From Ectocarpus siliculosus (taxonomy: Eukaryota > Sar > Phaeophyceae > Ectocarpales > Ectocarpaceae), in assembly GCA_000310025.1 (NCBI GenBank), contig FN649728.1, forward strand, positions 3,721,965 to 3,785,964: a stretch of DNA of 64,000 nt. The letters are read 5' to 3'. The translations under genes and the position numbers were made by a program. Every line of letters begins with the position of its first letter. Within the stretch, counting starts at the first letter, position 1. Under the pieces are notes generated by a model that was not told where the DNA came from, did not search any database, and saw only the letters and a list, made by a program, of their open reading frames with translations. Below are positions 1 to 64,000 of the stretch, piece by piece.

Positions 1-860
1 ACGTAGAAATGTTTTGCCGGCGTGTCTGTTGTTTGATCGACAGCAGGGCCCCGCCGTCTGCTGCGAACGTTTTCCGGTGCTACCTGTGTAGCTTGGTGCA
101 CGTTTTATTTTAGTGCTTGTGCGTTGGAATTCTGCTGTTCCCGGCGTGGCGTGCACGCGCCGAGCGAAACGTACGGAGGCAGGATTTTGGCGGGGTGACG
201 GGGGGGAGGGGGGGGACGGCGGCTCGCGTCCTAGTACAGGCGACTGCAGCGACATGCCCTCCGTGTTGCTCACGCGCCTCCTCCTCCTGTAGTCTTCCCG
301 TGTGTCTTTTTTCATCATCTCCATCACCAAATTTGCGTGGTCTACGCGGGGTACATACGATACAAAAGTGCATGCAAAATGAACGGGTTTATTGTTTTCG
401 TGGGAGAGGTGGGGCGGTTGGCTTGGTTTTTAATTTTGTTTTTCCTCCGCGTCTTTGTTTTGGGTCCCTTTGGGGAGTCTGTCGCCTTTCGTCGTCGCAT
501 GTTCCCGAGAGATCACCGCAGATTTCGGCACGCGACCCGGCCCACTCACCATCCATGGTGATGGCTGCTTTTTCACACCGATGGCGGAATGTGATGTTTA
601 GTCGGGGGGGGGGGCGGGTCTAGTATATGCCCTCTGCTGGTGGTAGTGAATTTATCGTTTTTCGTCAATGTGCGGCAATAATAATGTGTGCCGATTCATC
701 ATTTTGCCGCAATGATGGAAGGGAAGCTGATGTGTAATGTTGTTCTTGTGTTGGTGCTTGCGGCGTGTGGAACGGCGGTGACTATGACGAACTTTTTTTT
801 TGCCCTTCTTCGATGGATGAGTAAAGGTAACCACAGACGCGCGCACAGAGAGCGAGCGAG

Positions 861-923
<63 letters not shown>

Positions 924-2416
924 CCCATGTGTTTTGTCTAGAGAGAGACCAAGAGTGGAGTCTGCTTTCCGCTGCAAAAAGTGAGGGGTCGTAGGATTTT
1001 GTTTTTTCAAATATGCTGTTGTGGTGTTTAGTTTCTTCGTCCCCTCATCAATAATGCAATTCGGTCCAACCCAACCCGACCCGCACACTCGGGCCCTGTT
1101 CTTTGCCATTTTGTTTTAGTTGTCTTTGGGCGTTGTATTTCAGCTTCAGCTTGGACGATTTTTTGCGTGTATCCTTTCTCTCCTATTTAAGTCCTCCCTT
1201 GCTACTGTTTTTTGTGTTTTTTTGCAGTGCTTGTGTACGACAGGAGATTTTTCTCGGGCGGGGCGGGTTATGCACCACCAGTCTAGACTACAGGGATTCT
1301 AGAGGAGTAAGGGGTTTGGCGCGAGCGGCGGTGTGAGAACAGAGAATGACGCGGTCGTGTCGGTGGTGCTCCGTGTGAAAGGGTGACCCGCTCACGCCAA
1401 TAGGCAGTCAAAGAGTGTAGAAGTTTTTTTTTTGGGGGGTGGGGGGTGGGGTGTAGGTTGGGTTTTCTCGAATTGTCTTCAAGAAGCCAGGCGAAGTGCT
1501 TGCGTGTTTTTTCAGGAGTAAATACATATGCTGGCTGGACTGAGTAGGTGCCACATGCAAATGCAGCACTCCAACACGAACAACTGGTGAGTGTGACGGG
1601 ACCGTGTCTTTTTGAACATGATTTCGACATGTTCGTCTCGACACAGGCAACACCTTATATATGCTATGGTGTGGTGTAGTATTTCATTTGCTCAATCGCC
1701 CGGACGCCTTTGAACGCTAGTATGTTATTAGAGAGGCGTGGCCCCATATGATGACAAACATGTGTTGACAGCTTGAAGACGGTCTCTTCTCTTTTTCGCT
1801 GGTAAATTGCGGATTATTAAAAGACCCAGACACATGCTGTTGTGGTTAGGCTACCTGACGATAAGCGCTTCTTTTGAATGGGCGAGAGCCATCATTTTGA
1901 CGTATCTAAATTCTTTCTCTTGAACGACTTCCGACACCATCTTCGTTTTCTGTCGAGACTGCGCAGAAAAGGGCCCATTGCCAAGCTTGGATCGCGGACT
2001 CCCTATCCCATCCACGACCTTTTTTTTTGCAAAGTAGAGGCACATTGCCCCATCATACTTTCAGTCTGTGGGTGCGCCCGTCCACTGGAGCGTTCCACAC
2101 CCTCCTCACCGACTCCACCCCAAATGAAAAATATCCCAAACAAAAACAAAAACACACCCAACCTTTTTGTCTACCCCGTTTTTTTCAACAGGCCGTTAGG
2201 GGGTGGTGCCCTCATCGTGCGGCCTGCAACCGCTTGGGAAACCCCGTCCTCCCTCGACCAATGAGACGATCAACTCGTCACCATCTGACCAAATCGCCTC
2301 GCATAAGGATGCAACAAGACAAACACAGCAAAATCTTCTTGTACCGCAACGGGTTTGCGTCATGTCTGAGGTCAAGACCTCTGTGAATACAAGGACCAGG
2401 GCGAAGGCAAACAACA
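1..2416. other. No gene recognised; low-complexity flank
   Basis: I see no open frame with splice-site support or a recognisable domain. The stretch has G-rich runs (around 200-225, 604-616, 1430-1452) and T-rich runs, and an AG microsatellite at about 862-920. It lies downstream of the minus-strand gene ending at 2574, so part of it could be that gene's 3' flank. Confidence 0.5.
862..920. repeat. (AG)n microsatellite
   Basis: Almost 60 bases of uninterrupted AG dinucleotide. Open frames across it on both strands (Arg-Glu on one, Ser-Leu on the other) are products of the repeat and not genes. Confidence 0.95.
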
Positions 2417-2476
2417 AAGGCGTCTTCTGCTACATAAAGGCGTCTTCTGCTACATAAAGGCGTCTTCTGCTACATA
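2417..2476. repeat. 21-bp tandem repeat, about three copies
   Basis: The unit aaaggcgtcttctgctacat plus one base repeats almost perfectly three times. It lies about 100 bases beyond the stop codon of the minus-strand gene ending at 2574, so it may fall in that gene's 3' UTR or flank. Confidence 0.9.
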
Positions 2477-2573
2477 CCCCCCAGGAGCACGCTCCTTGTG
2501 CGAACACGTACATAATCTCGCCTAAGACGCCAGCCGGTCTCTTTTCTCACGAAGCAACGAATATATTCCTTGA

Positions 2574-5442
2574 TTATTCCATGTACGTGACCACGCCAGC
2601 GATCATGCAATCGATTCCATCGGGGAAGGTGCGGTTACCCTGCATCCCGTACACGTCGCCTATTGCATCCCCCGTCTCCATCCACGAACGGTGGATGCCG
2701 ATCGTGCTGTCCCCGTCAATGCTCAAGTACTGCCTGTAACATCAATCGGTGGAGTGAAGGGAAATGAGTCGATGGTTGGTTGAGAAGGGCTGCGAGGGGT
2801 TGTGTGCCGGGAGAGTGGCAACATCATGGACCACCGTGTGTATTCTGTCGGTGTAGTCTGTCGGCTCTCACCCTGATATGGTTTGCATCGTGCACGTGTC
2901 CCCCCAGGAGCCATCCCTCCCGGCGAAGACAGTCTGCGCGCGGCTCTCCCCAGACGTGTAACTCCCGACTACCAGGTCTTCGTCGTCGTAGTAGGAGTCT
3001 AGGGGGTGGGTACCGTCCGCCAAGAAAGGCACGGGCATGAAGGATATACAGGGGGTTGGATGGCGGAAGGAGAAGGGACGAGCGAGGTCGGTGTCCGCGT
3101 GGTTGCCCGCTATCAGGCGGGTGAATCAGCTTGAGCAATACCCGCCCATATTGTACGCCAACAATCTCCGGTACTGCTGTTATGGCCGTTTTCAAACGGC
3201 GACCTCCCTATCGGAAGTGCAGCCACACCGCCAACGCCCACACACGCCAACAACTTCCGCGTATGTATGTGAGGGAAATCGTTATTGAAATGGCGGCGAG
3301 TCTTGTCATTATTCGTACCTCTGCCGCGATCCGTATGTTCACATTAGCAAAAGACCGGCAGAACAAATTATACTCACAAGCAGGACTTCCGTACAGATAG
3401 TCTTCGTCAGAGGCTGTGTAGGTCAGCTCCAATGCGGCCTGCAATATCGGCAAAAAAACGCACACCACACACACGGCGCCGAAAGGATGCCATCAAGGCC
3501 CGTTTCTCGCAGACGGCACTGCAACAAGTTGGCTGGTGAGCGAACCGGCCGTAGACAAAGTGCAGATATTCGAGCGAACCAGGTCGAAGACAACTCCAAT
3601 GAACATTGAGTGTCGTTGTGAAGCACATTCAAGCGTAGTTTACCATGGCGCATTCGGTCGCACTCAGGACCGAAAACAGGCACGGGATAACGTGTAAAAA
3701 CTCAAGTCTGGAAGTCGTAGTGGAAACCAACCGATCTCTTGTTTCGACGGGTAGGACATCAATCAATTTCGTCGGTGTTGCTTCACGCGTGGTGAACTTC
3801 GATCATGAGCTCGAGCACATCGCCTGCGTCGAGTCCAATACACGCTGAAAACGATGCATGAGGTTGATCATCAACTCACAACGCTCTCGCTTTGGCTGAA
3901 CTCGTAGCTGTAGTGGTAGCTGTAGTGGTAGCTGTAGTCCATGTCGTCGCCGTTGCTGTAGCGGTCAGATGACCAGTCGTTCATGTCGGCCTCGCTTTCG
4001 CTTGCCCATCGGCTCGGGAACTCAACGGGTGCGGCGGTAGGAGCAGCCGACGATACGGACGCCGAGCTTGTGGTGGCACCGTTTCGAGCTCCGTGCCCAG
4101 AACCATGTCCAAAGGAGCCGTCCTCTGGAACCTCAGAGAAATGGCCGCCAGTTCCGGAGCCGCCAGAGGGTGCACCGTCATCACCACCAGCACGTGCCGG
4201 TCTAGAGTTATACGGCGAAGAAGAGGAATAGTACCGAGCCGAGTTGCTGCTGCTCCAGCTGCCATCGCCACGACGACCATGACCTCGACCACTACCACCT
4301 TCACCACCACGGCTACCACCTCCACCCTTGCCACCTGAGTGCTCGGGGGGTTGTCGGTGGTGGTGGGACGGGCCCTCTTCTTCTTCGTTCCTTCCCCCGT
4401 GTGAGTCATAGAAGGAGGTCGCCGTGTGGCTGCTGTAGTAGGAAGATGGCGATGACGAGGAGAAGAAGGACGATGTTGATCCGGTGCTGTACGGGTTTAA
4501 GTCATATGTGGTAGTCTTGCAGGAGGCCGTCAGCTTGAACCCGCCGGCCTCAAGGATAGTGACGGTATCGTTCCCCGAGAGTGTTTCGGAGAAGTAGAGC
4601 TCCTGATTCGGGTCGTGTTATGGCCACGCGATTGATTGCAGAGCGGGTGGTTGAGTGGTCAGCACCTGCGCAGACTTCTTGGTGAAGTACATGCATAATT
4701 TGATCAGAAACAGTAATCCAGGACTCAATCACCTTAGTATCCTCCTCATATCAACGGTTGTTGTGATCAGATTGAAGGTCGACCAGAAGTGTGCGATGTC
4801 TCGATCTTGCCGTACAGGCACAGCTGGCAGTGCACGTCTGGGTAAATGAGCCTCGGTGCAAGCGGGTACCTTGCTAAGTAGGGAAATTAAGCAGGCTATC
4901 GTCTTACGGATGGATGTGCAAAGAAAAATACTCTACTACAGCCAGTATCCTTCGGGTGCTTTTGTTTGTTGAACCTTTTCTTGGGTAAGTTAGCCTGTGA
5001 CCACGGGAATCGACCGCGAGTATTACATGTAGATTACTACGTCCTATGTACATTGTACTGACAGATAAAGATACTGGATAGAGAGATTGGAACAGTCTTT
5101 AATGTGAATATCAACAACAACAACACAACAACAACAACAACAACAACAACAGTAGCATACACGTACACATTTTACAGCAATCACCGATACGGAGGAACGG
5201 AGGAATATGGCAACCGATGGCATCATGTAATTAATGTACAACGCGCCAAAATTGCCTACATTATCATCATTCCTGTCTACTGCTGTAGCGCATTGCTGCC
5301 AGGCCTTTCCTACCTGCAAGTCAGTTGCAGATGCCCCCCTCGAAATGATGGCAGAACGCTTGTGGCGAATGCCACCAGCGTTGGCCGATGTGTTAAAGAT
5401 CCCGGCCACAGCCGCGACTAAGAAGAAACACAGGTCCTTCAT
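2574..5442 (-). CDS. Secreted Gly/Ser/Tyr-rich protein of unknown function
   Basis: I do not recognise the family. Five exons join with matching phase: 5442-5314, 4602-3880, 3438-3378, 3109-2872 and 2733-2574, giving 436 residues ending in TAA. Every junction has AG acceptors and GT donors (two are GTGAGT). The ATG at 5442 opens a typical signal peptide (MKDLCFFLVAAVAGIF), so the product should enter the secretory pathway. The large second exon encodes a Ser/Tyr-rich stretch, an acidic and His-rich segment, a run of Gly-Gly-Ser/Arg, and near its end a Tyr-Ser-Tyr-His repeat (codons at about 3905-3945). The C-terminal exons are more globular (YLSIDGDSTIGIHRSW, then VYGMQGNRTFPDGIDC). A structural, cell-wall or matrix role is only a guess. 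A further small exon between 4602 and 5314 cannot be excluded, although none is needed for phase. Confidence 0.65.
5111..5151. repeat. (CAA)n tract after a dispersed 3'-end motif
   Basis: A CAA tract follows the words accacgggaatcgac (from about 4999) and attggaac...ttaatgtga (from about 5086). The same layout occurs near 9012-9102 and 16864-16990, which suggests the 3' ends of one SINE-like family. This copy sits in the intron after the signal-peptide exon of the secreted-protein gene. Confidence 0.6.
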
Positions 5443-5615
5443 CAGTCTAAGAGCCGTAGATCGAAATATTCAAATTTCAGCTGTGATTGGTTACGCCTCT
5501 GAACGGTGCTGTGTGCAGTGGTTGCCTCTCTGGAAAGGCTCTGCTGTTTCAGAATACGCCCGCACGACCAGGGATGGGGATATCAAACAACACGCTGGGG
5601 TGAATGGTAGTTCCC

Positions 5616-6031
5616 ACAAAGCGCGCGCTCTCCCGACTGTGAGCGTGGCTGAAGCGGCGAAAATTGTGCCGGTTCGGGATCGTTTGGAGGCTTCACAATC
5701 GATCCCTCCTGGAAATTGATGTGTGCGTTTGCCACAGCCAGTACTCTAAAGGATAAACTAGGACGAGTTTGATCGCCACCATATATCACGGGGACAAGGC
5801 TGCTGTCGACAGTGGATCAAAGCGCGCGCTCTCCCAGCTCCTAGCTGTGAGTGTTGCTTAAGCGGCGAAAATTGTGCCGGTTCGGGATCGTTCGGCGGTT
5901 TCACAATCGATCCCTGCTCCCTTCTGTAAAATGAGTGTGCGTTTGCCACAGCCAGTACTCCAAAAGGGTAAACTAGGACGAGAATGTTCGCCACCATATA
6001 TCACGGGGACAAGGCTGCTGTCGACAGTGGA
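5616..6031. repeat. Direct tandem duplication, two units of about 205-213 bp
   Basis: Both units begin caaagcgcgcgctctccc and end with the words acggggacaaggctgctgtc and gacagtgga (unit 1 5616-5818, unit 2 5819-6031), with small indels between them. The duplication lies about 170 bases upstream of the start codon at 5442 of the minus-strand secreted-protein gene, so it could sit in that gene's promoter region. I see no coding signal in it. Confidence 0.85.
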
Positions 6032-8191
6032 TTTATACGTCGGAAGATGGGCGGGAGAAGACCTCTTCCCCGCACTACGTAACCCTATACCTAACCTTGA
6101 AGGTTTAGCCTCAATGGAAGTTGGGCCCACGCGGCGCAAAACCAACAGATTCGCCGTTGGGTTCCGCACGAGAGAGGAAGAATCCCGCGAGGGTTGGTTA
6201 AAATGAAGAGGCTCATGTTGTTCGGGGTTAGGCTCTAGCGAGCTTTTGCATCGCAAAAAAGTGTGCCAATCATATACCAAACTAGGATTAAGGATTGATT
6301 GGCCCCCCGCCCCCCAATGGGGCTGGGGGCCAACATCCAGGACGGATGGTGGTGAGTGTCCGGGAGGAAGGGAACAAGAAGAAGGGGAGAGGATTTGTAG
6401 GGGCGGGAAGAAGGGATGGTGTTGGGAGAGGCGAGGAAGTGGTGAAGAGTTTCGGCACTCGACGAGCGCGCGGTCCCGTCGGGGGTGAAAGGGACATGTC
6501 AGTCCGTAGTTTGTCCATCGGAATCGAAAAGCCGAAAATCGAGGTATACATTATGTACATAACGATGGAGAAGGCCGACCAGGAAGGTACGAAGAGAGGA
6601 AATTGCACCCCACGTTCGAAGTGCGAAGCCGGTGTGAAAACCGCGGCAAGGAAGGAGTGCGAAGGAAAAAGAAAAGAAAAGGAGACGTCGATGTTTGTTT
6701 GCGTCGTGGAGCGATCCTTCCGTATAACGCAGGTACTCACACAATGCAAGACGGGGATATACCCATCGTGAAAGTCAAAGCGCAGGTCATAACCGCATAT
6801 ATATGACTCATGCGCAGAGAAGTTACCACGGAGACTTATCAACAAGAAGTTTGAAGGCCGGCTGAGAAGGTTCGAAGACGCAAATACTTAAGCGACGATG
6901 GCAAGCGCAACGTCAAAACTTCACAAGAAGAAAAGTGCATACAAAAAAGAAAAGGCCGGAGCACCATGTGGAAGATATCCGAGGGGTCCCCCGAGGGGTC
7001 CCCCTGCGCGGTAACGACAACATGGCGAGAGTTCTACGTGTACCTGTTGTCGACAAATATGGCAGCCGCACGACACACGAACGGATGTTTGCATCGCATT
7101 GTACTATGGTTCGCCGTGACAGGAAGTATCCCATCCAGTTAGGTCGTTGCCGTAGTACGAGGACGTCGTTCGGCGTCTAGTCATACTTGTAGCAAAAACA
7201 CAGCAGTATCGAGCTATGCAATTTTTTGCTCTGGTTCACTTTTGCCTTCATAACTCGAGAATCTCACGGCTGTATCTCGACCTACAAGACTCCAATCAAC
7301 AAACCAGCGCTGGCAGAAGTGCGTGGAGAATGCTGTGACAGCACAACTAAGTCGACACTGGTACGACTTCTATGTACAGTCGGCGTCTGGTCCATACTGC
7401 TTTAGAAATACAAAAATCGAGCCATCTTTTTTTTTTTCCTATACTACATAGTAACAAGAAATGTATCACGTCATGACGACCATCCTGTGAGTATACATTG
7501 TATATATAACATGATCAGAGCAGATTAACCTGTGGATCTTTCATAACAGACTGACTGTAAAAACCGCAAAGCAACTGCAAAGCGATGAAGGCTATACGTG
7601 TTGGTCGTGTGTGCTTTGCAGGAGAGATCCCATCGATCCCCAACTCGTGAAACACAGCCCAACTACTATAACTGGCCGCCGGTGTTCGTGTTGCATGAAT
7701 GCATGTACAGACATATACATTCACAAATGTAGCCCATACCTGGCGCGACGTACAATCTAAGGGCGCGCGTGAGTGGAGGAGTAGAGGATGCACCACAACG
7801 AACGGCTTTCTCTTCAGTGATACATCGTGCAGCACGTCTCAACTACATACATAACACTTTGAGTGCAATTCCCCCCCGCTACCCCGGGATAATGTCAGCG
7901 GCGATACATCACTATTAATTCGCAGACGTATAACTCTCTTTTCGGTGGGTGCGTGTTCGGAAACCGTTATCTACAAGTAGTGACTTGTGTGCGTTCGTCC
8001 CACCTATTCTGGGTGCGAGTCTACTCTTTTCGGTACGTGTTTGACGCTCGAGCCGGGGTCACACAGGAACACATATATATTCCCTTTTAACCTGTCCTGC
8101 ACGAGTATGGTATTTCTTTTGTTTCCTCCGTGTATATTACTGTACAATGAATGATCCGCTGGTCTACAAACAACAGCGAAGGTGCCTAGGC
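6032..8191. other. Intergenic stretch without a recognised gene
   Basis: This lies between the duplicated block upstream of the secreted-protein gene and the stop codon of the kinase gene at 8192. Open frames of up to about 185 codons overlap on opposite strands at 6288-6845, but none shows domains or convincing splice structure. A short direct repeat (gaggggtccc twice) is at about 6980-7002. Confidence 0.5.
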
Positions 8192-11100
8192 CTATTCGAC
8201 GGGAGCTTCTTCCACAAACTTCCCTACTTCTTCTTGTATCGCCGTCAACCGTGTGACAACCTGTCGGGCGGACGGTCTTCGCTCGGGATCATCCAGCCAC
8301 ATTTGTTCGACAACCTGATCGCCAGCAAGGTTTGGCCATAAATGGGGGCGAAACGGAGAAAAAGAGGTGATATTGTCGAAAGAGGGCCTTTCTTGGTGGG
8401 TTGTACGAGTTCCCCTGCTAAACAAATAAATATCTCTGAATGTTGCACGTGAAATGCTGCCTAGACGAAGCTATCGTGTATGTGTAGCGTAGTCTACCAG
8501 CCTGTTGGTCTAGGAGAGTACTTCCCGAACTCACTCACGACGGATAAACGAGAGATGGCATGTAAGCGAGCAAAAATTGTGACTCAGCTGACCTTCAACA
8601 AATGCCGGAGGCATAGAGGGCTGCTCAAAATTACTATTTACAGCCGAAATGTTTGCGGGGAGAGCAGTGCACACCAGAAAGAAAAACCAAAACAAAAATG
8701 GAAGCGGGACCGAAACGAACTTTGGAAGTAGAAACCTCGTCAGACACGTGGAATTCTGAACATCTGCTACGTACCGCTTCTGTCGTTAATCCCGATAATA
8801 GCGTCAGCCTCGCACTAATTGGGCTTAGTGCCAGTCAAGTTGTGTACCACGAAGAAGGTCACTGTTATACCAACCCCGGGCATGGTTGAGATGTGAACAG
8901 CTTGCCATCTGTACATCAACTATCTTTTGCATCTTGTCTTACACCAATACACCCGATCCGTTTTGGATGGGTGCCAACTGACCCTGCCGCAATGATTCCC
9001 CTAGATCATGCTGTCACCACGGGAATCGACTGCGTCAAAGTGACTAGACGAACCGAAGAAGGTAGATTGGAACGGTTATTAATGTGAAGACAACAACAAC
9101 AACGATGCACAGAAGTTTGCTGTTCTTTTCGTTTCCACGTTTTTTTCGTTTAGTCATTAGGCAAATTTTTAATGTACCGGGACAGAGCTTCTAGGAGTTT
9201 TAATTATGCGGGCGAAGCCCGCCAATAAACGGTGAAACCCATTCATCTGCGAGCCAAACGCTTTCAAAATGTTGCACCTCACTCAATGAATCGATGAAGG
9301 AAAGGAGACACCAGAGCAGAGGTGCCGTCACTCACTGGGGCAGCAAAAGAATCGCCGTGCATATATTTTGCCATGCGGGTTGTCAACAAACCGACGCGTC
9401 GGGATGGATGGATGGATGATTGATGTCGATTGCTTTGGGTGGGGTGTTCACTCCAATAAAGAACCTACCGATAGATGGAGTCAAGAGAGCGAAAAAAAAC
9501 AACGCGGAGCTGCCAGAGCATCATCATCACGTTACATGAAGTGTTCTGGCGAGAGGACGGGCGTGCAGATGATATAAAAGCATGCATGGATCCCTGGGTG
9601 TGGGTACTACTGCTGTGCTGCAGTAGCTCGACATAAAATGCGTTCGTGTTTGTTTGTATAGCTCTTCTTCTATCGGGTGCTGCTGCGTACTCGTCATCGA
9701 CACTCAGTGTGAATTGACATCGCGAAACTTCGTGCACACAGAAACCAGAGTGGTCTCTGCTGCTGTTGGCGTCTGGTATGCGTCAGTTGCAGCGCCCAGG
9801 CTCCCGCCTGATGTGTGTCGGTCTCTGAACTGGTTGGTTCGAATGTGGTGCGCGCAGAAGAAAAAGCGGCGTAATTGCCAAAATTACTCGAAAATAGACA
9901 AGACGCCAAGTAGGCGCCAAGTTAAATGGAGACAGCTGATTGGCGGAGGCCAAGTTAAATCTGTCCCGGTGGCTTTTTTTGCTGCCACATACAAGCTTCA
10001 GAACGCCGTGCCAGACCACCCGTATGTTAGAACAATTTACATGTATGTCCACTGACCTCCATAAACCCTCTGTGCCACGAAGGGTCTACCTCGGGCTTTG
10101 AACCGTGTGAGACCGCCGTCTGCAAGGCCTCCGGTGTGTCGTACGGATTTCGTCCGGCTATCACCGAGTAGAAGATCATTCCCATGCTGTAGATGTCTGC
10201 TTTTTCTGTCAGGGGCTGGCATGGGAGTTGAATTGAACGCAAAGAAAGGGCGGGGGACAAACTATGTCAATATTTTCAAAACTAAAACGCTTCTACAATA
10301 TTTTGGATGGTTTTTTCACCTTTACCCTTTGACGTTTATTCGGGAAATCGCAGAGATGACCCTCAACGACACCCACCCAAGAAATGCATCCAATACCTTC
10401 GATGATGGAACTGAAGGGCTATGATAGACGTCCTTTTCCCATCAAGAGAGCTGGTATTGTTTACTTCTGAACGAACCATCTGGCCGAAACAAGAAACAAT
10501 GGTCTCATTTTGTACCTTTCCTGCGTAGTTCTCTGGGGGTCGCCAGGTTATTAGCTGGGCTGGTGTCCCTCCATGCACGGCGCAAAACGCCTCGTCAGGA
10601 CCGGGGCTTCTACCCATGAGCTTGAGTGCGTTGAAGTCGTTGATCACGGCAGTCCCGTCATCGTCGATGAGTAGTTGCTGTGGCTTCATATCAAAGTGAA
10701 TACCGCCCACGATCTCGTGCAAAGCCTGCGGCCAAAGGATATGAGCGACAGCAATGAAGTGGAGTATGAGTTGCTCGATGGAGCGTTCACTTGTGTGTCT
10801 TGTGTTGATTCGAGACGGAAAGTAGCCTAGATGATCCCCGGCATCCTGTGCTTATTCGCTTTGACAAACAGCACTGCGTGATAATGGGTTTCAATCACCT
10901 GGCCTACAGGTTCATGTTGACCACGTGCACGGTCGATTCTCTAGAAAAATCCAGCAGGGTTGGGCTTAGCAGTAGCGATAAAACCGAAGAATCAAGTACC
11001 AACACCAGGAAATGATTGATATTCCTTCATTGTTTTCGTGGACACACAACCCGGGCGACACGTGAGGTTTCGTGAGGTTTCAGATAAAAGATTTTTTCGA

Positions 11101-14100
11101 AGTAATTCCCGCAAGAGTCATCCGATGTATTACTGTCGCATGCCACGAGGTATTTTTGAGTGAGTGATAGATTCGAGTATTATCTATAGCAATATTTTCG
11201 TCTTCATTGCATGCGTGCCGCCCAAGCCCGGCTTTTCTTCCATGACATCGCACCGTCCAAGTCGGTTTTTCTTCCGTTATATCGCATCAAAATTGTGCTA
11301 AATGTGTGCTGCTTCTCGCCAGACTCCAATCGCAGATTTCTTGTACTCAACTCTAGACGGTGAGATCGCCAAGATGCTATTCATTTCACTCCTCGTCATG
11401 TGAATTTCACAGTAGTATTTGGAGGTATGCGTTGCCATTTGAAGGTGCGTAATATACATGGTTGTTTGGTGTTGTCACATGTTCTGCTTTGTAAGATGCC
11501 ATGTAAGATTCAGGCTTTATGCCGATCAGGTTCTCTTCTGTTCAGTGTGGGCTTGGTCTTCGTGTTTGTTCGATTCCGGCTGCAGGTGTACATGCAAGGC
11601 AAAAGGAGAGCGTATCAAGCAGAGAACAACGGAAAGCAGCAACAAACTGCAACGGTGATCGGGCAAGTTCCACACAGCTTCGAGGTGATTGTTGTAAAGA
11701 GGTTTTAGTCACATGAAGCCAGTGAGATATGTACCTCTTCACTATGACCACCTCGAAGCTGTGTGGACCTTGTTCGCCCACAGATGCCGGTTATTGCTGC
11801 TTTCCGATATACCAAGCCCAACCGCATACTGGACAGAAGGGCACCTGACTGGGTATGACACCTGAGTCGTGCATGACACATACACTTGATATCGCCAAAT
11901 GACCATATGGTTTTGTAACGAAGCATCACATGGCTACCTCGAAATACCATAACTACAGCAGTTGTTCTTCCCGCGCACTCCACACTCGGCTTGCAGTACG
12001 TCTGGTAGCCCGAGCTGGTTCTGAATCCCCTGATGTGACTACTCAACATGCTGTTTCGTTGCCCATGGGGTGTGTCTTGCCTGCAGTCCTTTTGCAGCTC
12101 CCAGCGCGAGCGACACGACCTGGCGAATTGGCATCGGTGCCCCCCGTCGCCTGATTGATCCCTTGAAGTCTTCCTTAAAGAACTTCGTCACCACTGTAGT
12201 GCCGCACACACCAAGCATCTCGACGATGTTCGGGTGTCCTTTCAACTGCAGCAGCAATTGATTCGGACGGGCAACGACTGCAAGACTTACCAAGACATGA
12301 ATATCTCAGCCCATATTGGTCGGGAGTTCGCAGATAGACCGCTTTGCATGCGACCGATTTTGAGCACCCTGGACGCTCGAAGAAGTAGTGTGAAGAACTG
12401 CTTCATGAAGAATGACAACCTGAAAGCAATGTCAGCTACACCTCTAGCGCAAACAAGACACAGATGTCATTTGCCATGGATCAGCTGCATCGAAGCTGCG
12501 CCTAGGAACGTGAGTTCCTATTATTCGATTGCTCACTGTAGGTGCATACAGTGCCTTTTTTATGCATGCCAGCATACGAATCAAAGCGAAAATCCTTGAC
12601 CCAACGTTGTAGAAGTCATTCTTCTTACCGCATCCATCGTCAGCACTTCTCGTTTGTGCATCGTGAGGTACAATTTCTGTTTGCGTAGTTCATCCACGTT
12701 CCGGAGAGTCTTCACGACAAGTGCCTGCCCTTCGTACTCCACGAGGTACACGTCGCGCACAAGCCCGCTAGCAAGCAGAGTTTGTTCCCGCCTGATCATG
12801 TTCTGTAAAATCACAGAATCGGCAGCAAACAGCACATAAGACCACTCAAGATTGGACATGTTTCATACACAGCTCACAACAAATAGAGCTGGTAAATCAG
12901 TAGGTAACACCGCAACCTCCTACTGACGTTTCGGACATGACATGGGTTCGCGTGTCGGTGCAGTCACACCAACTGGGGCGTTTTCTCACTTTGTGCCACG
13001 CCAAACAATGAAAAATGTCGAGAGCGAAATCTTCATTTGTCCACAATCATTCGACCTTACGGTCGATGGGAGAAAGGAACAGCTGAATGCTTCTCGACGG
13101 AGAAAAATTGAGGCAAACACCACAAGAAGGAAGGCGGAGAAAGTAGCTCCTATGTGGCCTTCCTCCTGTATGCCCCCGTCCTTGAATAAATGGGATGGCA
13201 CCATAACAAAACAGCCGAGGGCAGCACAAGCCAAAAATAACCTAAAGCTTAATAGCCGCGGGTACAGCACATACATATGCCTGAAGGCCAAGTGGAGCTT
13301 TTCAATGAGATCGCCACGCACAAGAATCCCGAGGTAGGTCTCTTTCCCCATTATTTATTGACGTCTAGAACGTTGGCATTGAGCTACAGTTTCAACTAGA
13401 TAAATCGCTGTGTTGTTCTACGGAAATGATGAAATGGTGAAAAGTACGGCGGCATACTCCAAGGTTCGTGTCGTCTACGTACGGCACTCTATTACAACAG
13501 TAGTGCAAAGGCCGGATCGGATATCCTTTCGCGCTACATCGAAAGAAAAGGTGCCAGCAACAATATTTTTCTCCACACCCTAGGCTTATGTAAATTTGCC
13601 CTTAAATTTCTTGCTCTTCTTGGAACGAAGTGTTCCCGCCCCCCCCCAAACGCTGAACAAATTTGCATGGCAAATCAAGACAATAATAATACTAATATTG
13701 GCAAATATTGGGCCTCCGTGTAGAATAGGGGAGTTAATGTGCATGTTCTGCGTGCCTCCTAGCCATGAACACTCGCCGCGCCTAAACGCTGTACGGCGTA
13801 CTACCTAGACGACGACAGGGAGAGCATGGCCAGCACATGGATGGGGCGTAAGGCTGTTGCGCGCAAGACTAGCCAAAAGAAAACATGCTGGGTGCACAAT
13901 AGAATGCAAAAATGCCCCGGTTTGCGTCGAGCACGGGTGTTCGTCGTTCAAGCGCGCGGTCTTTGATGCTACTCCAGGTTGAAAATATTTCGAGAAGTGT
14001 ATGTAGTGGATGCTGTGGATGATTTGTCGTGTGTGTGTGGTTTCTCCACCACCCTCCACCACCAGCAACGCCGCGTTCTTGGCGCAGGCATTTTCGGTGA

Positions 14101-17100
14101 AAAATGATGGCCATGTCAGTCAATGTTTTTCTACAGCTACAGGTCGTTGGATCAAACTCGTTCGATATGAGAGTGGATGGATGATATAGAGGGGAGAAAA
14201 ACCGAAAATAGGAAACTTGCTTATTCTTTTTTTCCGGATATGACTCAACGAATCCATCTCTATCTAAGAAAATTGTCTGATATGATATGCAAATATTTGT
14301 TTGCAATAATATTGGGCCGGGGTAATTACCCCGGGGTACCTCAAGGTGTGCCGGATAACTAATTCTACTTTCGGGCAACCTTGATTAGATGCATTATTTG
14401 TACAGCCATTGAAGCGATGATCCGAGCCTATTTGTGACGTTGAATACTTCTTCTCAAGCCTGCCTGTCGATACAACAGGGGCTATGTTGCTTAGTACAGT
14501 ATTTCATCAACGTGCACGTGCGTCTCCCATGATTGGCACAGCGAGGAATGAACAGGGAGAGTCACCGCCTCGGAAATATCATTAATTATTATCTATCTAT
14601 CTTAGACTGTTTTCTTAGATAGAGATGGATTCGTTGGGTCATATTCAGAAAATATATATATAAATATGTATATATGTATCTGCAGCAGCAACAGTGAGGG
14701 CTGATCTTATCCACTTTGTTTGGCGCTCCCACACTTCACTCCCACACCAGTCACTGGTGTGGGAGTGAAGTGTGGGAGCGCCAAACAAAGTGGATAAGAT
14801 CAGCCCTCACTGTTGCTGCTGCAGATACATATATACATATTTATATATATATTTTCTGAATATGACCCAACGAATCCATCTCTATCTAAGAAAACAGTCT
14901 AAGATAGATAGATAATAATTAATGATATTTCCGAGGCGGTGACTCTCCCTGTTCATTCCTCGCTGTGCCAATCATGGGAGACGCACGTGCACGTTGATGA
15001 AATACTGTACTAAGCAACATAGCGCCTGTTGTATCGACAGGCAGGCTTGAGAAANNNNNNNNNNNNNNNNNNNNNNNNNNNNNNNNNNNNNNNNNNNNNN
15101 NNNNNNNNNNNNNNNNNNNNNNNNCAGTCTTCAAACTCGCGCACCACACACGCTCCACCATCAATCCTTGAGCGCAAGATGATACCCTCCTCGCATGCTG
15201 ACCAACAGCACCGCAAGTAGCAGCAGCAGCAAGCTGCCACCAGTGCCACAATCTAAACGATGTCGAACCGTGGATAGCGCTAGTTCGTGTGTACACAGAG
15301 GGAAGAGAGTGCTGAACTCTTCTCGCATTAAAAATCGAAGGCAAAATACCGCAGGAGAGGACGGTAGAGAGGGGCTCTTCTTCTGTGTGACCACGGGTTG
15401 GAGTAAACGGCACTAGTGCTGTGAGCGCTGATTTGAAGTGAAGACAAAAAAAAAAAAAAAACGCAGCACATATATATGCGTATGTGCCCTCGCTTTGTAT
15501 GGCTGTGCAACCCTTCCATCGAGTTCGTGCAATAAGATAGGGTATTCCCAGCCCGCGCAGCTCTCAAGGGGCTCACTGGCCGTGGCTCTGTCTCTCCACA
15601 TCGACACACCCAACTAACTGCCGGCCCGCGCAGTTCTCAAGGAGGCCACTGGCCGTTGCCCCAACTACCCATCTCCCCACCATTGCAAACCAGCACCGCA
15701 ACACCTCCACAGCCTAGACTATTTGTTGTTATGCCGACCACTCAACTCAAACTCCAGGTCTGGTTTGTTTTTTGCTGCCAAACGGTTAGGACCCGCCACC
15801 ATCATTTTACTCCCACAGTTCTTCCTGTTCTAACTGTGGGTGTGGGTGTGACGTGTGGGAGCGCCAAACAAAGCGGATAAGACCAGCCCTGAGTGGTGGC
15901 AGCTTCTACTGCACTCCGCCGCATGGAGGCAGGTAATAAAGGAGGTTGTTTGTGACCTTTGTCTTCATACATACAGTGGGGTGCCCTCTATAGTGCGGGT
16001 ATGTGCCACACGATTTCACCCGCACGCACTATAGTGGGCACCCGCACTACATAAATTCGGGTCTGACTAGTGCGAGAATACGCACTATTCAGGGTTCTCA
16101 GTACCCTGACTAGTGCGGGAAGGCGCACTATTTGCGATATCACGGACATAGAGTGTACGTGCAGGATGAATGAAAGGCCTACTATCTATGCAGGTCGCAC
16201 AGCAGTAGTACAAATAATAGTGTACGCAACAAGCGGGGTGAAATATTTCGACGGGACGTCTCAAGATAGAAGTCTGCGTTCGTTCGTGGGTGAGACGAGA
16301 ACACAACAACAGCGTGTTGCGAACACTGCTGCATGCTGTGCAGCGGTGATACCACATCCAAGAACAGACCACCGGGCAGACGTGGTCCATGACATGTTGC
16401 GCAATGTACGCTGGTAGCAAAGGTGTGCTGTCCATTGTGTAGTGTTCTCCTTGTACATTATGAAATGTTCACAGGAAAATCTACCACTGGTACGAGGCAA
16501 GATCTCCCGAACGACCAACCAAATCACGAAAGAAACACGTCCGTCCACACAACTGTTCAAACATCTTTACGACCCAGAACTCCAGACTCCCACAGATACG
16601 ACAAGGAAAGGGGGAACACCCCAAAAACGAAATTAAGAGCACATCAACGAGGACCCAGCCTATCAGCTTTTCCCCCACAAAACCTATCACTATACACAAC
16701 GCCACAACGTCTGCGGGGATGGATGGCAATGCGTGGGTTGCACGCACGAAGAAACAAAAAGGGGCGTAAACTACTACTGTATAGCTCATCCAACACATTT
16801 CATGTACTTCAGACACCCGATGCATTCGGTACCAAAAGAGCGGTGCGGCAAATGGTAGTGGCCGTGTGACCACGGAAGACGTCCGCGTCAGTTGGACCAG
16901 TCAGTACGGACGGGTGCACTGAGCGGAGACCGGAACGGTTTTTAGTGTGGAGACAACAACAACAACAACCACAACCACAACCACAAAAAAGACAGCAGAA
17001 ATTGTGTGCAAAACGCTGGTACCGGTGTGTGCTGCGTGTGTGTGCCTTTTAAACTGTGCGGGTTTGACCGCACTCAGAAGGGTGTGACGTCAGTACCCGC

Positions 17101-17748
17101 ACTACTATTGAGCGTATGCAGGGGGGCAAAAGCCGCACTATAGAGGGGTGCCCCAAATAGTGCGGCACCCGCACTGTTGAGGGGTCTAAGTTGTGCCAGG
17201 CGATATTACGCACCTTATACCGGGCACCCGCACTATATAACCCGCACTATAGAGGGCACCCCACTGCTGTCCTGCTACAATTATTTTGACCTCATCACCC
17301 TGGCGACGTTTGGTACACTGGGTGGGCCAACGACAACGTAGCAGGCGCATGCTCACATCTATCTGCAGTAAACTACTGGATATCGTGCAAAGTGTGTGCA
17401 ATAGCTTACATGTATATCTTTGCACCCATACTTGTATTCTGCCGGGTCCACGATTCTTTCATGCAGTGGGTTTCTCCCGCACTTCTCGCCCAGATCGTCC
17501 ACGTTAACTCCGAGCAGCTCTCTTCGCCCCCTTTTTTTCGTGTTGGTGTTGGTGCTGCTGGCGTTGCGTGGGGCTTGGGCTATCGCAGGTTGTTCGTATG
17601 CTGTTCGTCGTCGTTTGAAGTCCACCGTGAACGCCCTCTCTTCATCCAAGAAATATGCTGTCTCCGTGGCCTCCGTGGCATTTCCGCGAGAAAGGGCCAA
17701 AAAAATACAATTAGCTACTAGGATGACTAGAGCAGCCGACAGGTGCAT
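8192..17748 (-). CDS. Secretory-pathway protein kinase, atypical catalytic motifs
   Basis: Six exons, all multiples of three and all phase 0, give 389 residues: 17748-17410, 12802-12629, 12245-12081, 10725-10516, 10215-10057, 8314-8192 (stop TAG). Residues 1-22 are a signal peptide (MHLSAALVILVANC). A linker with two Cys (C-x-RNPL-x-ER, then YKYGC) precedes the kinase domain. The N-lobe has a weak glycine loop (ASGLVRDVYL) and Lys144 in VVKTL. The C-lobe has HFDMKPQQ (Asp238, Lys240; Gln243 where Asn is usual), DFN at 256-258 instead of DFG, WRPPE for the APE region, ADIYSMGMIFY (helix F) and ERRPSARQVV at the end. No transmembrane segment follows the signal, so it should act in the ER/Golgi lumen or outside the cell. 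The layout recalls POMK/SgK196-type kinases, but that placement is inference. The catalytic Lys and both Asp are kept, so activity is possible. Intron 3 uses a GC donor. Confidence 0.85.
9012..9102. repeat. Second copy of the CAA-tailed 3'-end motif
   Basis: The words accacgggaatcgac, gattggaacggttattaatg and a short CAA tail recur here as at about 4999-5151. The copy sits in the last intron of the kinase gene. Confidence 0.55.
11662..11778. repeat. Imperfect hairpin, arms of about 45 bp
   Basis: The left arm includes ccacacagcttcgaggtg and the right arm cacctcgaagctgtgtgg. The rest of the arms match less well, and a loop of about 25 bases separates them. The hairpin lies in the 10726-12080 intron of the kinase gene and could be a small fold-back element. 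Confidence 0.7.
14241..14300. repeat. Copy of a dispersed end-motif (MITE-like)
   Basis: The words caacgaatccatctctatct and aagaaaa occur here, in both arms of the palindrome at 14451-15053, and inverted near 49664-49710. I take this as the end of a small repeat family. A perfect 18-bp palindrome ccggggtaattaccccgg follows at 14317-14334. Confidence 0.55.
14451..15053. repeat. Near-perfect 603-bp palindrome, 301-bp arms
   Basis: The arms 14451-14751 and 14753-15053 are reverse complements around a single central base (cacaccagt c actggtgtg). I found one mismatch (acaggggcta against acaggcgcta). The right arm ends one base before a run of 70 N, so the true extent is unknown. The element lies in the first intron of the kinase gene. 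A diverged copy of its central 70 bases (gtgtgggagcgccaaacaaa) recurs at 15829-15905. It could be a fold-back transposon or a template-switch inversion. Confidence 0.93.
15055..15124. other. Assembly gap (70 N)
   Basis: An unresolved run directly after the palindrome arm. Frames crossing it are not real. Confidence 1.
15270..15461 (+). mobile_element. SINE-like fragment with poly(A) tail
   Basis: From gtggatagcgctagttcg to a 16-base poly(A), this stretch matches the reverse complement of 58997-59186 with few differences. The copy near 59 kb also carries a tRNA-like head, which is absent here, so this copy is probably 5'-truncated. It lies in the first intron of the kinase gene. Confidence 0.75.
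15974..17266. mobile_element. 1.29-kb DNA transposon-like element with 27-bp perfect TIRs
   Basis: The left end begins CAGTGGGGTGCCCTCTATAG and the right end is its exact reverse complement (ctatagagggcaccccactg), 27 bases each. Many subterminal copies of cccgcactat/atagtgcggg lie within 150-250 bases of both ends, as in non-autonomous DNA transposons. No transposase frame is visible inside, so it would need a helper. The CAGTGG start is reminiscent of pogo/Tigger-type ends, but I see no clear target-site duplication. A CAA-tailed repeat (about 16864-16990) is nested inside. The whole element lies in intron 1 of the kinase gene. Confidence 0.85.
16864..16990. repeat. Third copy of the CAA-tailed motif
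   Basis: The words gtgaccacgg, ggaacggtttttagtgtgga and (CAA)n with CCACAA units resemble the copies near 5.0 and 9.0 kb. This copy is nested inside the TIR element. Confidence 0.5.
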
Positions 17749-20700
17749 CGCCAGACAAGAGATTGAGCAGGTAAGGGCCCTCCTCCTGTTGGCTTCTTGT
17801 AACCTTAACGACACTGGGTGCTGCCTTCAGGGAGCACCAGCAGCCACCAGCAGCCCTACGCGTGTGTCCAACTTAGACGATACCCCCATCCAAGGTGGCA
17901 CGACGGTCTGCTTGTATTATTGTGTACTCGCTTTGGGCCAAGAAAAGTTGGTGCGTAGGCCTGGAAGTTTAGGGAAAAAAAAAATACACACACAGAAAGA
18001 AGACTATCCGTTCGAGATAATATGCGTACCCACAGCAGTCGAACGGGATGTGGTGGAGTCTTTCAGTTAGTGGAGGGAAACCGGCAGGGTACTCGACTTA
18101 TTTCGAGTCTATTTTAGTCTATCTATCTATGTAAACCAACCCAAACACTGATGATATAGTCAATATCAGTGATACATACCAGCTGGTGCTTGATAATTAC
18201 GCACAACCACATCTGTAAAGGTAACCTACATTATACAATAATACATACATCCCCTGTGTAGTTCTCTCCTGGGTCAACGACAAAAATATCGGGGAGAATC
18301 CCTCCGTTATGTCGTGTGTCATAAAATGTACCCTTCACCGAGAACACGGCGCAATGATAACTTGAGTCTTTAGTCTTTAGATAGATACGATTTTAGGAAT
18401 ATTATATTATTAGGAAAAATATATAAACAGACAAAATCATGGAAGAGACTATACACATATGGTATGTACACACACACACACACACACGTAGACTAGTACG
18501 ATATACTCGTTTTTCAAATTTTATCAATCAATTGATTTGAATTTTACCGGCGGTTGTTTCCCACCATTTTTGAATCAATACAACGACATTTGATCCTTTC
18601 GGGTTTACGCATCATTGATGCATGAGATAAGTAAGATCCGTATACAGGGTGTATGGTAAAAGTAGGGCATAGCAGTCCGTTTTTTCTGGAAGATCAGGTT
18701 TCACGTTTTGGCACGTGCGTACCACTTGGAAGTAGAGAAGCCTACGGACTACTTCCCGTTTCGGCGAGGAAATGGAAACGATCTAAAGATAGATGAAACA
18801 GGCAGGCAGGGGGAACGTGCGTGTACATCAACCCTAATAACTACCCCACGGATTCCCAACAGGATGCTGAAATGTTTGTGCACGTGTGCACACACATGCG
18901 TTCGTTGAACGTTCCGCGGGAGGTGGGGACCCTACCGGCAGCTGTGTGTTCCGAAGGGTATGTATGTATGATGATCCAGCGCGCACAAGCCCACATCACA
19001 CACGTATCTCTGTACGATGGAGCTTGCTGGAAACGCATCGATTGGTTCGACAGACCACCCCTCCATCTTGTCTCATACAGCGAGCAGCCGTCTTCTGTGG
19101 GGGGGGTGATACATGCAGCGGCGGGGCGGGGCGCCCTGTTCGGCGCGACACCTTGCATTTCTACGCACTCTGGCCGTTCCCTACCCCATCCGATCTTTTT
19201 GTATCCCCCTACTTGTGCGGCTGGCTGGAGCACGGCATCTGCCTCATCTCATCAGCAGCCTTCAACACGGGTTCGATCTAAAGAGTCACTAACAGGCCGT
19301 ACTGTAGACCTCAAGAAAGCACGACTGAACAAGGGGGAACGCCTGCACATCGCCCGCTGCTGCTACTTGTAACCATGTTACCGCTTCTGTCTATGTTCGG
19401 AATACCAAAAATTAATATGGGGAGCAGGTGGTCGGGATATTACAAATTACAATATACCCGCCCAGATGGTATCTTACTCAAGGAATACCTATAGCACAGC
19501 GTTTTCTTTCACACAGGGTTGTTGACTTGGCCAGTAAGTTGGCTAGATACTGCAGCTCTAGAAAATAAGGCAAAATAACGACTCGTTTGTAGCATAATTC
19601 CCAAGAAAAATCGATGTACATGTACAATTCGACCTGTGGTCTAAATAACGACTGCCTGAGCAAACACCGCAGATCGAGGAGCTCCTGTTTGGTGTGGACC
19701 CCGGCTTGCGCGTTCAAACCTATCGAACTGTACTGCTGAAGATAAGGTGGTAGAAACCTGTAGAATGCCTGCTCTGGCATCTTTCTTCGACTTTCAAATC
19801 TGAAAGGAAATACCAAGACCTTGCCGAGCTGGTGACCAGGAGGGTGGCTGGGGGAGTGCATGAGGCAGTCCATGGATGATTCCTCCACAGGGTTCGTGCC
19901 ACTTGAAAATGCCACTGCTGTATGGCGGCCACTATGGTGCGAAAACAACATACAGCAGTGTGCGAAAACAACACAACGAACAACATCTCGGCCAACACAT
20001 CGAGAGAACTGCAGCACTTTGCCAAGGGACAGGAAGAGAAGTATTGCAAAAAAAGGCATCGGCTTCATTACTCTTGCCTGGTCAAATTACAGTACCGTAA
20101 AACTGGCAGCACCCCGCGGCAATTCAATTAATTCGCGGCTGCCTCGCTTTCAGGGCGTTTTTGAAGGAGGGAGGATTATGGCAACATCAACCATCCACTA
20201 ATATACAAGGGAAGCTTCGGGAACGTCCTCTTCCACCGGTGGTGGTCCTGATGCGAACCTTTGACGAAATATCATTGCTCTCCACTCCATCCTGCGTTGT
20301 GCGTGTGCAGGCTGAATATGCCGTCCCGCGTAGAGATCAAGCGCCTGTTCATGCGACAATTCCGCAGTCATAGAGAGGGTAGCCTTTCTCCAGCGGTGGT
20401 GGCAAGAACCTCGGGGAGCGTTGCCGGTAGCTTCATCTCTCGCTTCACCACGCATCGCATGAGGTGATACGCGATGGCCCACTTCGCCATAATAATGAAC
20501 GTGGCAGGTCGTTGTATTTTTCAGTAAATAAAACAGCGGGATACGCACAGGAGAGGGTGGGCAGAGAGGGTAGAAGTGGCATGGAGAGGGAGGGACGGTC
20601 AGTTTGTCTCGTTCGGCGGCTTCTTCAGGACGCACTGCAACTCAATCCTCATCGCACGACACCCTCCGTCACACCTAAATACCACCTCGAAGCTTGTATT

Positions 20701-20925
20701 AGCAATACAATTTCACGGGGCATATCAAACATCGGAAGAGTGGCAGTCTGAAACGAGAAGCTGCATGCCATGCGTGTTTGTACGTAGCCAAGTTGGAGCA
20801 CGGGAAAAGAGGGGATTTGGCCCTTCCTTGTCTATGTTAAAGTTCCGTAGGGATTTGTCGAATCGCCCACCGCGTAGATTGGAGTCCTGCCAACTTTGGT
20901 GTCCGTTAGTGTTCACCCCAAAACC
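17749..20925. other. Intergenic stretch; one weak secreted-protein ORF
   Basis: This holds the upstream region of the kinase gene and the downstream flank of the large ankyrin/EH gene. A CA dinucleotide run is at about 18470-18487 and ATCT-rich patches lie near 18118 and 18375. The only frame worth noting is 20068-19478 on the minus strand, listed separately. Confidence 0.5.
19478..20068 (-). CDS. Possible secreted 196-aa protein
   Basis: A single open frame starts with a true ATG. Its N-terminus (MKPMPFFAILLFLSLGKVLQ) looks like a signal peptide, followed by a Cys/His-containing stretch and a hydrophobic C-terminal third. There is no recognisable domain and no close splice partner. It lies on the same strand as the large gene ending at 20926, so it could be 3' flank. 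A frame of this length can arise by chance in 64 kb. Confidence 0.2.
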   Translation of the reverse strand: MKPMPFFAILLFLSLGKVLQFSRCVGRDVVRCVVFAHCCMLFSHHSGRHTAVAFSSGTNPVEESSMDCLMHSPSHPPGHQLGKVLVFPFRFESRRKMPEQAFYRFLPPYLQQYSSIGLNAQAGVHTKQELLDLRCLLRQSLFRPQVELYMYIDFSWELCYKRVVILPYFLELQYLANLLAKSTTLCERKRCAIGIP

Positions 20926-21126
20926 CTACGATTCGACGCGGAATAGTCTGCGGGCAGTCCTCACCTCCTCCCTAGTAAGTCGGCCATCCCGATCGATGTC
21001 AGCCATCTTCCACAGGTCTCCCAGCTGAGCCTCCCCGAGACGGTTCCCGACAGCCTTCTTGAGGACTGGCCTCGCCTCCACGCTAGACAGAAGCCCATCA
21101 CGGTCTTTGTCCAGCTTCACGAAGGC
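20926..21126 (-). other. C-terminal EH domain exon
   Basis: Last exon of the large gene, ending VES-stop (TAG at 20926-20928). It has two canonical EF-hand loops, DKDRDGLLSSVE and DIDRDGRLTREE, and the EH-type Trp in LGDLWKMADI, so calcium and NPF-peptide binding look possible. The acceptor assumed is gcggcaag at about 21127. The helix before the first loop is short, so an upstream exon may be missing. Confidence 0.8.
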
Positions 21127-22084
21127 CTTGCCGCCCAGGGCGCCGGAAACGGGTTTCACGATAGAGTTAGGGATGAGGTTAAGGTGGAGGGGCGAGGCTC
21201 CGCGTGATCAGTCCCGGCCCATGCAATGAAGTCAGGCATTGTCGAACAGATTTTCGAATCTGTGTGCAACGGTGAGAGCCAGAGAATCACGGCCATAGGC
21301 AGATGTTTCTTTTGTCTGACCTTACCAAGTTGTGTACAGCATTTCAGGAATATGAAGTGCTAGGGCGGGCAAGAGAGACAGAACTTGGGCTGGGAGTGAG
21401 TCAAGCTATGAAGATGTGCGGCCCCACTAGAACGAACCCGTCTGTCACTTCCTAACAAGGCCATCGCGGCACACACGGTGTGGAAGTTCACGGGCGGGGG
21501 CGGGAGTGCTCCATGCGTATACGGCGTATGGCACTATAGCGGCGACGACCCAGCGCGAACGTCGTGGACATCGTGCTTTTGCACGTGGATGGGATGGATT
21601 CCGTCTTCTGGGCAAAAATATACTGCTCGGGTACCCTACTGCTATTCTTAACCTTCCAGGAGAATGGGAAGATGTGAGAGCAGCAACCTTCTTCGCTAGT
21701 GTCAAAAGACGATCGGCGTCCCCTACGGAGATCGGTACGTCGTTCGTGAATTTGAACTGGCAACGACGCCAAGAAAGCGTCACTTTCGCTAGAACGTGAC
21801 AATCCCGGAGGTTGTAGCACGAATAGACTGCCTGCGCATGGGAGTTGCCTACACGCACGAACGGTTGAGCCACGTACCACAATGACAAATAACCACTTTC
21901 AGGCCGCGGAAGACGGGGCCACAAACATGTCACCTTGTCGTAAACCCGGCGGTCGTCAAGACTCATCGCCCACTCGTTGGGTGTGTCCTCCGCTAAACGC
22001 CGCACGTTGTCCGCCTGTGCCTATCACACCGTTCATCGAAAACCAATGAAACAGGGCACACCGATCATTTGTTTCGGCCAATGC

Positions 22085-22123
<39 letters not shown>

Positions 22124-25100
22124 CGTGGTCGGTAACATTGGTCTGGAGTACAAAGCGGTGGAGCCACTGCCCTAGTGCCCCGGATTCTTCACTCAACCCG
22201 ATGTACAAGAGGTACCCCACCCCCGCGTCATTCCCCCCATCACCATGAACGGAACAAGAATTAAACAACAAAACTTGTGAGACCCGGACAAACCAATCGT
22301 TGATTAAGTCCGGAAACTCAAAACGAAGCGACTGGGACATGCACCTATTGAACTAAGCGATCAATCCGAGCACCTATGGTGCTGTATTGGACTTGATCAC
22401 CTGAAACCCAGGCCACGCACTGCTGTCCACGCTAGGGTTCGGTCCTCCGTGACCTCGGTCGATTGAAACACTTCGGGATTGTTGGAACATTTTCATCGTC
22501 CGTTTGCTTGAACGGAGTTTGGGATCAATAAGGCTGCTGCTGTGGCCTGGGGTCATACCCGTGCTCTGTCGTCCCCGCTTCATTCTCTCAATGCCATCGC
22601 TAGGTAGCGGTCTGCATTTGTCGTTTTATGACCATTTCCAAACTCTAGACACTTGTTCCTTGCTGTTGAAGTGAATATTGCGCTTGCCAAGACCACCGAA
22701 TTCAGCCAGCCGAAGGACAAAAAGAACAGGGCAAGACGAGATCAACGGCAGCCCGGCTGTGACTTCCCGACAGCTGTGAAAAACCCTGTTTTTCCCAACC
22801 CTCTTTGGGCTTGAGCTGTCGTCGAGGCGAACTTAAACGAGACTGAATTGCCACCTGCCTCTCTATGCCGTACAACCAGGAGGATATTCGCACCAACGAG
22901 GAAGCACGTCTTGCGTGTTTGCCTTGGTGGTTCATGTTTGCTTGAGAAAAAAGCCACAACAACGAACCAGACAATGTTCACTTCATGTTGCTGGAGGAAC
23001 AACGTTCATTGAGAAGGCACAGTTTGAGAGGGGGCTCCCCAAAACGTCTGGGTTCATCATCGACCCGGAATAGGAATCATCAAAAACAGCAGTCCAGAGC
23101 GAAACTGGGCTGGAATTCTAACAACCTTCGAAGTAGGTGGGCGCAGACGGCGGTCGGTTCGTTCCTTACCTTCGCGACGGCCGCCACAGCTTCAGCACGA
23201 TCTGGTGGAAGGGCTTTGAGGATGTCGGGCAGCATCCCAGCGAGCTTGTCCCCGAACGCCTCCTGCAGCACGTTCTCGTAGTACTCCCTCGCGCCCATCT
23301 CACCCCTCTTGTAGGACGCAGTGGCGTCCTTCAGCCCCACCTGCGGAATAGGTCGGCGTCGCGCTGTTTTTCGGGGGGTCTTGTGGCTGTCGGAATCGAT
23401 CGGAGGCGTTACTCGATGAAAAAACGACAGAGTTGCTACATGATGCCGTATCCTCTCTTACTGTGTATCTTACGTCAAGATAAAGCTCGAAAATGTGCAC
23501 GAAGCCAGATGGTTGCTTGCGCGGTGTGCAGAACTCACTCAACGATTCGTCAGTAAGCAAAAAGAAACCAGTACATCCATGTCCTCGCCTGCCGCGGGGC
23601 CGGGCTCGTCGCCGACTCGCTGACGGCCTCGAAATCCAGTCCGGCCGCCTCAGCTAGCTCCCGCGCCTTCTCCGGAGGTAGCCTCGGGAGCAGTTTAGGC
23701 CACATCTTCGCGAGCTCTTTCTTTCCGAAAGCCGCCTGGGCGGTACGTGGAAGCAGAGGGGACAGTGAGAAACAGGAATGGATTGTTGCGAGTGAATTGG
23801 ATCAATGGGCGTCAATCACGCGCGCAACAGGGAGCGGGCAGAGCGCGCAGTAGGTCGGGCCACATGTTGGGGTGTTCTTTCTCTAAAAACTCTCCCGAAG
23901 ATTACAGGTTGACAAAGAGTGAAACCGCAGGCAAATATATGCGCAGCAGGAAGAATGGCATGACAACAGGCTTACACTGTTGGTTCAGCTGAAACGAACT
24001 AGCCTGTCGCTAGAACAGCTCTTCGCAAGATCCCCCATTCCACGTTCTTGAGACGGGGAGTGGGTGGTGTGAATGGGTACCAAGAACATGGCGTTGGGTA
24101 TTTTTGCAGCAATGCCGCAATGTCAGGGAGAAAGGTTTGCGAAAGCTACCCTGATCGGCGCCGTTCCTGGGAGAGAACAACTCGCAAGACACACAACGAG
24201 GAGTAGAAGGCTGAGACGATAAACACGCAAAAGGCCGGAAGCAACTCGTGATGTATGTAGGCTCGAAAACATGTCACGGTGCCTTCGAGTCCACCTCACA
24301 TGGCCTCAATACAGCGGCCATTCGCCACGTATGCCAATCGTTACGAGAAGCATCGTTCTTCGTCTCACATGGCTTGTAAAACCAACTCAGACGTCAAAAC
24401 CATGCGCGCCACCAAGATTGAGGCTACCGATTGTCGCGACACTCAATTCACACCACTTGATGAAATCAGTCATCGGTACATATACCGTTTGTCTCTACCT
24501 TTACCCAGAGCAACCTCACCCGTAAAATCGGAAGATATTTCTCGGCCTCCATATCTCCGTTCTTGAACTCCTTCGTTGCTTGTTTGAAGTCCGGGGAGTA
24601 TTTACTTTTCGACGTCGGTGTCGAAGGGTTCTTCTCTGGCTTCCTCTCTCGGATATTTTTAGGATTGTTCCCACCGCCAGGCTGGTCTTCTTCCGGCAGG
24701 GGCTGATCTTGGCGGCCGATTGGCGGTGTCCGGAGGCACTTGGGCAATTTTCCCGGCAACGGTATTTGCTTGTTCGTGGAGCACATGACTAGGTGCATCG
24801 CTACCGCCCATTCCTCCCTGTTCAGTCGCTCGTCTCTGTATGGGACGGCGTGTTTTGGCGATGCGGCTGCCTCCGTATCAATCTACTATAAAGACCAGGG
24901 TTGCTCATGTCTTTCGCCATCATGAACAAATTATTTTCTCGAAGTTTCTTCGTGACGCTGTGACACTGAGCACGAATACTGCCGACTTGCGTCGACCAGC
25001 ATTACTCGTTTGTTCGCGTGAACAAAAAGAAAAGAAGACCAAAGACGACAACCACGTACCTGGGGAGGCGGGGGTGATCGTGTTCTATATGCGAAACAAC

Positions 25101-28100
25101 AACCCAAAGTAGGAAGGTTCGGCCAAGCCTTCCGAATGACACTATTGGCGAGGTCGTCAGTTGCATCTACTTCTCCATTTTTCACGTGGAAGCATGTTGT
25201 TGGACTGAAGTATACAATATATATATCACACCTCAATCCTCGCTCACTTTTCTACGTCTGCCATCACCCAGATCCGTCTCAGAGACTCTCGGGGCAGGCC
25301 GCTCTTGGAGAGCGTGCTCGCAGCTTTCGCGGGGCTGATGGGGGCCCCGTCGGGGCTCAGCTTGGAGAACGCCCGGTCGTACCTGTCCCGCTCGACTCTC
25401 GACATCTCGAACAGGCCTGCGAATCGATTTGGCAAGCAGGCATGCACCACGGCGGCAAGGGAGGCGTGAGGTAACTTCCACCAGGAATCGAGACGAGCAA
25501 AATTGGCCAGGACGGCGGGGCGGAGGCAAAGACTCACATGTGTGTTTGAGGCTGCGACGGGCGGAAGAGGTGAGTTGAGACGAGCGCGTAGGCGAGAAGG
25601 GGGTAATAGAGCTTTCGTTGCCTCAGAGCATTAGGCATCCACTTGTTACGTGAGACGCAGGCTGAGATTCGTCTGTTGTTCCTAGGCACGGATGGGCAAG
25701 AACTTTGATTGTCGTTTGCGGAATGAGCGACCGACGAATTCACCCCGAACGTACGTGCCACGACATCTACGACGTGTACCCTAACTTGAGTCACATCGAA
25801 CCGTTATCTGGATCTATTCATTTCGGGAAACGGGGAGTACGTAGATGGGGGGGCAGTTGCTCTGTCGCAGACTGATGAGCACTTGGTTTATTGCAACAGG
25901 TGCCAACGTGCGTGTCATGTTGTGTTTCCCTTACGTTGATCTCGTCAGGACAGCCCGAATCCTGCCGAGGGTCGACGCTGGTCAAGTCATCTTCGAACGT
26001 CACCTGGACTATGTAAACAGCTCTTCACACGCAATCAATTGCTAACATTCACGAAGAACGGATTGAATCGATTAGAATTCCTGAGGACCTCCGTTTTCCT
26101 CATCATCACGCTTCTGGTGTAGCCTCAATGCCTTACCTCCCCCCTCGACGTCAACATCTTCGGCCTCGTTTGCTGCTGCCGCCGACTCTGCCGCTGCACC
26201 TTCTTTGACCTGCTCTCCCTTCTTCTCCTTGTCCTTCTTCTCCTTCATCTTATTGCCCTTCATCTTCTTTGTTTCGCCCTTCTGCTCGTCTGGTGCTCTA
26301 GTTGCTGCTGCTGCGGCTTCTGCTGCGTCCGCCTTTCTTTCGCCCCGCCTTTTTTTCTTTACCTTGCGATTTTTGGCACCGTCCGCACCTTCCTGTGTAG
26401 CAGCTTCCACGGCTGTGTATAGATGCAGCGAAGGACAAAGCAAAGTGACCTTTAGGTACTTCGGTTGAGGAAGGAATGAAATCATGCATTGGCCGAGACG
26501 CGCATTTCGGAAAATATCTTCAACGATCTGCGCTCCATCAGTTTGTGATGTTAGATTCGCTGTTCTTATCAGCTATTGTGGTATCAGTACGGTTGGCAAG
26601 CGCACCAAACAGAATCTAGCTGAATTCAATTCTCAAAATTGCGAATTCCAGCAATTTTTGGGGAATCGCCGCTTGAGGTGCCGTTCGATATAGGGCGTTT
26701 ATAATATGAGTGTGTCAATCTCTCGTACTACCCGTGGAAAACAGCAGCGCTAGCCGAAACCGAATGCAACATGTTGCTGATTCTTTCGTGCAACAAAGCC
26801 ACACTCGATTTCAGCCGTACATGGTGGCATCCGTTATCATATGTGGGGATGGACTACTGTTATAGTGCAAGAAAGACCGACAACAACAACAGCAACAGTA
26901 GCAACAACAAAACCAACAACAACAACAACGGCATGAGGCAGCCACATACGGGGCATTGTTTTCGCCTCACGGCTGTCATGGCCCGTAGAGTCTGCCAGCT
27001 CCTTCCCGGCGCTTTTCCTCTGGGCGCCATTTCTGCTTTCTTTGCTGGCGGCTCCTTCGGCTCCGGCCTTCACGGTAGGCTCTTGTTCCACCTACACCCG
27101 TCGCGTTTTAGTGTATCACCACACCAAGACAGCGATAGGAGATGTAAGAGATGTAAGCGTCATGTCAGCAGCACGCACACTTGGGTTCACGACAGGTGTT
27201 CACAGAGCCTGCTGTAAAGTACGCTTTGTGGCGAATCAATTACCCTGGAAGCAGGATGGGATAGCCTCTGGAGCCATTAGACGGAATTTCGTCTTCAGAA
27301 ACGTGGGACGGCCAGTTGTTACATATGATGGAAATTTCGTCGGCTACATTCTCAAGAGACAGTATAATAATGTCGTCCAGCACGTGTGCCCCCCCGGGTG
27401 CCTGAACTCGTCCTCTCGTTGGGGTACACAAAATTTTCGAGAAATCGTAGAAAAAACACCACCGTTCAGTTTCGGGGGGAAAGGACATTCGATGCTGGGT
27501 ACATGCAACCGAGGGAAATCATGCACTTCAACTTTGTGCGCATCATACCGTTGGCGAAATATGTTGCGGGAGATGTGCCGGTGGACAAAGGATCCACTCT
27601 TGCAGCGAAAGCGGGTTTCTGGTGAGAGGATTCGGTATGTCAACAGCACACCGGAGTTCATCGGCGCCCGGGCGCCCTGGTAAAATAAACTCTGAATGAT
27701 GATCATGGCAATATCTGGACCAAACCAATCGCGGGTTGAGGAGCCTGTAGATAAAGGTACGACCTCTTCCCTGAAAAACATAATGGCGGCCACACTGCAC
27801 GGGGGGAAACGTGAAAGTTGTTCCAGACTATGTGGACACATCCGAAAATGAACGACTCTGAAAACGGTTTACGAATGTCGCGGCCACATCTCTAGGGGGC
27901 GTCAAGCAACGCACCAAAGTTGAAAATCAAGGCACCCTGCCGTCGGCCCCACCTCTCGCTCGTCTTTCTCCTGCTGCTGCTGCTGCTCGTTGTCAAGGGC
28001 CACCTTCTCCAACAGCTCCTTCTCTCTCTGCCTTGCTTTCGTCCTCACCCCGGCCTCTCCCTCGGCTTCGGACGCGAAGGCCTGTAGTTCCGCCGCCTTG

Positions 28101-31100
28101 CCCTTGAATTGACAAGAGATGCATGAGCCCAAAACGTTTCATTGGCGTTCACGATTAGAAAAACACATCAAACCTTGTAGAGAGAGAGGAGGCGTGTAGC
28201 GAGAAGAACGGAGAGAGAACGAAACGACCAAAGAATTCAAGCGCTATTATTTATCTGTCTGAGCAAGCAGGTTTGGGGGCATGAAGCGAACCCTTCCTGT
28301 AGCGACAACAACAACAACAACAACAACGCGACCGAGAAATGGGGCTAACTTGGCACTCTAAGGAGAAAGCATCTGCCCACAGTTGAACTCCATCGTTCAA
28401 GAAGGGGAGGTTATCTTTCACTCTGTCTTGTAAGCGGATTAGAGGAATGGCAGGGGTCGATGTTTGTTGCACTACATTCGGTTCGCCGAAGGTCCTCGTT
28501 CAAGATTGGGTGCGTACACTAGTTGACGAGTCTTTGAGTGGCAATCCAAAAGAGGAACAGGCCGGACGGAAGACGAGTAAGACGCAAAAATCTCGCCAAG
28601 TCACCCACTCAAAAATTACGTCACAATCTCAATCAAACAAGCACACTCTTGTCGTAGGTCAGCGGGTTAGCACGGTCAATGCTCATCAGAGAACAACAAG
28701 CAGAATCACGCACGTGACCCGTACCTCCCGGCACTGACGTATTTTCAGTGGTGAGTCGGTCAGCGCGGTATTTGTTCACCAATAGAATACACAAACAGAC
28801 ACGCACACATTCGTTTCTGCCGCGAACTACTGTCGAGGGCGTGTGCGCGTTGTCGCTATTCAACCCGCTGTACGACTGGCGTCTTGTGGACAGCCGGCTA
28901 CACAGCGTGATTGATGCAAACAAACAACAGAAGCACGGCCAGAGCACCTCAGGGAGGACTCTGAGGATGCCTGGTAGAACGGCGATAAGGCGTTGTTCTC
29001 CGAACTCTTCCTGTCGTCGTTGGTTCAAGCAGGAAGGAAGGCGAAGCAACAGCAGCAGCAGCAGCATCATCATCAGTGCCATCAGGTTTGTTCGTCACAA
29101 GAATCACTAGCTTATGTCTGCTGCTCTGTGTTTCCTATTGGATATGCCCGTTCGTTGCTCCGTTTTTTTCCACTGCTTGGTCAGCTGTCATTGCAAAACC
29201 TATATTTCCGTACCTTACCATTGCTATCGCGAGAGAGTAGAGATCGTACCCAGCTCAAAGGTCGATTCGTGTCTCATGCAGGAGACAGCACAATTGCACA
29301 GTCATACGTTCGAAATCAGATGTAGAGATTTCGAGCAGTGAATGAACAACTACGAGATAGGATCCATCGAGGTGTTACGTATTTGTGCGTCTACGACGGT
29401 TTTCGGGCTCACGGACACAGATAGTATCCCGCAATAAACGTTAGTCGTTGCTTCTCTGTCAGAGAGAGCTCAGAAAGAGGGTATATACATGCGCGCCGAG
29501 GTTTGGCGAATGCCATCCCTTTCGGTTCCTCCTGAAGGTTGGTCACAAGCATCCCGGACTGATTGCTAGTTGCACTCGCACAAAAAGGTTGTTGGAGCAG
29601 ACATCATGGGTGCTTTCATGAACACAGAAGAATAATCAACCCCCGACCACCAGGACGACGACCCCCACCACGATTGGAACCACCAACACCACCCCACCCA
29701 CCCGCCACAGCAGTAAGGCCACCACAGCTATCACGACCATCACCACCAAACAACAAACAGCAAAGCAGAAAGGCTGCAACAAGCAACGTCGACTCCCACC
29801 ATCATCGCCCCGAAGAAGTGCGGCGCGGCCAGCCTCCCCGCGGCAAACTCCGAAGTCAGCCTCTGAGCGTCCATCTCCATGCTGTCCCTCAGCTTCCTTT
29901 TCTGGGACACGGTTTCTGTCTTGTCTTTGTCACGCCCGTTCCTTTCATCATCATCGCCATTCATACCGACGCTTGGCGCTGCCGCCCTCGCCCGTACCGC
30001 CGACCCCTTGACGGCAACGCCGGGAGCTGGGGTGACCTCGGTGGGACCCCTTTCGCCCTTTCTACCATCTCGCGACGCTTTGTTGCTTGGCTTTACCTCC
30101 TCTTTTCCGTGGATGTCTACCGTGGCCCCTCCTGCCCATGCCGACGCCCTGCACAAACCGGGAGATCAGATATGTATATTATCTCGACAATGTGTGTCAA
30201 AAGTGCCGTACAATTAAGAGGAGAGGAAGAGGGCCCGATTTAGGCACAGGTCTTCACTTCCCGAGCAAGCACGTCCTTTACGGACAAGGCACATATGCCG
30301 CACCTTTCTTCCTTAGTGTGCCATTCGCCCACACTTGCGCTGTGGTTGAATGACTTTGACTAGGAGGGAGGCAGGCAAGAGAGAGCAGGTGGGGCGCTTG
30401 GGGGCGCTATTGGTTGAGGTCACGGTCAAACGGATCACCCCGGCGGACACACGGGGCAAAATGTTGAGGCAGAAGTAGACCTTGTTGAGCAGCGGGGGGG
30501 TGGGGTCGTCTGCGGTATCGCCGGTACTGAACCTGGGTGGATGGTTGAGCCGTAAAAGCGCCTTACATCTGGCAAGACGGAAGGAAGTTTCATGACATCG
30601 CTAAGTAAAACGAGACACGAACGCGAACATGTTCACCCGGCAGAAACCTAAAAACGAATCCTGTCTCCCAATCAGTGCGAAAGGCTCGACACGAATCAAA
30701 GGGACGGGTAACATGTGCGATGGTATTCTAGCGCGCATACGCGGATGAGGCAGCACCAGGCACCATCAACCATCCAGTCTCCCCTACCGGGTTTCGATTT
30801 AGGGTCCCTAGCACGCGCCCTATTACCACTGACCCTCCCTTTCGAGGCATTTTGGGGGGCGCATCTGCTGCACGAGGCGAACGAACTCCGCTTTCTCTTC
30901 TGGCCAACAGTTGTATACATTCTCACAAACCTTCTAACGGCAGCGAGTGACAGGCAGAGGAGCCAGAGGTTGACGTGGAAATTGAGGAAGGGCATGCCCA
31001 TGGCAATCCGAAGCGTGCATTTTGATTACTCTGCCCTATCCGGGAAGCTGCTCCCTTCTCTGGGATATTTTGGTCTCACCAATCAGCCCATTGGTCTCAC

Positions 31101-34100
31101 GAACTCACTCACGAGTCTCACTCTAGTGATAGTTGTTTTTAAGAGTTGGTCGATGTTCCCCGCCGACCAATGGCCCGAAGAAGCGACTACGTCAGCTCCC
31201 TTCTCCTGCACACATGCTCGCTACGAACTTGCCGCTTCCTTACACATCCAGATTCCACCAGCGAACTATGTACAAAAATATACGCGTGGCAAGCGGCCAC
31301 GGAACACGCTCTTGACTAAATCCCGAACCTCATTGGCCCTCCTTACCTGGTGGTGAATGGTGAGTTGGGCTTGGGGGAAATCGGCCCCAGTTCGTCGTCA
31401 TGGGCGCTGTGGTCCTGCTGGTCCATGCTGGTTCGCGGTCTCTGCCTCTGTCCAATAGCGCGATGAATACCAGGTACACACAAAACATTCGTGCCGTCAT
31501 TGATGTAGCACATTCTAGACCAAAATTTCGAACCACCACGCCGTACACAGGTCCGTTGTCGTTGTCGTCGCACGTAGCGGCCATAATGCCAGGGGGAACC
31601 CGTTCACACAGGCGCTGAAAAACAGAAAACACAAATGGAAGAACACAAAAGGGAGGCCACATCCTTAATCCAAGGGCATCCGGACAATACCGACCCAGGT
31701 TGAGAACACTCTTAAGCAGGTTTGCTAGTACCGCGTCCCATGGTCACACGGAACGGGATGTCGTGCGCGCCTCTACAGAATGGCAGTTTCTTGTGCGGTT
31801 CCGCGCGCACTCGAGGAATTGACACGGATAGCCCCATCATGTCGAGATGGCGCTGACCCACCGAAACCCGTCGCGTAACGCGAGCAGAATTCTCCACGAT
31901 GTAGACGAAAGAAGTACTTGTAAGATGCCGCAAGAGGCAAAAACGTGGGCTTTACCGCATGTTGCTGACGGGACCACAGACCAAAAGGTTGGGGAGCTTG
32001 TTTGTGTTGAAAGGAGGGTCCCCGCAAAAACTAGAGAGTAACCTCACCCAACCCGCGTATTTTCAGCAATCTCGGTAAACGCTTTTGTTGTCGAGATGCC
32101 GATGTTGGAAAGGTGATCCCAAGATTTCGTGGAGAATTGCACGACTCCCGATACACGCGCTACGAAAGAGGAGCGAAGAACGTAGACGCCACCTTCGCCT
32201 ACGATCTATGCTTCTCCTGAACACTCGTGCCTCCAATCAAGGGCACACGGAGAACCCTCTTCCCGCGGTCCCCAAAGCAAACTAGTATCCTCTACTCACA
32301 CATACCCGTACGCTGTTCAAACAGAAAAATCGACCTACTGCGTAACCCCTCATTTTTCACAAACTTCCGTCGCCTGCACCAACCCTACCCGTCCCTGTCG
32401 TCTCTGCACACGAGGCAAAATCGCGACGATACTTGCTACTGCCGGGCCACGCTGACACTTTGCTTTCCTACACCGCCATTGCGATGTGTCTTTGCTGCAC
32501 TTCAAGGTTCTATGGAGCAGTATGAAAAGCGGTTGATGGGCACGATACCCGACCCTGCTGTACTTCAAAGTTCTACGGAGCAGTATGTATAACGGTTGAT
32601 GGGCACGATACCCGACCCTGCTGTACTTCAAGGTTCTATGGAGCAGTATGTATAACGGTTGATGGGCACGATACCCGACCCGCTGTGACGGTTAGGGCAC
32701 CACTTGCGCCAGACGTCCCTACTTGTAATGCTTTGCGTGTACTGTAAGTGGCGAAGGAACTCAAGATATGCACTTCACAGGAATTGAACCCTTACTGTGC
32801 GACCTCGGATCGCGACCTGTTCCGGTCAGAACGCCAACACCATAGCAGGGATACGTGGACGTCATCGGGATGAAAGCGGATAGAACACATCGGTTGCAGA
32901 ACAACATCGCGCACTCACCACCTGGTCTCTGCCGCCCTTCCTGCCGCCGCCATGAGTCACACCAGCCCCCTCCACCAACCTTCCTTGCGGCTGGTGCTGC
33001 ACCTTCTTGCCACCGTCTCTCTCAGCACGATCAAGGTCACCCTGCCCTGGAAGGCCAGGACTACCCTCGGCACCTGTGACCGCTTCAGAGGGCCCCGCCT
33101 CACCGGGAGCCTTCCTAGGGATGATTTTCTGATCTTTCACCGGAACGACGTCCGTAGAAACGAAGGAAGCCCTTGGATGAAGGACCCTCGGTCGTCGCAA
33201 CTTTGTAGCGCTGTCACTGTCGACATGCCACTGATTGGCTAGCTCGCGGCGCTTCCTGTTGGAAAGAATTGCCAACACCCTCGGCAGTATATTGTCCACC
33301 TGTTCGTGTTTTTCCAGTCACGGTCAGGAGTGGGTTAGTCGTGTGGACGTTCTGGGTAGGTGTCGTCGAGACACATGCTGTCGGTGTCAATTTTTCGAGA
33401 GCCAACGCTGCTGCCAAGAAAATGGGAAGTTTTGGTTCATTACTGAAACGTGGTTGATGTTTCTTGGTGAATGTTGGCTTTCTTGTGTAGGAGAGCTCTT
33501 ATTATGTAAAGTCTAGGAGACGCGTAGGTGCAGGCCTTGGGTCGGTTGTCTAGGGTCCCCGTAGCACAGAGGTTCAAGGCATCGCCACGCTGGTGGTTAC
33601 TTCCCTCGTAGGAAGGCGGCAGGCGACGCGTGTCTCTCACGCCAAGTGGTAAGTCGAGAACTGTGGAAGCAGCACAGCTGGGAAGCTACGCGAATCACCG
33701 TGCGAGCAGATAGGCTAGAGAAGGGTTGGGGTATTCATCAATGGGAGGATATCACTTAGAGGGTCGTTTGTCCGAGATCGTAGTTCACTACCCCGGCTGG
33801 TGGTTGTCGGAGGTATAGATCGTGTTTTGACGTCGGGACGCCCCAAGTATCTCGCACACGCTCATGCTGCTGGGTGCGTGCTTCTGGCGGGCTCTTATTC
33901 CACAGGACACAGACTACGCAAACAAAAAGAGCAAACACTACAGGTCACGGTTGTTGTCGATATCCTCGCAAAAGCAGCAACCAAGAGATGCACGTTAACG
34001 TGGCGGTTGCCGCGGAGGTGGAGGGCACATCGCTCACTCTTCGTTAGGGAGATGTTCTCTAGGGCGAAGAGGTGGGAAAAGCACCAGCGAACACGGCTAA

Positions 34101-37100
34101 AGTGCGAGAGGTACTCTCGTTTCCAGCGCGAGGGGGGACGTTTGACGTGGATCAAGCATCTGTGTGCCGCCAAAACAGCAGCAGCAGCAACAACAACAAC
34201 AACAACAACGACGACGACGACGACAACAACGACAACAACTACTACAACCAACAATGCAATTTTCGATAGTATCAACATGTCGTGATGAACCTCACGGACC
34301 AGCGCCATAGTTAGCACTATACCTGGTTGCCGAAGGCGTCCGACAGAACTGTCTTCAATTCGGCAGCGCTGATCCGGTTCTCCCTGTACTTGGCTACGGC
34401 CTGATCCAAGTCACGACCGGTCCCAGCGCTTGTTGAAAGGTCGCAAGAATCCACGGAGCCCCCAAAGGAAAACACCGATGCCACCGAACTGCAGTCGCAC
34501 GCAGAGGAGGAGGTGGCGGGTCGTTGGACGCTCTAGGCGTATGTTATGTCGTGATGCACTGTTGCATGTGATTTTTACTCGTGCGGTGGTGCCCTGCTAG
34601 AAAATAGACGTTTGAATCACAAAGTTCCGGTTTCTGGTTTCTGGCGAGCGCACCTCAGAGGTCTCTGATCGGCAGCAACACGTCGTGAACGAAATCCCCC
34701 TTTCCGATGGATGTATTCATATGAACACAACCACTCCACGTCTCCAGAGCGACGAAGAAGACTGCCACGGTCTGGGGCGCTGCGTAGCCACTGGTTTCCA
34801 AACTACCAATTCTTTATTGCCCACCTGTCATCTCCTTGTCCCGGCGGCTCGGCAAGAGCAGTCGATTTTTTCGTGTTCCCTTCGGACGCCGCCTCCGCAC
34901 GACGCTGTCTCGATCTCCGTAGCCTTTTCTTGTTCAGCCTTTCTTCGTGCCGCCGCTTGCGGTGAACCTCCATCAAGGACCATGCCTTTTCCTCGGGCAT
35001 GCCTCTGGCCACCCTGGCGATCACGGCTTCTTCGACTCTTCTCCCTCCACCTTTCCGCTCCTCCACTCCGTCGACCATCTCGTCATAGAACTGTTCCGCG
35101 GTGATGGAACCACGGAGGTACTTGACCGTGGTCGCTCGAAGGAAATTTTCTTCATCACCGTCCCTGTGGCCGCCAGGGGATAGTTTGCCTCTTGCCCCGG
35201 TCGCGGAATCGCAGCTTGCTGCTGCTACAGCGGCGCTGGAGAATCGGGGTACAGAGGAGAGGGTGTACTAAAGTTTTTTCCCTATATCCATCGCTTTTGG
35301 CATTCTCAAGCGGCTCCGGAGCGATTTAGCCTAGAGAGAACAACTCTTGACACACGTGTGTGGAATTGGAGGATTTGTGGCAATGGCACCTTGTGTGCCA
35401 GCGCATTCCAACCTGCACAAGGTTGATGCCCGGTATGACCTAAAAAGAGAAAACAGCGGAGTTCATTGACCCGCATCGATGATACGCCTCGATCGCACCT
35501 GTTTCCCTTGGTGTCTTCCTTCGCCATTGCCAAAGCACCTGCTTTCGACCGGTCAACGCCACTCTTGGCTGCCTCCAAGTTTTGAATCAGGTGCGGATCA
35601 TCTGAAGGAAGAGCGGCCAGCACCCGGGGCCAAGAAGCATTCAACCCCTCTCCATGAATGCGCGTCAGGACTACTAAAATATCATGGGCACCTAATTTGC
35701 CCCCGGCGTACAGTTCCCATGCCGTGTCAAACTCGAGGGTGTCATTAGTTCCGCCGCCGTTCACTTCGTGTCGCGTAGATTCTCCGGTCGTTGGACGCTC
35801 GGCAGCAGGCGCTTGCGCCACATCTTTCGCTTCATCCTGAGCACCTCCTTCTTCCCGCGAATCACTGCCGAACGGCTCACTCCCGTCACTCTGCGCTTCG
35901 ACGGCGTTCAAGGCGTCTTCGAGCAGGCGGTACATTGGGGATCCATACGTAGCCGACTCGTCCATCTCTTCCACGATGTCCAGCAGTTCCTGTCCCCGTG
36001 AGCCGGTGAATGTTTTCCGGTCGATGTGCGAAACGGGACAGTGGTACAATTCGGGTGGACACATTAAGGCGGGAACAATCAGGTCCGGCGAGTGCGCTAG
36101 GATATACGCGTGGAACTAGAACGAGACCAGGTGCGAGTGAGCGGGATACATCGCATGCCATCACAGATTAGATGTTGCCCGTGCCCACCACTGTTCCTCT
36201 ATTCACTCTCCGAAAGTATCCATGCCGAAAAGAAAAACCGTGGATAGCCGTTCGAAGGTTATTGAGGGAGTAGAGTGCGACTCGACCAAGCTGCACCCTA
36301 CATTCGAGTGAACTAGGAACAACGAGTAGACCCCTCAGTGGCACTGTTTGCGCCTGGTTTCACCTACATTTGACCTGGACAGAACCCACAATGTTCCATG
36401 CTTGTTTTCACGATATCGAAGCCAGGACCTACCAAACCGGGAAGTAGAGCGTAGCCCACATACATCGGAAATGAAGTTGGCAGGCACCTCCCCGATGCCC
36501 TTCGCGTTCTCCAAGAGCCACTTGAGGACATTTGTCCGCCCCGCAAGCGCGGCTAACATTGCAGGAGTTTGCCCCCGGTGATTTTTCTTCTTTATATCTC
36601 CACCCTGGGACAGGAGGTACCCGAGACACTTCAAGCGGCCGCCGTAGGCAGCAACGTGCACGCCGGTGTTACCTGTTTCCGGTATCTTATTTCCGTTCGC
36701 AACGCAGCAGAAGGGAGAGGTGCGCATTTGGTCTAGACTTGATCGATGGGCGTGTGACAAGCAAGATCTAAATACTGCGTCAAGGGGGCATGAAAAAATG
36801 AAACAATGAGAGCTTTCCCGTCATAAAGATGTCGAGGGAAGTGGCAGACGTTTGGACGTGATAGTCAGAATCACTACCAATACCATCCGCACGAGCATCA
36901 CCAGCGGCGACAACTGAAAGGACAGCAGGTTAAGTATTAACTTTCCCACTTTGTTCGATTAAGTTATCCAAGGTGTGGCACCCGAGAATTGGCGATCCTC
37001 CACACAATACAACACCAGCAATCCATAGATCTTGTTATACAGTAAACTCCAAGGGCATCATAGGAAACACCAAGTTTCCTGCCTCAAGTACCCTGCTTGA

Positions 37101-39246
37101 ACGTTCTCGCACCTCCTCGAATGCGACATCCATGAGCAGACGGTGGTGCACGAACTCCAGCGGGATAAGGTTTTCCGACATCGCCGCTAGATGGACCAGT
37201 GTGCGCCCCTGCAGTTATAAGCCCAAAAGCGCACCAGAAGGCCAGGTTTCAAGGAATGCCGCGGGATTATGTAGACTCTCATTCCCTCCCACCCCCAGAC
37301 GCAAGGCATTCCTATCAAAGTACGTCTTGGGCATAAAATGCCCTCCTTCAGATGGATAAATCGACCGTGAAGCGTGTCCCTAGGTTGGATGTTGTTTTAC
37401 GCCGTCTTCCTTGAACAACCTTAACACACGCTGGCATGGAAGGGCCAATATACACCCACGACATAGTGAACCCTATCCATGAGCAATCACTCCACCAGGG
37501 CTCCATACTCGCGTCTGGGGTTCGCAGTACCCTTAGCGCTTCCGCACCAACCGCCTTCAACTCCAGCTCCAAGCTCAAATGCGTACCGTGCCGAAACAAG
37601 TGGATCATTTTCTCCAACAGCGCCAGCGTCGTGGATGGGTCCAGTTCTCTCCCTCCTTCGACGCGCTCCTCCTTTTCATCTTCCGCTGTGCCCCCGTTAC
37701 CCTCCCCGAGAGGCCTCCCAGTAACCGTTATTGGGTTAGTGGCGGGCGCGTTTGGGCCCGAATCAAGATTGGTTTGCTTGGCAAGCAATCGTGGTCGGTC
37801 GTTGGTTGCCAAGGTTTGCTGTTCTAAGTCGAGTGGTGGCGTTGGTAGGAAGCCAAGCGTGGAGGCGGGAAGAACTTCTTTGACATACTCCCCAACACGC
37901 TCCTGAAAAAAACCAGTAACCACAGTCCGAGGGGGTGACAAGGCGACACCAGACAGAGGCGAAAAAGGGCAAGGAGGACCGGGGATGACGGGGTGGACCA
38001 TGGTCCCCGCCCAGAGACAGGAAAAATGCGTAGATTCATTGAAAGGAAACTTGACTCTTATCATCACTCGCCCAGTTCGTTGAAAAAAGGGAAGGCCATG
38101 CATACCCGAGAGCGCCACGTGACAGATCAAAAGAGATCTTTGACTAGCTTTCCGAACCTAGTGCAAGGGGCGACTGTTCAAACCGAGGAGAGCCTTAAAG
38201 GCATGAAAGGTTCAACCCAGGGAAAGTCGATTAACCCCAGTCGCAAGGATGCGTTACCTCCATAGAACCTCTTTCAATTATCGTCAGGTCCCCGCGGAAA
38301 CAACTCCCCTCTGCCAACGCTTCTTCACCAACAATTGCACAGAACATATCAGGCATCAATAGCTCGGCGTCCCGGGGTCAACCAGCACGCTTTATTGGCC
38401 CTATACCTGTACGGCAAACCCGAAAAGCTGTCCGCCCATGAAAACAGGGGCACCGTGTACTCCGTCCAATATTTCTTGTTCCGAAACAATCACACGAATT
38501 GCTGTCCGTCCATTGTGAGCAGCAGGGCCCTCTCCTTTGCCCCCAACACTCCCTCCTTCACTCGCTGCAGTCCTTGCCTCCTTCTTGCCAAGATCGCCCG
38601 CGACACTTTCTCCCGCCCTCGCCAATGTTCTTCGCCCCGCACCTTTTTCGTTTCGAGGCCTGTCCCGTTCTACTCGGACGGCTTCTCTTGTTGCTGCTGG
38701 TTCTGTAGCGGTTCCCACCCCCAGTGACACCACGTCACTTTGCACGGCGAGGCGATGCGCGCGCTTGTTCCTCCCGTGCGCGTGCGCCACCATCTCCATC
38801 AGAACAACACCACCCTGTTCGACAGAGATGGAAAACGGCTTCACAGGGTCCGGGTCGTTGGGACGCCTGTATGCCTTTGTACCTGGAAACACCCCGCCTC
38901 GCCGGACCTTCTTGTCAGCCACTCCACCGCCGTACTTGGCACTGAAACCTGTTCCGGAATGTGTGTTGCGGTGTCGCCGCCGGTGTTGTTTTTTTTCAGC
39001 TGCTGACGTCAGCGCTCCGCTCCCTGATTTACAACTTTCGGTGGCCTCTGTGCGGTGCGTCCAGTGCACCCCCCCTGCCGTTGTTCCTGCAGTAGCTGTA
39101 GAAGCACCTACACCCGCAGCGGGCGACTGCAGACGTCCGCACCGCCAGAACCTCATGACTGTCTCGGTGTACTCTGCGGGTGCTGGTATGGCTGGCGGGA
39201 TCGGCAACGGGGGGACGATCGGGCGATCGCACGCCGCGATGACCAT
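20926..39246 (-). CDS. Giant ankyrin / Hel2-like module / EH-domain protein
   Basis: Twenty exons join with consistent phase to about 1,808 residues: 39246-38407, 38362-38258, 37902-37456, 37208-37113, 36685-36464, 36115-35499, 35235-34825, 34488-34323, 33299-32919, 32205-32048, 30148-29800, 29010-28948, 28102-27953, 27091-26950, 26412-26137, 25416-25248, 24835-24520, 23735-23589, 23340-23170, 21126-20926. In order the product has an unrecognised N-terminal third, ankyrin repeats, six repeated helical modules with a Lys-rich coiled segment between modules 4 and 5, one EH domain before module 5, and a C-terminal EH domain. EH domains bind Asn-Pro-Phe peptides in endocytic trafficking; ankyrin repeats are protein-binding. 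I infer a cytoplasmic scaffold, perhaps linking ubiquitin or ribosome surveillance to membranes. The weakest parts are the first exon (start uncertain), exon 32205-32048, and the link to the last exon, where extra exons are likely. Two adjacent genes cannot be excluded. Confidence 0.65.
21653..22014 (-). other. Two candidate extra exons of the large gene
   Basis: Segment 22014-21934 (27 codons, phase 0 at both ends; RLAEDTPNEWAMSLDDRR) and segment 21756-21653 (34 codons plus two bases; SVGDADRLLTLAKK) each have an AG acceptor and a GT donor, and read like real protein. They lie between exon 23340-23170 and the last exon. Including the second leaves a phase mismatch with the last exon, so a further exon would be needed. 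I could not find it. Confidence 0.4.
22085..22122. repeat. (GTT)n microsatellite
   Basis: About 12 GTT units in an intron of the large minus-strand gene, where they read as (AAC)n. Confidence 0.9.
23170..25416 (-). other. First EH domain and modules 5-6 of the large gene
   Basis: The EH domain is split over 25416-25248 and 24835-24520. The join restores ADVEKDERLNREEW, with the conserved Trp in LRRIWVMADV and the typical LPGKLP end; the first EF loop is degenerate. Module 5 follows (DFKQATKEFKNGDMEAEKY, then AAFGKKELAKMWPKLLPRLP across the next intron). Module 6 is intact in 23340-23170 (SYKRGEMGAREYYENVLQEA, then FGDKLAGMLPDILKALPPDR). Exon 23735-23589 appears to end at a GC donor (CAG/gcgagg). 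Confidence 0.8.
26137..28102 (-). other. Charged coiled-coil and Lys-rich linker of the large gene
   Basis: Three exons. 28102-27953 encodes a Glu/Gln-rich helix (KARQREKELLEKVALDNEQ, then QQQQEKDERE). 27091-26950 is Ala/Glu/Lys-rich. 26412-26137 has alternating Lys-Lys/Arg and Ala-rich blocks ending in an acidic stretch that runs straight into the first EH domain. Phases agree across all three junctions. The composition suggests a flexible, possibly nucleic-acid- or phospholipid-binding linker; no domain is recognisable. Confidence 0.7.
28948..30148 (-). other. Module 4 of the large gene
   Basis: Exon 30148-29800 ends with SEFAAGRLAAPHFFGAMM and the 21-codon exon 29010-28948 continues EEFGEQRLIAVLPGILRVLP. 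The next exon then begins GKAAELQAF. Joined, this gives the same pattern as the other modules: a short helix, G-x-L/M-x-A, an aromatic, FG, LP-x-IL-x-x-LP, and K/R-A-x-E-L. The first half of exon 30148-29800 is a hydrophilic linker. Confidence 0.7.
31347..31614 (-). other. Exon-like segment of unknown ownership
   Basis: A strong acceptor (gttttTcag) and donor (CAG/gtaagg) bound 268 bases that stay open in one frame. Another frame, open over most of the length, reads FWSRMCYINDGTNVLCVPGI. Its length does not fit the phase of the neighbouring exons of the large gene. It may be an alternative exon or part of a nested gene. Confidence 0.25.
32506..32690. repeat. 63-bp tandem repeat, three copies
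   Basis: Units begin ggttctatggagcagtatg and contain ggttgatgggcacgataccc; copies start at 32506, 32569 and 32632. The array is in the intron between exons 33299-32919 and 32205-32048 of the large gene. Confidence 0.9.
32919..35235 (-). other. Modules 2 and 3 of the large gene
   Basis: Exon 35235-34825 carries module 2 (KYLRGSITAEQFYDEMVDGV) followed by a basic helical stretch rich in Arg-Arg/Lys-Arg. Exon 34488-34323 ends AVAKYRENRISAAELKTVL then SDAFGNQ, and exon 33299-32919 starts VDNILPRVLAILSNRKRREL. The splice junction falls inside the module right after the FG motif, as it also does in modules 4 and 5. This recurrence is strong internal evidence for the exon joins. Confidence 0.75.
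34174..34248. repeat. CAG/CAA/CGA triplet tract
   Basis: A compound trinucleotide run about 75 bases downstream (on the minus strand) of the donor of exon 34488-34323, within the intron. Poly-Val/poly-Thr/poly-Asn frames over it are artefacts. Confidence 0.85.
35499..37208 (-). other. Ankyrin repeats and module 1 of the large gene
   Basis: Exon 37208-37113 (GRTLVHLAAMSENLIPLEFV) and exon 36685-36464 (NTGVHVAAYGGRLKCLGYLL, then RGQTPAMLAALAGRTNVLKW) show the TxLHxAA and GxTPxxxA patterns of ankyrin repeats. Exon 36115-35499 contains LMCPPELYHCPVSHIDRKTF, which I do not recognise, then an acidic linker and module 1 (AWELYAGGKLGAHDILVVLT, ending with a divergent LAALPSDD). Confidence 0.75.
37456..39246 (-). 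other. N-terminal exons of the large gene, no known domain
   Basis: Three exons. 39246-38407 has a possible ATG in ASMVIAAC and ends GAPVFMGGQLFGFAVQ. 38362-38258 has 35 codons. 37902-37456 is acidic and Pro-rich, ending in a helical patch LALLEKMIHLFRHGTHLSLE. Phases agree. The frame on the opposite strand (38537-39379) is equally long, but its Arg/Pro/Cys/Ser-rich composition looks like an antisense shadow. An exon upstream of 39297 (acceptor ccgaag) could replace the assumed start. Confidence 0.5.
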
Positions 39247-40773
39247 TGACGCGTCCCTCCCCAGAGCCTCAAACAATACTTCAGGTCGAAGGGAAACCTT
39301 CGGCAGTAAGCGTGGTGATACCACGACCAGACCAAAAAGTGATTACAGCAGTCAACGTCGTGTTTGGGAGGGAACCTGAATAAACCTCGGAAGAGGTAGG
39401 TAAGAGGAGAACATAGGTCGACTGGGTTTACGGGTACACTGTCTGGGAAGATTACAACTTTGTGTGAACCCACTGAACACAACAAGACGACTCGCACTGA
39501 GAACTCTGCATGCCACGCGCGAATGAAACTTCGGGCAATGCCTGGTGTTGCAAGAACAATGTGTACCGGCGCCGTAGAAGATATGCCATGCCTCAGCTTG
39601 AGCTCAAACCGAGCAAAATATAGAAACCAAATATACAAGCGATAACGAGCTTGCTAGCGAAACTCTTCTTGTCCATCGAGGATGACAGTGCTCCAACACC
39701 CGGAAGACGCGGGCGAATGTGTGCAGAGGGTTGTGCATCTTGTTTGCGTGCTAACGCATCTGACCGACATACCTTAACAGGTCGTGGTATCCCAGGTAGC
39801 ACAAAGCGCGCTGACGCGCTGGATGCGGCCACAGGGCTCGGCAAGAGGAATGCACCGGCAACGATGCAAGGGTGTCCTTTATAGTCCAACAAGACTCCAG
39901 TGCCCTTTGCGTGAGACGGGTATTGTATGCTGACCTGCCACCATCGTGCAAATATTTGTCATGAACACCCTCCCTCCTCATGTCAAAGTCGTCTCCACCC
40001 TGGACAGGGAACGCGAATTACTGTACGTATCTCGTTCTGCATGTATTGTACATAGGCCAACTCTTTTTCAGCTCTCAGCTGGGTGTTCAGCATACACCCC
40101 TGAGTACCGCTCTAAGTTGGGTGGTCTGTGACTGATATATTACGGACGTGTTCGGGACGTTTGAGTCCAACACAGCAGTACTTGCGTACAGCGGGAGTCA
40201 GCGGTTCGGGTATCGTCTACAATAGTCAGGCTCTGCAAGTACCTGAAAATATTGATCTAGGCTATGTATCAAGAATGAATGAATCGATGACTGGTGCACA
40301 CGCGTCAAATACACAATTAACAGCAGTAAATACACAATTAACAGCAGTACAATGATTAGGTAGATCAGGCCCTTGCGCACGAGCAGCAGCATCGACGGGC
40401 TCTACACCTGTTCAAACCTGTTTATGTACATAAATTTCGCGCGGTCGACGACACAGCTCACCATACAGACGCTGTGATGATGAAGGTTCCTAGCCACAGG
40501 TCCCTCCGAGTAAGGCGTTGGAGACTGCATTGTCCATGGTTCGGGCAGCACCATGTTGTATTCCACCCCAGTCCTGACCTCATTTCGCGCGTTGGAGCAC
40601 GCTCATTGTTGAAGGGGGCGGTCCATCTCACGTCTCGCGTATCCCGGGCATTCCGAATCGGCACCAAACACGCCGCATAGAACCTCAATACTGCTTTCAA
40701 TGTTCAATGTTCCTGCAACAGGAGCATCCTGGCGTCGCCAACCCCCACCTCTCTCCCCCCCAACCTACACATC
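39247..40773. other. Intergenic stretch between divergent genes
   Basis: The region separates the presumed 5' end of the large minus-strand gene from the plus-strand CENP-X-like gene and probably holds both promoters. A small frame at 39683-39601 minus (MDKKSFASKLVIACIFGFYI and a stop soon after) could be a membrane segment, but it has no support. A direct repeat of aatacacaattaacagcagta occurs twice at about 40309-40350. Confidence 0.45.
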
Positions 40774-42353
40774 ATGTCGGAAGCCGGAGGAAGATCAGAG
40801 TTGGATCAGCAGGTATGTCTCAATCAACCTCGTCCCCGATAGCGCGGCACCGTAAACCAAGCTTGCTTATTGATCCTTAATTACCCCGGAGACTACAGCA
40901 GTAGGTCTCGTACTTGTTGTACAAATCATGGGTATGAATAGCGCCCAGCACACCCAACCGGCGAAACACTATGTTGTCCGGGGAGCATACACGTACAGAT
41001 AGAGTGTTGTCTGCGCATGTACCTACTGCTAAGTTGACTTCCCTCCTCTCTAGCGGCATGGTCGTCGACATGGCGGCTATCCACAAATTCAACATCTCCA
41101 TCGTTCAAGAAAGGGAGGCTGCGGTGCTGTACACCGCATATCGCCTCTGGTTGAAATCGCCATCAGCGCGGAACTGAATCCTGTTTCGGTTGTATTCCCA
41201 GAATGGCCGCAACCTCTTTCGGCCCTTTTGACCGCGACTCGATTCATAACAAACTGCCGACATTGGAGCCTAACGACTTGATCACTGGATCATAGCCGGC
41301 ACGGACTGGTTTGACCCTCATTGCATCCAATCAGAGCTTGTTCAACCAACACTCTACCTCTGGGTATAAAGGCAAATCGACTTTTTTCACTACCCGCGGG
41401 CTCTCGGGTACTCGTCCGAATACCGGGGTGAGAGTGGACTATCCCCGGGGTTTCCACAGTCTCTGTCCTGCCGTGGAGCTGCTTCAGAGGCACAGAGGCA
41501 CGCTCTCCTTATCTTGATGTGTCGACCACGCGCACTATTCGGCGAGAAGAGCCCCTCGAATTCCGTTTGATGTGCATGTTCGTGGGTGGAGCTGTCTTGT
41601 TCTCTCTAGAAACGTGACCCCACTGATATAGGGGCTGGCGGAAGTAAAACCGGCCATGACATTGGTTCCTCCCACCCAACCCTGTTCCCCGGAGCGTCCA
41701 GTTTTCTGGAAACCAATCCTCCGGGGAATCCCCGGAATACCTAGCCGCCGCCCCTGTGTTCGGCGCACGCCTGGGCCACATGACCGTTTTTTTGTATCGT
41801 GCTTGTGGACTCCTGGCATGCGAATGTGTCACAGTCACTGCTGTTCCTATGAGCACGCACAGCAACGTGTTGACCACACAGAAACGATCTGGTAGCGGAC
41901 AGATTTTCCCGCTCTCTAGAAGAATATCTTCGGGGATGACTTCCTGTGCCACGGGCACCACTGGCGCAAATTATCATTTCACCCCGCGAAAAGGCAGTGG
42001 ATGGTTATTGGCGGGAAGAACTTGAGGCCAAACTCCAGGTGGCCACCCACCATCGGTAGCCACCAATGGGTAGCCATCAACCATCTTATAGGCAAGGCGG
42101 ATTGACTTATGCTCGACAGAAAGAGATGCTCGTCAGATGCTGGATCAGCTAGTGAATCGACTGTTCTTCGGCTCGTGCCCACTTTCGTGGTTGCCGAACT
42201 CCTGCTACTTGCCGCAGCAGGCGAGGATACACCCAACTGTGGTGAAAAAGCTGCTACAGCTGCACTGGAACAAGGACCCGGCCGCCGATGGGGCCAAGAT
42301 CAACCCGGATGCCGCAGTGCTTACGGCCGAGTACCTCCGTCTGTTCGTGATCG
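40774..42353 (+). CDS. CENP-X / MHF2-like histone-fold protein, 5' exons
   Basis: Exon 1 is 40774-40812 (ATG, 13 codons, donor CAG/gtatgt). Exon 2 is 42218-42353, phase-matched, with donor ATCG/gtgagg. Together they give 58 residues of which the core, VVKKLLQLHWNKD, then KINPDAAVLTAEYLRLFVI, follows the CENP-X pattern LLxLHxxxD...K...DAxxL..E.L..FV. CENP-X pairs with CENP-S in the Fanconi/FANCM DNA-repair complex and in the CENP-T-W-S-X kinetochore complex, and the family is usually 80-90 residues. The remaining C-terminal exon (expected to begin with Glu-Ala and end near LPQLLLDF) was not found as an intact frame. The acceptor is a CAGCAG tandem, so one Gln may be optional. The gene is divergent from the large ankyrin/EH gene. 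Confidence 0.6.
41105..41280 (-). other. Coding-like fragment inside the CENP-X-like intron
   Basis: A minus-strand frame reads RPFWEYNRNRIQFRADGDFN, then QRRYAVYSTAASLS and a stop (TGA at 41105-41107). The residue choice looks like real protein, but I recognise no domain and found no convincing partner exon. It may be the remnant of a gene or an exon of a nested gene. Confidence 0.25.
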
Positions 42354-42454
42354 GTGAGGTACCGCGATTAACTCTCATGGTTGCATCCTTTCTCTGATGA
42401 CGCGTACTAAGCATACGTGGGCACAAGCAGCACGTGCTGTACGTGGCCAAGCGT

Positions 42455-42650
42455 TGAGCAAGATGCCGATGCGGCGGTGCCCCACACGGTCGACTTCCGC
42501 CCTCCGCCTGTTCGTCATCGAGGCGATGCGCGACATTCAACCGTTACACCTATCGCGCACACGACTGTCATTGCTCGAATCGAAGAGGAAGCCATTGTCC
42601 ACGGACGCGGCTCTAACGGTGTGCGTCTGCCCCACAACAAAACGTGACCC
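42455..42650 (+). pseudogene. Degenerate second copy of the CENP-X-like C-terminal half
   Basis: About 100 bases after exon 2, the words gatgcggcggtgc, acggtcgac and ctccgcctgttcgtcatcga repeat exon 2 with substitutions and indels. They run on without an intron into LRLFVIEAM, and in another frame TVIARIEEEAIV, which is what a spliced CENP-X would continue with. The ending gcgtctgccccacaacaaaa resembles a decayed LPQLLLDF codon run. At least one frameshift is needed. I read it as a partial, possibly cDNA-derived copy. It might instead be the true last exon carrying sequence errors. Confidence 0.4.
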
Positions 42651-45600
42651 TGGGCTCGGTGGCACGAACAGCGCTAGGCGGCGCCAGGCGATCAATCCCC
42701 ACGCACGCTGAGCGCACGGCAGATGCCGATCACACGTAGAGCTATGTTGCCGCTATTTGCGACCCGTCCACCAGAAACCTGTGTTTATTTGGCGTCGGGC
42801 ATCGTGTGGGTTTGTCTTGACCGATGACAAGTCATGATCAGTTTTACTTTTGGACCACTGCGGCGCCCGGCCCGCCGAGGACATGATCTTTAGAGGCAAC
42901 GGTCGTTTCAGCATTCCGTGAGAAACCAAATGGGTCTCCGTTTCTTCAGTGGAAGATGCTTGATCCCGGTTCGTAAGCATCTCTTCAAAGACATACGCTA
43001 ATTGGATCGGTGTTTCCTTGACACGTCCCCATGCCGTGCGAATGGCATGTGTGCACCCGCGTGGCGACTGCTCCCGGGACTCTGTGCGCGTGCAGAGGCT
43101 CACAATAGGGCAATGATTGAGGCTGAATTGGACGGCGATGAAGCGGTAAGTGTGTTGTAGGTCTTTCGTTCCGTGCAAGGTACCCTCGCGTGTACGCTCG
43201 TACGTCTTGGGTGTACTCTTAAGCACCCAACGTTGACACCGGAACATTGTCCCGCATGTGCGGCTCTTCCAACTGCACATTGCTCGGGGTCTACGTTTCA
43301 AGTTATCCTGCTGCTGATTAAGCAACCCCGAGACGCACGTTGTCAAAAAATAAGAAACCAATTTCATACGCATAGTGTATCTTCGAGAGCAATATCAACT
43401 CACTATGTGCTCATCTTTGTGTTCCCCAACGTATCCCTATGTTGACGGGCCTATGTGACTATTTATGCCTCGTGGACGCTCTGACCGCAATTCCGTTTAC
43501 ACTGGAAAGGAGTTGTCTCCCTTTACGTTCACGATCAAAACAGATTGGGTACAGGGAAGTTGCACACAGCGACAATCTTGTATCATGAAACGATGCACGT
43601 CAGCCACGGCACCAAGTTGGACGTGGGGTCTGCCACCCCCATTGGACAAACAGAACTTGTCGTTCGTTGGCGGGCGCTGATTCTCAGCTTCTAACGCTTG
43701 CTTTACTCTCGTAGGGCATACGGTCAACTCTTCATTATGGTTCACTTTCGTTGCACGAGGGAAGAAGTTGAATTAAGACAATTGTGATGCGCGCGTGAAT
43801 TATCAATCACAGATAGTTTGTGCCAAGGCGTTAGTTAGCGGTTTGCCTCCAAGCCGGAAGGAGCGCAACACCTAAAGGCGTGGCTTGTTCCTTGTTCCCT
43901 TTCTCTCTGGTGTTTTGTGCTTTTCATGCCTCCCGCTGGTTGCTTCCCGGCTTTGTTTCACCGCCCCCCAGGTCGAGCCGCAACACATCGAAAGGGTTAT
44001 GCTGGGCATGATGTTGGACTTCTGACCGGCACTGGGCGAGGGCTCTTGGTGCACAATGCTTTTGTTGTCGGTCGCCGGGTGTCGTGGTTTTTACAATGTG
44101 CCCCTGCCACGCGCTGCTACTGACGACAGCTTCCGGTTGGTGCACATGCAAAAGCACCTTGAGGTTTGTCATCGACGTCTATCTCGCATGATCTGATTAC
44201 TTGCGTTCGATCAATGCCAGTGGAGGGCGGGCCAGAGCAAAATCGATCGGTTGACTTGATTGCTGGCAAGAAGAATTTTTGGACCGTGTGTTGAACAATC
44301 TGTCTTTTCTTGATGGTTTTGATGGGCATGGGTGAACTTGGTAGAAATTTCGTGTCTTCCCCGCGCTCGAGTGGTAGTTCAAAACTTTTCTGCCCTGTTG
44401 TTGGTATTAATTGGGCCGCAGGGGAGAGGCCCGGAGGGAGGTCGGTTGCTTTAGGTCACTAAATTCTGGTATGGCTATTCTTTGTGCCGGTAGCCATGTA
44501 GGTATCATTCGGTGTAGTCCTCCCAATCGTACCCTACTACACTTTTGCCCATCCCGGGTTCATGTGTCCACCCATCGACACTGCAGCAGACCTTGTCTCT
44601 GCCGACCAGACCGACACGGTCTACTGCTGCATGGTTGGGTTGTCGTCTGTGCCACGGTGCAGGCCGGAATGCAGTTGGACGCGGTTCTGGAGGGATTCGA
44701 AAGCGCTGGCATGGCTACTGGCCAGGCCTGGGGCTTTGAAAAGCCTGTCCTTCAGGGACCTGTGGATCATTCGCTGACCTGCTGCTACGCACGAACGCTT
44801 GAGATGTTTGGTTTTTAGTGAATGGGATGTGTAGCAGCCCCATGCGAGGAGCACCTTTGGGGAATACGATGCTGCTACGCGCACGCGTGCGTTTGACAGC
44901 CTCGTAGGGCGAGCTCAAGAAGCCGCATGTGACAAGCGCATCGAATGCCCGTATTCTCAGCGACGACAGCAAGCCCATGCCATGGACAAAGAGCAACAAA
45001 GGGGTCATCAGTGCCACATGCCGGTCGAGCGTGGTGTGTGGTCTGTCGCCGTGAGCTTTACCTCGTTCAAACGTGCCTAGCACGAGGTGCGGGTTGTGCA
45101 CCAACTTACCGATTGGCTTGGAAACCTAGGGAAGCACGCAAAACATCGGTTAGATGCAGAGGAGATAACACAGCCCCTTCTGTCCTCTCCCAGGAAAGTC
45201 CGAACGCGAATACTAGTTTGCTGTGCGTCTTCTTTTCTGCATCCACAACTTTTCTGCCCAGCTTCATCTTGTTTTTCTCTCTTCTGCAAAACACCGATCT
45301 CCTTAGCTGCATCCCACACATCTAACCATTGCAATTTCAGCGATTCTTGTCTAGACGCTTCCCTCTGGAGGAGACGATGTACCCACACCTTCCATGACGC
45401 CTCATGGGCTTGTTATTAGTGTGTGCCCCGCCGCCGCGTTGGCCGATTTCGCCGATTCCATACAATAAGCGATACAAAAAAGCATGGAAAACTATGACCA
45501 TGAGTAGAAAAAACACAACCGTGGTGCAAACGGTGGCGAACCACACCCATATCACTCTCTTGTGGCGTTGGACCCTCTCTCATGGGAGCGTGGTCTATGA

Positions 45601-45850
45601 AAACCCTCGTATGCTGTCGACTCTCTCACTAATAAGCGTAGGTCAATGGCCCAATGAATAATCATACGCCAGCATCGACCAAGTGGATTCACTCGAGTCC
45701 CGCCTATATGCCCCGGAGCACCTGCCACAGAAACTGTATGGGACCGCCGAGGCAAGCACCCTGCTCGCACGGTAACCCCTCCACCCGAACCCCCTTCCCC
45801 AGAAAAGGACAAACCTCTGAAAATATGTTCATGTGTAGCATGTGTCGGCG
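42651..45850. other. Stretch without a recognised gene
   Basis: It lies between the CENP-X-like gene and the phosphatase gene. Open frames of up to 206 codons exist (43373-42753 minus) but none shows a domain. Two minus-strand frames near 45555-45106 look somewhat coding-like: a hydrophobic segment (FATVCTTVVFFLLMVIVFHA) and a basic helix (LQWLDVWDAAKEIGVLQKR). They lie downstream of the phosphatase stop and could be remnants. Confidence 0.4.
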
Positions 45851-48424
45851 TCACGCATCCCCTGCGCGGCATTTCTCGAGCAGACCCTGGCATGCGTCGT
45901 CCAAAAGGTCCAGCACGGTCTCGAAACCCTGGGTTTTGATGCGATGAGATGCGATGTTGACACACTTGTCTTCAGTTTCCAACACCATTCTACACCGTAC
46001 AGAGCACAGCAGTAGTTTGAATAGTGACTATATGTATGTTCGTCCCATACAAAAAAAAACACGAGATCCTGTGCGAAATTCCTGCGGAACCTGGGCTGAT
46101 CCATAAAACATGCTTACCGAACGGTGTGTAGACTTGCGGCGCCACAATAGATGGGAGGAACACACACACGCAGCAGCCGAGGTATTACTGGAGGAAGAGA
46201 AACACAGGCGTCCTTTGTTCTTCCTTCCCATCTTTCCCCTTGCAGTGCTTGCCTTCAAACCCTATATACTACGTTCAGCAGTCCCTTCCCTCTTTCGTCA
46301 TTACTGGATGCTGTGTACGTCACGTAAAAATTGCAAGAATGCCATTTTCGGAGACATTTGAACCCACCCACAACAGTCAGAAGACCATGAGGATCTAAAT
46401 TGAACACCGGGGCAACGTGCGATAATCGTGGATAACGCAGCGCCGGGCCAGGTCCTTTGAAACGTTCACGAGAAGAGAAGCGATCAAACGCAGAGTAGTT
46501 CGACGTGAACACAACGCAAGCCCATTGCCAAAGCATTCATAAAATGCGTGAGAGGCGTGCCACCCGGTGATCTGTTCTGCGTATTTCCTTTCTGATTGAA
46601 AAGGAGCGCACGATCGTGACAAAAGAAGGCAATGCTGTGCAGGCTTTCCCTCGCAACGGGTTCAACAACAGTTGGGTAGCGAGAGCAACAGAAGCAGCAC
46701 GGGCACCAGCACCAACGAAACATTTCCTCGCACAAGTGTACTTAATTATTCACCCCCGCATACACCAGCACTCTTGCCGACCTGAGGTCCGCCGTAGTAT
46801 GGGTCCGGGACGCTCTTCACGTCGCCGCTCGACCTGCAGTAGGAAGTCATCGTCCGCAGCTTCGAGATCGCCTCCTGGCTCTTGCCCCAGTGCTCGGCAG
46901 CAGTTGACATCGCCTTGGTGTTCGCCGCGTCCTATTTTCGCGAGGATTGGGAACGGGGGGAGAGTTTGCGGATAATACGGAGGGCGGATCGGTTTTCTAC
47001 GAGGGAGAGTTTCAGAGCACCTCGGGGGGTCAAAGCCTACCCCCCCCTCGTCCTACTGCTGATAAGTGGAGATCGTCTGCCAACGTTAAGAAGAGCGCCG
47101 TCATGGCATGCAACGAGGACAGGGAGGAACCAGTAGAGTACAGATGGAAGTGGGGGGTCGAGGAGCATGCAGTAATGGAACGGTACACATATCTCGGAGT
47201 ATAGATCGCAAAAGACTGCTCGTTGAATGCACACATGTCCAAGCGGAACAGGGCAAAGCACGAGCAGGAAAGCTGCACCCAATACTCGCAAACCGGCACC
47301 TCGATAAACGCATCAAATTGACAGTTTTGAAGATCGCAATCGTACCGCCGCTAGAGTACACCGGAGAAGTATGCGAAGGAAATAAGATGGTTATCAAAGA
47401 GCTCGAGGCGACGCAGATGACAGCAGCGAAAATCATCCTAGGATGCTCCAAGTCCACAAGTAATGCAGCGGTCAGGGCAGATCTGGGGATCCAATCCCTA
47501 CGATTGGGAAGAGATGCAGGGAAGCTACCGCATGTGCGAAATGGGAGAGGAGACGTTGCCGAGAATAGCTTGGGAGGCGAAGTGGGCAAACAACAAGAGG
47601 GGTAGACAACCCACGGAGTGGGTCAAAGTTGTAGATGACGCGTGGAAGGAGTTCGGAATTGACGAAGGTGATACGCTGGAAGAGGAAGGTCTAGAAGGGT
47701 CCAAGGAGAAGATATCTGTTGCTTTTGCCGAGAGAGAAGGAACAGGATTTATCCAAAGAAACAAGGATAAGGAGGGTCTAGATGTGTACGGAATGTTGAA
47801 CAGCTACTCAACCATCCTCGACGCCGGCTGGCACTCTGCCGTAGCAGACCTACTTCGCGGCTTAAACATGGACGTACATGCACTATTCGCAACACAACAA
47901 GCGATGCTCTCCCTTAAACACCTGGCTCGTGTGGCATGAACGCTCCAAGATTCCCCCCCCATTCATCTTTCGATACAGCCCGGATAGGTCGAGCTTCTCG
48001 TCAAATTTGTCCACAACAACAAAAAAACGGAGCGAACGGGGTTCCACCCTGTTCTGAGTCTCAGCCAAGTCCAACCTGCCTCATATTGCCGTCGTTTTCA
48101 GATCTTCGGAACACGAACACACCTATTTCCATAATAGCTTACTTTCACCAGAGCTATCTCCTAGGAACCATACATAGGCAACAATACGTACAACAATTCT
48201 AATCCCCCTTCCCCTTCCCTGGCTCTCACCATACCCACGACGAGGTCGAACTTGTCGAAATCACCCGGCGTCAGAGGCCGCGAGGCCCCGCTCAGCATCA
48301 CCCCTCTCTTTGCCGCGGCAGCTGTCATTCGAGCATCCGGGGAATCCCCTGTGTGATAGCTCTCTCCGCCCTCTTTGTACCTTTCAAGTGCGAGAAGGGT
48401 TGATGGACGCAAAGTCAACGCAAC

Positions 48425-48475
<51 letters not shown>

Positions 48476-49009
48476 GTTCGCGGTTTGCGACACGTAAGAC
48501 GTCTTCTCGCCATCATGGCGTTGTTCGGATACGAGAGCCTCCTGGCCATGCATGGCGGGAGCGGATGGATGATAGCGGGCACACACTATGTGGACCACCA
48601 TCCTCACGGCTTTACAGAATACAGCAAACCACCAGTCGCTGGCTGTTACAGCACCATCGCTGTTGCGCGACACGCTCTGCCGCTTCTACCCGTTCCCCCT
48701 TCACCAGCCTGGGGTGCCCGCTGCTGCCCTACGGGTTTGAATGCTAGTGCTTAATGTCGCTACATGACGAGTACGGGATAAGCACACACAGCAGTGCCCT
48801 CGAGGTTTACTGGTGCCCCCCCGATCACCTTCACCCGCTCACCAGCTTGGATTTCCTCCTCCGGTCCCGCACGAGTCGATTTCGAACTTGTCTGCGTCTC
48901 CTGCCTTGGAGGTCACCTGTTTGAAAACAGCTTCGGCCGTAGGGCTTCTACAAATGTTTCCGAGGCAAACGAAAAGGACCCGCGTCTTGCTGCCTTCTCC
49001 CGCCATCAT
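45851..49009 (-). CDS. Low-molecular-weight protein tyrosine phosphatase
   Basis: Four exons, all in phase: 49009-48843, 48380-48230, 46931-46782, 45928-45851 (stop TGA), giving 181 residues against about 155-160 in the family. The signature P-loop is VCLGNICRS (nucleophile Cys15, Arg21), near the N-terminus as in all LMW-PTPs. The second exon carries GGESYHTGDSPDARM and FDKFDLVVGM, and the third AAEHWGK and the general-acid loop VPDPYYGG (Asp149, Tyr151-Tyr152). The last exon is GFETVLDLLDDACQGLL. The enzyme dephosphorylates phosphotyrosine on small cytosolic substrates. The start used is the first ATG in frame. The open frame extends upstream to about 49189 with an Arg/Ala/Ser-rich stretch that could be a transit peptide if an upstream exon supplies an ATG. 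Intron 2 holds a non-LTR retrotransposon fragment on the other strand. Confidence 0.93.
47040..47940 (+). mobile_element. Non-LTR retrotransposon remnant (reverse transcriptase end)
   Basis: Broken frames read KWRSSANVKKSAVMAC, ERYTYLGV, then after frame breaks GKLHPILANRHLDKRIKLTV, ATQMTAAKIILGCSKSTSNA and a long C-terminal stretch (AWEAKWANNKRGRQPTEWVK). This is the usual order at the end of a LINE-type reverse transcriptase: catalytic end, thumb, then a poorly conserved tail. Several stops and frameshifts show it is dead. It lies antisense in the second intron of the phosphatase gene, and a related copy is at 58850-59950. Confidence 0.8.
48427..48474. repeat. (CTG)16 microsatellite
   Basis: Sixteen perfect CTG units. 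On the phosphatase gene's strand these are (CAG)16, ending about 45 bases before the acceptor of exon 48380-48230, within the intron. A poly-Ala frame across it is an artefact. Confidence 0.95.
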
Positions 49010-49289
49010 CAGCGACGTTGGCCGTTTCCCAGCGTTGACAGGCGGGATACTCGCGGTGGCGGCGGCCCGGGCAAATGTGGGGGTGCTCCTACGAAGAAAA
49101 GCACGGAGGGGTGCCGGTCCTCCTTTGGCAAGCAAGGGGTGGGCACGTGGAGATGCAGTACGTTCGTGAGGTACAACTTGTACCTATATTTATTACTGCA
49201 AGCGGGGCGGTGGTTGGTTGGTACCCCGTCATTTTAAGAGAACGAGACCTGCTGTTCGAATTGCGTTGGAAAATATCAAGGGTTTACTC

Positions 49290-49590
49290 GGGAATGGTTT
49301 TTTCGGCGGACAGGTTTTCGGCGGTATTGCCATGCGGCGGTAATTGTTTTGGCGGCAGGCGGTAATACGATTTTCGGCCGTAACACTTCGGCGGAGGCGG
49401 TAAAACAGAATTTTGGCGATTTTGTTTCGGCGGTAACGCCATACGGCGGTGATAGTTTGGGCGGTAGGCGGTAGAAGGGAATGTTGGCGGTAATTTTTCG
49501 ACGGTAACGACATACGGCGGAAAATGTTGGCGGTAAGCGGTAACTCGTTTTTCGGCGGTAACGCTTTTGGAGGAGGCGGAAAAAACAAAA
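49290..49590. repeat. Degenerate GGCGGTAA-rich repeat region
   Basis: The word gcggta recurs roughly every 15-35 bases with spacers such as acgccatacggcggt and atgttggcggtaa. The adjacent 49664-49710 contains the inverted end-motif found also at 14.2 and 14.8 kb, and 49736-49790 (gggaccgcccaccacggcgg) resembles 60822-60842. This suggests one repeat family with an internal GGCGGTA array. Confidence 0.7.
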
Positions 49591-50530
49591 AACTATATGC
49601 TGTCTGGGAAATCGTAGACATACGGGTACTTTCTGACGCTATGAAATCATTGCTAATCTGTCTCAGACTCTTTCTATGATAGAGATGGATTCGTTGTGTC
49701 ATATTAAGAAAAAAAAAAAAAAACGGCGTATTACCGGGACCGCCCACCACGGCGGTGATTTCATGGCGGAAAAATTACCGAGTAAACCCTTATACCCTGC
49801 GGCAAACAACGCATGGGACGACAAAACGCGAACAGGTCCTTCTTACTACAGTGCATCTCACTTGGGCACAGCAGTGACAGCTGCGACAGCCTATATGGCT
49901 GTGACAGCAGTTTTGCTGTTGTCTACAACAGGGTACGCACCGCCGCCTGCGCGCCGGGCATAAGATACGACAATAAACACAACTTTTGTGCGGCAAGTGC
50001 GACCGAGGTGTTCTTCACGCCGTAGCTGTATGCCTTCTGCAATGAAAGCCCAACAATGCGACCCTGCAGCAGGCGCGAGGATGTACCCGCCAACGTATGC
50101 AAACACAACGAAAACACGTACCAACAGCGTTCGTTGCACATCAGAGATGACGAAAGAAGCGTGCATGATACAACCTCTCTCACCAAGCCGGGGAGCAACA
50201 AATGCGCTGCAGAAACGCGACGCTAGGGCGGACAAAACTAAGAAGCTTGTGAGAGCCCTTCCTGGTGCTACTGCTTGGACCATCGAGATCGTCGCTCGCC
50301 TCTTGTGCTGGCTGTGCTGATGTGGTCTTGGTCTGCTGCTCAAGTGTGCGGCGGAACCAGGCTTGCGACGTCATGGAAGGGGGTACGCGGCTGCGGCACT
50401 GCTGGGCGGGGATGGGGGGTTCCGCCAAAGGGATTTCTGAAGCTTCAGTCTCATCTTCTTTCAGTATCCGTGGAACTTTTATTCGCATAGCCCACCCCTT
50501 GCCCGACCCTGTCTCAAATGCCGATCTCGA
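49591..50530. other. No gene recognised
   Basis: The stretch includes the inverted copy of the 14-kb end-motif (49664-49710) with a 15-base A run. I see no supported exon. Confidence 0.4.
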
Positions 50531-53500
50531 GCTACAGTGTAAATCTCGTGGCGCCCAAAGTATGGTTCGGTAGGCAATCGCAAACTATTACCCCTCCCCA
50601 AGTTTCAGCAGCTTTCACCTGCTGTGGCCGACACGACTCGGCCTGGACTGCTGTTCCTTGTCTGTGTCGCCATGGGAACGGCCGCTTGAACAGCGAAAGA
50701 GGATCCTGCGTGCTGCGCGCCACAACTTTTTTTTTGTTGTGATTTTCTTCGTAAGTGACCATGCGGCTGTTGTTGCTGAATTGCTTCATTCAGTCTCTGT
50801 CGCTTTGGGCTGCACGCGTTGCTCGCGTAGGCGTTGCTCGCGTAGTAGGCGATGCGCGTCACTTACGTTTCGCCTGTTGCAACAGCAGCAGCAACAACAA
50901 CAACAACAGTTTGATGAAGAGACAGACAACAGCAGCAGGCCTTTCCTTTCTGTTGCTGCATATTATGCATGGGTGGTATGCATCGCACAGTATAAGCGGC
51001 AAATGCATGTGGTGTGGAATACATCGTATAATAAGCGTGTTGCCTTTTTGGAGTCACTGCGTAGAAGTCAGTCGTAACTTGAGCCATAAATAAATATATA
51101 AAAAGAAAGGTAGATGGCAGCACAACAATCTTATTTATTTACAACAGCAGGGAGGTGTGTGGCAACGGACAGTTCCCTCCTTCGTGCAGCGGTGCACATC
51201 TATCGCGGACGGACTTGATACTACTTACTGTAGTAGTTCGTCCATGTACAGCAGTGGTCATGTTCTTTTTTGTTCTCACTTCGTCACAGGAGATGAAAGT
51301 CCCCACTGTTCTTTGGTTGGTTGTTGTTGTGTTGCTGAGCCCACATCGGATACCGCCGTCCGTTACACATACATACATGTCTGACACCCTGCGGTGGGCC
51401 AAGGGGGCGAGAGTGAGTGGGTGTCTTTTCGAGAGTGGATCCCTTGTCTGCTCTCCGCTCTTCTCTTTGTTATTTACCTACAGTATGTACCTGTCTCTCT
51501 CTCGCCTTTCGCCGGTTGGTGGGTCCCAACAACATCGAACTACGTCAACCGCAGGTGGTTTCGCTTCTTGCTCAGTAAGAGCCCACCCGTGCACCCGGCT
51601 GTTGCATGTGAGGCGATGTGCGCTACCTGTTTATGTCCAGCGATGGACTTGGGCCCTGCCTAATACTGGCCATGCAGTGCTAAGTGACATCTTCCAACGG
51701 CCCAGAGCGAGCAACGAACAGGTTGGGTTTTCTATGCTTCTTTTGCCTCCTCCCCCAAGCCTGTGTCGCGCCTGGCTTACTTACTTGTTGTTGTCTTGAT
51801 CTTTTTCGTTTTTCATGCTTTGTTTTTTGGGGGCTACAGTGCAAACCTCGTGGCGCCTCGAGTATGGTTCGGTAGGGAATCACAAACAAACCATGACCCC
51901 TCCCCGAGTTTGAGCAGCTTGCCCCTCCTGTGGCCGACACGACTCGGCCTTGACTGTACCTTGTCTGTTTCGCCATGGGAACGGACGGGCGGTTGAACAG
52001 CGAAAGAGGGTCCTGCGTGCTGCGCGCCACAACTTTTTTTTTTGTCGTTTGTGATTTTCTTCCTGAGTGAACGTTGTACACATATACATGTCATGCGGTT
52101 GTTGCTGTTATGCTCGGAATATGCTGTAAAGGTCGTAAGGTTATCGTCCCTGCGCTTGGGCTGCACGCTGTGCTCGTGCAGGAGACGCGCTTTCCTCAAT
52201 TTTTCTCTGTGCCGATATCCATGAAGAAAAACAACGGCAGCACGTGGTTGAAGATACAGACAACAACCGACGGTCCGTCTTCGTTTTTTTGTTATTTTCT
52301 TGCTGCATATTATATATGCATGGGTGATAAAGCATCGTAAGTAAGCGTGATGCTGCCTTACCTTATGCTGCGTAGTAGTCGTAATTTGAGCGATAAGGGG
52401 TAGTGTAGATGGCAGCACAATCTTTTTTGCGTAGTGAGGTTTGACAACTGGTCGTTCGTGTAGCGGTGCGCGTCTATCGCGACGGCAACCGTGTTGAGAT
52501 AATAGTAGTTCGTCTGTAGTGCGTCTAGTCGTCATGTTCTTTTTTGTTGTAACTTCATGCTTCATACCACAAATAAATGATGATCGAGAGTCTCCACAAT
52601 TCGGAAACGGCGACAATATTTGTTATGTTTGTTGCTGCTGAGCGCACATCCGATGTCGCCGTTCGTTACAGCCTGCGGTGGGCCACAGGGACGAGAGTGA
52701 GTGTCTTCTCGAGAGCAAATTAATGCCTTCTCGACGCTCTCTTCTTTTGGTCTACAGTAGTAGTACCTGTCGCTCTCTCTCGCCTATCTATCTCGCCGTT
52801 GGGGTCCCAACAACATCGAACGTCAACCGCAATCGTTTTGCTTCTTGCTGAGTAAGAGGCTACCCGTGTACCCGGCTGCTTCATGTGAGGCGTTAGGCGC
52901 TGCCTCTTTACTTGAAGCAATGGGCATGGCCCCTTCTGTTTGCTGCATGTAGCGCTATGTGACAGTTTTCAGCGGTTCAGAGCGGCGACGGTGGCTTTTC
53001 TATGCTCTCTTTTACCACCTCCCTGAAGCCTGTCGCGTCTGGCTCACTTGTCTTTGTTCTCCCTTCTTTCTATTTTTATTTTTCATGCTTTGCTTTTTGG
53101 GGTCCGCCGGTCACCCACCCACCCATTAGTTCGGTTTTAGTTTTGTTACTTGCCATGTCTGTGACTGGGCCCCGCAAGTTTCGCAATTAATTCTGAAGCT
53201 TTTCTGAAGTTAATTGAAACAGTCTCATCGTTCGATATCCGTTCGGTGTGGAATCGTAAATCATGACCCGTCCCCGAGTTTGAGCAGCTTCCGCCTCCTA
53301 TGGCCGGCAAGAGTCGGCCTTCACTGTACCTTGTCTGTTTCGCCGTGGGAACGGCCGGTTGAACAGCGAAAGAGGGTCCTGCGTGCTGCGCGCCATAACC
53401 GTTTTTTTTCGCGTTTGTTTGTGATTTTCTTCGTGAGTGGCCGTTGTACACTACATTGCTGCTGTACACATACATACATGCGGTTCCTGCAGTATATACT

Positions 53501-54500
53501 CGGAATGTGCTGCAAAGAAAGGTCGTAAGGTTATCGTCTCTGTTGTTTTAAGCTGCACGCGTTGCTCGCGTAGGCGATGCACTTCTCCTTCCTTTTTCCA
53601 GTGTCGTTACCTATCAAGAGCAACGGCAGCACAGTTGAAGAGACAAACAACAACAGACGGTCCGCCTTCGTTTTTTTCGTTTTGCTGCATGCATCGATGG
53701 GTGGTATATGCATGCATCGGTATAAGCGTGTTGCTGCCTTACCTTGAGTCTGCTGCGTAGTACTAATTTGAGCGATAAGGTATTGTAGATGGCAGCACAA
53801 TCTTATTTACTACGTAGTGAGGTATGATAACCAGCAGTCGTTCGTGCAGCGGCGCGCATCTATCGCGGACGGCAAGCGTATTGAGATAATAGTTCGTCCG
53901 TGGTGCTATATAGCCATGGTCTCTTTAGTTCTCACTTCCTACAACAAGATAGTCCACAGCAGTTCGCACATGGCGACTATATTTTGTTTGTTGTGTTTGT
54001 TTGTTGTTGCTGAGCCGACATCGGATATCACCGTTCGATACACAATGTGACATCATGTCTGACAGCCTGCGGTGAGCCACTGGGACGAGAGTGAGTGTCT
54101 TCTCGAGAGTTAATGCCTTATTTTCTCTCCGCTCTCTAAGACTTCTTCTAGTCTACCACTCTCTCTCTCTCTCGCCTTTCGCCGGTGGGGTCCCAACAAC
54201 ATCGAACGTCAACCAACCGCAGTCGTTTTGCTTCTTGCTGTGTAAGAGGCTACCCGCCATCCGGCTGCTGCATGAGAAGCGATGGGCGTTATGCCAAGCA
54301 ATGGACTTGGCCCCTACCTAACGTTTGCGCATATGCAGTGCTATGTGAGATTTTCCAGCGGTCCAGAGCGAGCGGCGACCGTGGCTTTTCTATGCTCTCT
54401 TTTGCCCCCTCCCTGAAGGCTGTCGCGCCTGGCTCTGTTGTTCTCGCTTCTTTCTTTCTTATATTTTTCATGCTTTGTTTTTTGGGGTCCCCCGGTTCCC
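50531..54500. repeat. Tandem array of three 1.3-1.4-kb units
   Basis: Units start near 50531, 51833 and about 53210. Each contains, in order, gttcggt, ccatgggaacgg or its variant, cagcgaaagaggatcctgcg or its variant, gcgtgctgcgcgcca, a T run, tctatcgcg, ctgcggtg, gggtcccaacaacatcgaac or its variant, and a pyrimidine-rich end near tttttttggggt. The units have diverged by many small indels. No frame is conserved across all three, so I call it a non-coding satellite-like array and not a gene family. Confidence 0.85.
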
Positions 54501-57500
54501 CTGTGTGCTCATTGGGCGTCTTCTTGGTGTGTGTCTACCTGATTGTTACCCGCTGAAAAAAATCGAAAGCTTCAGACACGCAACGCGACGATACTCGTCG
54601 AGTTACCCTACACAATAATAACAAAAAATTGTTTGCATATCTCCCTTTGGATTCCACCGCATCTGGCGCATGGCCCAGTGTGGCCACATGTCACGTTTTC
54701 TAAATGTGTGTGGCAGCCGCACGGGCTGCTGTGTGTGGTTGTCGATCAGGATGATGGACAACGCTCTGTGAGAAAAGCAGACAAGCGGACGGATCCGAAA
54801 TGAAAAGCGTTAAGGAGTGTATGGCAACCGTAGGTGCTTAGCCACAAGAAATGCAAGCACGCGGTGTTGTTCTGTTGTACTACTGCTTGCTGTCGTCGTT
54901 ACGTAAATCTCGCGTTCTTGGGATCTTGGAATTCGGTGAAATTGCATGGCAGTCCCGCCTCCGGCGATTGGCTGGAGACGAGCTTTATTATCTACTGGGG
55001 TGACTGGGTGCAGGTAGTAGGTGTAACGGTTCTGAGATCACCCACGTTGTTGCAGCACAGCAACGTGAAGTTACAATTCCACCCGTCTTGCGAGATGTGT
55101 AAGTAAGGCCAAGGGTGTACCCCAGGCCCCCCGCATCAAATCGGGCAACATTCGTGTATTTTTTTCGCACAAGTCGCGCGGATGAACGGATAAACCTGCT
55201 GAGACTGCTGTAGTCTCTACAATACAATTTGTATGGAGAAAAAATATTCTTCAATTTCCACGTGAAACAACCATAGTCTGTGGACATCTACATCGATCCC
55301 TCACGCTGCTGTACCGTACTACGTACGGTACATGGCAACGATATTCCAATATCGTTATCTGTCAAAAGGGTAAAAATCGGGATGTTTTCGCAAACCAGCA
55401 CTCATGCCTGTATGTACAATCGTGCACCTTTCCGCGGCTACCTACCGCAAAGTATGAAGATCCAGCACTTTATTTACATGGTATTTTTTTTATTAGGCAA
55501 CGAATGAAATTAATTGGCTGTTTACTTTCTAAAAAACCGTATGTTGCATACTCAAAGTACTCTCAACCGCCGGTTGGTTACATCTGCGGCGGTAGGGTAC
55601 CACGCTGCTCCTGGCTGGAGGTCCGCGCGTCCGCCAGAATCAACCAGCAATCAATGGGACAGCGAAATGGTCAACGGGGGGATCACTAAGCTGCTCGAGT
55701 TGTGCCTTGCCGTGACGGAAAGGGAGCGGGGACCACCGTGGACTAGGGCGGGTATCGTCGCTACACATGTACGTCGAAACAATTACGCAGATCAGATCCC
55801 TCGGCTCGGCATTTGATGGCATTTGATGGCAAACGATGAACGTTAGACTATTACCCCGATGCGTTGGTGGCGTTCCGTTTCTGTTCAAGCGCTCTCGAAA
55901 GTTTTCTCGATACCTATGCAGACTTTATATGTAGTCTAAAATCGCGCTGGCTTTGTATGCCTATAGACGATATGGACAGAAATCACGTTCAAAGACACAC
56001 ATGAACCCGAGTACCAATTATTGCGGGCCGTTGCTAAGAAAGGACTATGTTGGTGCTTTTTCAGCCTTCCAATCAAGAGAGAACGGCAGTCACGTAGAGT
56101 TGCTATATAGCACGCCCCCTCGCAGTGCTACCGATACACAGAGAAGGAGCGAGCAGGCAAGAGGGAGAAATGGTGACCGATGGTAGGGTGGTAGACTACG
56201 GGTACCATCTAGTCCATTCCTATACACACAAGACGTGGTTTTGAGACAGGGAGAGCGTCAGCCAGAATAAACACTTCTTACTCGTGTGTTTTGTTTCGAG
56301 GTGGACAAAACACGCCGAAACTCCAGGTGCGGCAAGGGAATAGTGTTGGTTCGGTGTCGTACTTGACAAGTAGCTCGCGAATGTCGCAGCTCACCGATCT
56401 TGTACGGGAAGATGATATGTAGACTACGTGCAGATATTCGTATGTGTATGTGTCTATTCTCGATGGGGACAATAATACTGGTTGCTCAAGGGCACAATGT
56501 TGAGGTAGAGCAGCGTGCCAAAGCGACAGAGCAACAAGCAAACTACAGCAACAACTCAACGGCGGAACCTGTTTAGTCACGTCACGTATGTAGTCTATGC
56601 ATACTACTTGTATGCATTTCAAATATTCCAAGAATGTACTCCGGAGTATCTGCAGTAGGAAATGAACCTGGTAGACTAACATGTATATATGCTACCCAGG
56701 CCATGGTGTAGTATTATCGCACCGTAGTCTTCTACAAAGAAGGGAGCTTAGCGGCGTCCTGCTTCGCGGTCGCCGCTACGCTCGCAGTCTCTACGGCGAT
56801 GTCGAGTGTGCCGTCTAGTCTGGGCTTTTTATTTCAAATATTCCGAAAAATACGCCGGACTATCTACTACTAGTCTACAGCAGGAGCGAACCTGGAAGAC
56901 TAACATAGAAGACTACCCAGCCATGATGTAGAATCGCAACGTAGTCGTCTAAAAGGGCGCTTAGCGGCGTCCTATACGCTCGTAGTCTGTACGGCGATGT
57001 CAAGTGGGTAGTCTAGTCGATGCTCCGTGCCAAATTCAGCATTTTATTATTACGAGAAAATACTCCGGACGAACCTGGAAAGACTAAGATAGAAGACTAC
57101 CCAGCCACGGTGTAGAATCGCACCGTAGTCGTCTAGAAGGGCGCTTAGCGGCGTCCTGCTTCGCCGTCGCCGCTACGCTGGTAGTCTGTATTGCGATGTC
57201 AAGTGTGTTCGGGTTAAGTTTTTGGATGCAAGGAAAGTTGTGATCTCTTGTTCGACCATCGACGAGTTCAACCTGGTTGGCGAGCCATTGTTTTTTTCGG
57301 GCGGGTGAAATTTGCAGTGCTGTGTGTCCGGGGTGCACAACACCGCGGCCGCAAACCCCCCAGCTTTTCGTCCGGATCAAAAGAAAAGCACACTACAGCA
57401 GTAGGGCGCTTTGTCTCATGTCATGCGGAGACTTGGTTGCTTGGTTGTTGCGTGTGGCGAGGATGTTGTGTAGTCAGCTACAAAACGCGCCGGACCACGC

Positions 57501-57805
57501 CAACCCGGCTGTGTTAGTTGAGTCCTCGTAGATCTCGGACACGCGACCTTCTGCCCTCATTGGCGCTTTGCGACGGCCGCCCCGAGAGCAAGACGCCCAT
57601 GGGCAAGGAACTCGCGGCCCAGGGCTACTAGCAGGCTTGAATGTCGCGGCGAACGGAGGTCTAGGGGCGAAGAAACCGCGAAAAATGGGCTCTAGAGTCA
57701 CGAGCGAGCTAGGTTTGATTGCCATCCCTCCAACATCGTGAACCCTCAGCCCGGAGGAAATCCGTCTATAGATCTATCATACAGTCAACGCCCGCGTTTA
57801 AAAAA
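54501..57805. other. No gene recognised; contains triplicated repeat
   Basis: Apart from the tandem repeat at about 56630-57210, I see no supported gene. A plus-strand frame at 55514-55816 has a somewhat protein-like C-terminal half (WDSEMVNGGITKLLELCLAV) but no domain and no splice partner. Confidence 0.4.
56630..57210. repeat. About 0.2-kb repeat in three tandem copies
   Basis: The words gaacctgg, gactacccagccat, gggcgcttagcggcgtcct and tagtctgtacggcgatgtca recur three times, with starts near 56664, 56888 and 57071. Spacing is about 224 then 183 bases, so the copies differ by indels. Confidence 0.85.
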
Positions 57806-58474
57806 GGCTAACTCTTATGGCAACCGAAAGTTGGCCCGACGGATTTTTTGGGACTGGCATACCTCCATCCCCCGGATCTGACACGGATTCGACCAAGAGA
57901 CAGACCTCTCACCACATCATCACAGAGTTCTCTCCCCATGATGGTCGGATTGTCACAAACCTTAAAGGCTGTACGCACCACACCTGTAGGCGTCTTTGAA
58001 GCTAGTGGTGCCTGCTGTGGGGTCTGTGTGTGCTGAGAAGTGTCAACTCATGTGAGCAAAACTATGAATACGTGTGGAGAATCCGTCGACGATTCTATAC
58101 GAGAAAATGATGAGAAATGTCAATCCATGTGAGCAAACTAAGAATCCGTGTGAAGAATCCACCGATTCTTAAATACGACAAATGGAGTGAAATTTTCCAT
58201 GCGATTTCTCGTATAGAANNNNNNNNNNNNNNNNNNNNNNNNNNNNNNNNNNNNNNNNNCCACAGCAGGCACCACTAGCTTCAAAGACGCCTACAGGTGT
58301 GGTGCGTACAGCCTTCAAGGTTTGTGACGATCCGACCATCATGGGGGGAGAACTCTGTGATGATGTGGTGAGAGGTCTGTCGCTTGGTCGAATCCGTGTC
58401 AAATCCGGGGGGTGGGGGTATGCCAGTCCAAAAAAATCCGTTGGGTCATTTTTCGGTTGCCATAAGAGTCAGCC
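57806..58474. repeat. Inverted repeat, about 215-bp arms around a gap
   Basis: The left arm 57806-58020 and right arm 58260-58474 are reverse complements with a few substitutions (for example atcatcacagagttctc against gagaactctgtgatgat). The 239-base centre has its own smaller inverted repeat (ttctatacgagaaa and tttctcgtatagaa) and the 41-N gap at 58219-58259. Confidence 0.88.
58219..58259. other. Assembly gap (41 N)
   Basis: An unresolved run at the inner edge of the right arm of the inverted repeat. Confidence 1.
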
Positions 58475-58849
58475 TATAACTACCGCCAGGGGGGGGTCGT
58501 TAGCGCGTGGGAGAGGGGGAGAGAGAGAGAGAGCTAGGAGCTGTGTGGGGTGTTTCTTATTCGAAACACCCCCCGTAAACCCTCGTTACTTGTGTAGGAG
58601 GGGAGCGGTGCTACTGATTGCACTGATTTCTTACTGAGAAGTTTCTTTTATTGTGGCCCCCATTGAGCTTTGGCACACACACGACACTCTGCTGCTCTGT
58701 TTACCGTAGGTGACATGAGGTACCACACCCCCTGAACCGATTTTTCAAATCTCGAATTCTCCACGAAGAGGATGACAATATGAAACGATGGGTGTCTCGG
58801 ACAGCTCTCGACGAGACGGCCCCACCGTCGCAATTTTTAACCCCCGGGT

Positions 58850-59950
58850 CGGGAAGAGACGCAAGGAAGCTGACATGGCAGTATCGCATGTGCGGGATGG
58901 GAGAGGAGAGGTTGCCGAGGATAGTATGGGAGACGAAGTGGGCAAACAAAAAGAGGGGTAGACAACCCACGGAATGGGTCAAGGTTGTAGAGGACGTTTT
59001 TTTTTTTTTTGTCTTCACTTCAAATCAGCGCTCACAGCACTAGCGCCGTTTACTCCAACCCGTGGTCACACAGAAGAGCCCCTCTCTACCCTCCCCTCCT
59101 GCGGTACTTTGCCTTCGATTTTTAATGCGAGAAGAGTTCAGCACTCTCTTCCCTCTGTGTACACACGAACTAACGCTATCCACTAGGCCAGGAGCGGAAG
59201 CGAGAGAAAAACTCAATTTGCAAGAAAAGCTCGCTTACGCCGGGATTCGAACCCCTGACCTGACCTCTAGAAGGTTTCGAGGATACCAACTAGACCACCG
59301 GGGCACGTATGGAAGGGGTTAGACATCGACGAAGATGAAACGCTGGAAACGGAGGGTCTGCAGTGGTTCAAGGAGAAGATATCTGTTGCTTGCGCCGAGA
59401 GAGAAGAACAGAATCTAAGCAAAGAAACCGAGGATAAGGAGGGTCTAGAAGTGTACGGAATGTTGAAAGAAGGAATAGGGTTCAAGGATTACCTACATGG
59501 ACCAATGGATGCAGGGACAAAGCTTAAGGTCAATTCAGGACCGGGGACATAGGCCTTCGAGAACGTCGACGAAGACATAGGACGGTAGACGACGAAGACG
59601 ACAAGTTCAAATGTGATTGCGGCTTCGAATGCGAAGACCGTGTTCATGTCGTCGTGGAATGTCCGTGGTACGAAGAGGAGAGGGAAGTGTACATGACTGA
59701 GCTGGGAAAAATGCAAGGGGCGTACAGGGAGATGTTTGAGGCATGGAATAGAGAGGAGAGGACGGTAGCTGTACTGGGGAGTAGGAAGTGGTTTGAAAAG
59801 GCGGGAAGGTATATCGTTAGGATAGACAGACTAGGGAAGACATTCTTGAGCCACCTTTGGCAAAGCAGGAAGGAACGATTGGCCATCAGTGATCGGTCCT
59901 GCGGGAACAATGCTCCGTCCTCTCGAGGACGCGTGGTCAATATGGTCTAA
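58850..59950 (+). mobile_element. Second non-LTR retrotransposon remnant, interrupted by a SINE
   Basis: The frame RKLTWQYRMCGMGEERLPRI, then WANKKRGRQPTEWVKVVED, closely matches the copy at 47520-47640. It is interrupted at about 58996, resumes at about 59307 (TLETEGLQWFKEKISVACAE) and runs on to a Cys/His region (CDCGFECEDRVHVVVECPWY) and a basic tail. The CxC...H...C pattern after the reverse transcriptase is common in LINE-type elements. Frameshifts and stops show it is inactive. Confidence 0.8.
58997..59306 (-). mobile_element. tRNA-derived SINE with poly(A) tail
   Basis: Read on the minus strand it starts with GCCCCGGTGGTCTAGTTGGT (A-box-like) and has the perfect B-box GGTTCGAATCC at about 59243-59253. 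It continues through an unrelated body and ends in a 14-base A run (T run at 58997-59010). It splits the retrotransposon copy, with acg(t) on both sides as a possible short target duplication. The body matches 15270-15461. Confidence 0.85.
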
Positions 59951-61292
59951 CCGCTAAGGCATGCAAAACATAAGAGTACGCCCCCCCCCCCCTCCCCCCC
60001 CACTCTTTCTGTTGTAGAGAAATCGAGCTTTGAAAATCGATCCAGGGTGAGTGATATGTCACCTACCGTACCAGGTGTGAACACCTGTGCTCGACGTTGC
60101 CGACGAAAAATGAACTGAGCAGGACCCCGATATTGATGTCGCTTATTTTGCTTGCCCGTTCTGCACTCTCACCCCCACGTAAATGATAGGTTCGTCCGTT
60201 TTTGACATAGTACGTATTCTTCCTCTGATCAGAGCGGCGACATGCAGACCTACCCACATGCTTATACGTTTCCCGTGCCTCTTGTTCCCGTGCAGAGAAA
60301 TTGTTGAATTTATCGCGGTTCGCTCTAGAGGGCATTGCATGGCAGCCGAGCCCAGGGTAGCACTTTTCGGACAGAGGCCTCCGAATACCGCCGCCCCGCG
60401 TTCTGCCCCTGAGCAAGTTTTCACAGCTGACCCCCCCAACTGATCGATGTGCGTTGATCGGAATCTCCATGACACCGCAAATGAAACAGTTCTCAGAGCA
60501 CAGCTGTTGGTTGTGAAGCATCAATTCCGATATTGGAACGCGAGGGGGGGTCCCAGCTTTCGACGGTGTGCCTGCACACCGACAACGTTCAGGGTACACC
60601 TCGGTACCGTCTTTTTAGGCGGATACAGGCAGCGCGGTATTTCAATTTGGCGGTACTCTTTTCGGCGGCTCCCGGTACTTGGTTTATCGGCGCTACCGCC
60701 TTTGGTGGGTCCCGGTTTTGGCATATATGGTGGAAGCTTTTTGGCAGTTATGAACTATGACGGTACCGCCTTCAGATGTTCCCAGTACCACCGACATGTG
60801 GCGGTAATTACTGCCAGTACTGGGACCCCCCACCACGGCCGGAAATAAAACCCGAAAATAAATCCGAGGTGCACGCTGACACATTCATTGCCACCGGTGA
60901 TGCTGCACTATTTGGTAGTGGTATTGGAATGGAACCAGCTTGACCAGAGAGAGGGTTGCCTTTGCAACTATTGCAGACAGATCGCGCTCAGCATTCGAGC
61001 GCTCTATATCGTATCATTTTCCCGTTATTAGTAGTACTAAGGGATACATTGATCACACGCCCTTACAGTCGGATTCGATCCATGTGGGCTGTTAGAGAAA
61101 CGACATCCAGCCACCGCGCAACGTCATGCCGGCCATCTGCCTTCCGTTCTCATCCCCAAACCTAAGGCCGCCATACAACACGGTGTACCTCCTCACTATC
61201 TTGATATATCAGCTTCTCCGGTATCCAATTTCACCCCTGGCTGCCAGTCTCTAAAAACCAAATCAACATCTCTGCGCCTTACTGCTGCTTCT
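59951..61292. other. Repeat-rich stretch upstream of the second kinase gene
   Basis: It starts with a C-rich run (about 59981-60001). Region 60600-60850 has the GGCGGTA-type words and a ccccccaccacggccgg end resembling 49290-49790. I see no gene. A 178-codon minus-strand frame (60599-60063) has no domain. Confidence 0.5.
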
Positions 61293-63696
61293 ATGACTGC
61301 TGCTCCCCACGCCGACCTACCGTGCTCCAAGCTTCGGTGGGTAGATGCTGCTGGGCGCACCCGTCTACGTTTGTTGGAGCACACGATGACTGGTCCGTCA
61401 TCAGCACCAGCAGCCTTCCCGAGAAGGCAGCCCAAACCAGCTAACGTCGATGACCGACGGATTCGAAGGCGGATTTTTTCGCTTCCGGCCGTCAACGCCA
61501 TGATCACACTCTTTCTCTTGGCCACCACGGCATCCGCTGGAGCAGGGCTAGCAGAAACGGTCTCTTCCCTGGACGAAACTACGTCCAACAAAGACTGGAG
61601 AACTCGACGAATATCAGAACCAAAGGCTCACCATGGATTTAACACAACGAGCACCCCCGAAGAAGGAGGCAGAAGGAGGCTGTTTCATATCGACGTCAAC
61701 AACGCGGGAGAGCCGTGCGATAGGAACCCGTTGTGGGAAAGGATGGTGAACCCAGCGAACTATAAGTTCGGTTGCAAAGAAATCGAGGTGAGAACGTGCG
61801 GCAAGATATCTGCCTGCAAGATGAAGTCGTGTTTTAACGGGGGGGGGGGGGGTACTCATAGTCGTGCATGCCGTAGTCGTTAGACCATTGACCTCGCATC
61901 CCTACAAAGATGGGAGGGAGCACGCCGGATTCTCACCGGACCAGGCTCTTACGTCACCAAGCGCGAAGCACCGTGAGGTATTCGGCGAGTCGCATGAAGG
62001 GTGCGCTGCATCCTGCCAAGGTGTTCGGCATCTTGTGCATACTTCCTTGCGTACGGACGACAGCTGCGTATGACTTTACTTACTATCTGGTGCTTTCACT
62101 TCCATAGACAGTTATAAGCACTGTGTAACTGCCTCGAGGGTGCTTGACCAATTTTAACACAACGCGGTGCGATCATCCCCTTTGCGCGGAGTGAGGGTTT
62201 TCGACCGCGCACAACATGATCTACTCGACCACCATTATGGCTACCGCAAAAAAAAAAACAGAGGCAAAGAAAGAACGAGGTAACCTGGTTGCCGAGCTCA
62301 CGAAGTGTTCGGCTTGTTTTACAACGTCCTTGCCAGTGACGAAAACCCAACCTCGATGGCAAACACCGGGTTAACTGTATACGTGATTATTTATTTTTCG
62401 TATGATCTGTTGTTTGATACTTTATTTTTCAAAGTGCACTTGTCGCACTCTCCCTCCTTCTCTTTTGTTCTCTCTCTCTATTGTCGCGCAAGGAGAGGGT
62501 GGGGCAAGGGTCGGGCTATGGACAAATCTCGTGGTTACCCACTAGCTATGGCAACATTCATGCACGGGATACATCTACTGCTGTATGGGTCGAATGGTGG
62601 TGTTCGTACACGCATGCAACAGACAAACGTAATGTTCTGTTCGATATTTGCAAAGTGCCTTTTTAACCTTTTGGCAGGACAACAAGGTACCCTTCCTTTC
62701 GTAACAACCCGTTTTGGTGCGAGAAAGGGTGGAGCTCCGTCTCCTCCGAAGATAGAACTACAATTTCGCTGTTGAGAAAAGCCTCCAAATACTTTACGGG
62801 TGGGTATTGTACGGGGCCCAAAGGGTTTGCTGAAAGAGGCTGGCAACACTGGAAGACCGCGTAGAAGGGGTGGACAGCGCGGGCCAGAAGGACGGACGGC
62901 GTGGAATTGGTCGAAGAGGGACACGCGATTGAAAAACACGCAGCTATGACGTTCACACCTGACGCTGTTGCCCGTTGAACCTTCCATTGTTTGGAATAGG
63001 TGGAGGAAAAGAAAGAGCAAACGTTAACGGGTAGACAACGTCAATATCATTTCGAATTCAGAGCACGGAGTATTGGCCAACGGAAAAGATAGGCGTCAGT
63101 AGGGACTTGTTCATGTAACCCTTGCCGCAGCGCCACAACTTGGTACATCCGAACATCTGTGGGTGGCGAAAGCAAAGACATGGTGCAGTGTGAACAGAGA
63201 GCGGGACGGCGCAAGGCGCGTGTCGCCTGTTTTTGCCAGTTTGGTCGTCCTCCGTGTGTCTCTCTGTCTCGGTCTTGCGGACAACAACAACTACGACCAC
63301 AACAAAGATCAACCATCTCGCCTCTGGAAGCTTGTTGTGGATCGGCGTTGCTTATGTTGAGACCTGAGAAGAACCGTGAACCGATCGCTTGAGGACGATC
63401 GGTGCTCTTGCTAACACGGCGCAGTGGCTTGAAGCCAGCCCGCCATTGCTACAGGTGAGGTGTTGCAACGCCGTCGTTTAGTGTGCCGCTCTTTCCGTGT
63501 GCGTGTAACGTTGCTTGAGCAGGAAATGTTGAGTGGCGACATGGCTCTCATTGGTACCGGCAGAATTCGGACTGTTTTCATGGTCAACTACCAGGGAGAA
63601 AATGTGGTCGTCAAGACCCTCCAGCACGTGGAGGAGCTGAGAAGGGAGAAGGCGCACCTCAGCATGCATAGACGAGAGGTTTTGACTCTGGATGCG
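61293..63696 (+). CDS. Second secretory-pathway kinase, 5' part (paralogue)
   Basis: Exon 1 ends at 61787 (GAG/gtgaga) and exon 2 is 63523-63696 (58 codons, phase 0, donor GCG/gtgaga). The gene runs past the window end. Two starts are possible: ATG at 61293, or ATG at 61500, which directly opens a signal peptide (MITLFLLATTASAGAGLAET). I prefer 61500 by comparison with the paralogue at 8192-17748. The Cys-containing linker is conserved (GEPCDRNPLWERMVNPANYK, then FGCKEIE). Exon 2 matches the other gene's second exon in length, phase and sequence (VVVKTLQHVEELRREKAHLS, then MHRREVLTLDA) and contains the ATP-binding Lys. The glycine loop is again weak (IGTGRIRTVFMV). The remaining kinase exons are not visible before 64000. 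Confidence 0.85.
61788..63522. other. First intron of the second kinase gene
   Basis: The intron holds a G run (about 61840-61853), CT-rich patches near 62440-62480 and no recognised element. Unlike the 4.6-kb first intron of the paralogue, it has no TIR element or palindrome. Confidence 0.5.
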
Positions 63697-64000
63697 GTGA
63701 GAAGACTATATAATACTTACTTCTTCCTAGGGCGGTGTTCACACTGCTGTCGACACTGCTTGCCCGGTACGACAAGGAGTTTCCAGGAACATATCCTGAT
63801 TCCGAGAGGACCACCTCATACTCGTTGCGGCCCAGTCCAAACGAATGGAGAAGATGTTCCTTCTATCTCTAGGACCGTCTCAGTGGCTTTTCTCCAGCGC
63901 TTAATGCGTTCCTCACGCCAATTTCAACGCATGCCAAAGAAAATGTTGTGTGGCCATATCACGCTTGTCAAAGATGTTTAGTCTTCGCCGACCCGCAAAA

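Follow-up and report, generated by a model that had tools for sequence, protein, structure and literature searches.

Ankyrin repeats, repeated PAH_ZNF598-type modules and two EH domains at one locus of the brown alga Ectocarpus siliculosus: a candidate binding scaffold

In animals, fungi and plants, EH proteins take part in endocytosis, and the EH-EH-coiled-coil proteins outside the opisthokonts are reported to lack further globular domains (PMC4824007). In the yeast ribosome-collision ligase Hel2, the relative of ZNF598, the C-terminal region is described as unstructured and poorly conserved (PMC6362110). Literature searches retrieved no paper on ZNF598 together with 'PAH domain' or on PF23202, none on an EH domain with ankyrin repeats in Ectocarpus or on an EH domain in a brown alga, and, for ZNF598 in algae or oomycetes, none naming ZNF598 among the matches listed; on EH domains and endocytosis in stramenopiles a single paper came up (PMC4824007). 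To our knowledge, the ZNF598 tail domain has no assigned function.

Here we analysed 64,000 nt of Ectocarpus siliculosus contig FN649728.1 (GCA_000310025.1; 3,721,965-3,785,964), referred to as the window; all coordinates below are window positions. A minus-strand locus of 21 exons runs from 39246 to 20368. It reads as two open blocks, block A of 1037 aa with ankyrin repeats and modules M1-M3, and block B of 700 aa with, in order, M4, a linker, EH1, M5, M6, EH2 and a stop. The features are:

39246-38407, minus: exon E1, N-terminal part with putative start codon; open frame, GT-AG ends
37902-37531, minus: E2, N-terminal part; open frame, GT-AG ends
37208-37113 (E3), 36913-36884 (E4) and 36685-36488 (E5), minus: ankyrin repeats (Ank_2)
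36115-35499, minus: E6, holding M1 (35737-35561)
35235-34825, minus: E7, holding M2 (35147-34953), the weakest copy
34488-34323 (E8) and 33299-32919 (E9), minus: M3, interrupted by an intron; block A ends here
32918-30149, minus: gap of 2.77 kb between blocks A and B
30148-29800 (E10), 29010-28948 (E11) and 28102-27953 (E12), minus: start of block B; M4 across three exons
27091-26950 (E13) and 26412-26137 (E14), minus: charged Ala/Lys/Glu-rich linker; open frame, fitting phases, high codon score
25416-25248 (E15) and 24835-about 24721 (start of E16), minus: EH1 (Pfam EH)
24600-24520 (end of E16) and 23735-23625 (E17), minus: M5 (Pfam PAH_ZNF598)
23815-23901, minus: degraded seventh half-module between the two exons of M5
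23340-23170, minus: E18, complete M6 within one exon
22014-21934 (E19), 21126-20965 (E20) and 20481-20368 (E21, with stop), minus: EH2 (Pfam EH)

A preliminary description had delimited the region as 20926-39246 and had counted about 20 phase-matched exons. The gene instead ends at 20368, because EH2, which needs an exon that had been missed, starts in E19 and finishes in E21, outside that span. Each block is open, yet the phase breaks between E9 and E10. The frame of E1 and E2 was the best of six by held-out codon score; this N-terminal part had no Pfam match. E4 comprises only 10 codons and its frame was not the best of six. The acceptor of E5 and the donors of E13 and E17 are weak. Of the long open reading frames elsewhere in the window, ten were compared with Pfam, and none matched within an E limit of 0.01.

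The two EH domains and the ankyrin repeats of the preliminary description were borne out. Pfam recognised EH (PF12763) in two stretches with 103.4 bits (E 6.8e-30; cut-off 22 bits) and Ank_2 in block A with 46 bits (E 8.3e-12; cut-off 27.3). Against solved structures EH1 matched EPS15 (1.2e-12) and EH2 matched intersectin-1 and EHD. By eye, both domains possess the pocket tryptophan which we take to mark the site for NPF-type peptides. EH2 has two canonical EF-hand loops (by eye) and, from its sequence, may bind calcium. Blocks A and B contain no NPF or PPPGL motifs; the absence of NPF from the protein itself is neutral with respect to a role in trafficking. Even with E up to 10, Pfam recognised no enzymatic domain in blocks A and B.

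The repeated module had been likened to Hel2/ZNF598. Indeed, the Pfam search named PAH_ZNF598 (PF23202; 83 profile positions, curated cut-off 25 bits) and not an unrelated family, with 48.9 bits in block B (8.1e-13), over the cut-off, and 1.1e-4 in block A, under it. Taken singly, M5 passed with 28.1 bits, M6 (24.6) and M3 (22.7) fell just under, and M1, M2 and M4 had no Pfam match. The modules align only from profile position 23-26 onward, not over all 83 positions. Each module was then scored with a profile from which it had been excluded and compared with 400 of its own shuffles. Held-out scores were 17.8 (M1), 7.2 (M2), 26.6 (M3), 32.3 (M4), 45.7 (M5) and 48.2 bits (M6), and all beat 400/400 shuffles; M2 is weak, as its best shuffle reached 6.2 bits. 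E12, the last exon of M4, scored 3.6 bits by itself with the profile made here. We take the six modules as homologous; the count of six, claimed earlier, survives the shuffles with profiles built in this analysis, and singly Pfam passes M5 alone. The half-module within the M5 intron (15.5 bits, E 0.0015) has a 25-base core that resembles the DNA of E17 (0/1000 shuffles as alike). Its splice phases, by eye, do not match those of an alternative exon; we therefore regard it as a duplicate of E17 that has decayed.

Going by its name, PAH_ZNF598 may be a helical bundle like the PAH domains of Sin3. The AlphaFold2 model of M6 has helices at 3-11, 17-43 and 46-56 (mean pLDDT 90.2). Foldseek against the PDB returned two matches (E 6.6 and 8.0). 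VIA-align, applied only to these two, gave for Tom20 a Z of 5.2 and an rmsd of 2.5 over 53 aligned positions, values in the range described as common for this tool; neither comparison was informative about the fold. A PDB search with a ten-module profile and E limited to 1 listed 5 sequences but no solved relative; the best match, flagellar FliG (E 0.03), was taken as chance.

Close relatives of the module are present in two other genes of the genome, on contigs C22 and C306, and a third is weak. The C22 gene (C22:about 762-770 kb) has four EH domains and one module. As M5 after EH1, this module comes after the fourth EH domain, with a short acidic linker between. A profile built solely from the window modules gave it 39.8 bits, whereas the best of its 1000 shuffles reached 9.2; with Pfam PAH_ZNF598 it scored 15.5 bits, under the cut-off. 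The succession of EH, short acidic linker and PAH-type module is shared with the window, whereas the numbers of EH domains and modules differ and ankyrin repeats were not recognised in the stretch read. The C306 gene has two PAH-type modules in tandem (joins by eye), which score 47.7 and 26.5 bits with Pfam; the window-only profile gives them 37.8 and 49.3 bits, respectively. In this gene tandem modules are the common feature; it differs by a low-complexity Ala/Pro/Gly-rich stretch, and an EH profile found no EH domain in the four stretches scanned (L001, L017, L018, L022). The combination had been considered new; because the C22 gene pairs EH with the module and the C306 gene has two modules, it is not unique in this genome. 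EH and module co-occur at 2/8 EH loci; the other 6/8 are without a module, which counts against the scaffold proposed below. The EH locus on C483 is perhaps a plain EF-hand protein. Among 53 matches of viral contigs with the M6 exon pattern there was no relative.

Does the locus comprise one gene or two? That a single gene gives one long protein, as initially proposed, was not sustained, as the blocks are out of phase and a convincing bridging exon was not found. The phase is 0 at the end of E9 but 2 at the start of E10, 2.77 kb away, and the best bridging exon from a scan of the gap scored 18.8, when eight control phase pairs gave 15.0 to 20.8. These data would be explained by two adjacent genes, of which the first would carry the ankyrin repeats with M1-M3 and the second M4, EH1, M5, M6 and EH2; the full architecture then would be a joining artefact, and the EH plus PAH combination would still hold for the second gene. 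We rate this as a serious but minority possibility. Speaking against two genes, the blocks could be linked in phase through a weak donor (score 3.6) at 32980, and both lie on the same strand with the same module family. Further, the 61 codons of E10 upstream of its first ATG are as coding as the remainder (0.45 vs 0.49 per codon), and 0/1066 intron windows were both open and scoring equally high; therefore, a coding exon upstream of E10 is indicated, which itself may be the first exon of a second gene. The gap also carries a 63-nt tandem repeat in 3 copies (32493-32681).

The relationship to ZNF598 has to be weighed similarly. A ZNF598-like gene with PAH_ZNF598 (38.0 bits, profile positions 7-78) and ZNF598-type zinc-finger exons is located on contig C25; RING_ZNF598 across the genome reached a best E of 0.48. 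In blocks A and B Pfam matched neither a RING (E up to 10) nor ZNF598-type C2H2 zinc fingers. Judged by these sequence matches, the window protein is not a Hel2/ZNF598. The joined ZNF598-like tail scored 7.7 bits with the window-only profile (best of 1000 shuffles 7.5), and a locus scan with the six-module window profile, reaching up to E 10, missed the exons of this tail on C25. The window modules are closer to those of C22 and C306, and the link to the ZNF598 tail runs via the Pfam profile and the C306 modules. Might the modules nevertheless retain the role of the ZNF598 tail and tether collided-ribosome or ubiquitin factors, which EH would link to membranes? The PAH_ZNF598 matches would fit, and yeast Hel2 truncated at its C-terminus no longer makes its main contact with 18S or associates with polysomes (PMC6362110). 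However, that work calls the region unstructured and poorly conserved, and we could not map the yeast site to the PAH domain. Together with the lack of RING and zinc-finger matches in the blocks and the poor scores of the ZNF598-like tail this makes a ribosomal scaffold highly improbable, and a link of the window protein to ribosome collisions is unsupported. Conversely, the modules could be generic Ala/Leu-rich short helical repeats, unrelated to ZNF598 and fitting Pfam by composition. Three of six modules without a Pfam match, the weak direct link to the tail, the absence of a fold match with Foldseek or VIA-align and sub-cut-off matches in 2/14 control genomes of the genome search are compatible with this. 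Yet block B as a whole and M5 exceed the curated cut-off, the C306 modules score on both the Pfam and the window-only profiles, and shuffled and reversed controls stay low; we consider such a chance resemblance quite unlikely.

We hold it about evenly balanced that the locus encodes a passive, multivalent brown-algal scaffold of binding modules only, i.e. ankyrin repeats, six short helical PAH_ZNF598-type modules and two EH domains, in vesicle or membrane trafficking. Such a scaffold presumably would work by binding. NPF-type peptides of trafficking adaptors would be ligands of the EH domains. The PAH-type modules would simultaneously grip short helical segments from several partners, and another partner would bind to the ankyrin repeats. 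That the modules bind helices we infer from the PAH name alone. By analogy, the setting most likely is vesicle or membrane trafficking, where the EH proteins known to us work. The ZNF598-type module would then be a general binding module which brings no ribosome-collision function, as is suggested by six repeats in a scaffold and the pairing with EH in two genes. More tentatively, and with less than even confidence, the ZNF598 tail domain may have become a mobile, tandem helix-binding module, and EH plus PAH a lineage-specific trafficking cassette, in this brown-algal lineage; the cassette would be represented by an ankyrin-PAH-EH gene (six modules, two EH domains) and an EH-PAH gene (four EH domains). 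If so, one domain type would serve both vesicle adaptors and the ligase acting on collided ribosomes, and their helical ligands would belong to one common class. Isolated modules could be used as bait for the ligand, and the answer would be transferable to ZNF598.

How does the window protein compare with known systems? With Hel2/ZNF598 it shares the PAH_ZNF598 domain, which there is present as one copy at the tail as opposed to six copies here; the RING and zinc fingers are unmatched in the window protein, which instead has ankyrin repeats and EH domains. The EHD proteins, EH-domain ATPases, are similar in EH, whereas the window protein has no Pfam match to a dynamin-type GTPase/ATPase. The EH-EH-coiled-coil proteins, i.e. 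Eps15, intersectin, Ede1, Pan1 and plant AtEH1/2 (PMC4824007), correspond in their pair of EH domains, since EH1 and EH2 resemble domains of EPS15 and intersectin-1. In the window protein, however, the EH domains are non-adjacent and two PAH modules are placed between them.

A three-frame reading placed the gene on the minus strand of contig C3, which contains the window (genome total, 189 Mb), and 21 exons with GT-AG ends were chosen. They form two open blocks:

E1-E9, minus strand: block A, 1037 amino acids, open
E10-E21, minus strand: block B, 700 amino acids plus stop, open

Phases agree at 8 junctions in block A and 11 in block B; as exon boundaries were picked to fit, this is no independent proof. 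In a codon model with the scored exon held out, the chosen frame outscored the other five for 18 of the 21 exons; E4 (10 codons), E8 (55 codons) and E11 (21 codons) failed. The gene model is weak at the start codon, the acceptor of E5 and the donors of E13 and E17. No assembly gap falls within the gene region (the N runs of the window are 15055-15124 and 58219-58259). The 3' end at 20926 in the preliminary description truncates the second EH domain, EH2: its first helix is encoded by E19 and its last by E21, which runs to 20368.

In Pfam, block A matched Ank_2 (8.3e-12), i.e. ankyrin repeats, and once PAH_ZNF598 (1.1e-4, under the cut-off), the tail domain of the ribosome-collision ubiquitin ligase Hel2/ZNF598. 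Block B matched EH (6.8e-30) and PAH_ZNF598 (8.1e-13), each in two stretches, and EF-hand_1 (9.4e-12). The ankyrin, EH and Hel2/ZNF598-like modules named in the preliminary description were correctly recognized. Among solved structures the EH domains matched EPS15 (1.2e-12), intersectin-1 and EHD proteins, and the EH2 part was also matched by plain calmodulins. Visual inspection shows two canonical EF loops in EH2 and degenerate ones in EH1.

The single transcript assumed initially was not established. Block A ends in phase 0, block B starts in phase 2, and 2.77 kb lie between; the best bridging exon scored 18.8, inside the 15.0 to 20.8 spanned by eight control phase pairs. The blocks would be linked directly if a weak donor at 32980 (score 3.6) were used. 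The 61 codons of E10 before its first ATG look as coding as the remainder (0.45 vs 0.49 per codon), and none of the 127 open intron windows (of 1066) reached their score. Therefore, E10 has an upstream coding exon, belonging either to the gene studied or to a second gene. On balance we favor one gene, with considerable reservation. The association of EH domains with modules is independent of this question because it lies wholly inside block B. In the gap, a 63-base unit is present in three head-to-tail copies (32493-32681).

The six modules, M1-M3 in block A and M4-M6 in block B, scored 17.8, 7.2, 26.6, 32.3, 45.7 and 48.2 bits with held-out profiles, each above all 400 of its own shuffles; for M2 the margin was narrow (best shuffle 6.2). 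Run against the six-frame translation of the window, the six-module profile recovered the module exons (the third exon of M4 by itself gave 3.6 bits) and then one further element, below which the next match had 7.0 bits and reversed sequences reached 6.8:

23815-23901, minus strand: degraded half copy of the module, 15.5 bits

Singly, M5 exceeded the Pfam cut-off, M3 and M6 were slightly under it, and M1, M2 and M4 had no Pfam match. AlphaFold2 predicted helices at 3-11, 17-43 and 46-56 of M6 (mean pLDDT 90.2, pTM 0.70; input a single exon with 11 alignment rows, the first residue taken as Met by the aligner). Searching the PDB with a ten-module profile revealed no solved relative, and comparison of the predicted M6 structure with solved structures gave no informative fold match.

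A genome search with PF23202 (PAH_ZNF598), which may miss copies split across exons and which produced matches under the cut-off for 2 of 14 control genomes, matched the gene studied, contig C306 and, weakly, C8. A zf-C2H2_13 search led to C25 (27.2 bits, cut-off 27). There, zinc-finger exons (23.5 bits to zf-C2H2_13) are followed downstream on the same strand by a PAH domain (38.0 bits, exons joined by eye); this gene is named only ZNF598-like because its RING was not located. The window-only six-module profile found a module on C22 (first exon 24.4 bits), next to four different copies of the EH C-terminal half in a row; four EH domains are readable by eye. The two module genes are:

C306, about 19200-22600 (L001, L017), minus strand: two PAH_ZNF598 modules at the end, after a low-complexity Ala/Pro-rich stretch
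C22, about 762100-770200 (L019 from 3600, L020 to 1766): four EH domains and one PAH-type module

The C306 modules had 47.7 and 26.5 bits to Pfam with approximate joins, the first surpassing the ZNF598-like tail (38.0). The Ala/Pro-rich stretch carries repeated MFGG-like motifs. In the C22 gene the fourth EH domain, a short acidic linker and the module follow each other, paralleling EH1 and M5; its long helical-looking C-terminal stretch had no Pfam match. It is a second EH-PAH protein of this genome, and the uniqueness of the combination was not established. Two weakly scoring half-modules on the plus strand of C8 (about 97.3-98.6 kb; L021 5269-6594) may mark another gene that carries such a module of PAH type.

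How often do the two domains meet? EH matches (E up to 0.01) numbered 11 at 8 loci, and two loci, the gene studied and C22, combine EH and module. A scan of 10 kb around each of the other six (C15, C33, C4, C492, C16, C483) with the ten-module profile revealed no convincing module (best E 0.34). An M5-M6 query matched solely the gene studied; an ankyrin-to-M1 query matched it three times and gave five weak matches to the ankyrin part. Elsewhere in the window, a plus-strand ORF (59528-59947) with a cysteine-histidine pattern resembles by eye a non-LTR retrotransposon polyprotein tail; Pfam gave it no match within an E limit of 0.01. The EsV-1-7 family is expanded in brown algae; its cysteine motif was matched by all 150 candidates scored, out of 880.

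With the window-only profile the joined C22 module scored 39.8 bits (best of 1000 shuffles 9.2) and the C306 modules 37.8 and 49.3 (5.3 and 5.4), whereas the ZNF598-like tail reached just 7.7 (best shuffle 7.5). On these scores the window modules group firmly with those of C22 and C306. The Pfam profile gives each of these groups a score, C22 under the cut-off, and the C306 modules are strong with both profiles. The probable kinship of the window modules with the ZNF598 tail rests on the Pfam profile and the C306 modules, the direct match being weak.

Because matches to enzymatic domains are absent, binding is the likely function of the protein. A role in trafficking is suggested by the EH domains alone. 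The rival is a role at the ribosome: according to PMC6362110, C-terminally truncated yeast Hel2 loses its contact with 18S rRNA and its association with polysomes, yet the 18S contact site described there cannot be mapped onto the PAH domain, and for this reason a ribosomal role stays the rival reading. The combination is a modular scaffold. The main new point is that this alga has reused and repeated PAH_ZNF598-type modules, which at two loci accompany EH domains. In PMC4824007, EH domains have NPF motifs as ligands, and EH-EH-coiled-coil proteins outside opisthokonts are without further globular domains; from these the protein studied departs in domain order and content.
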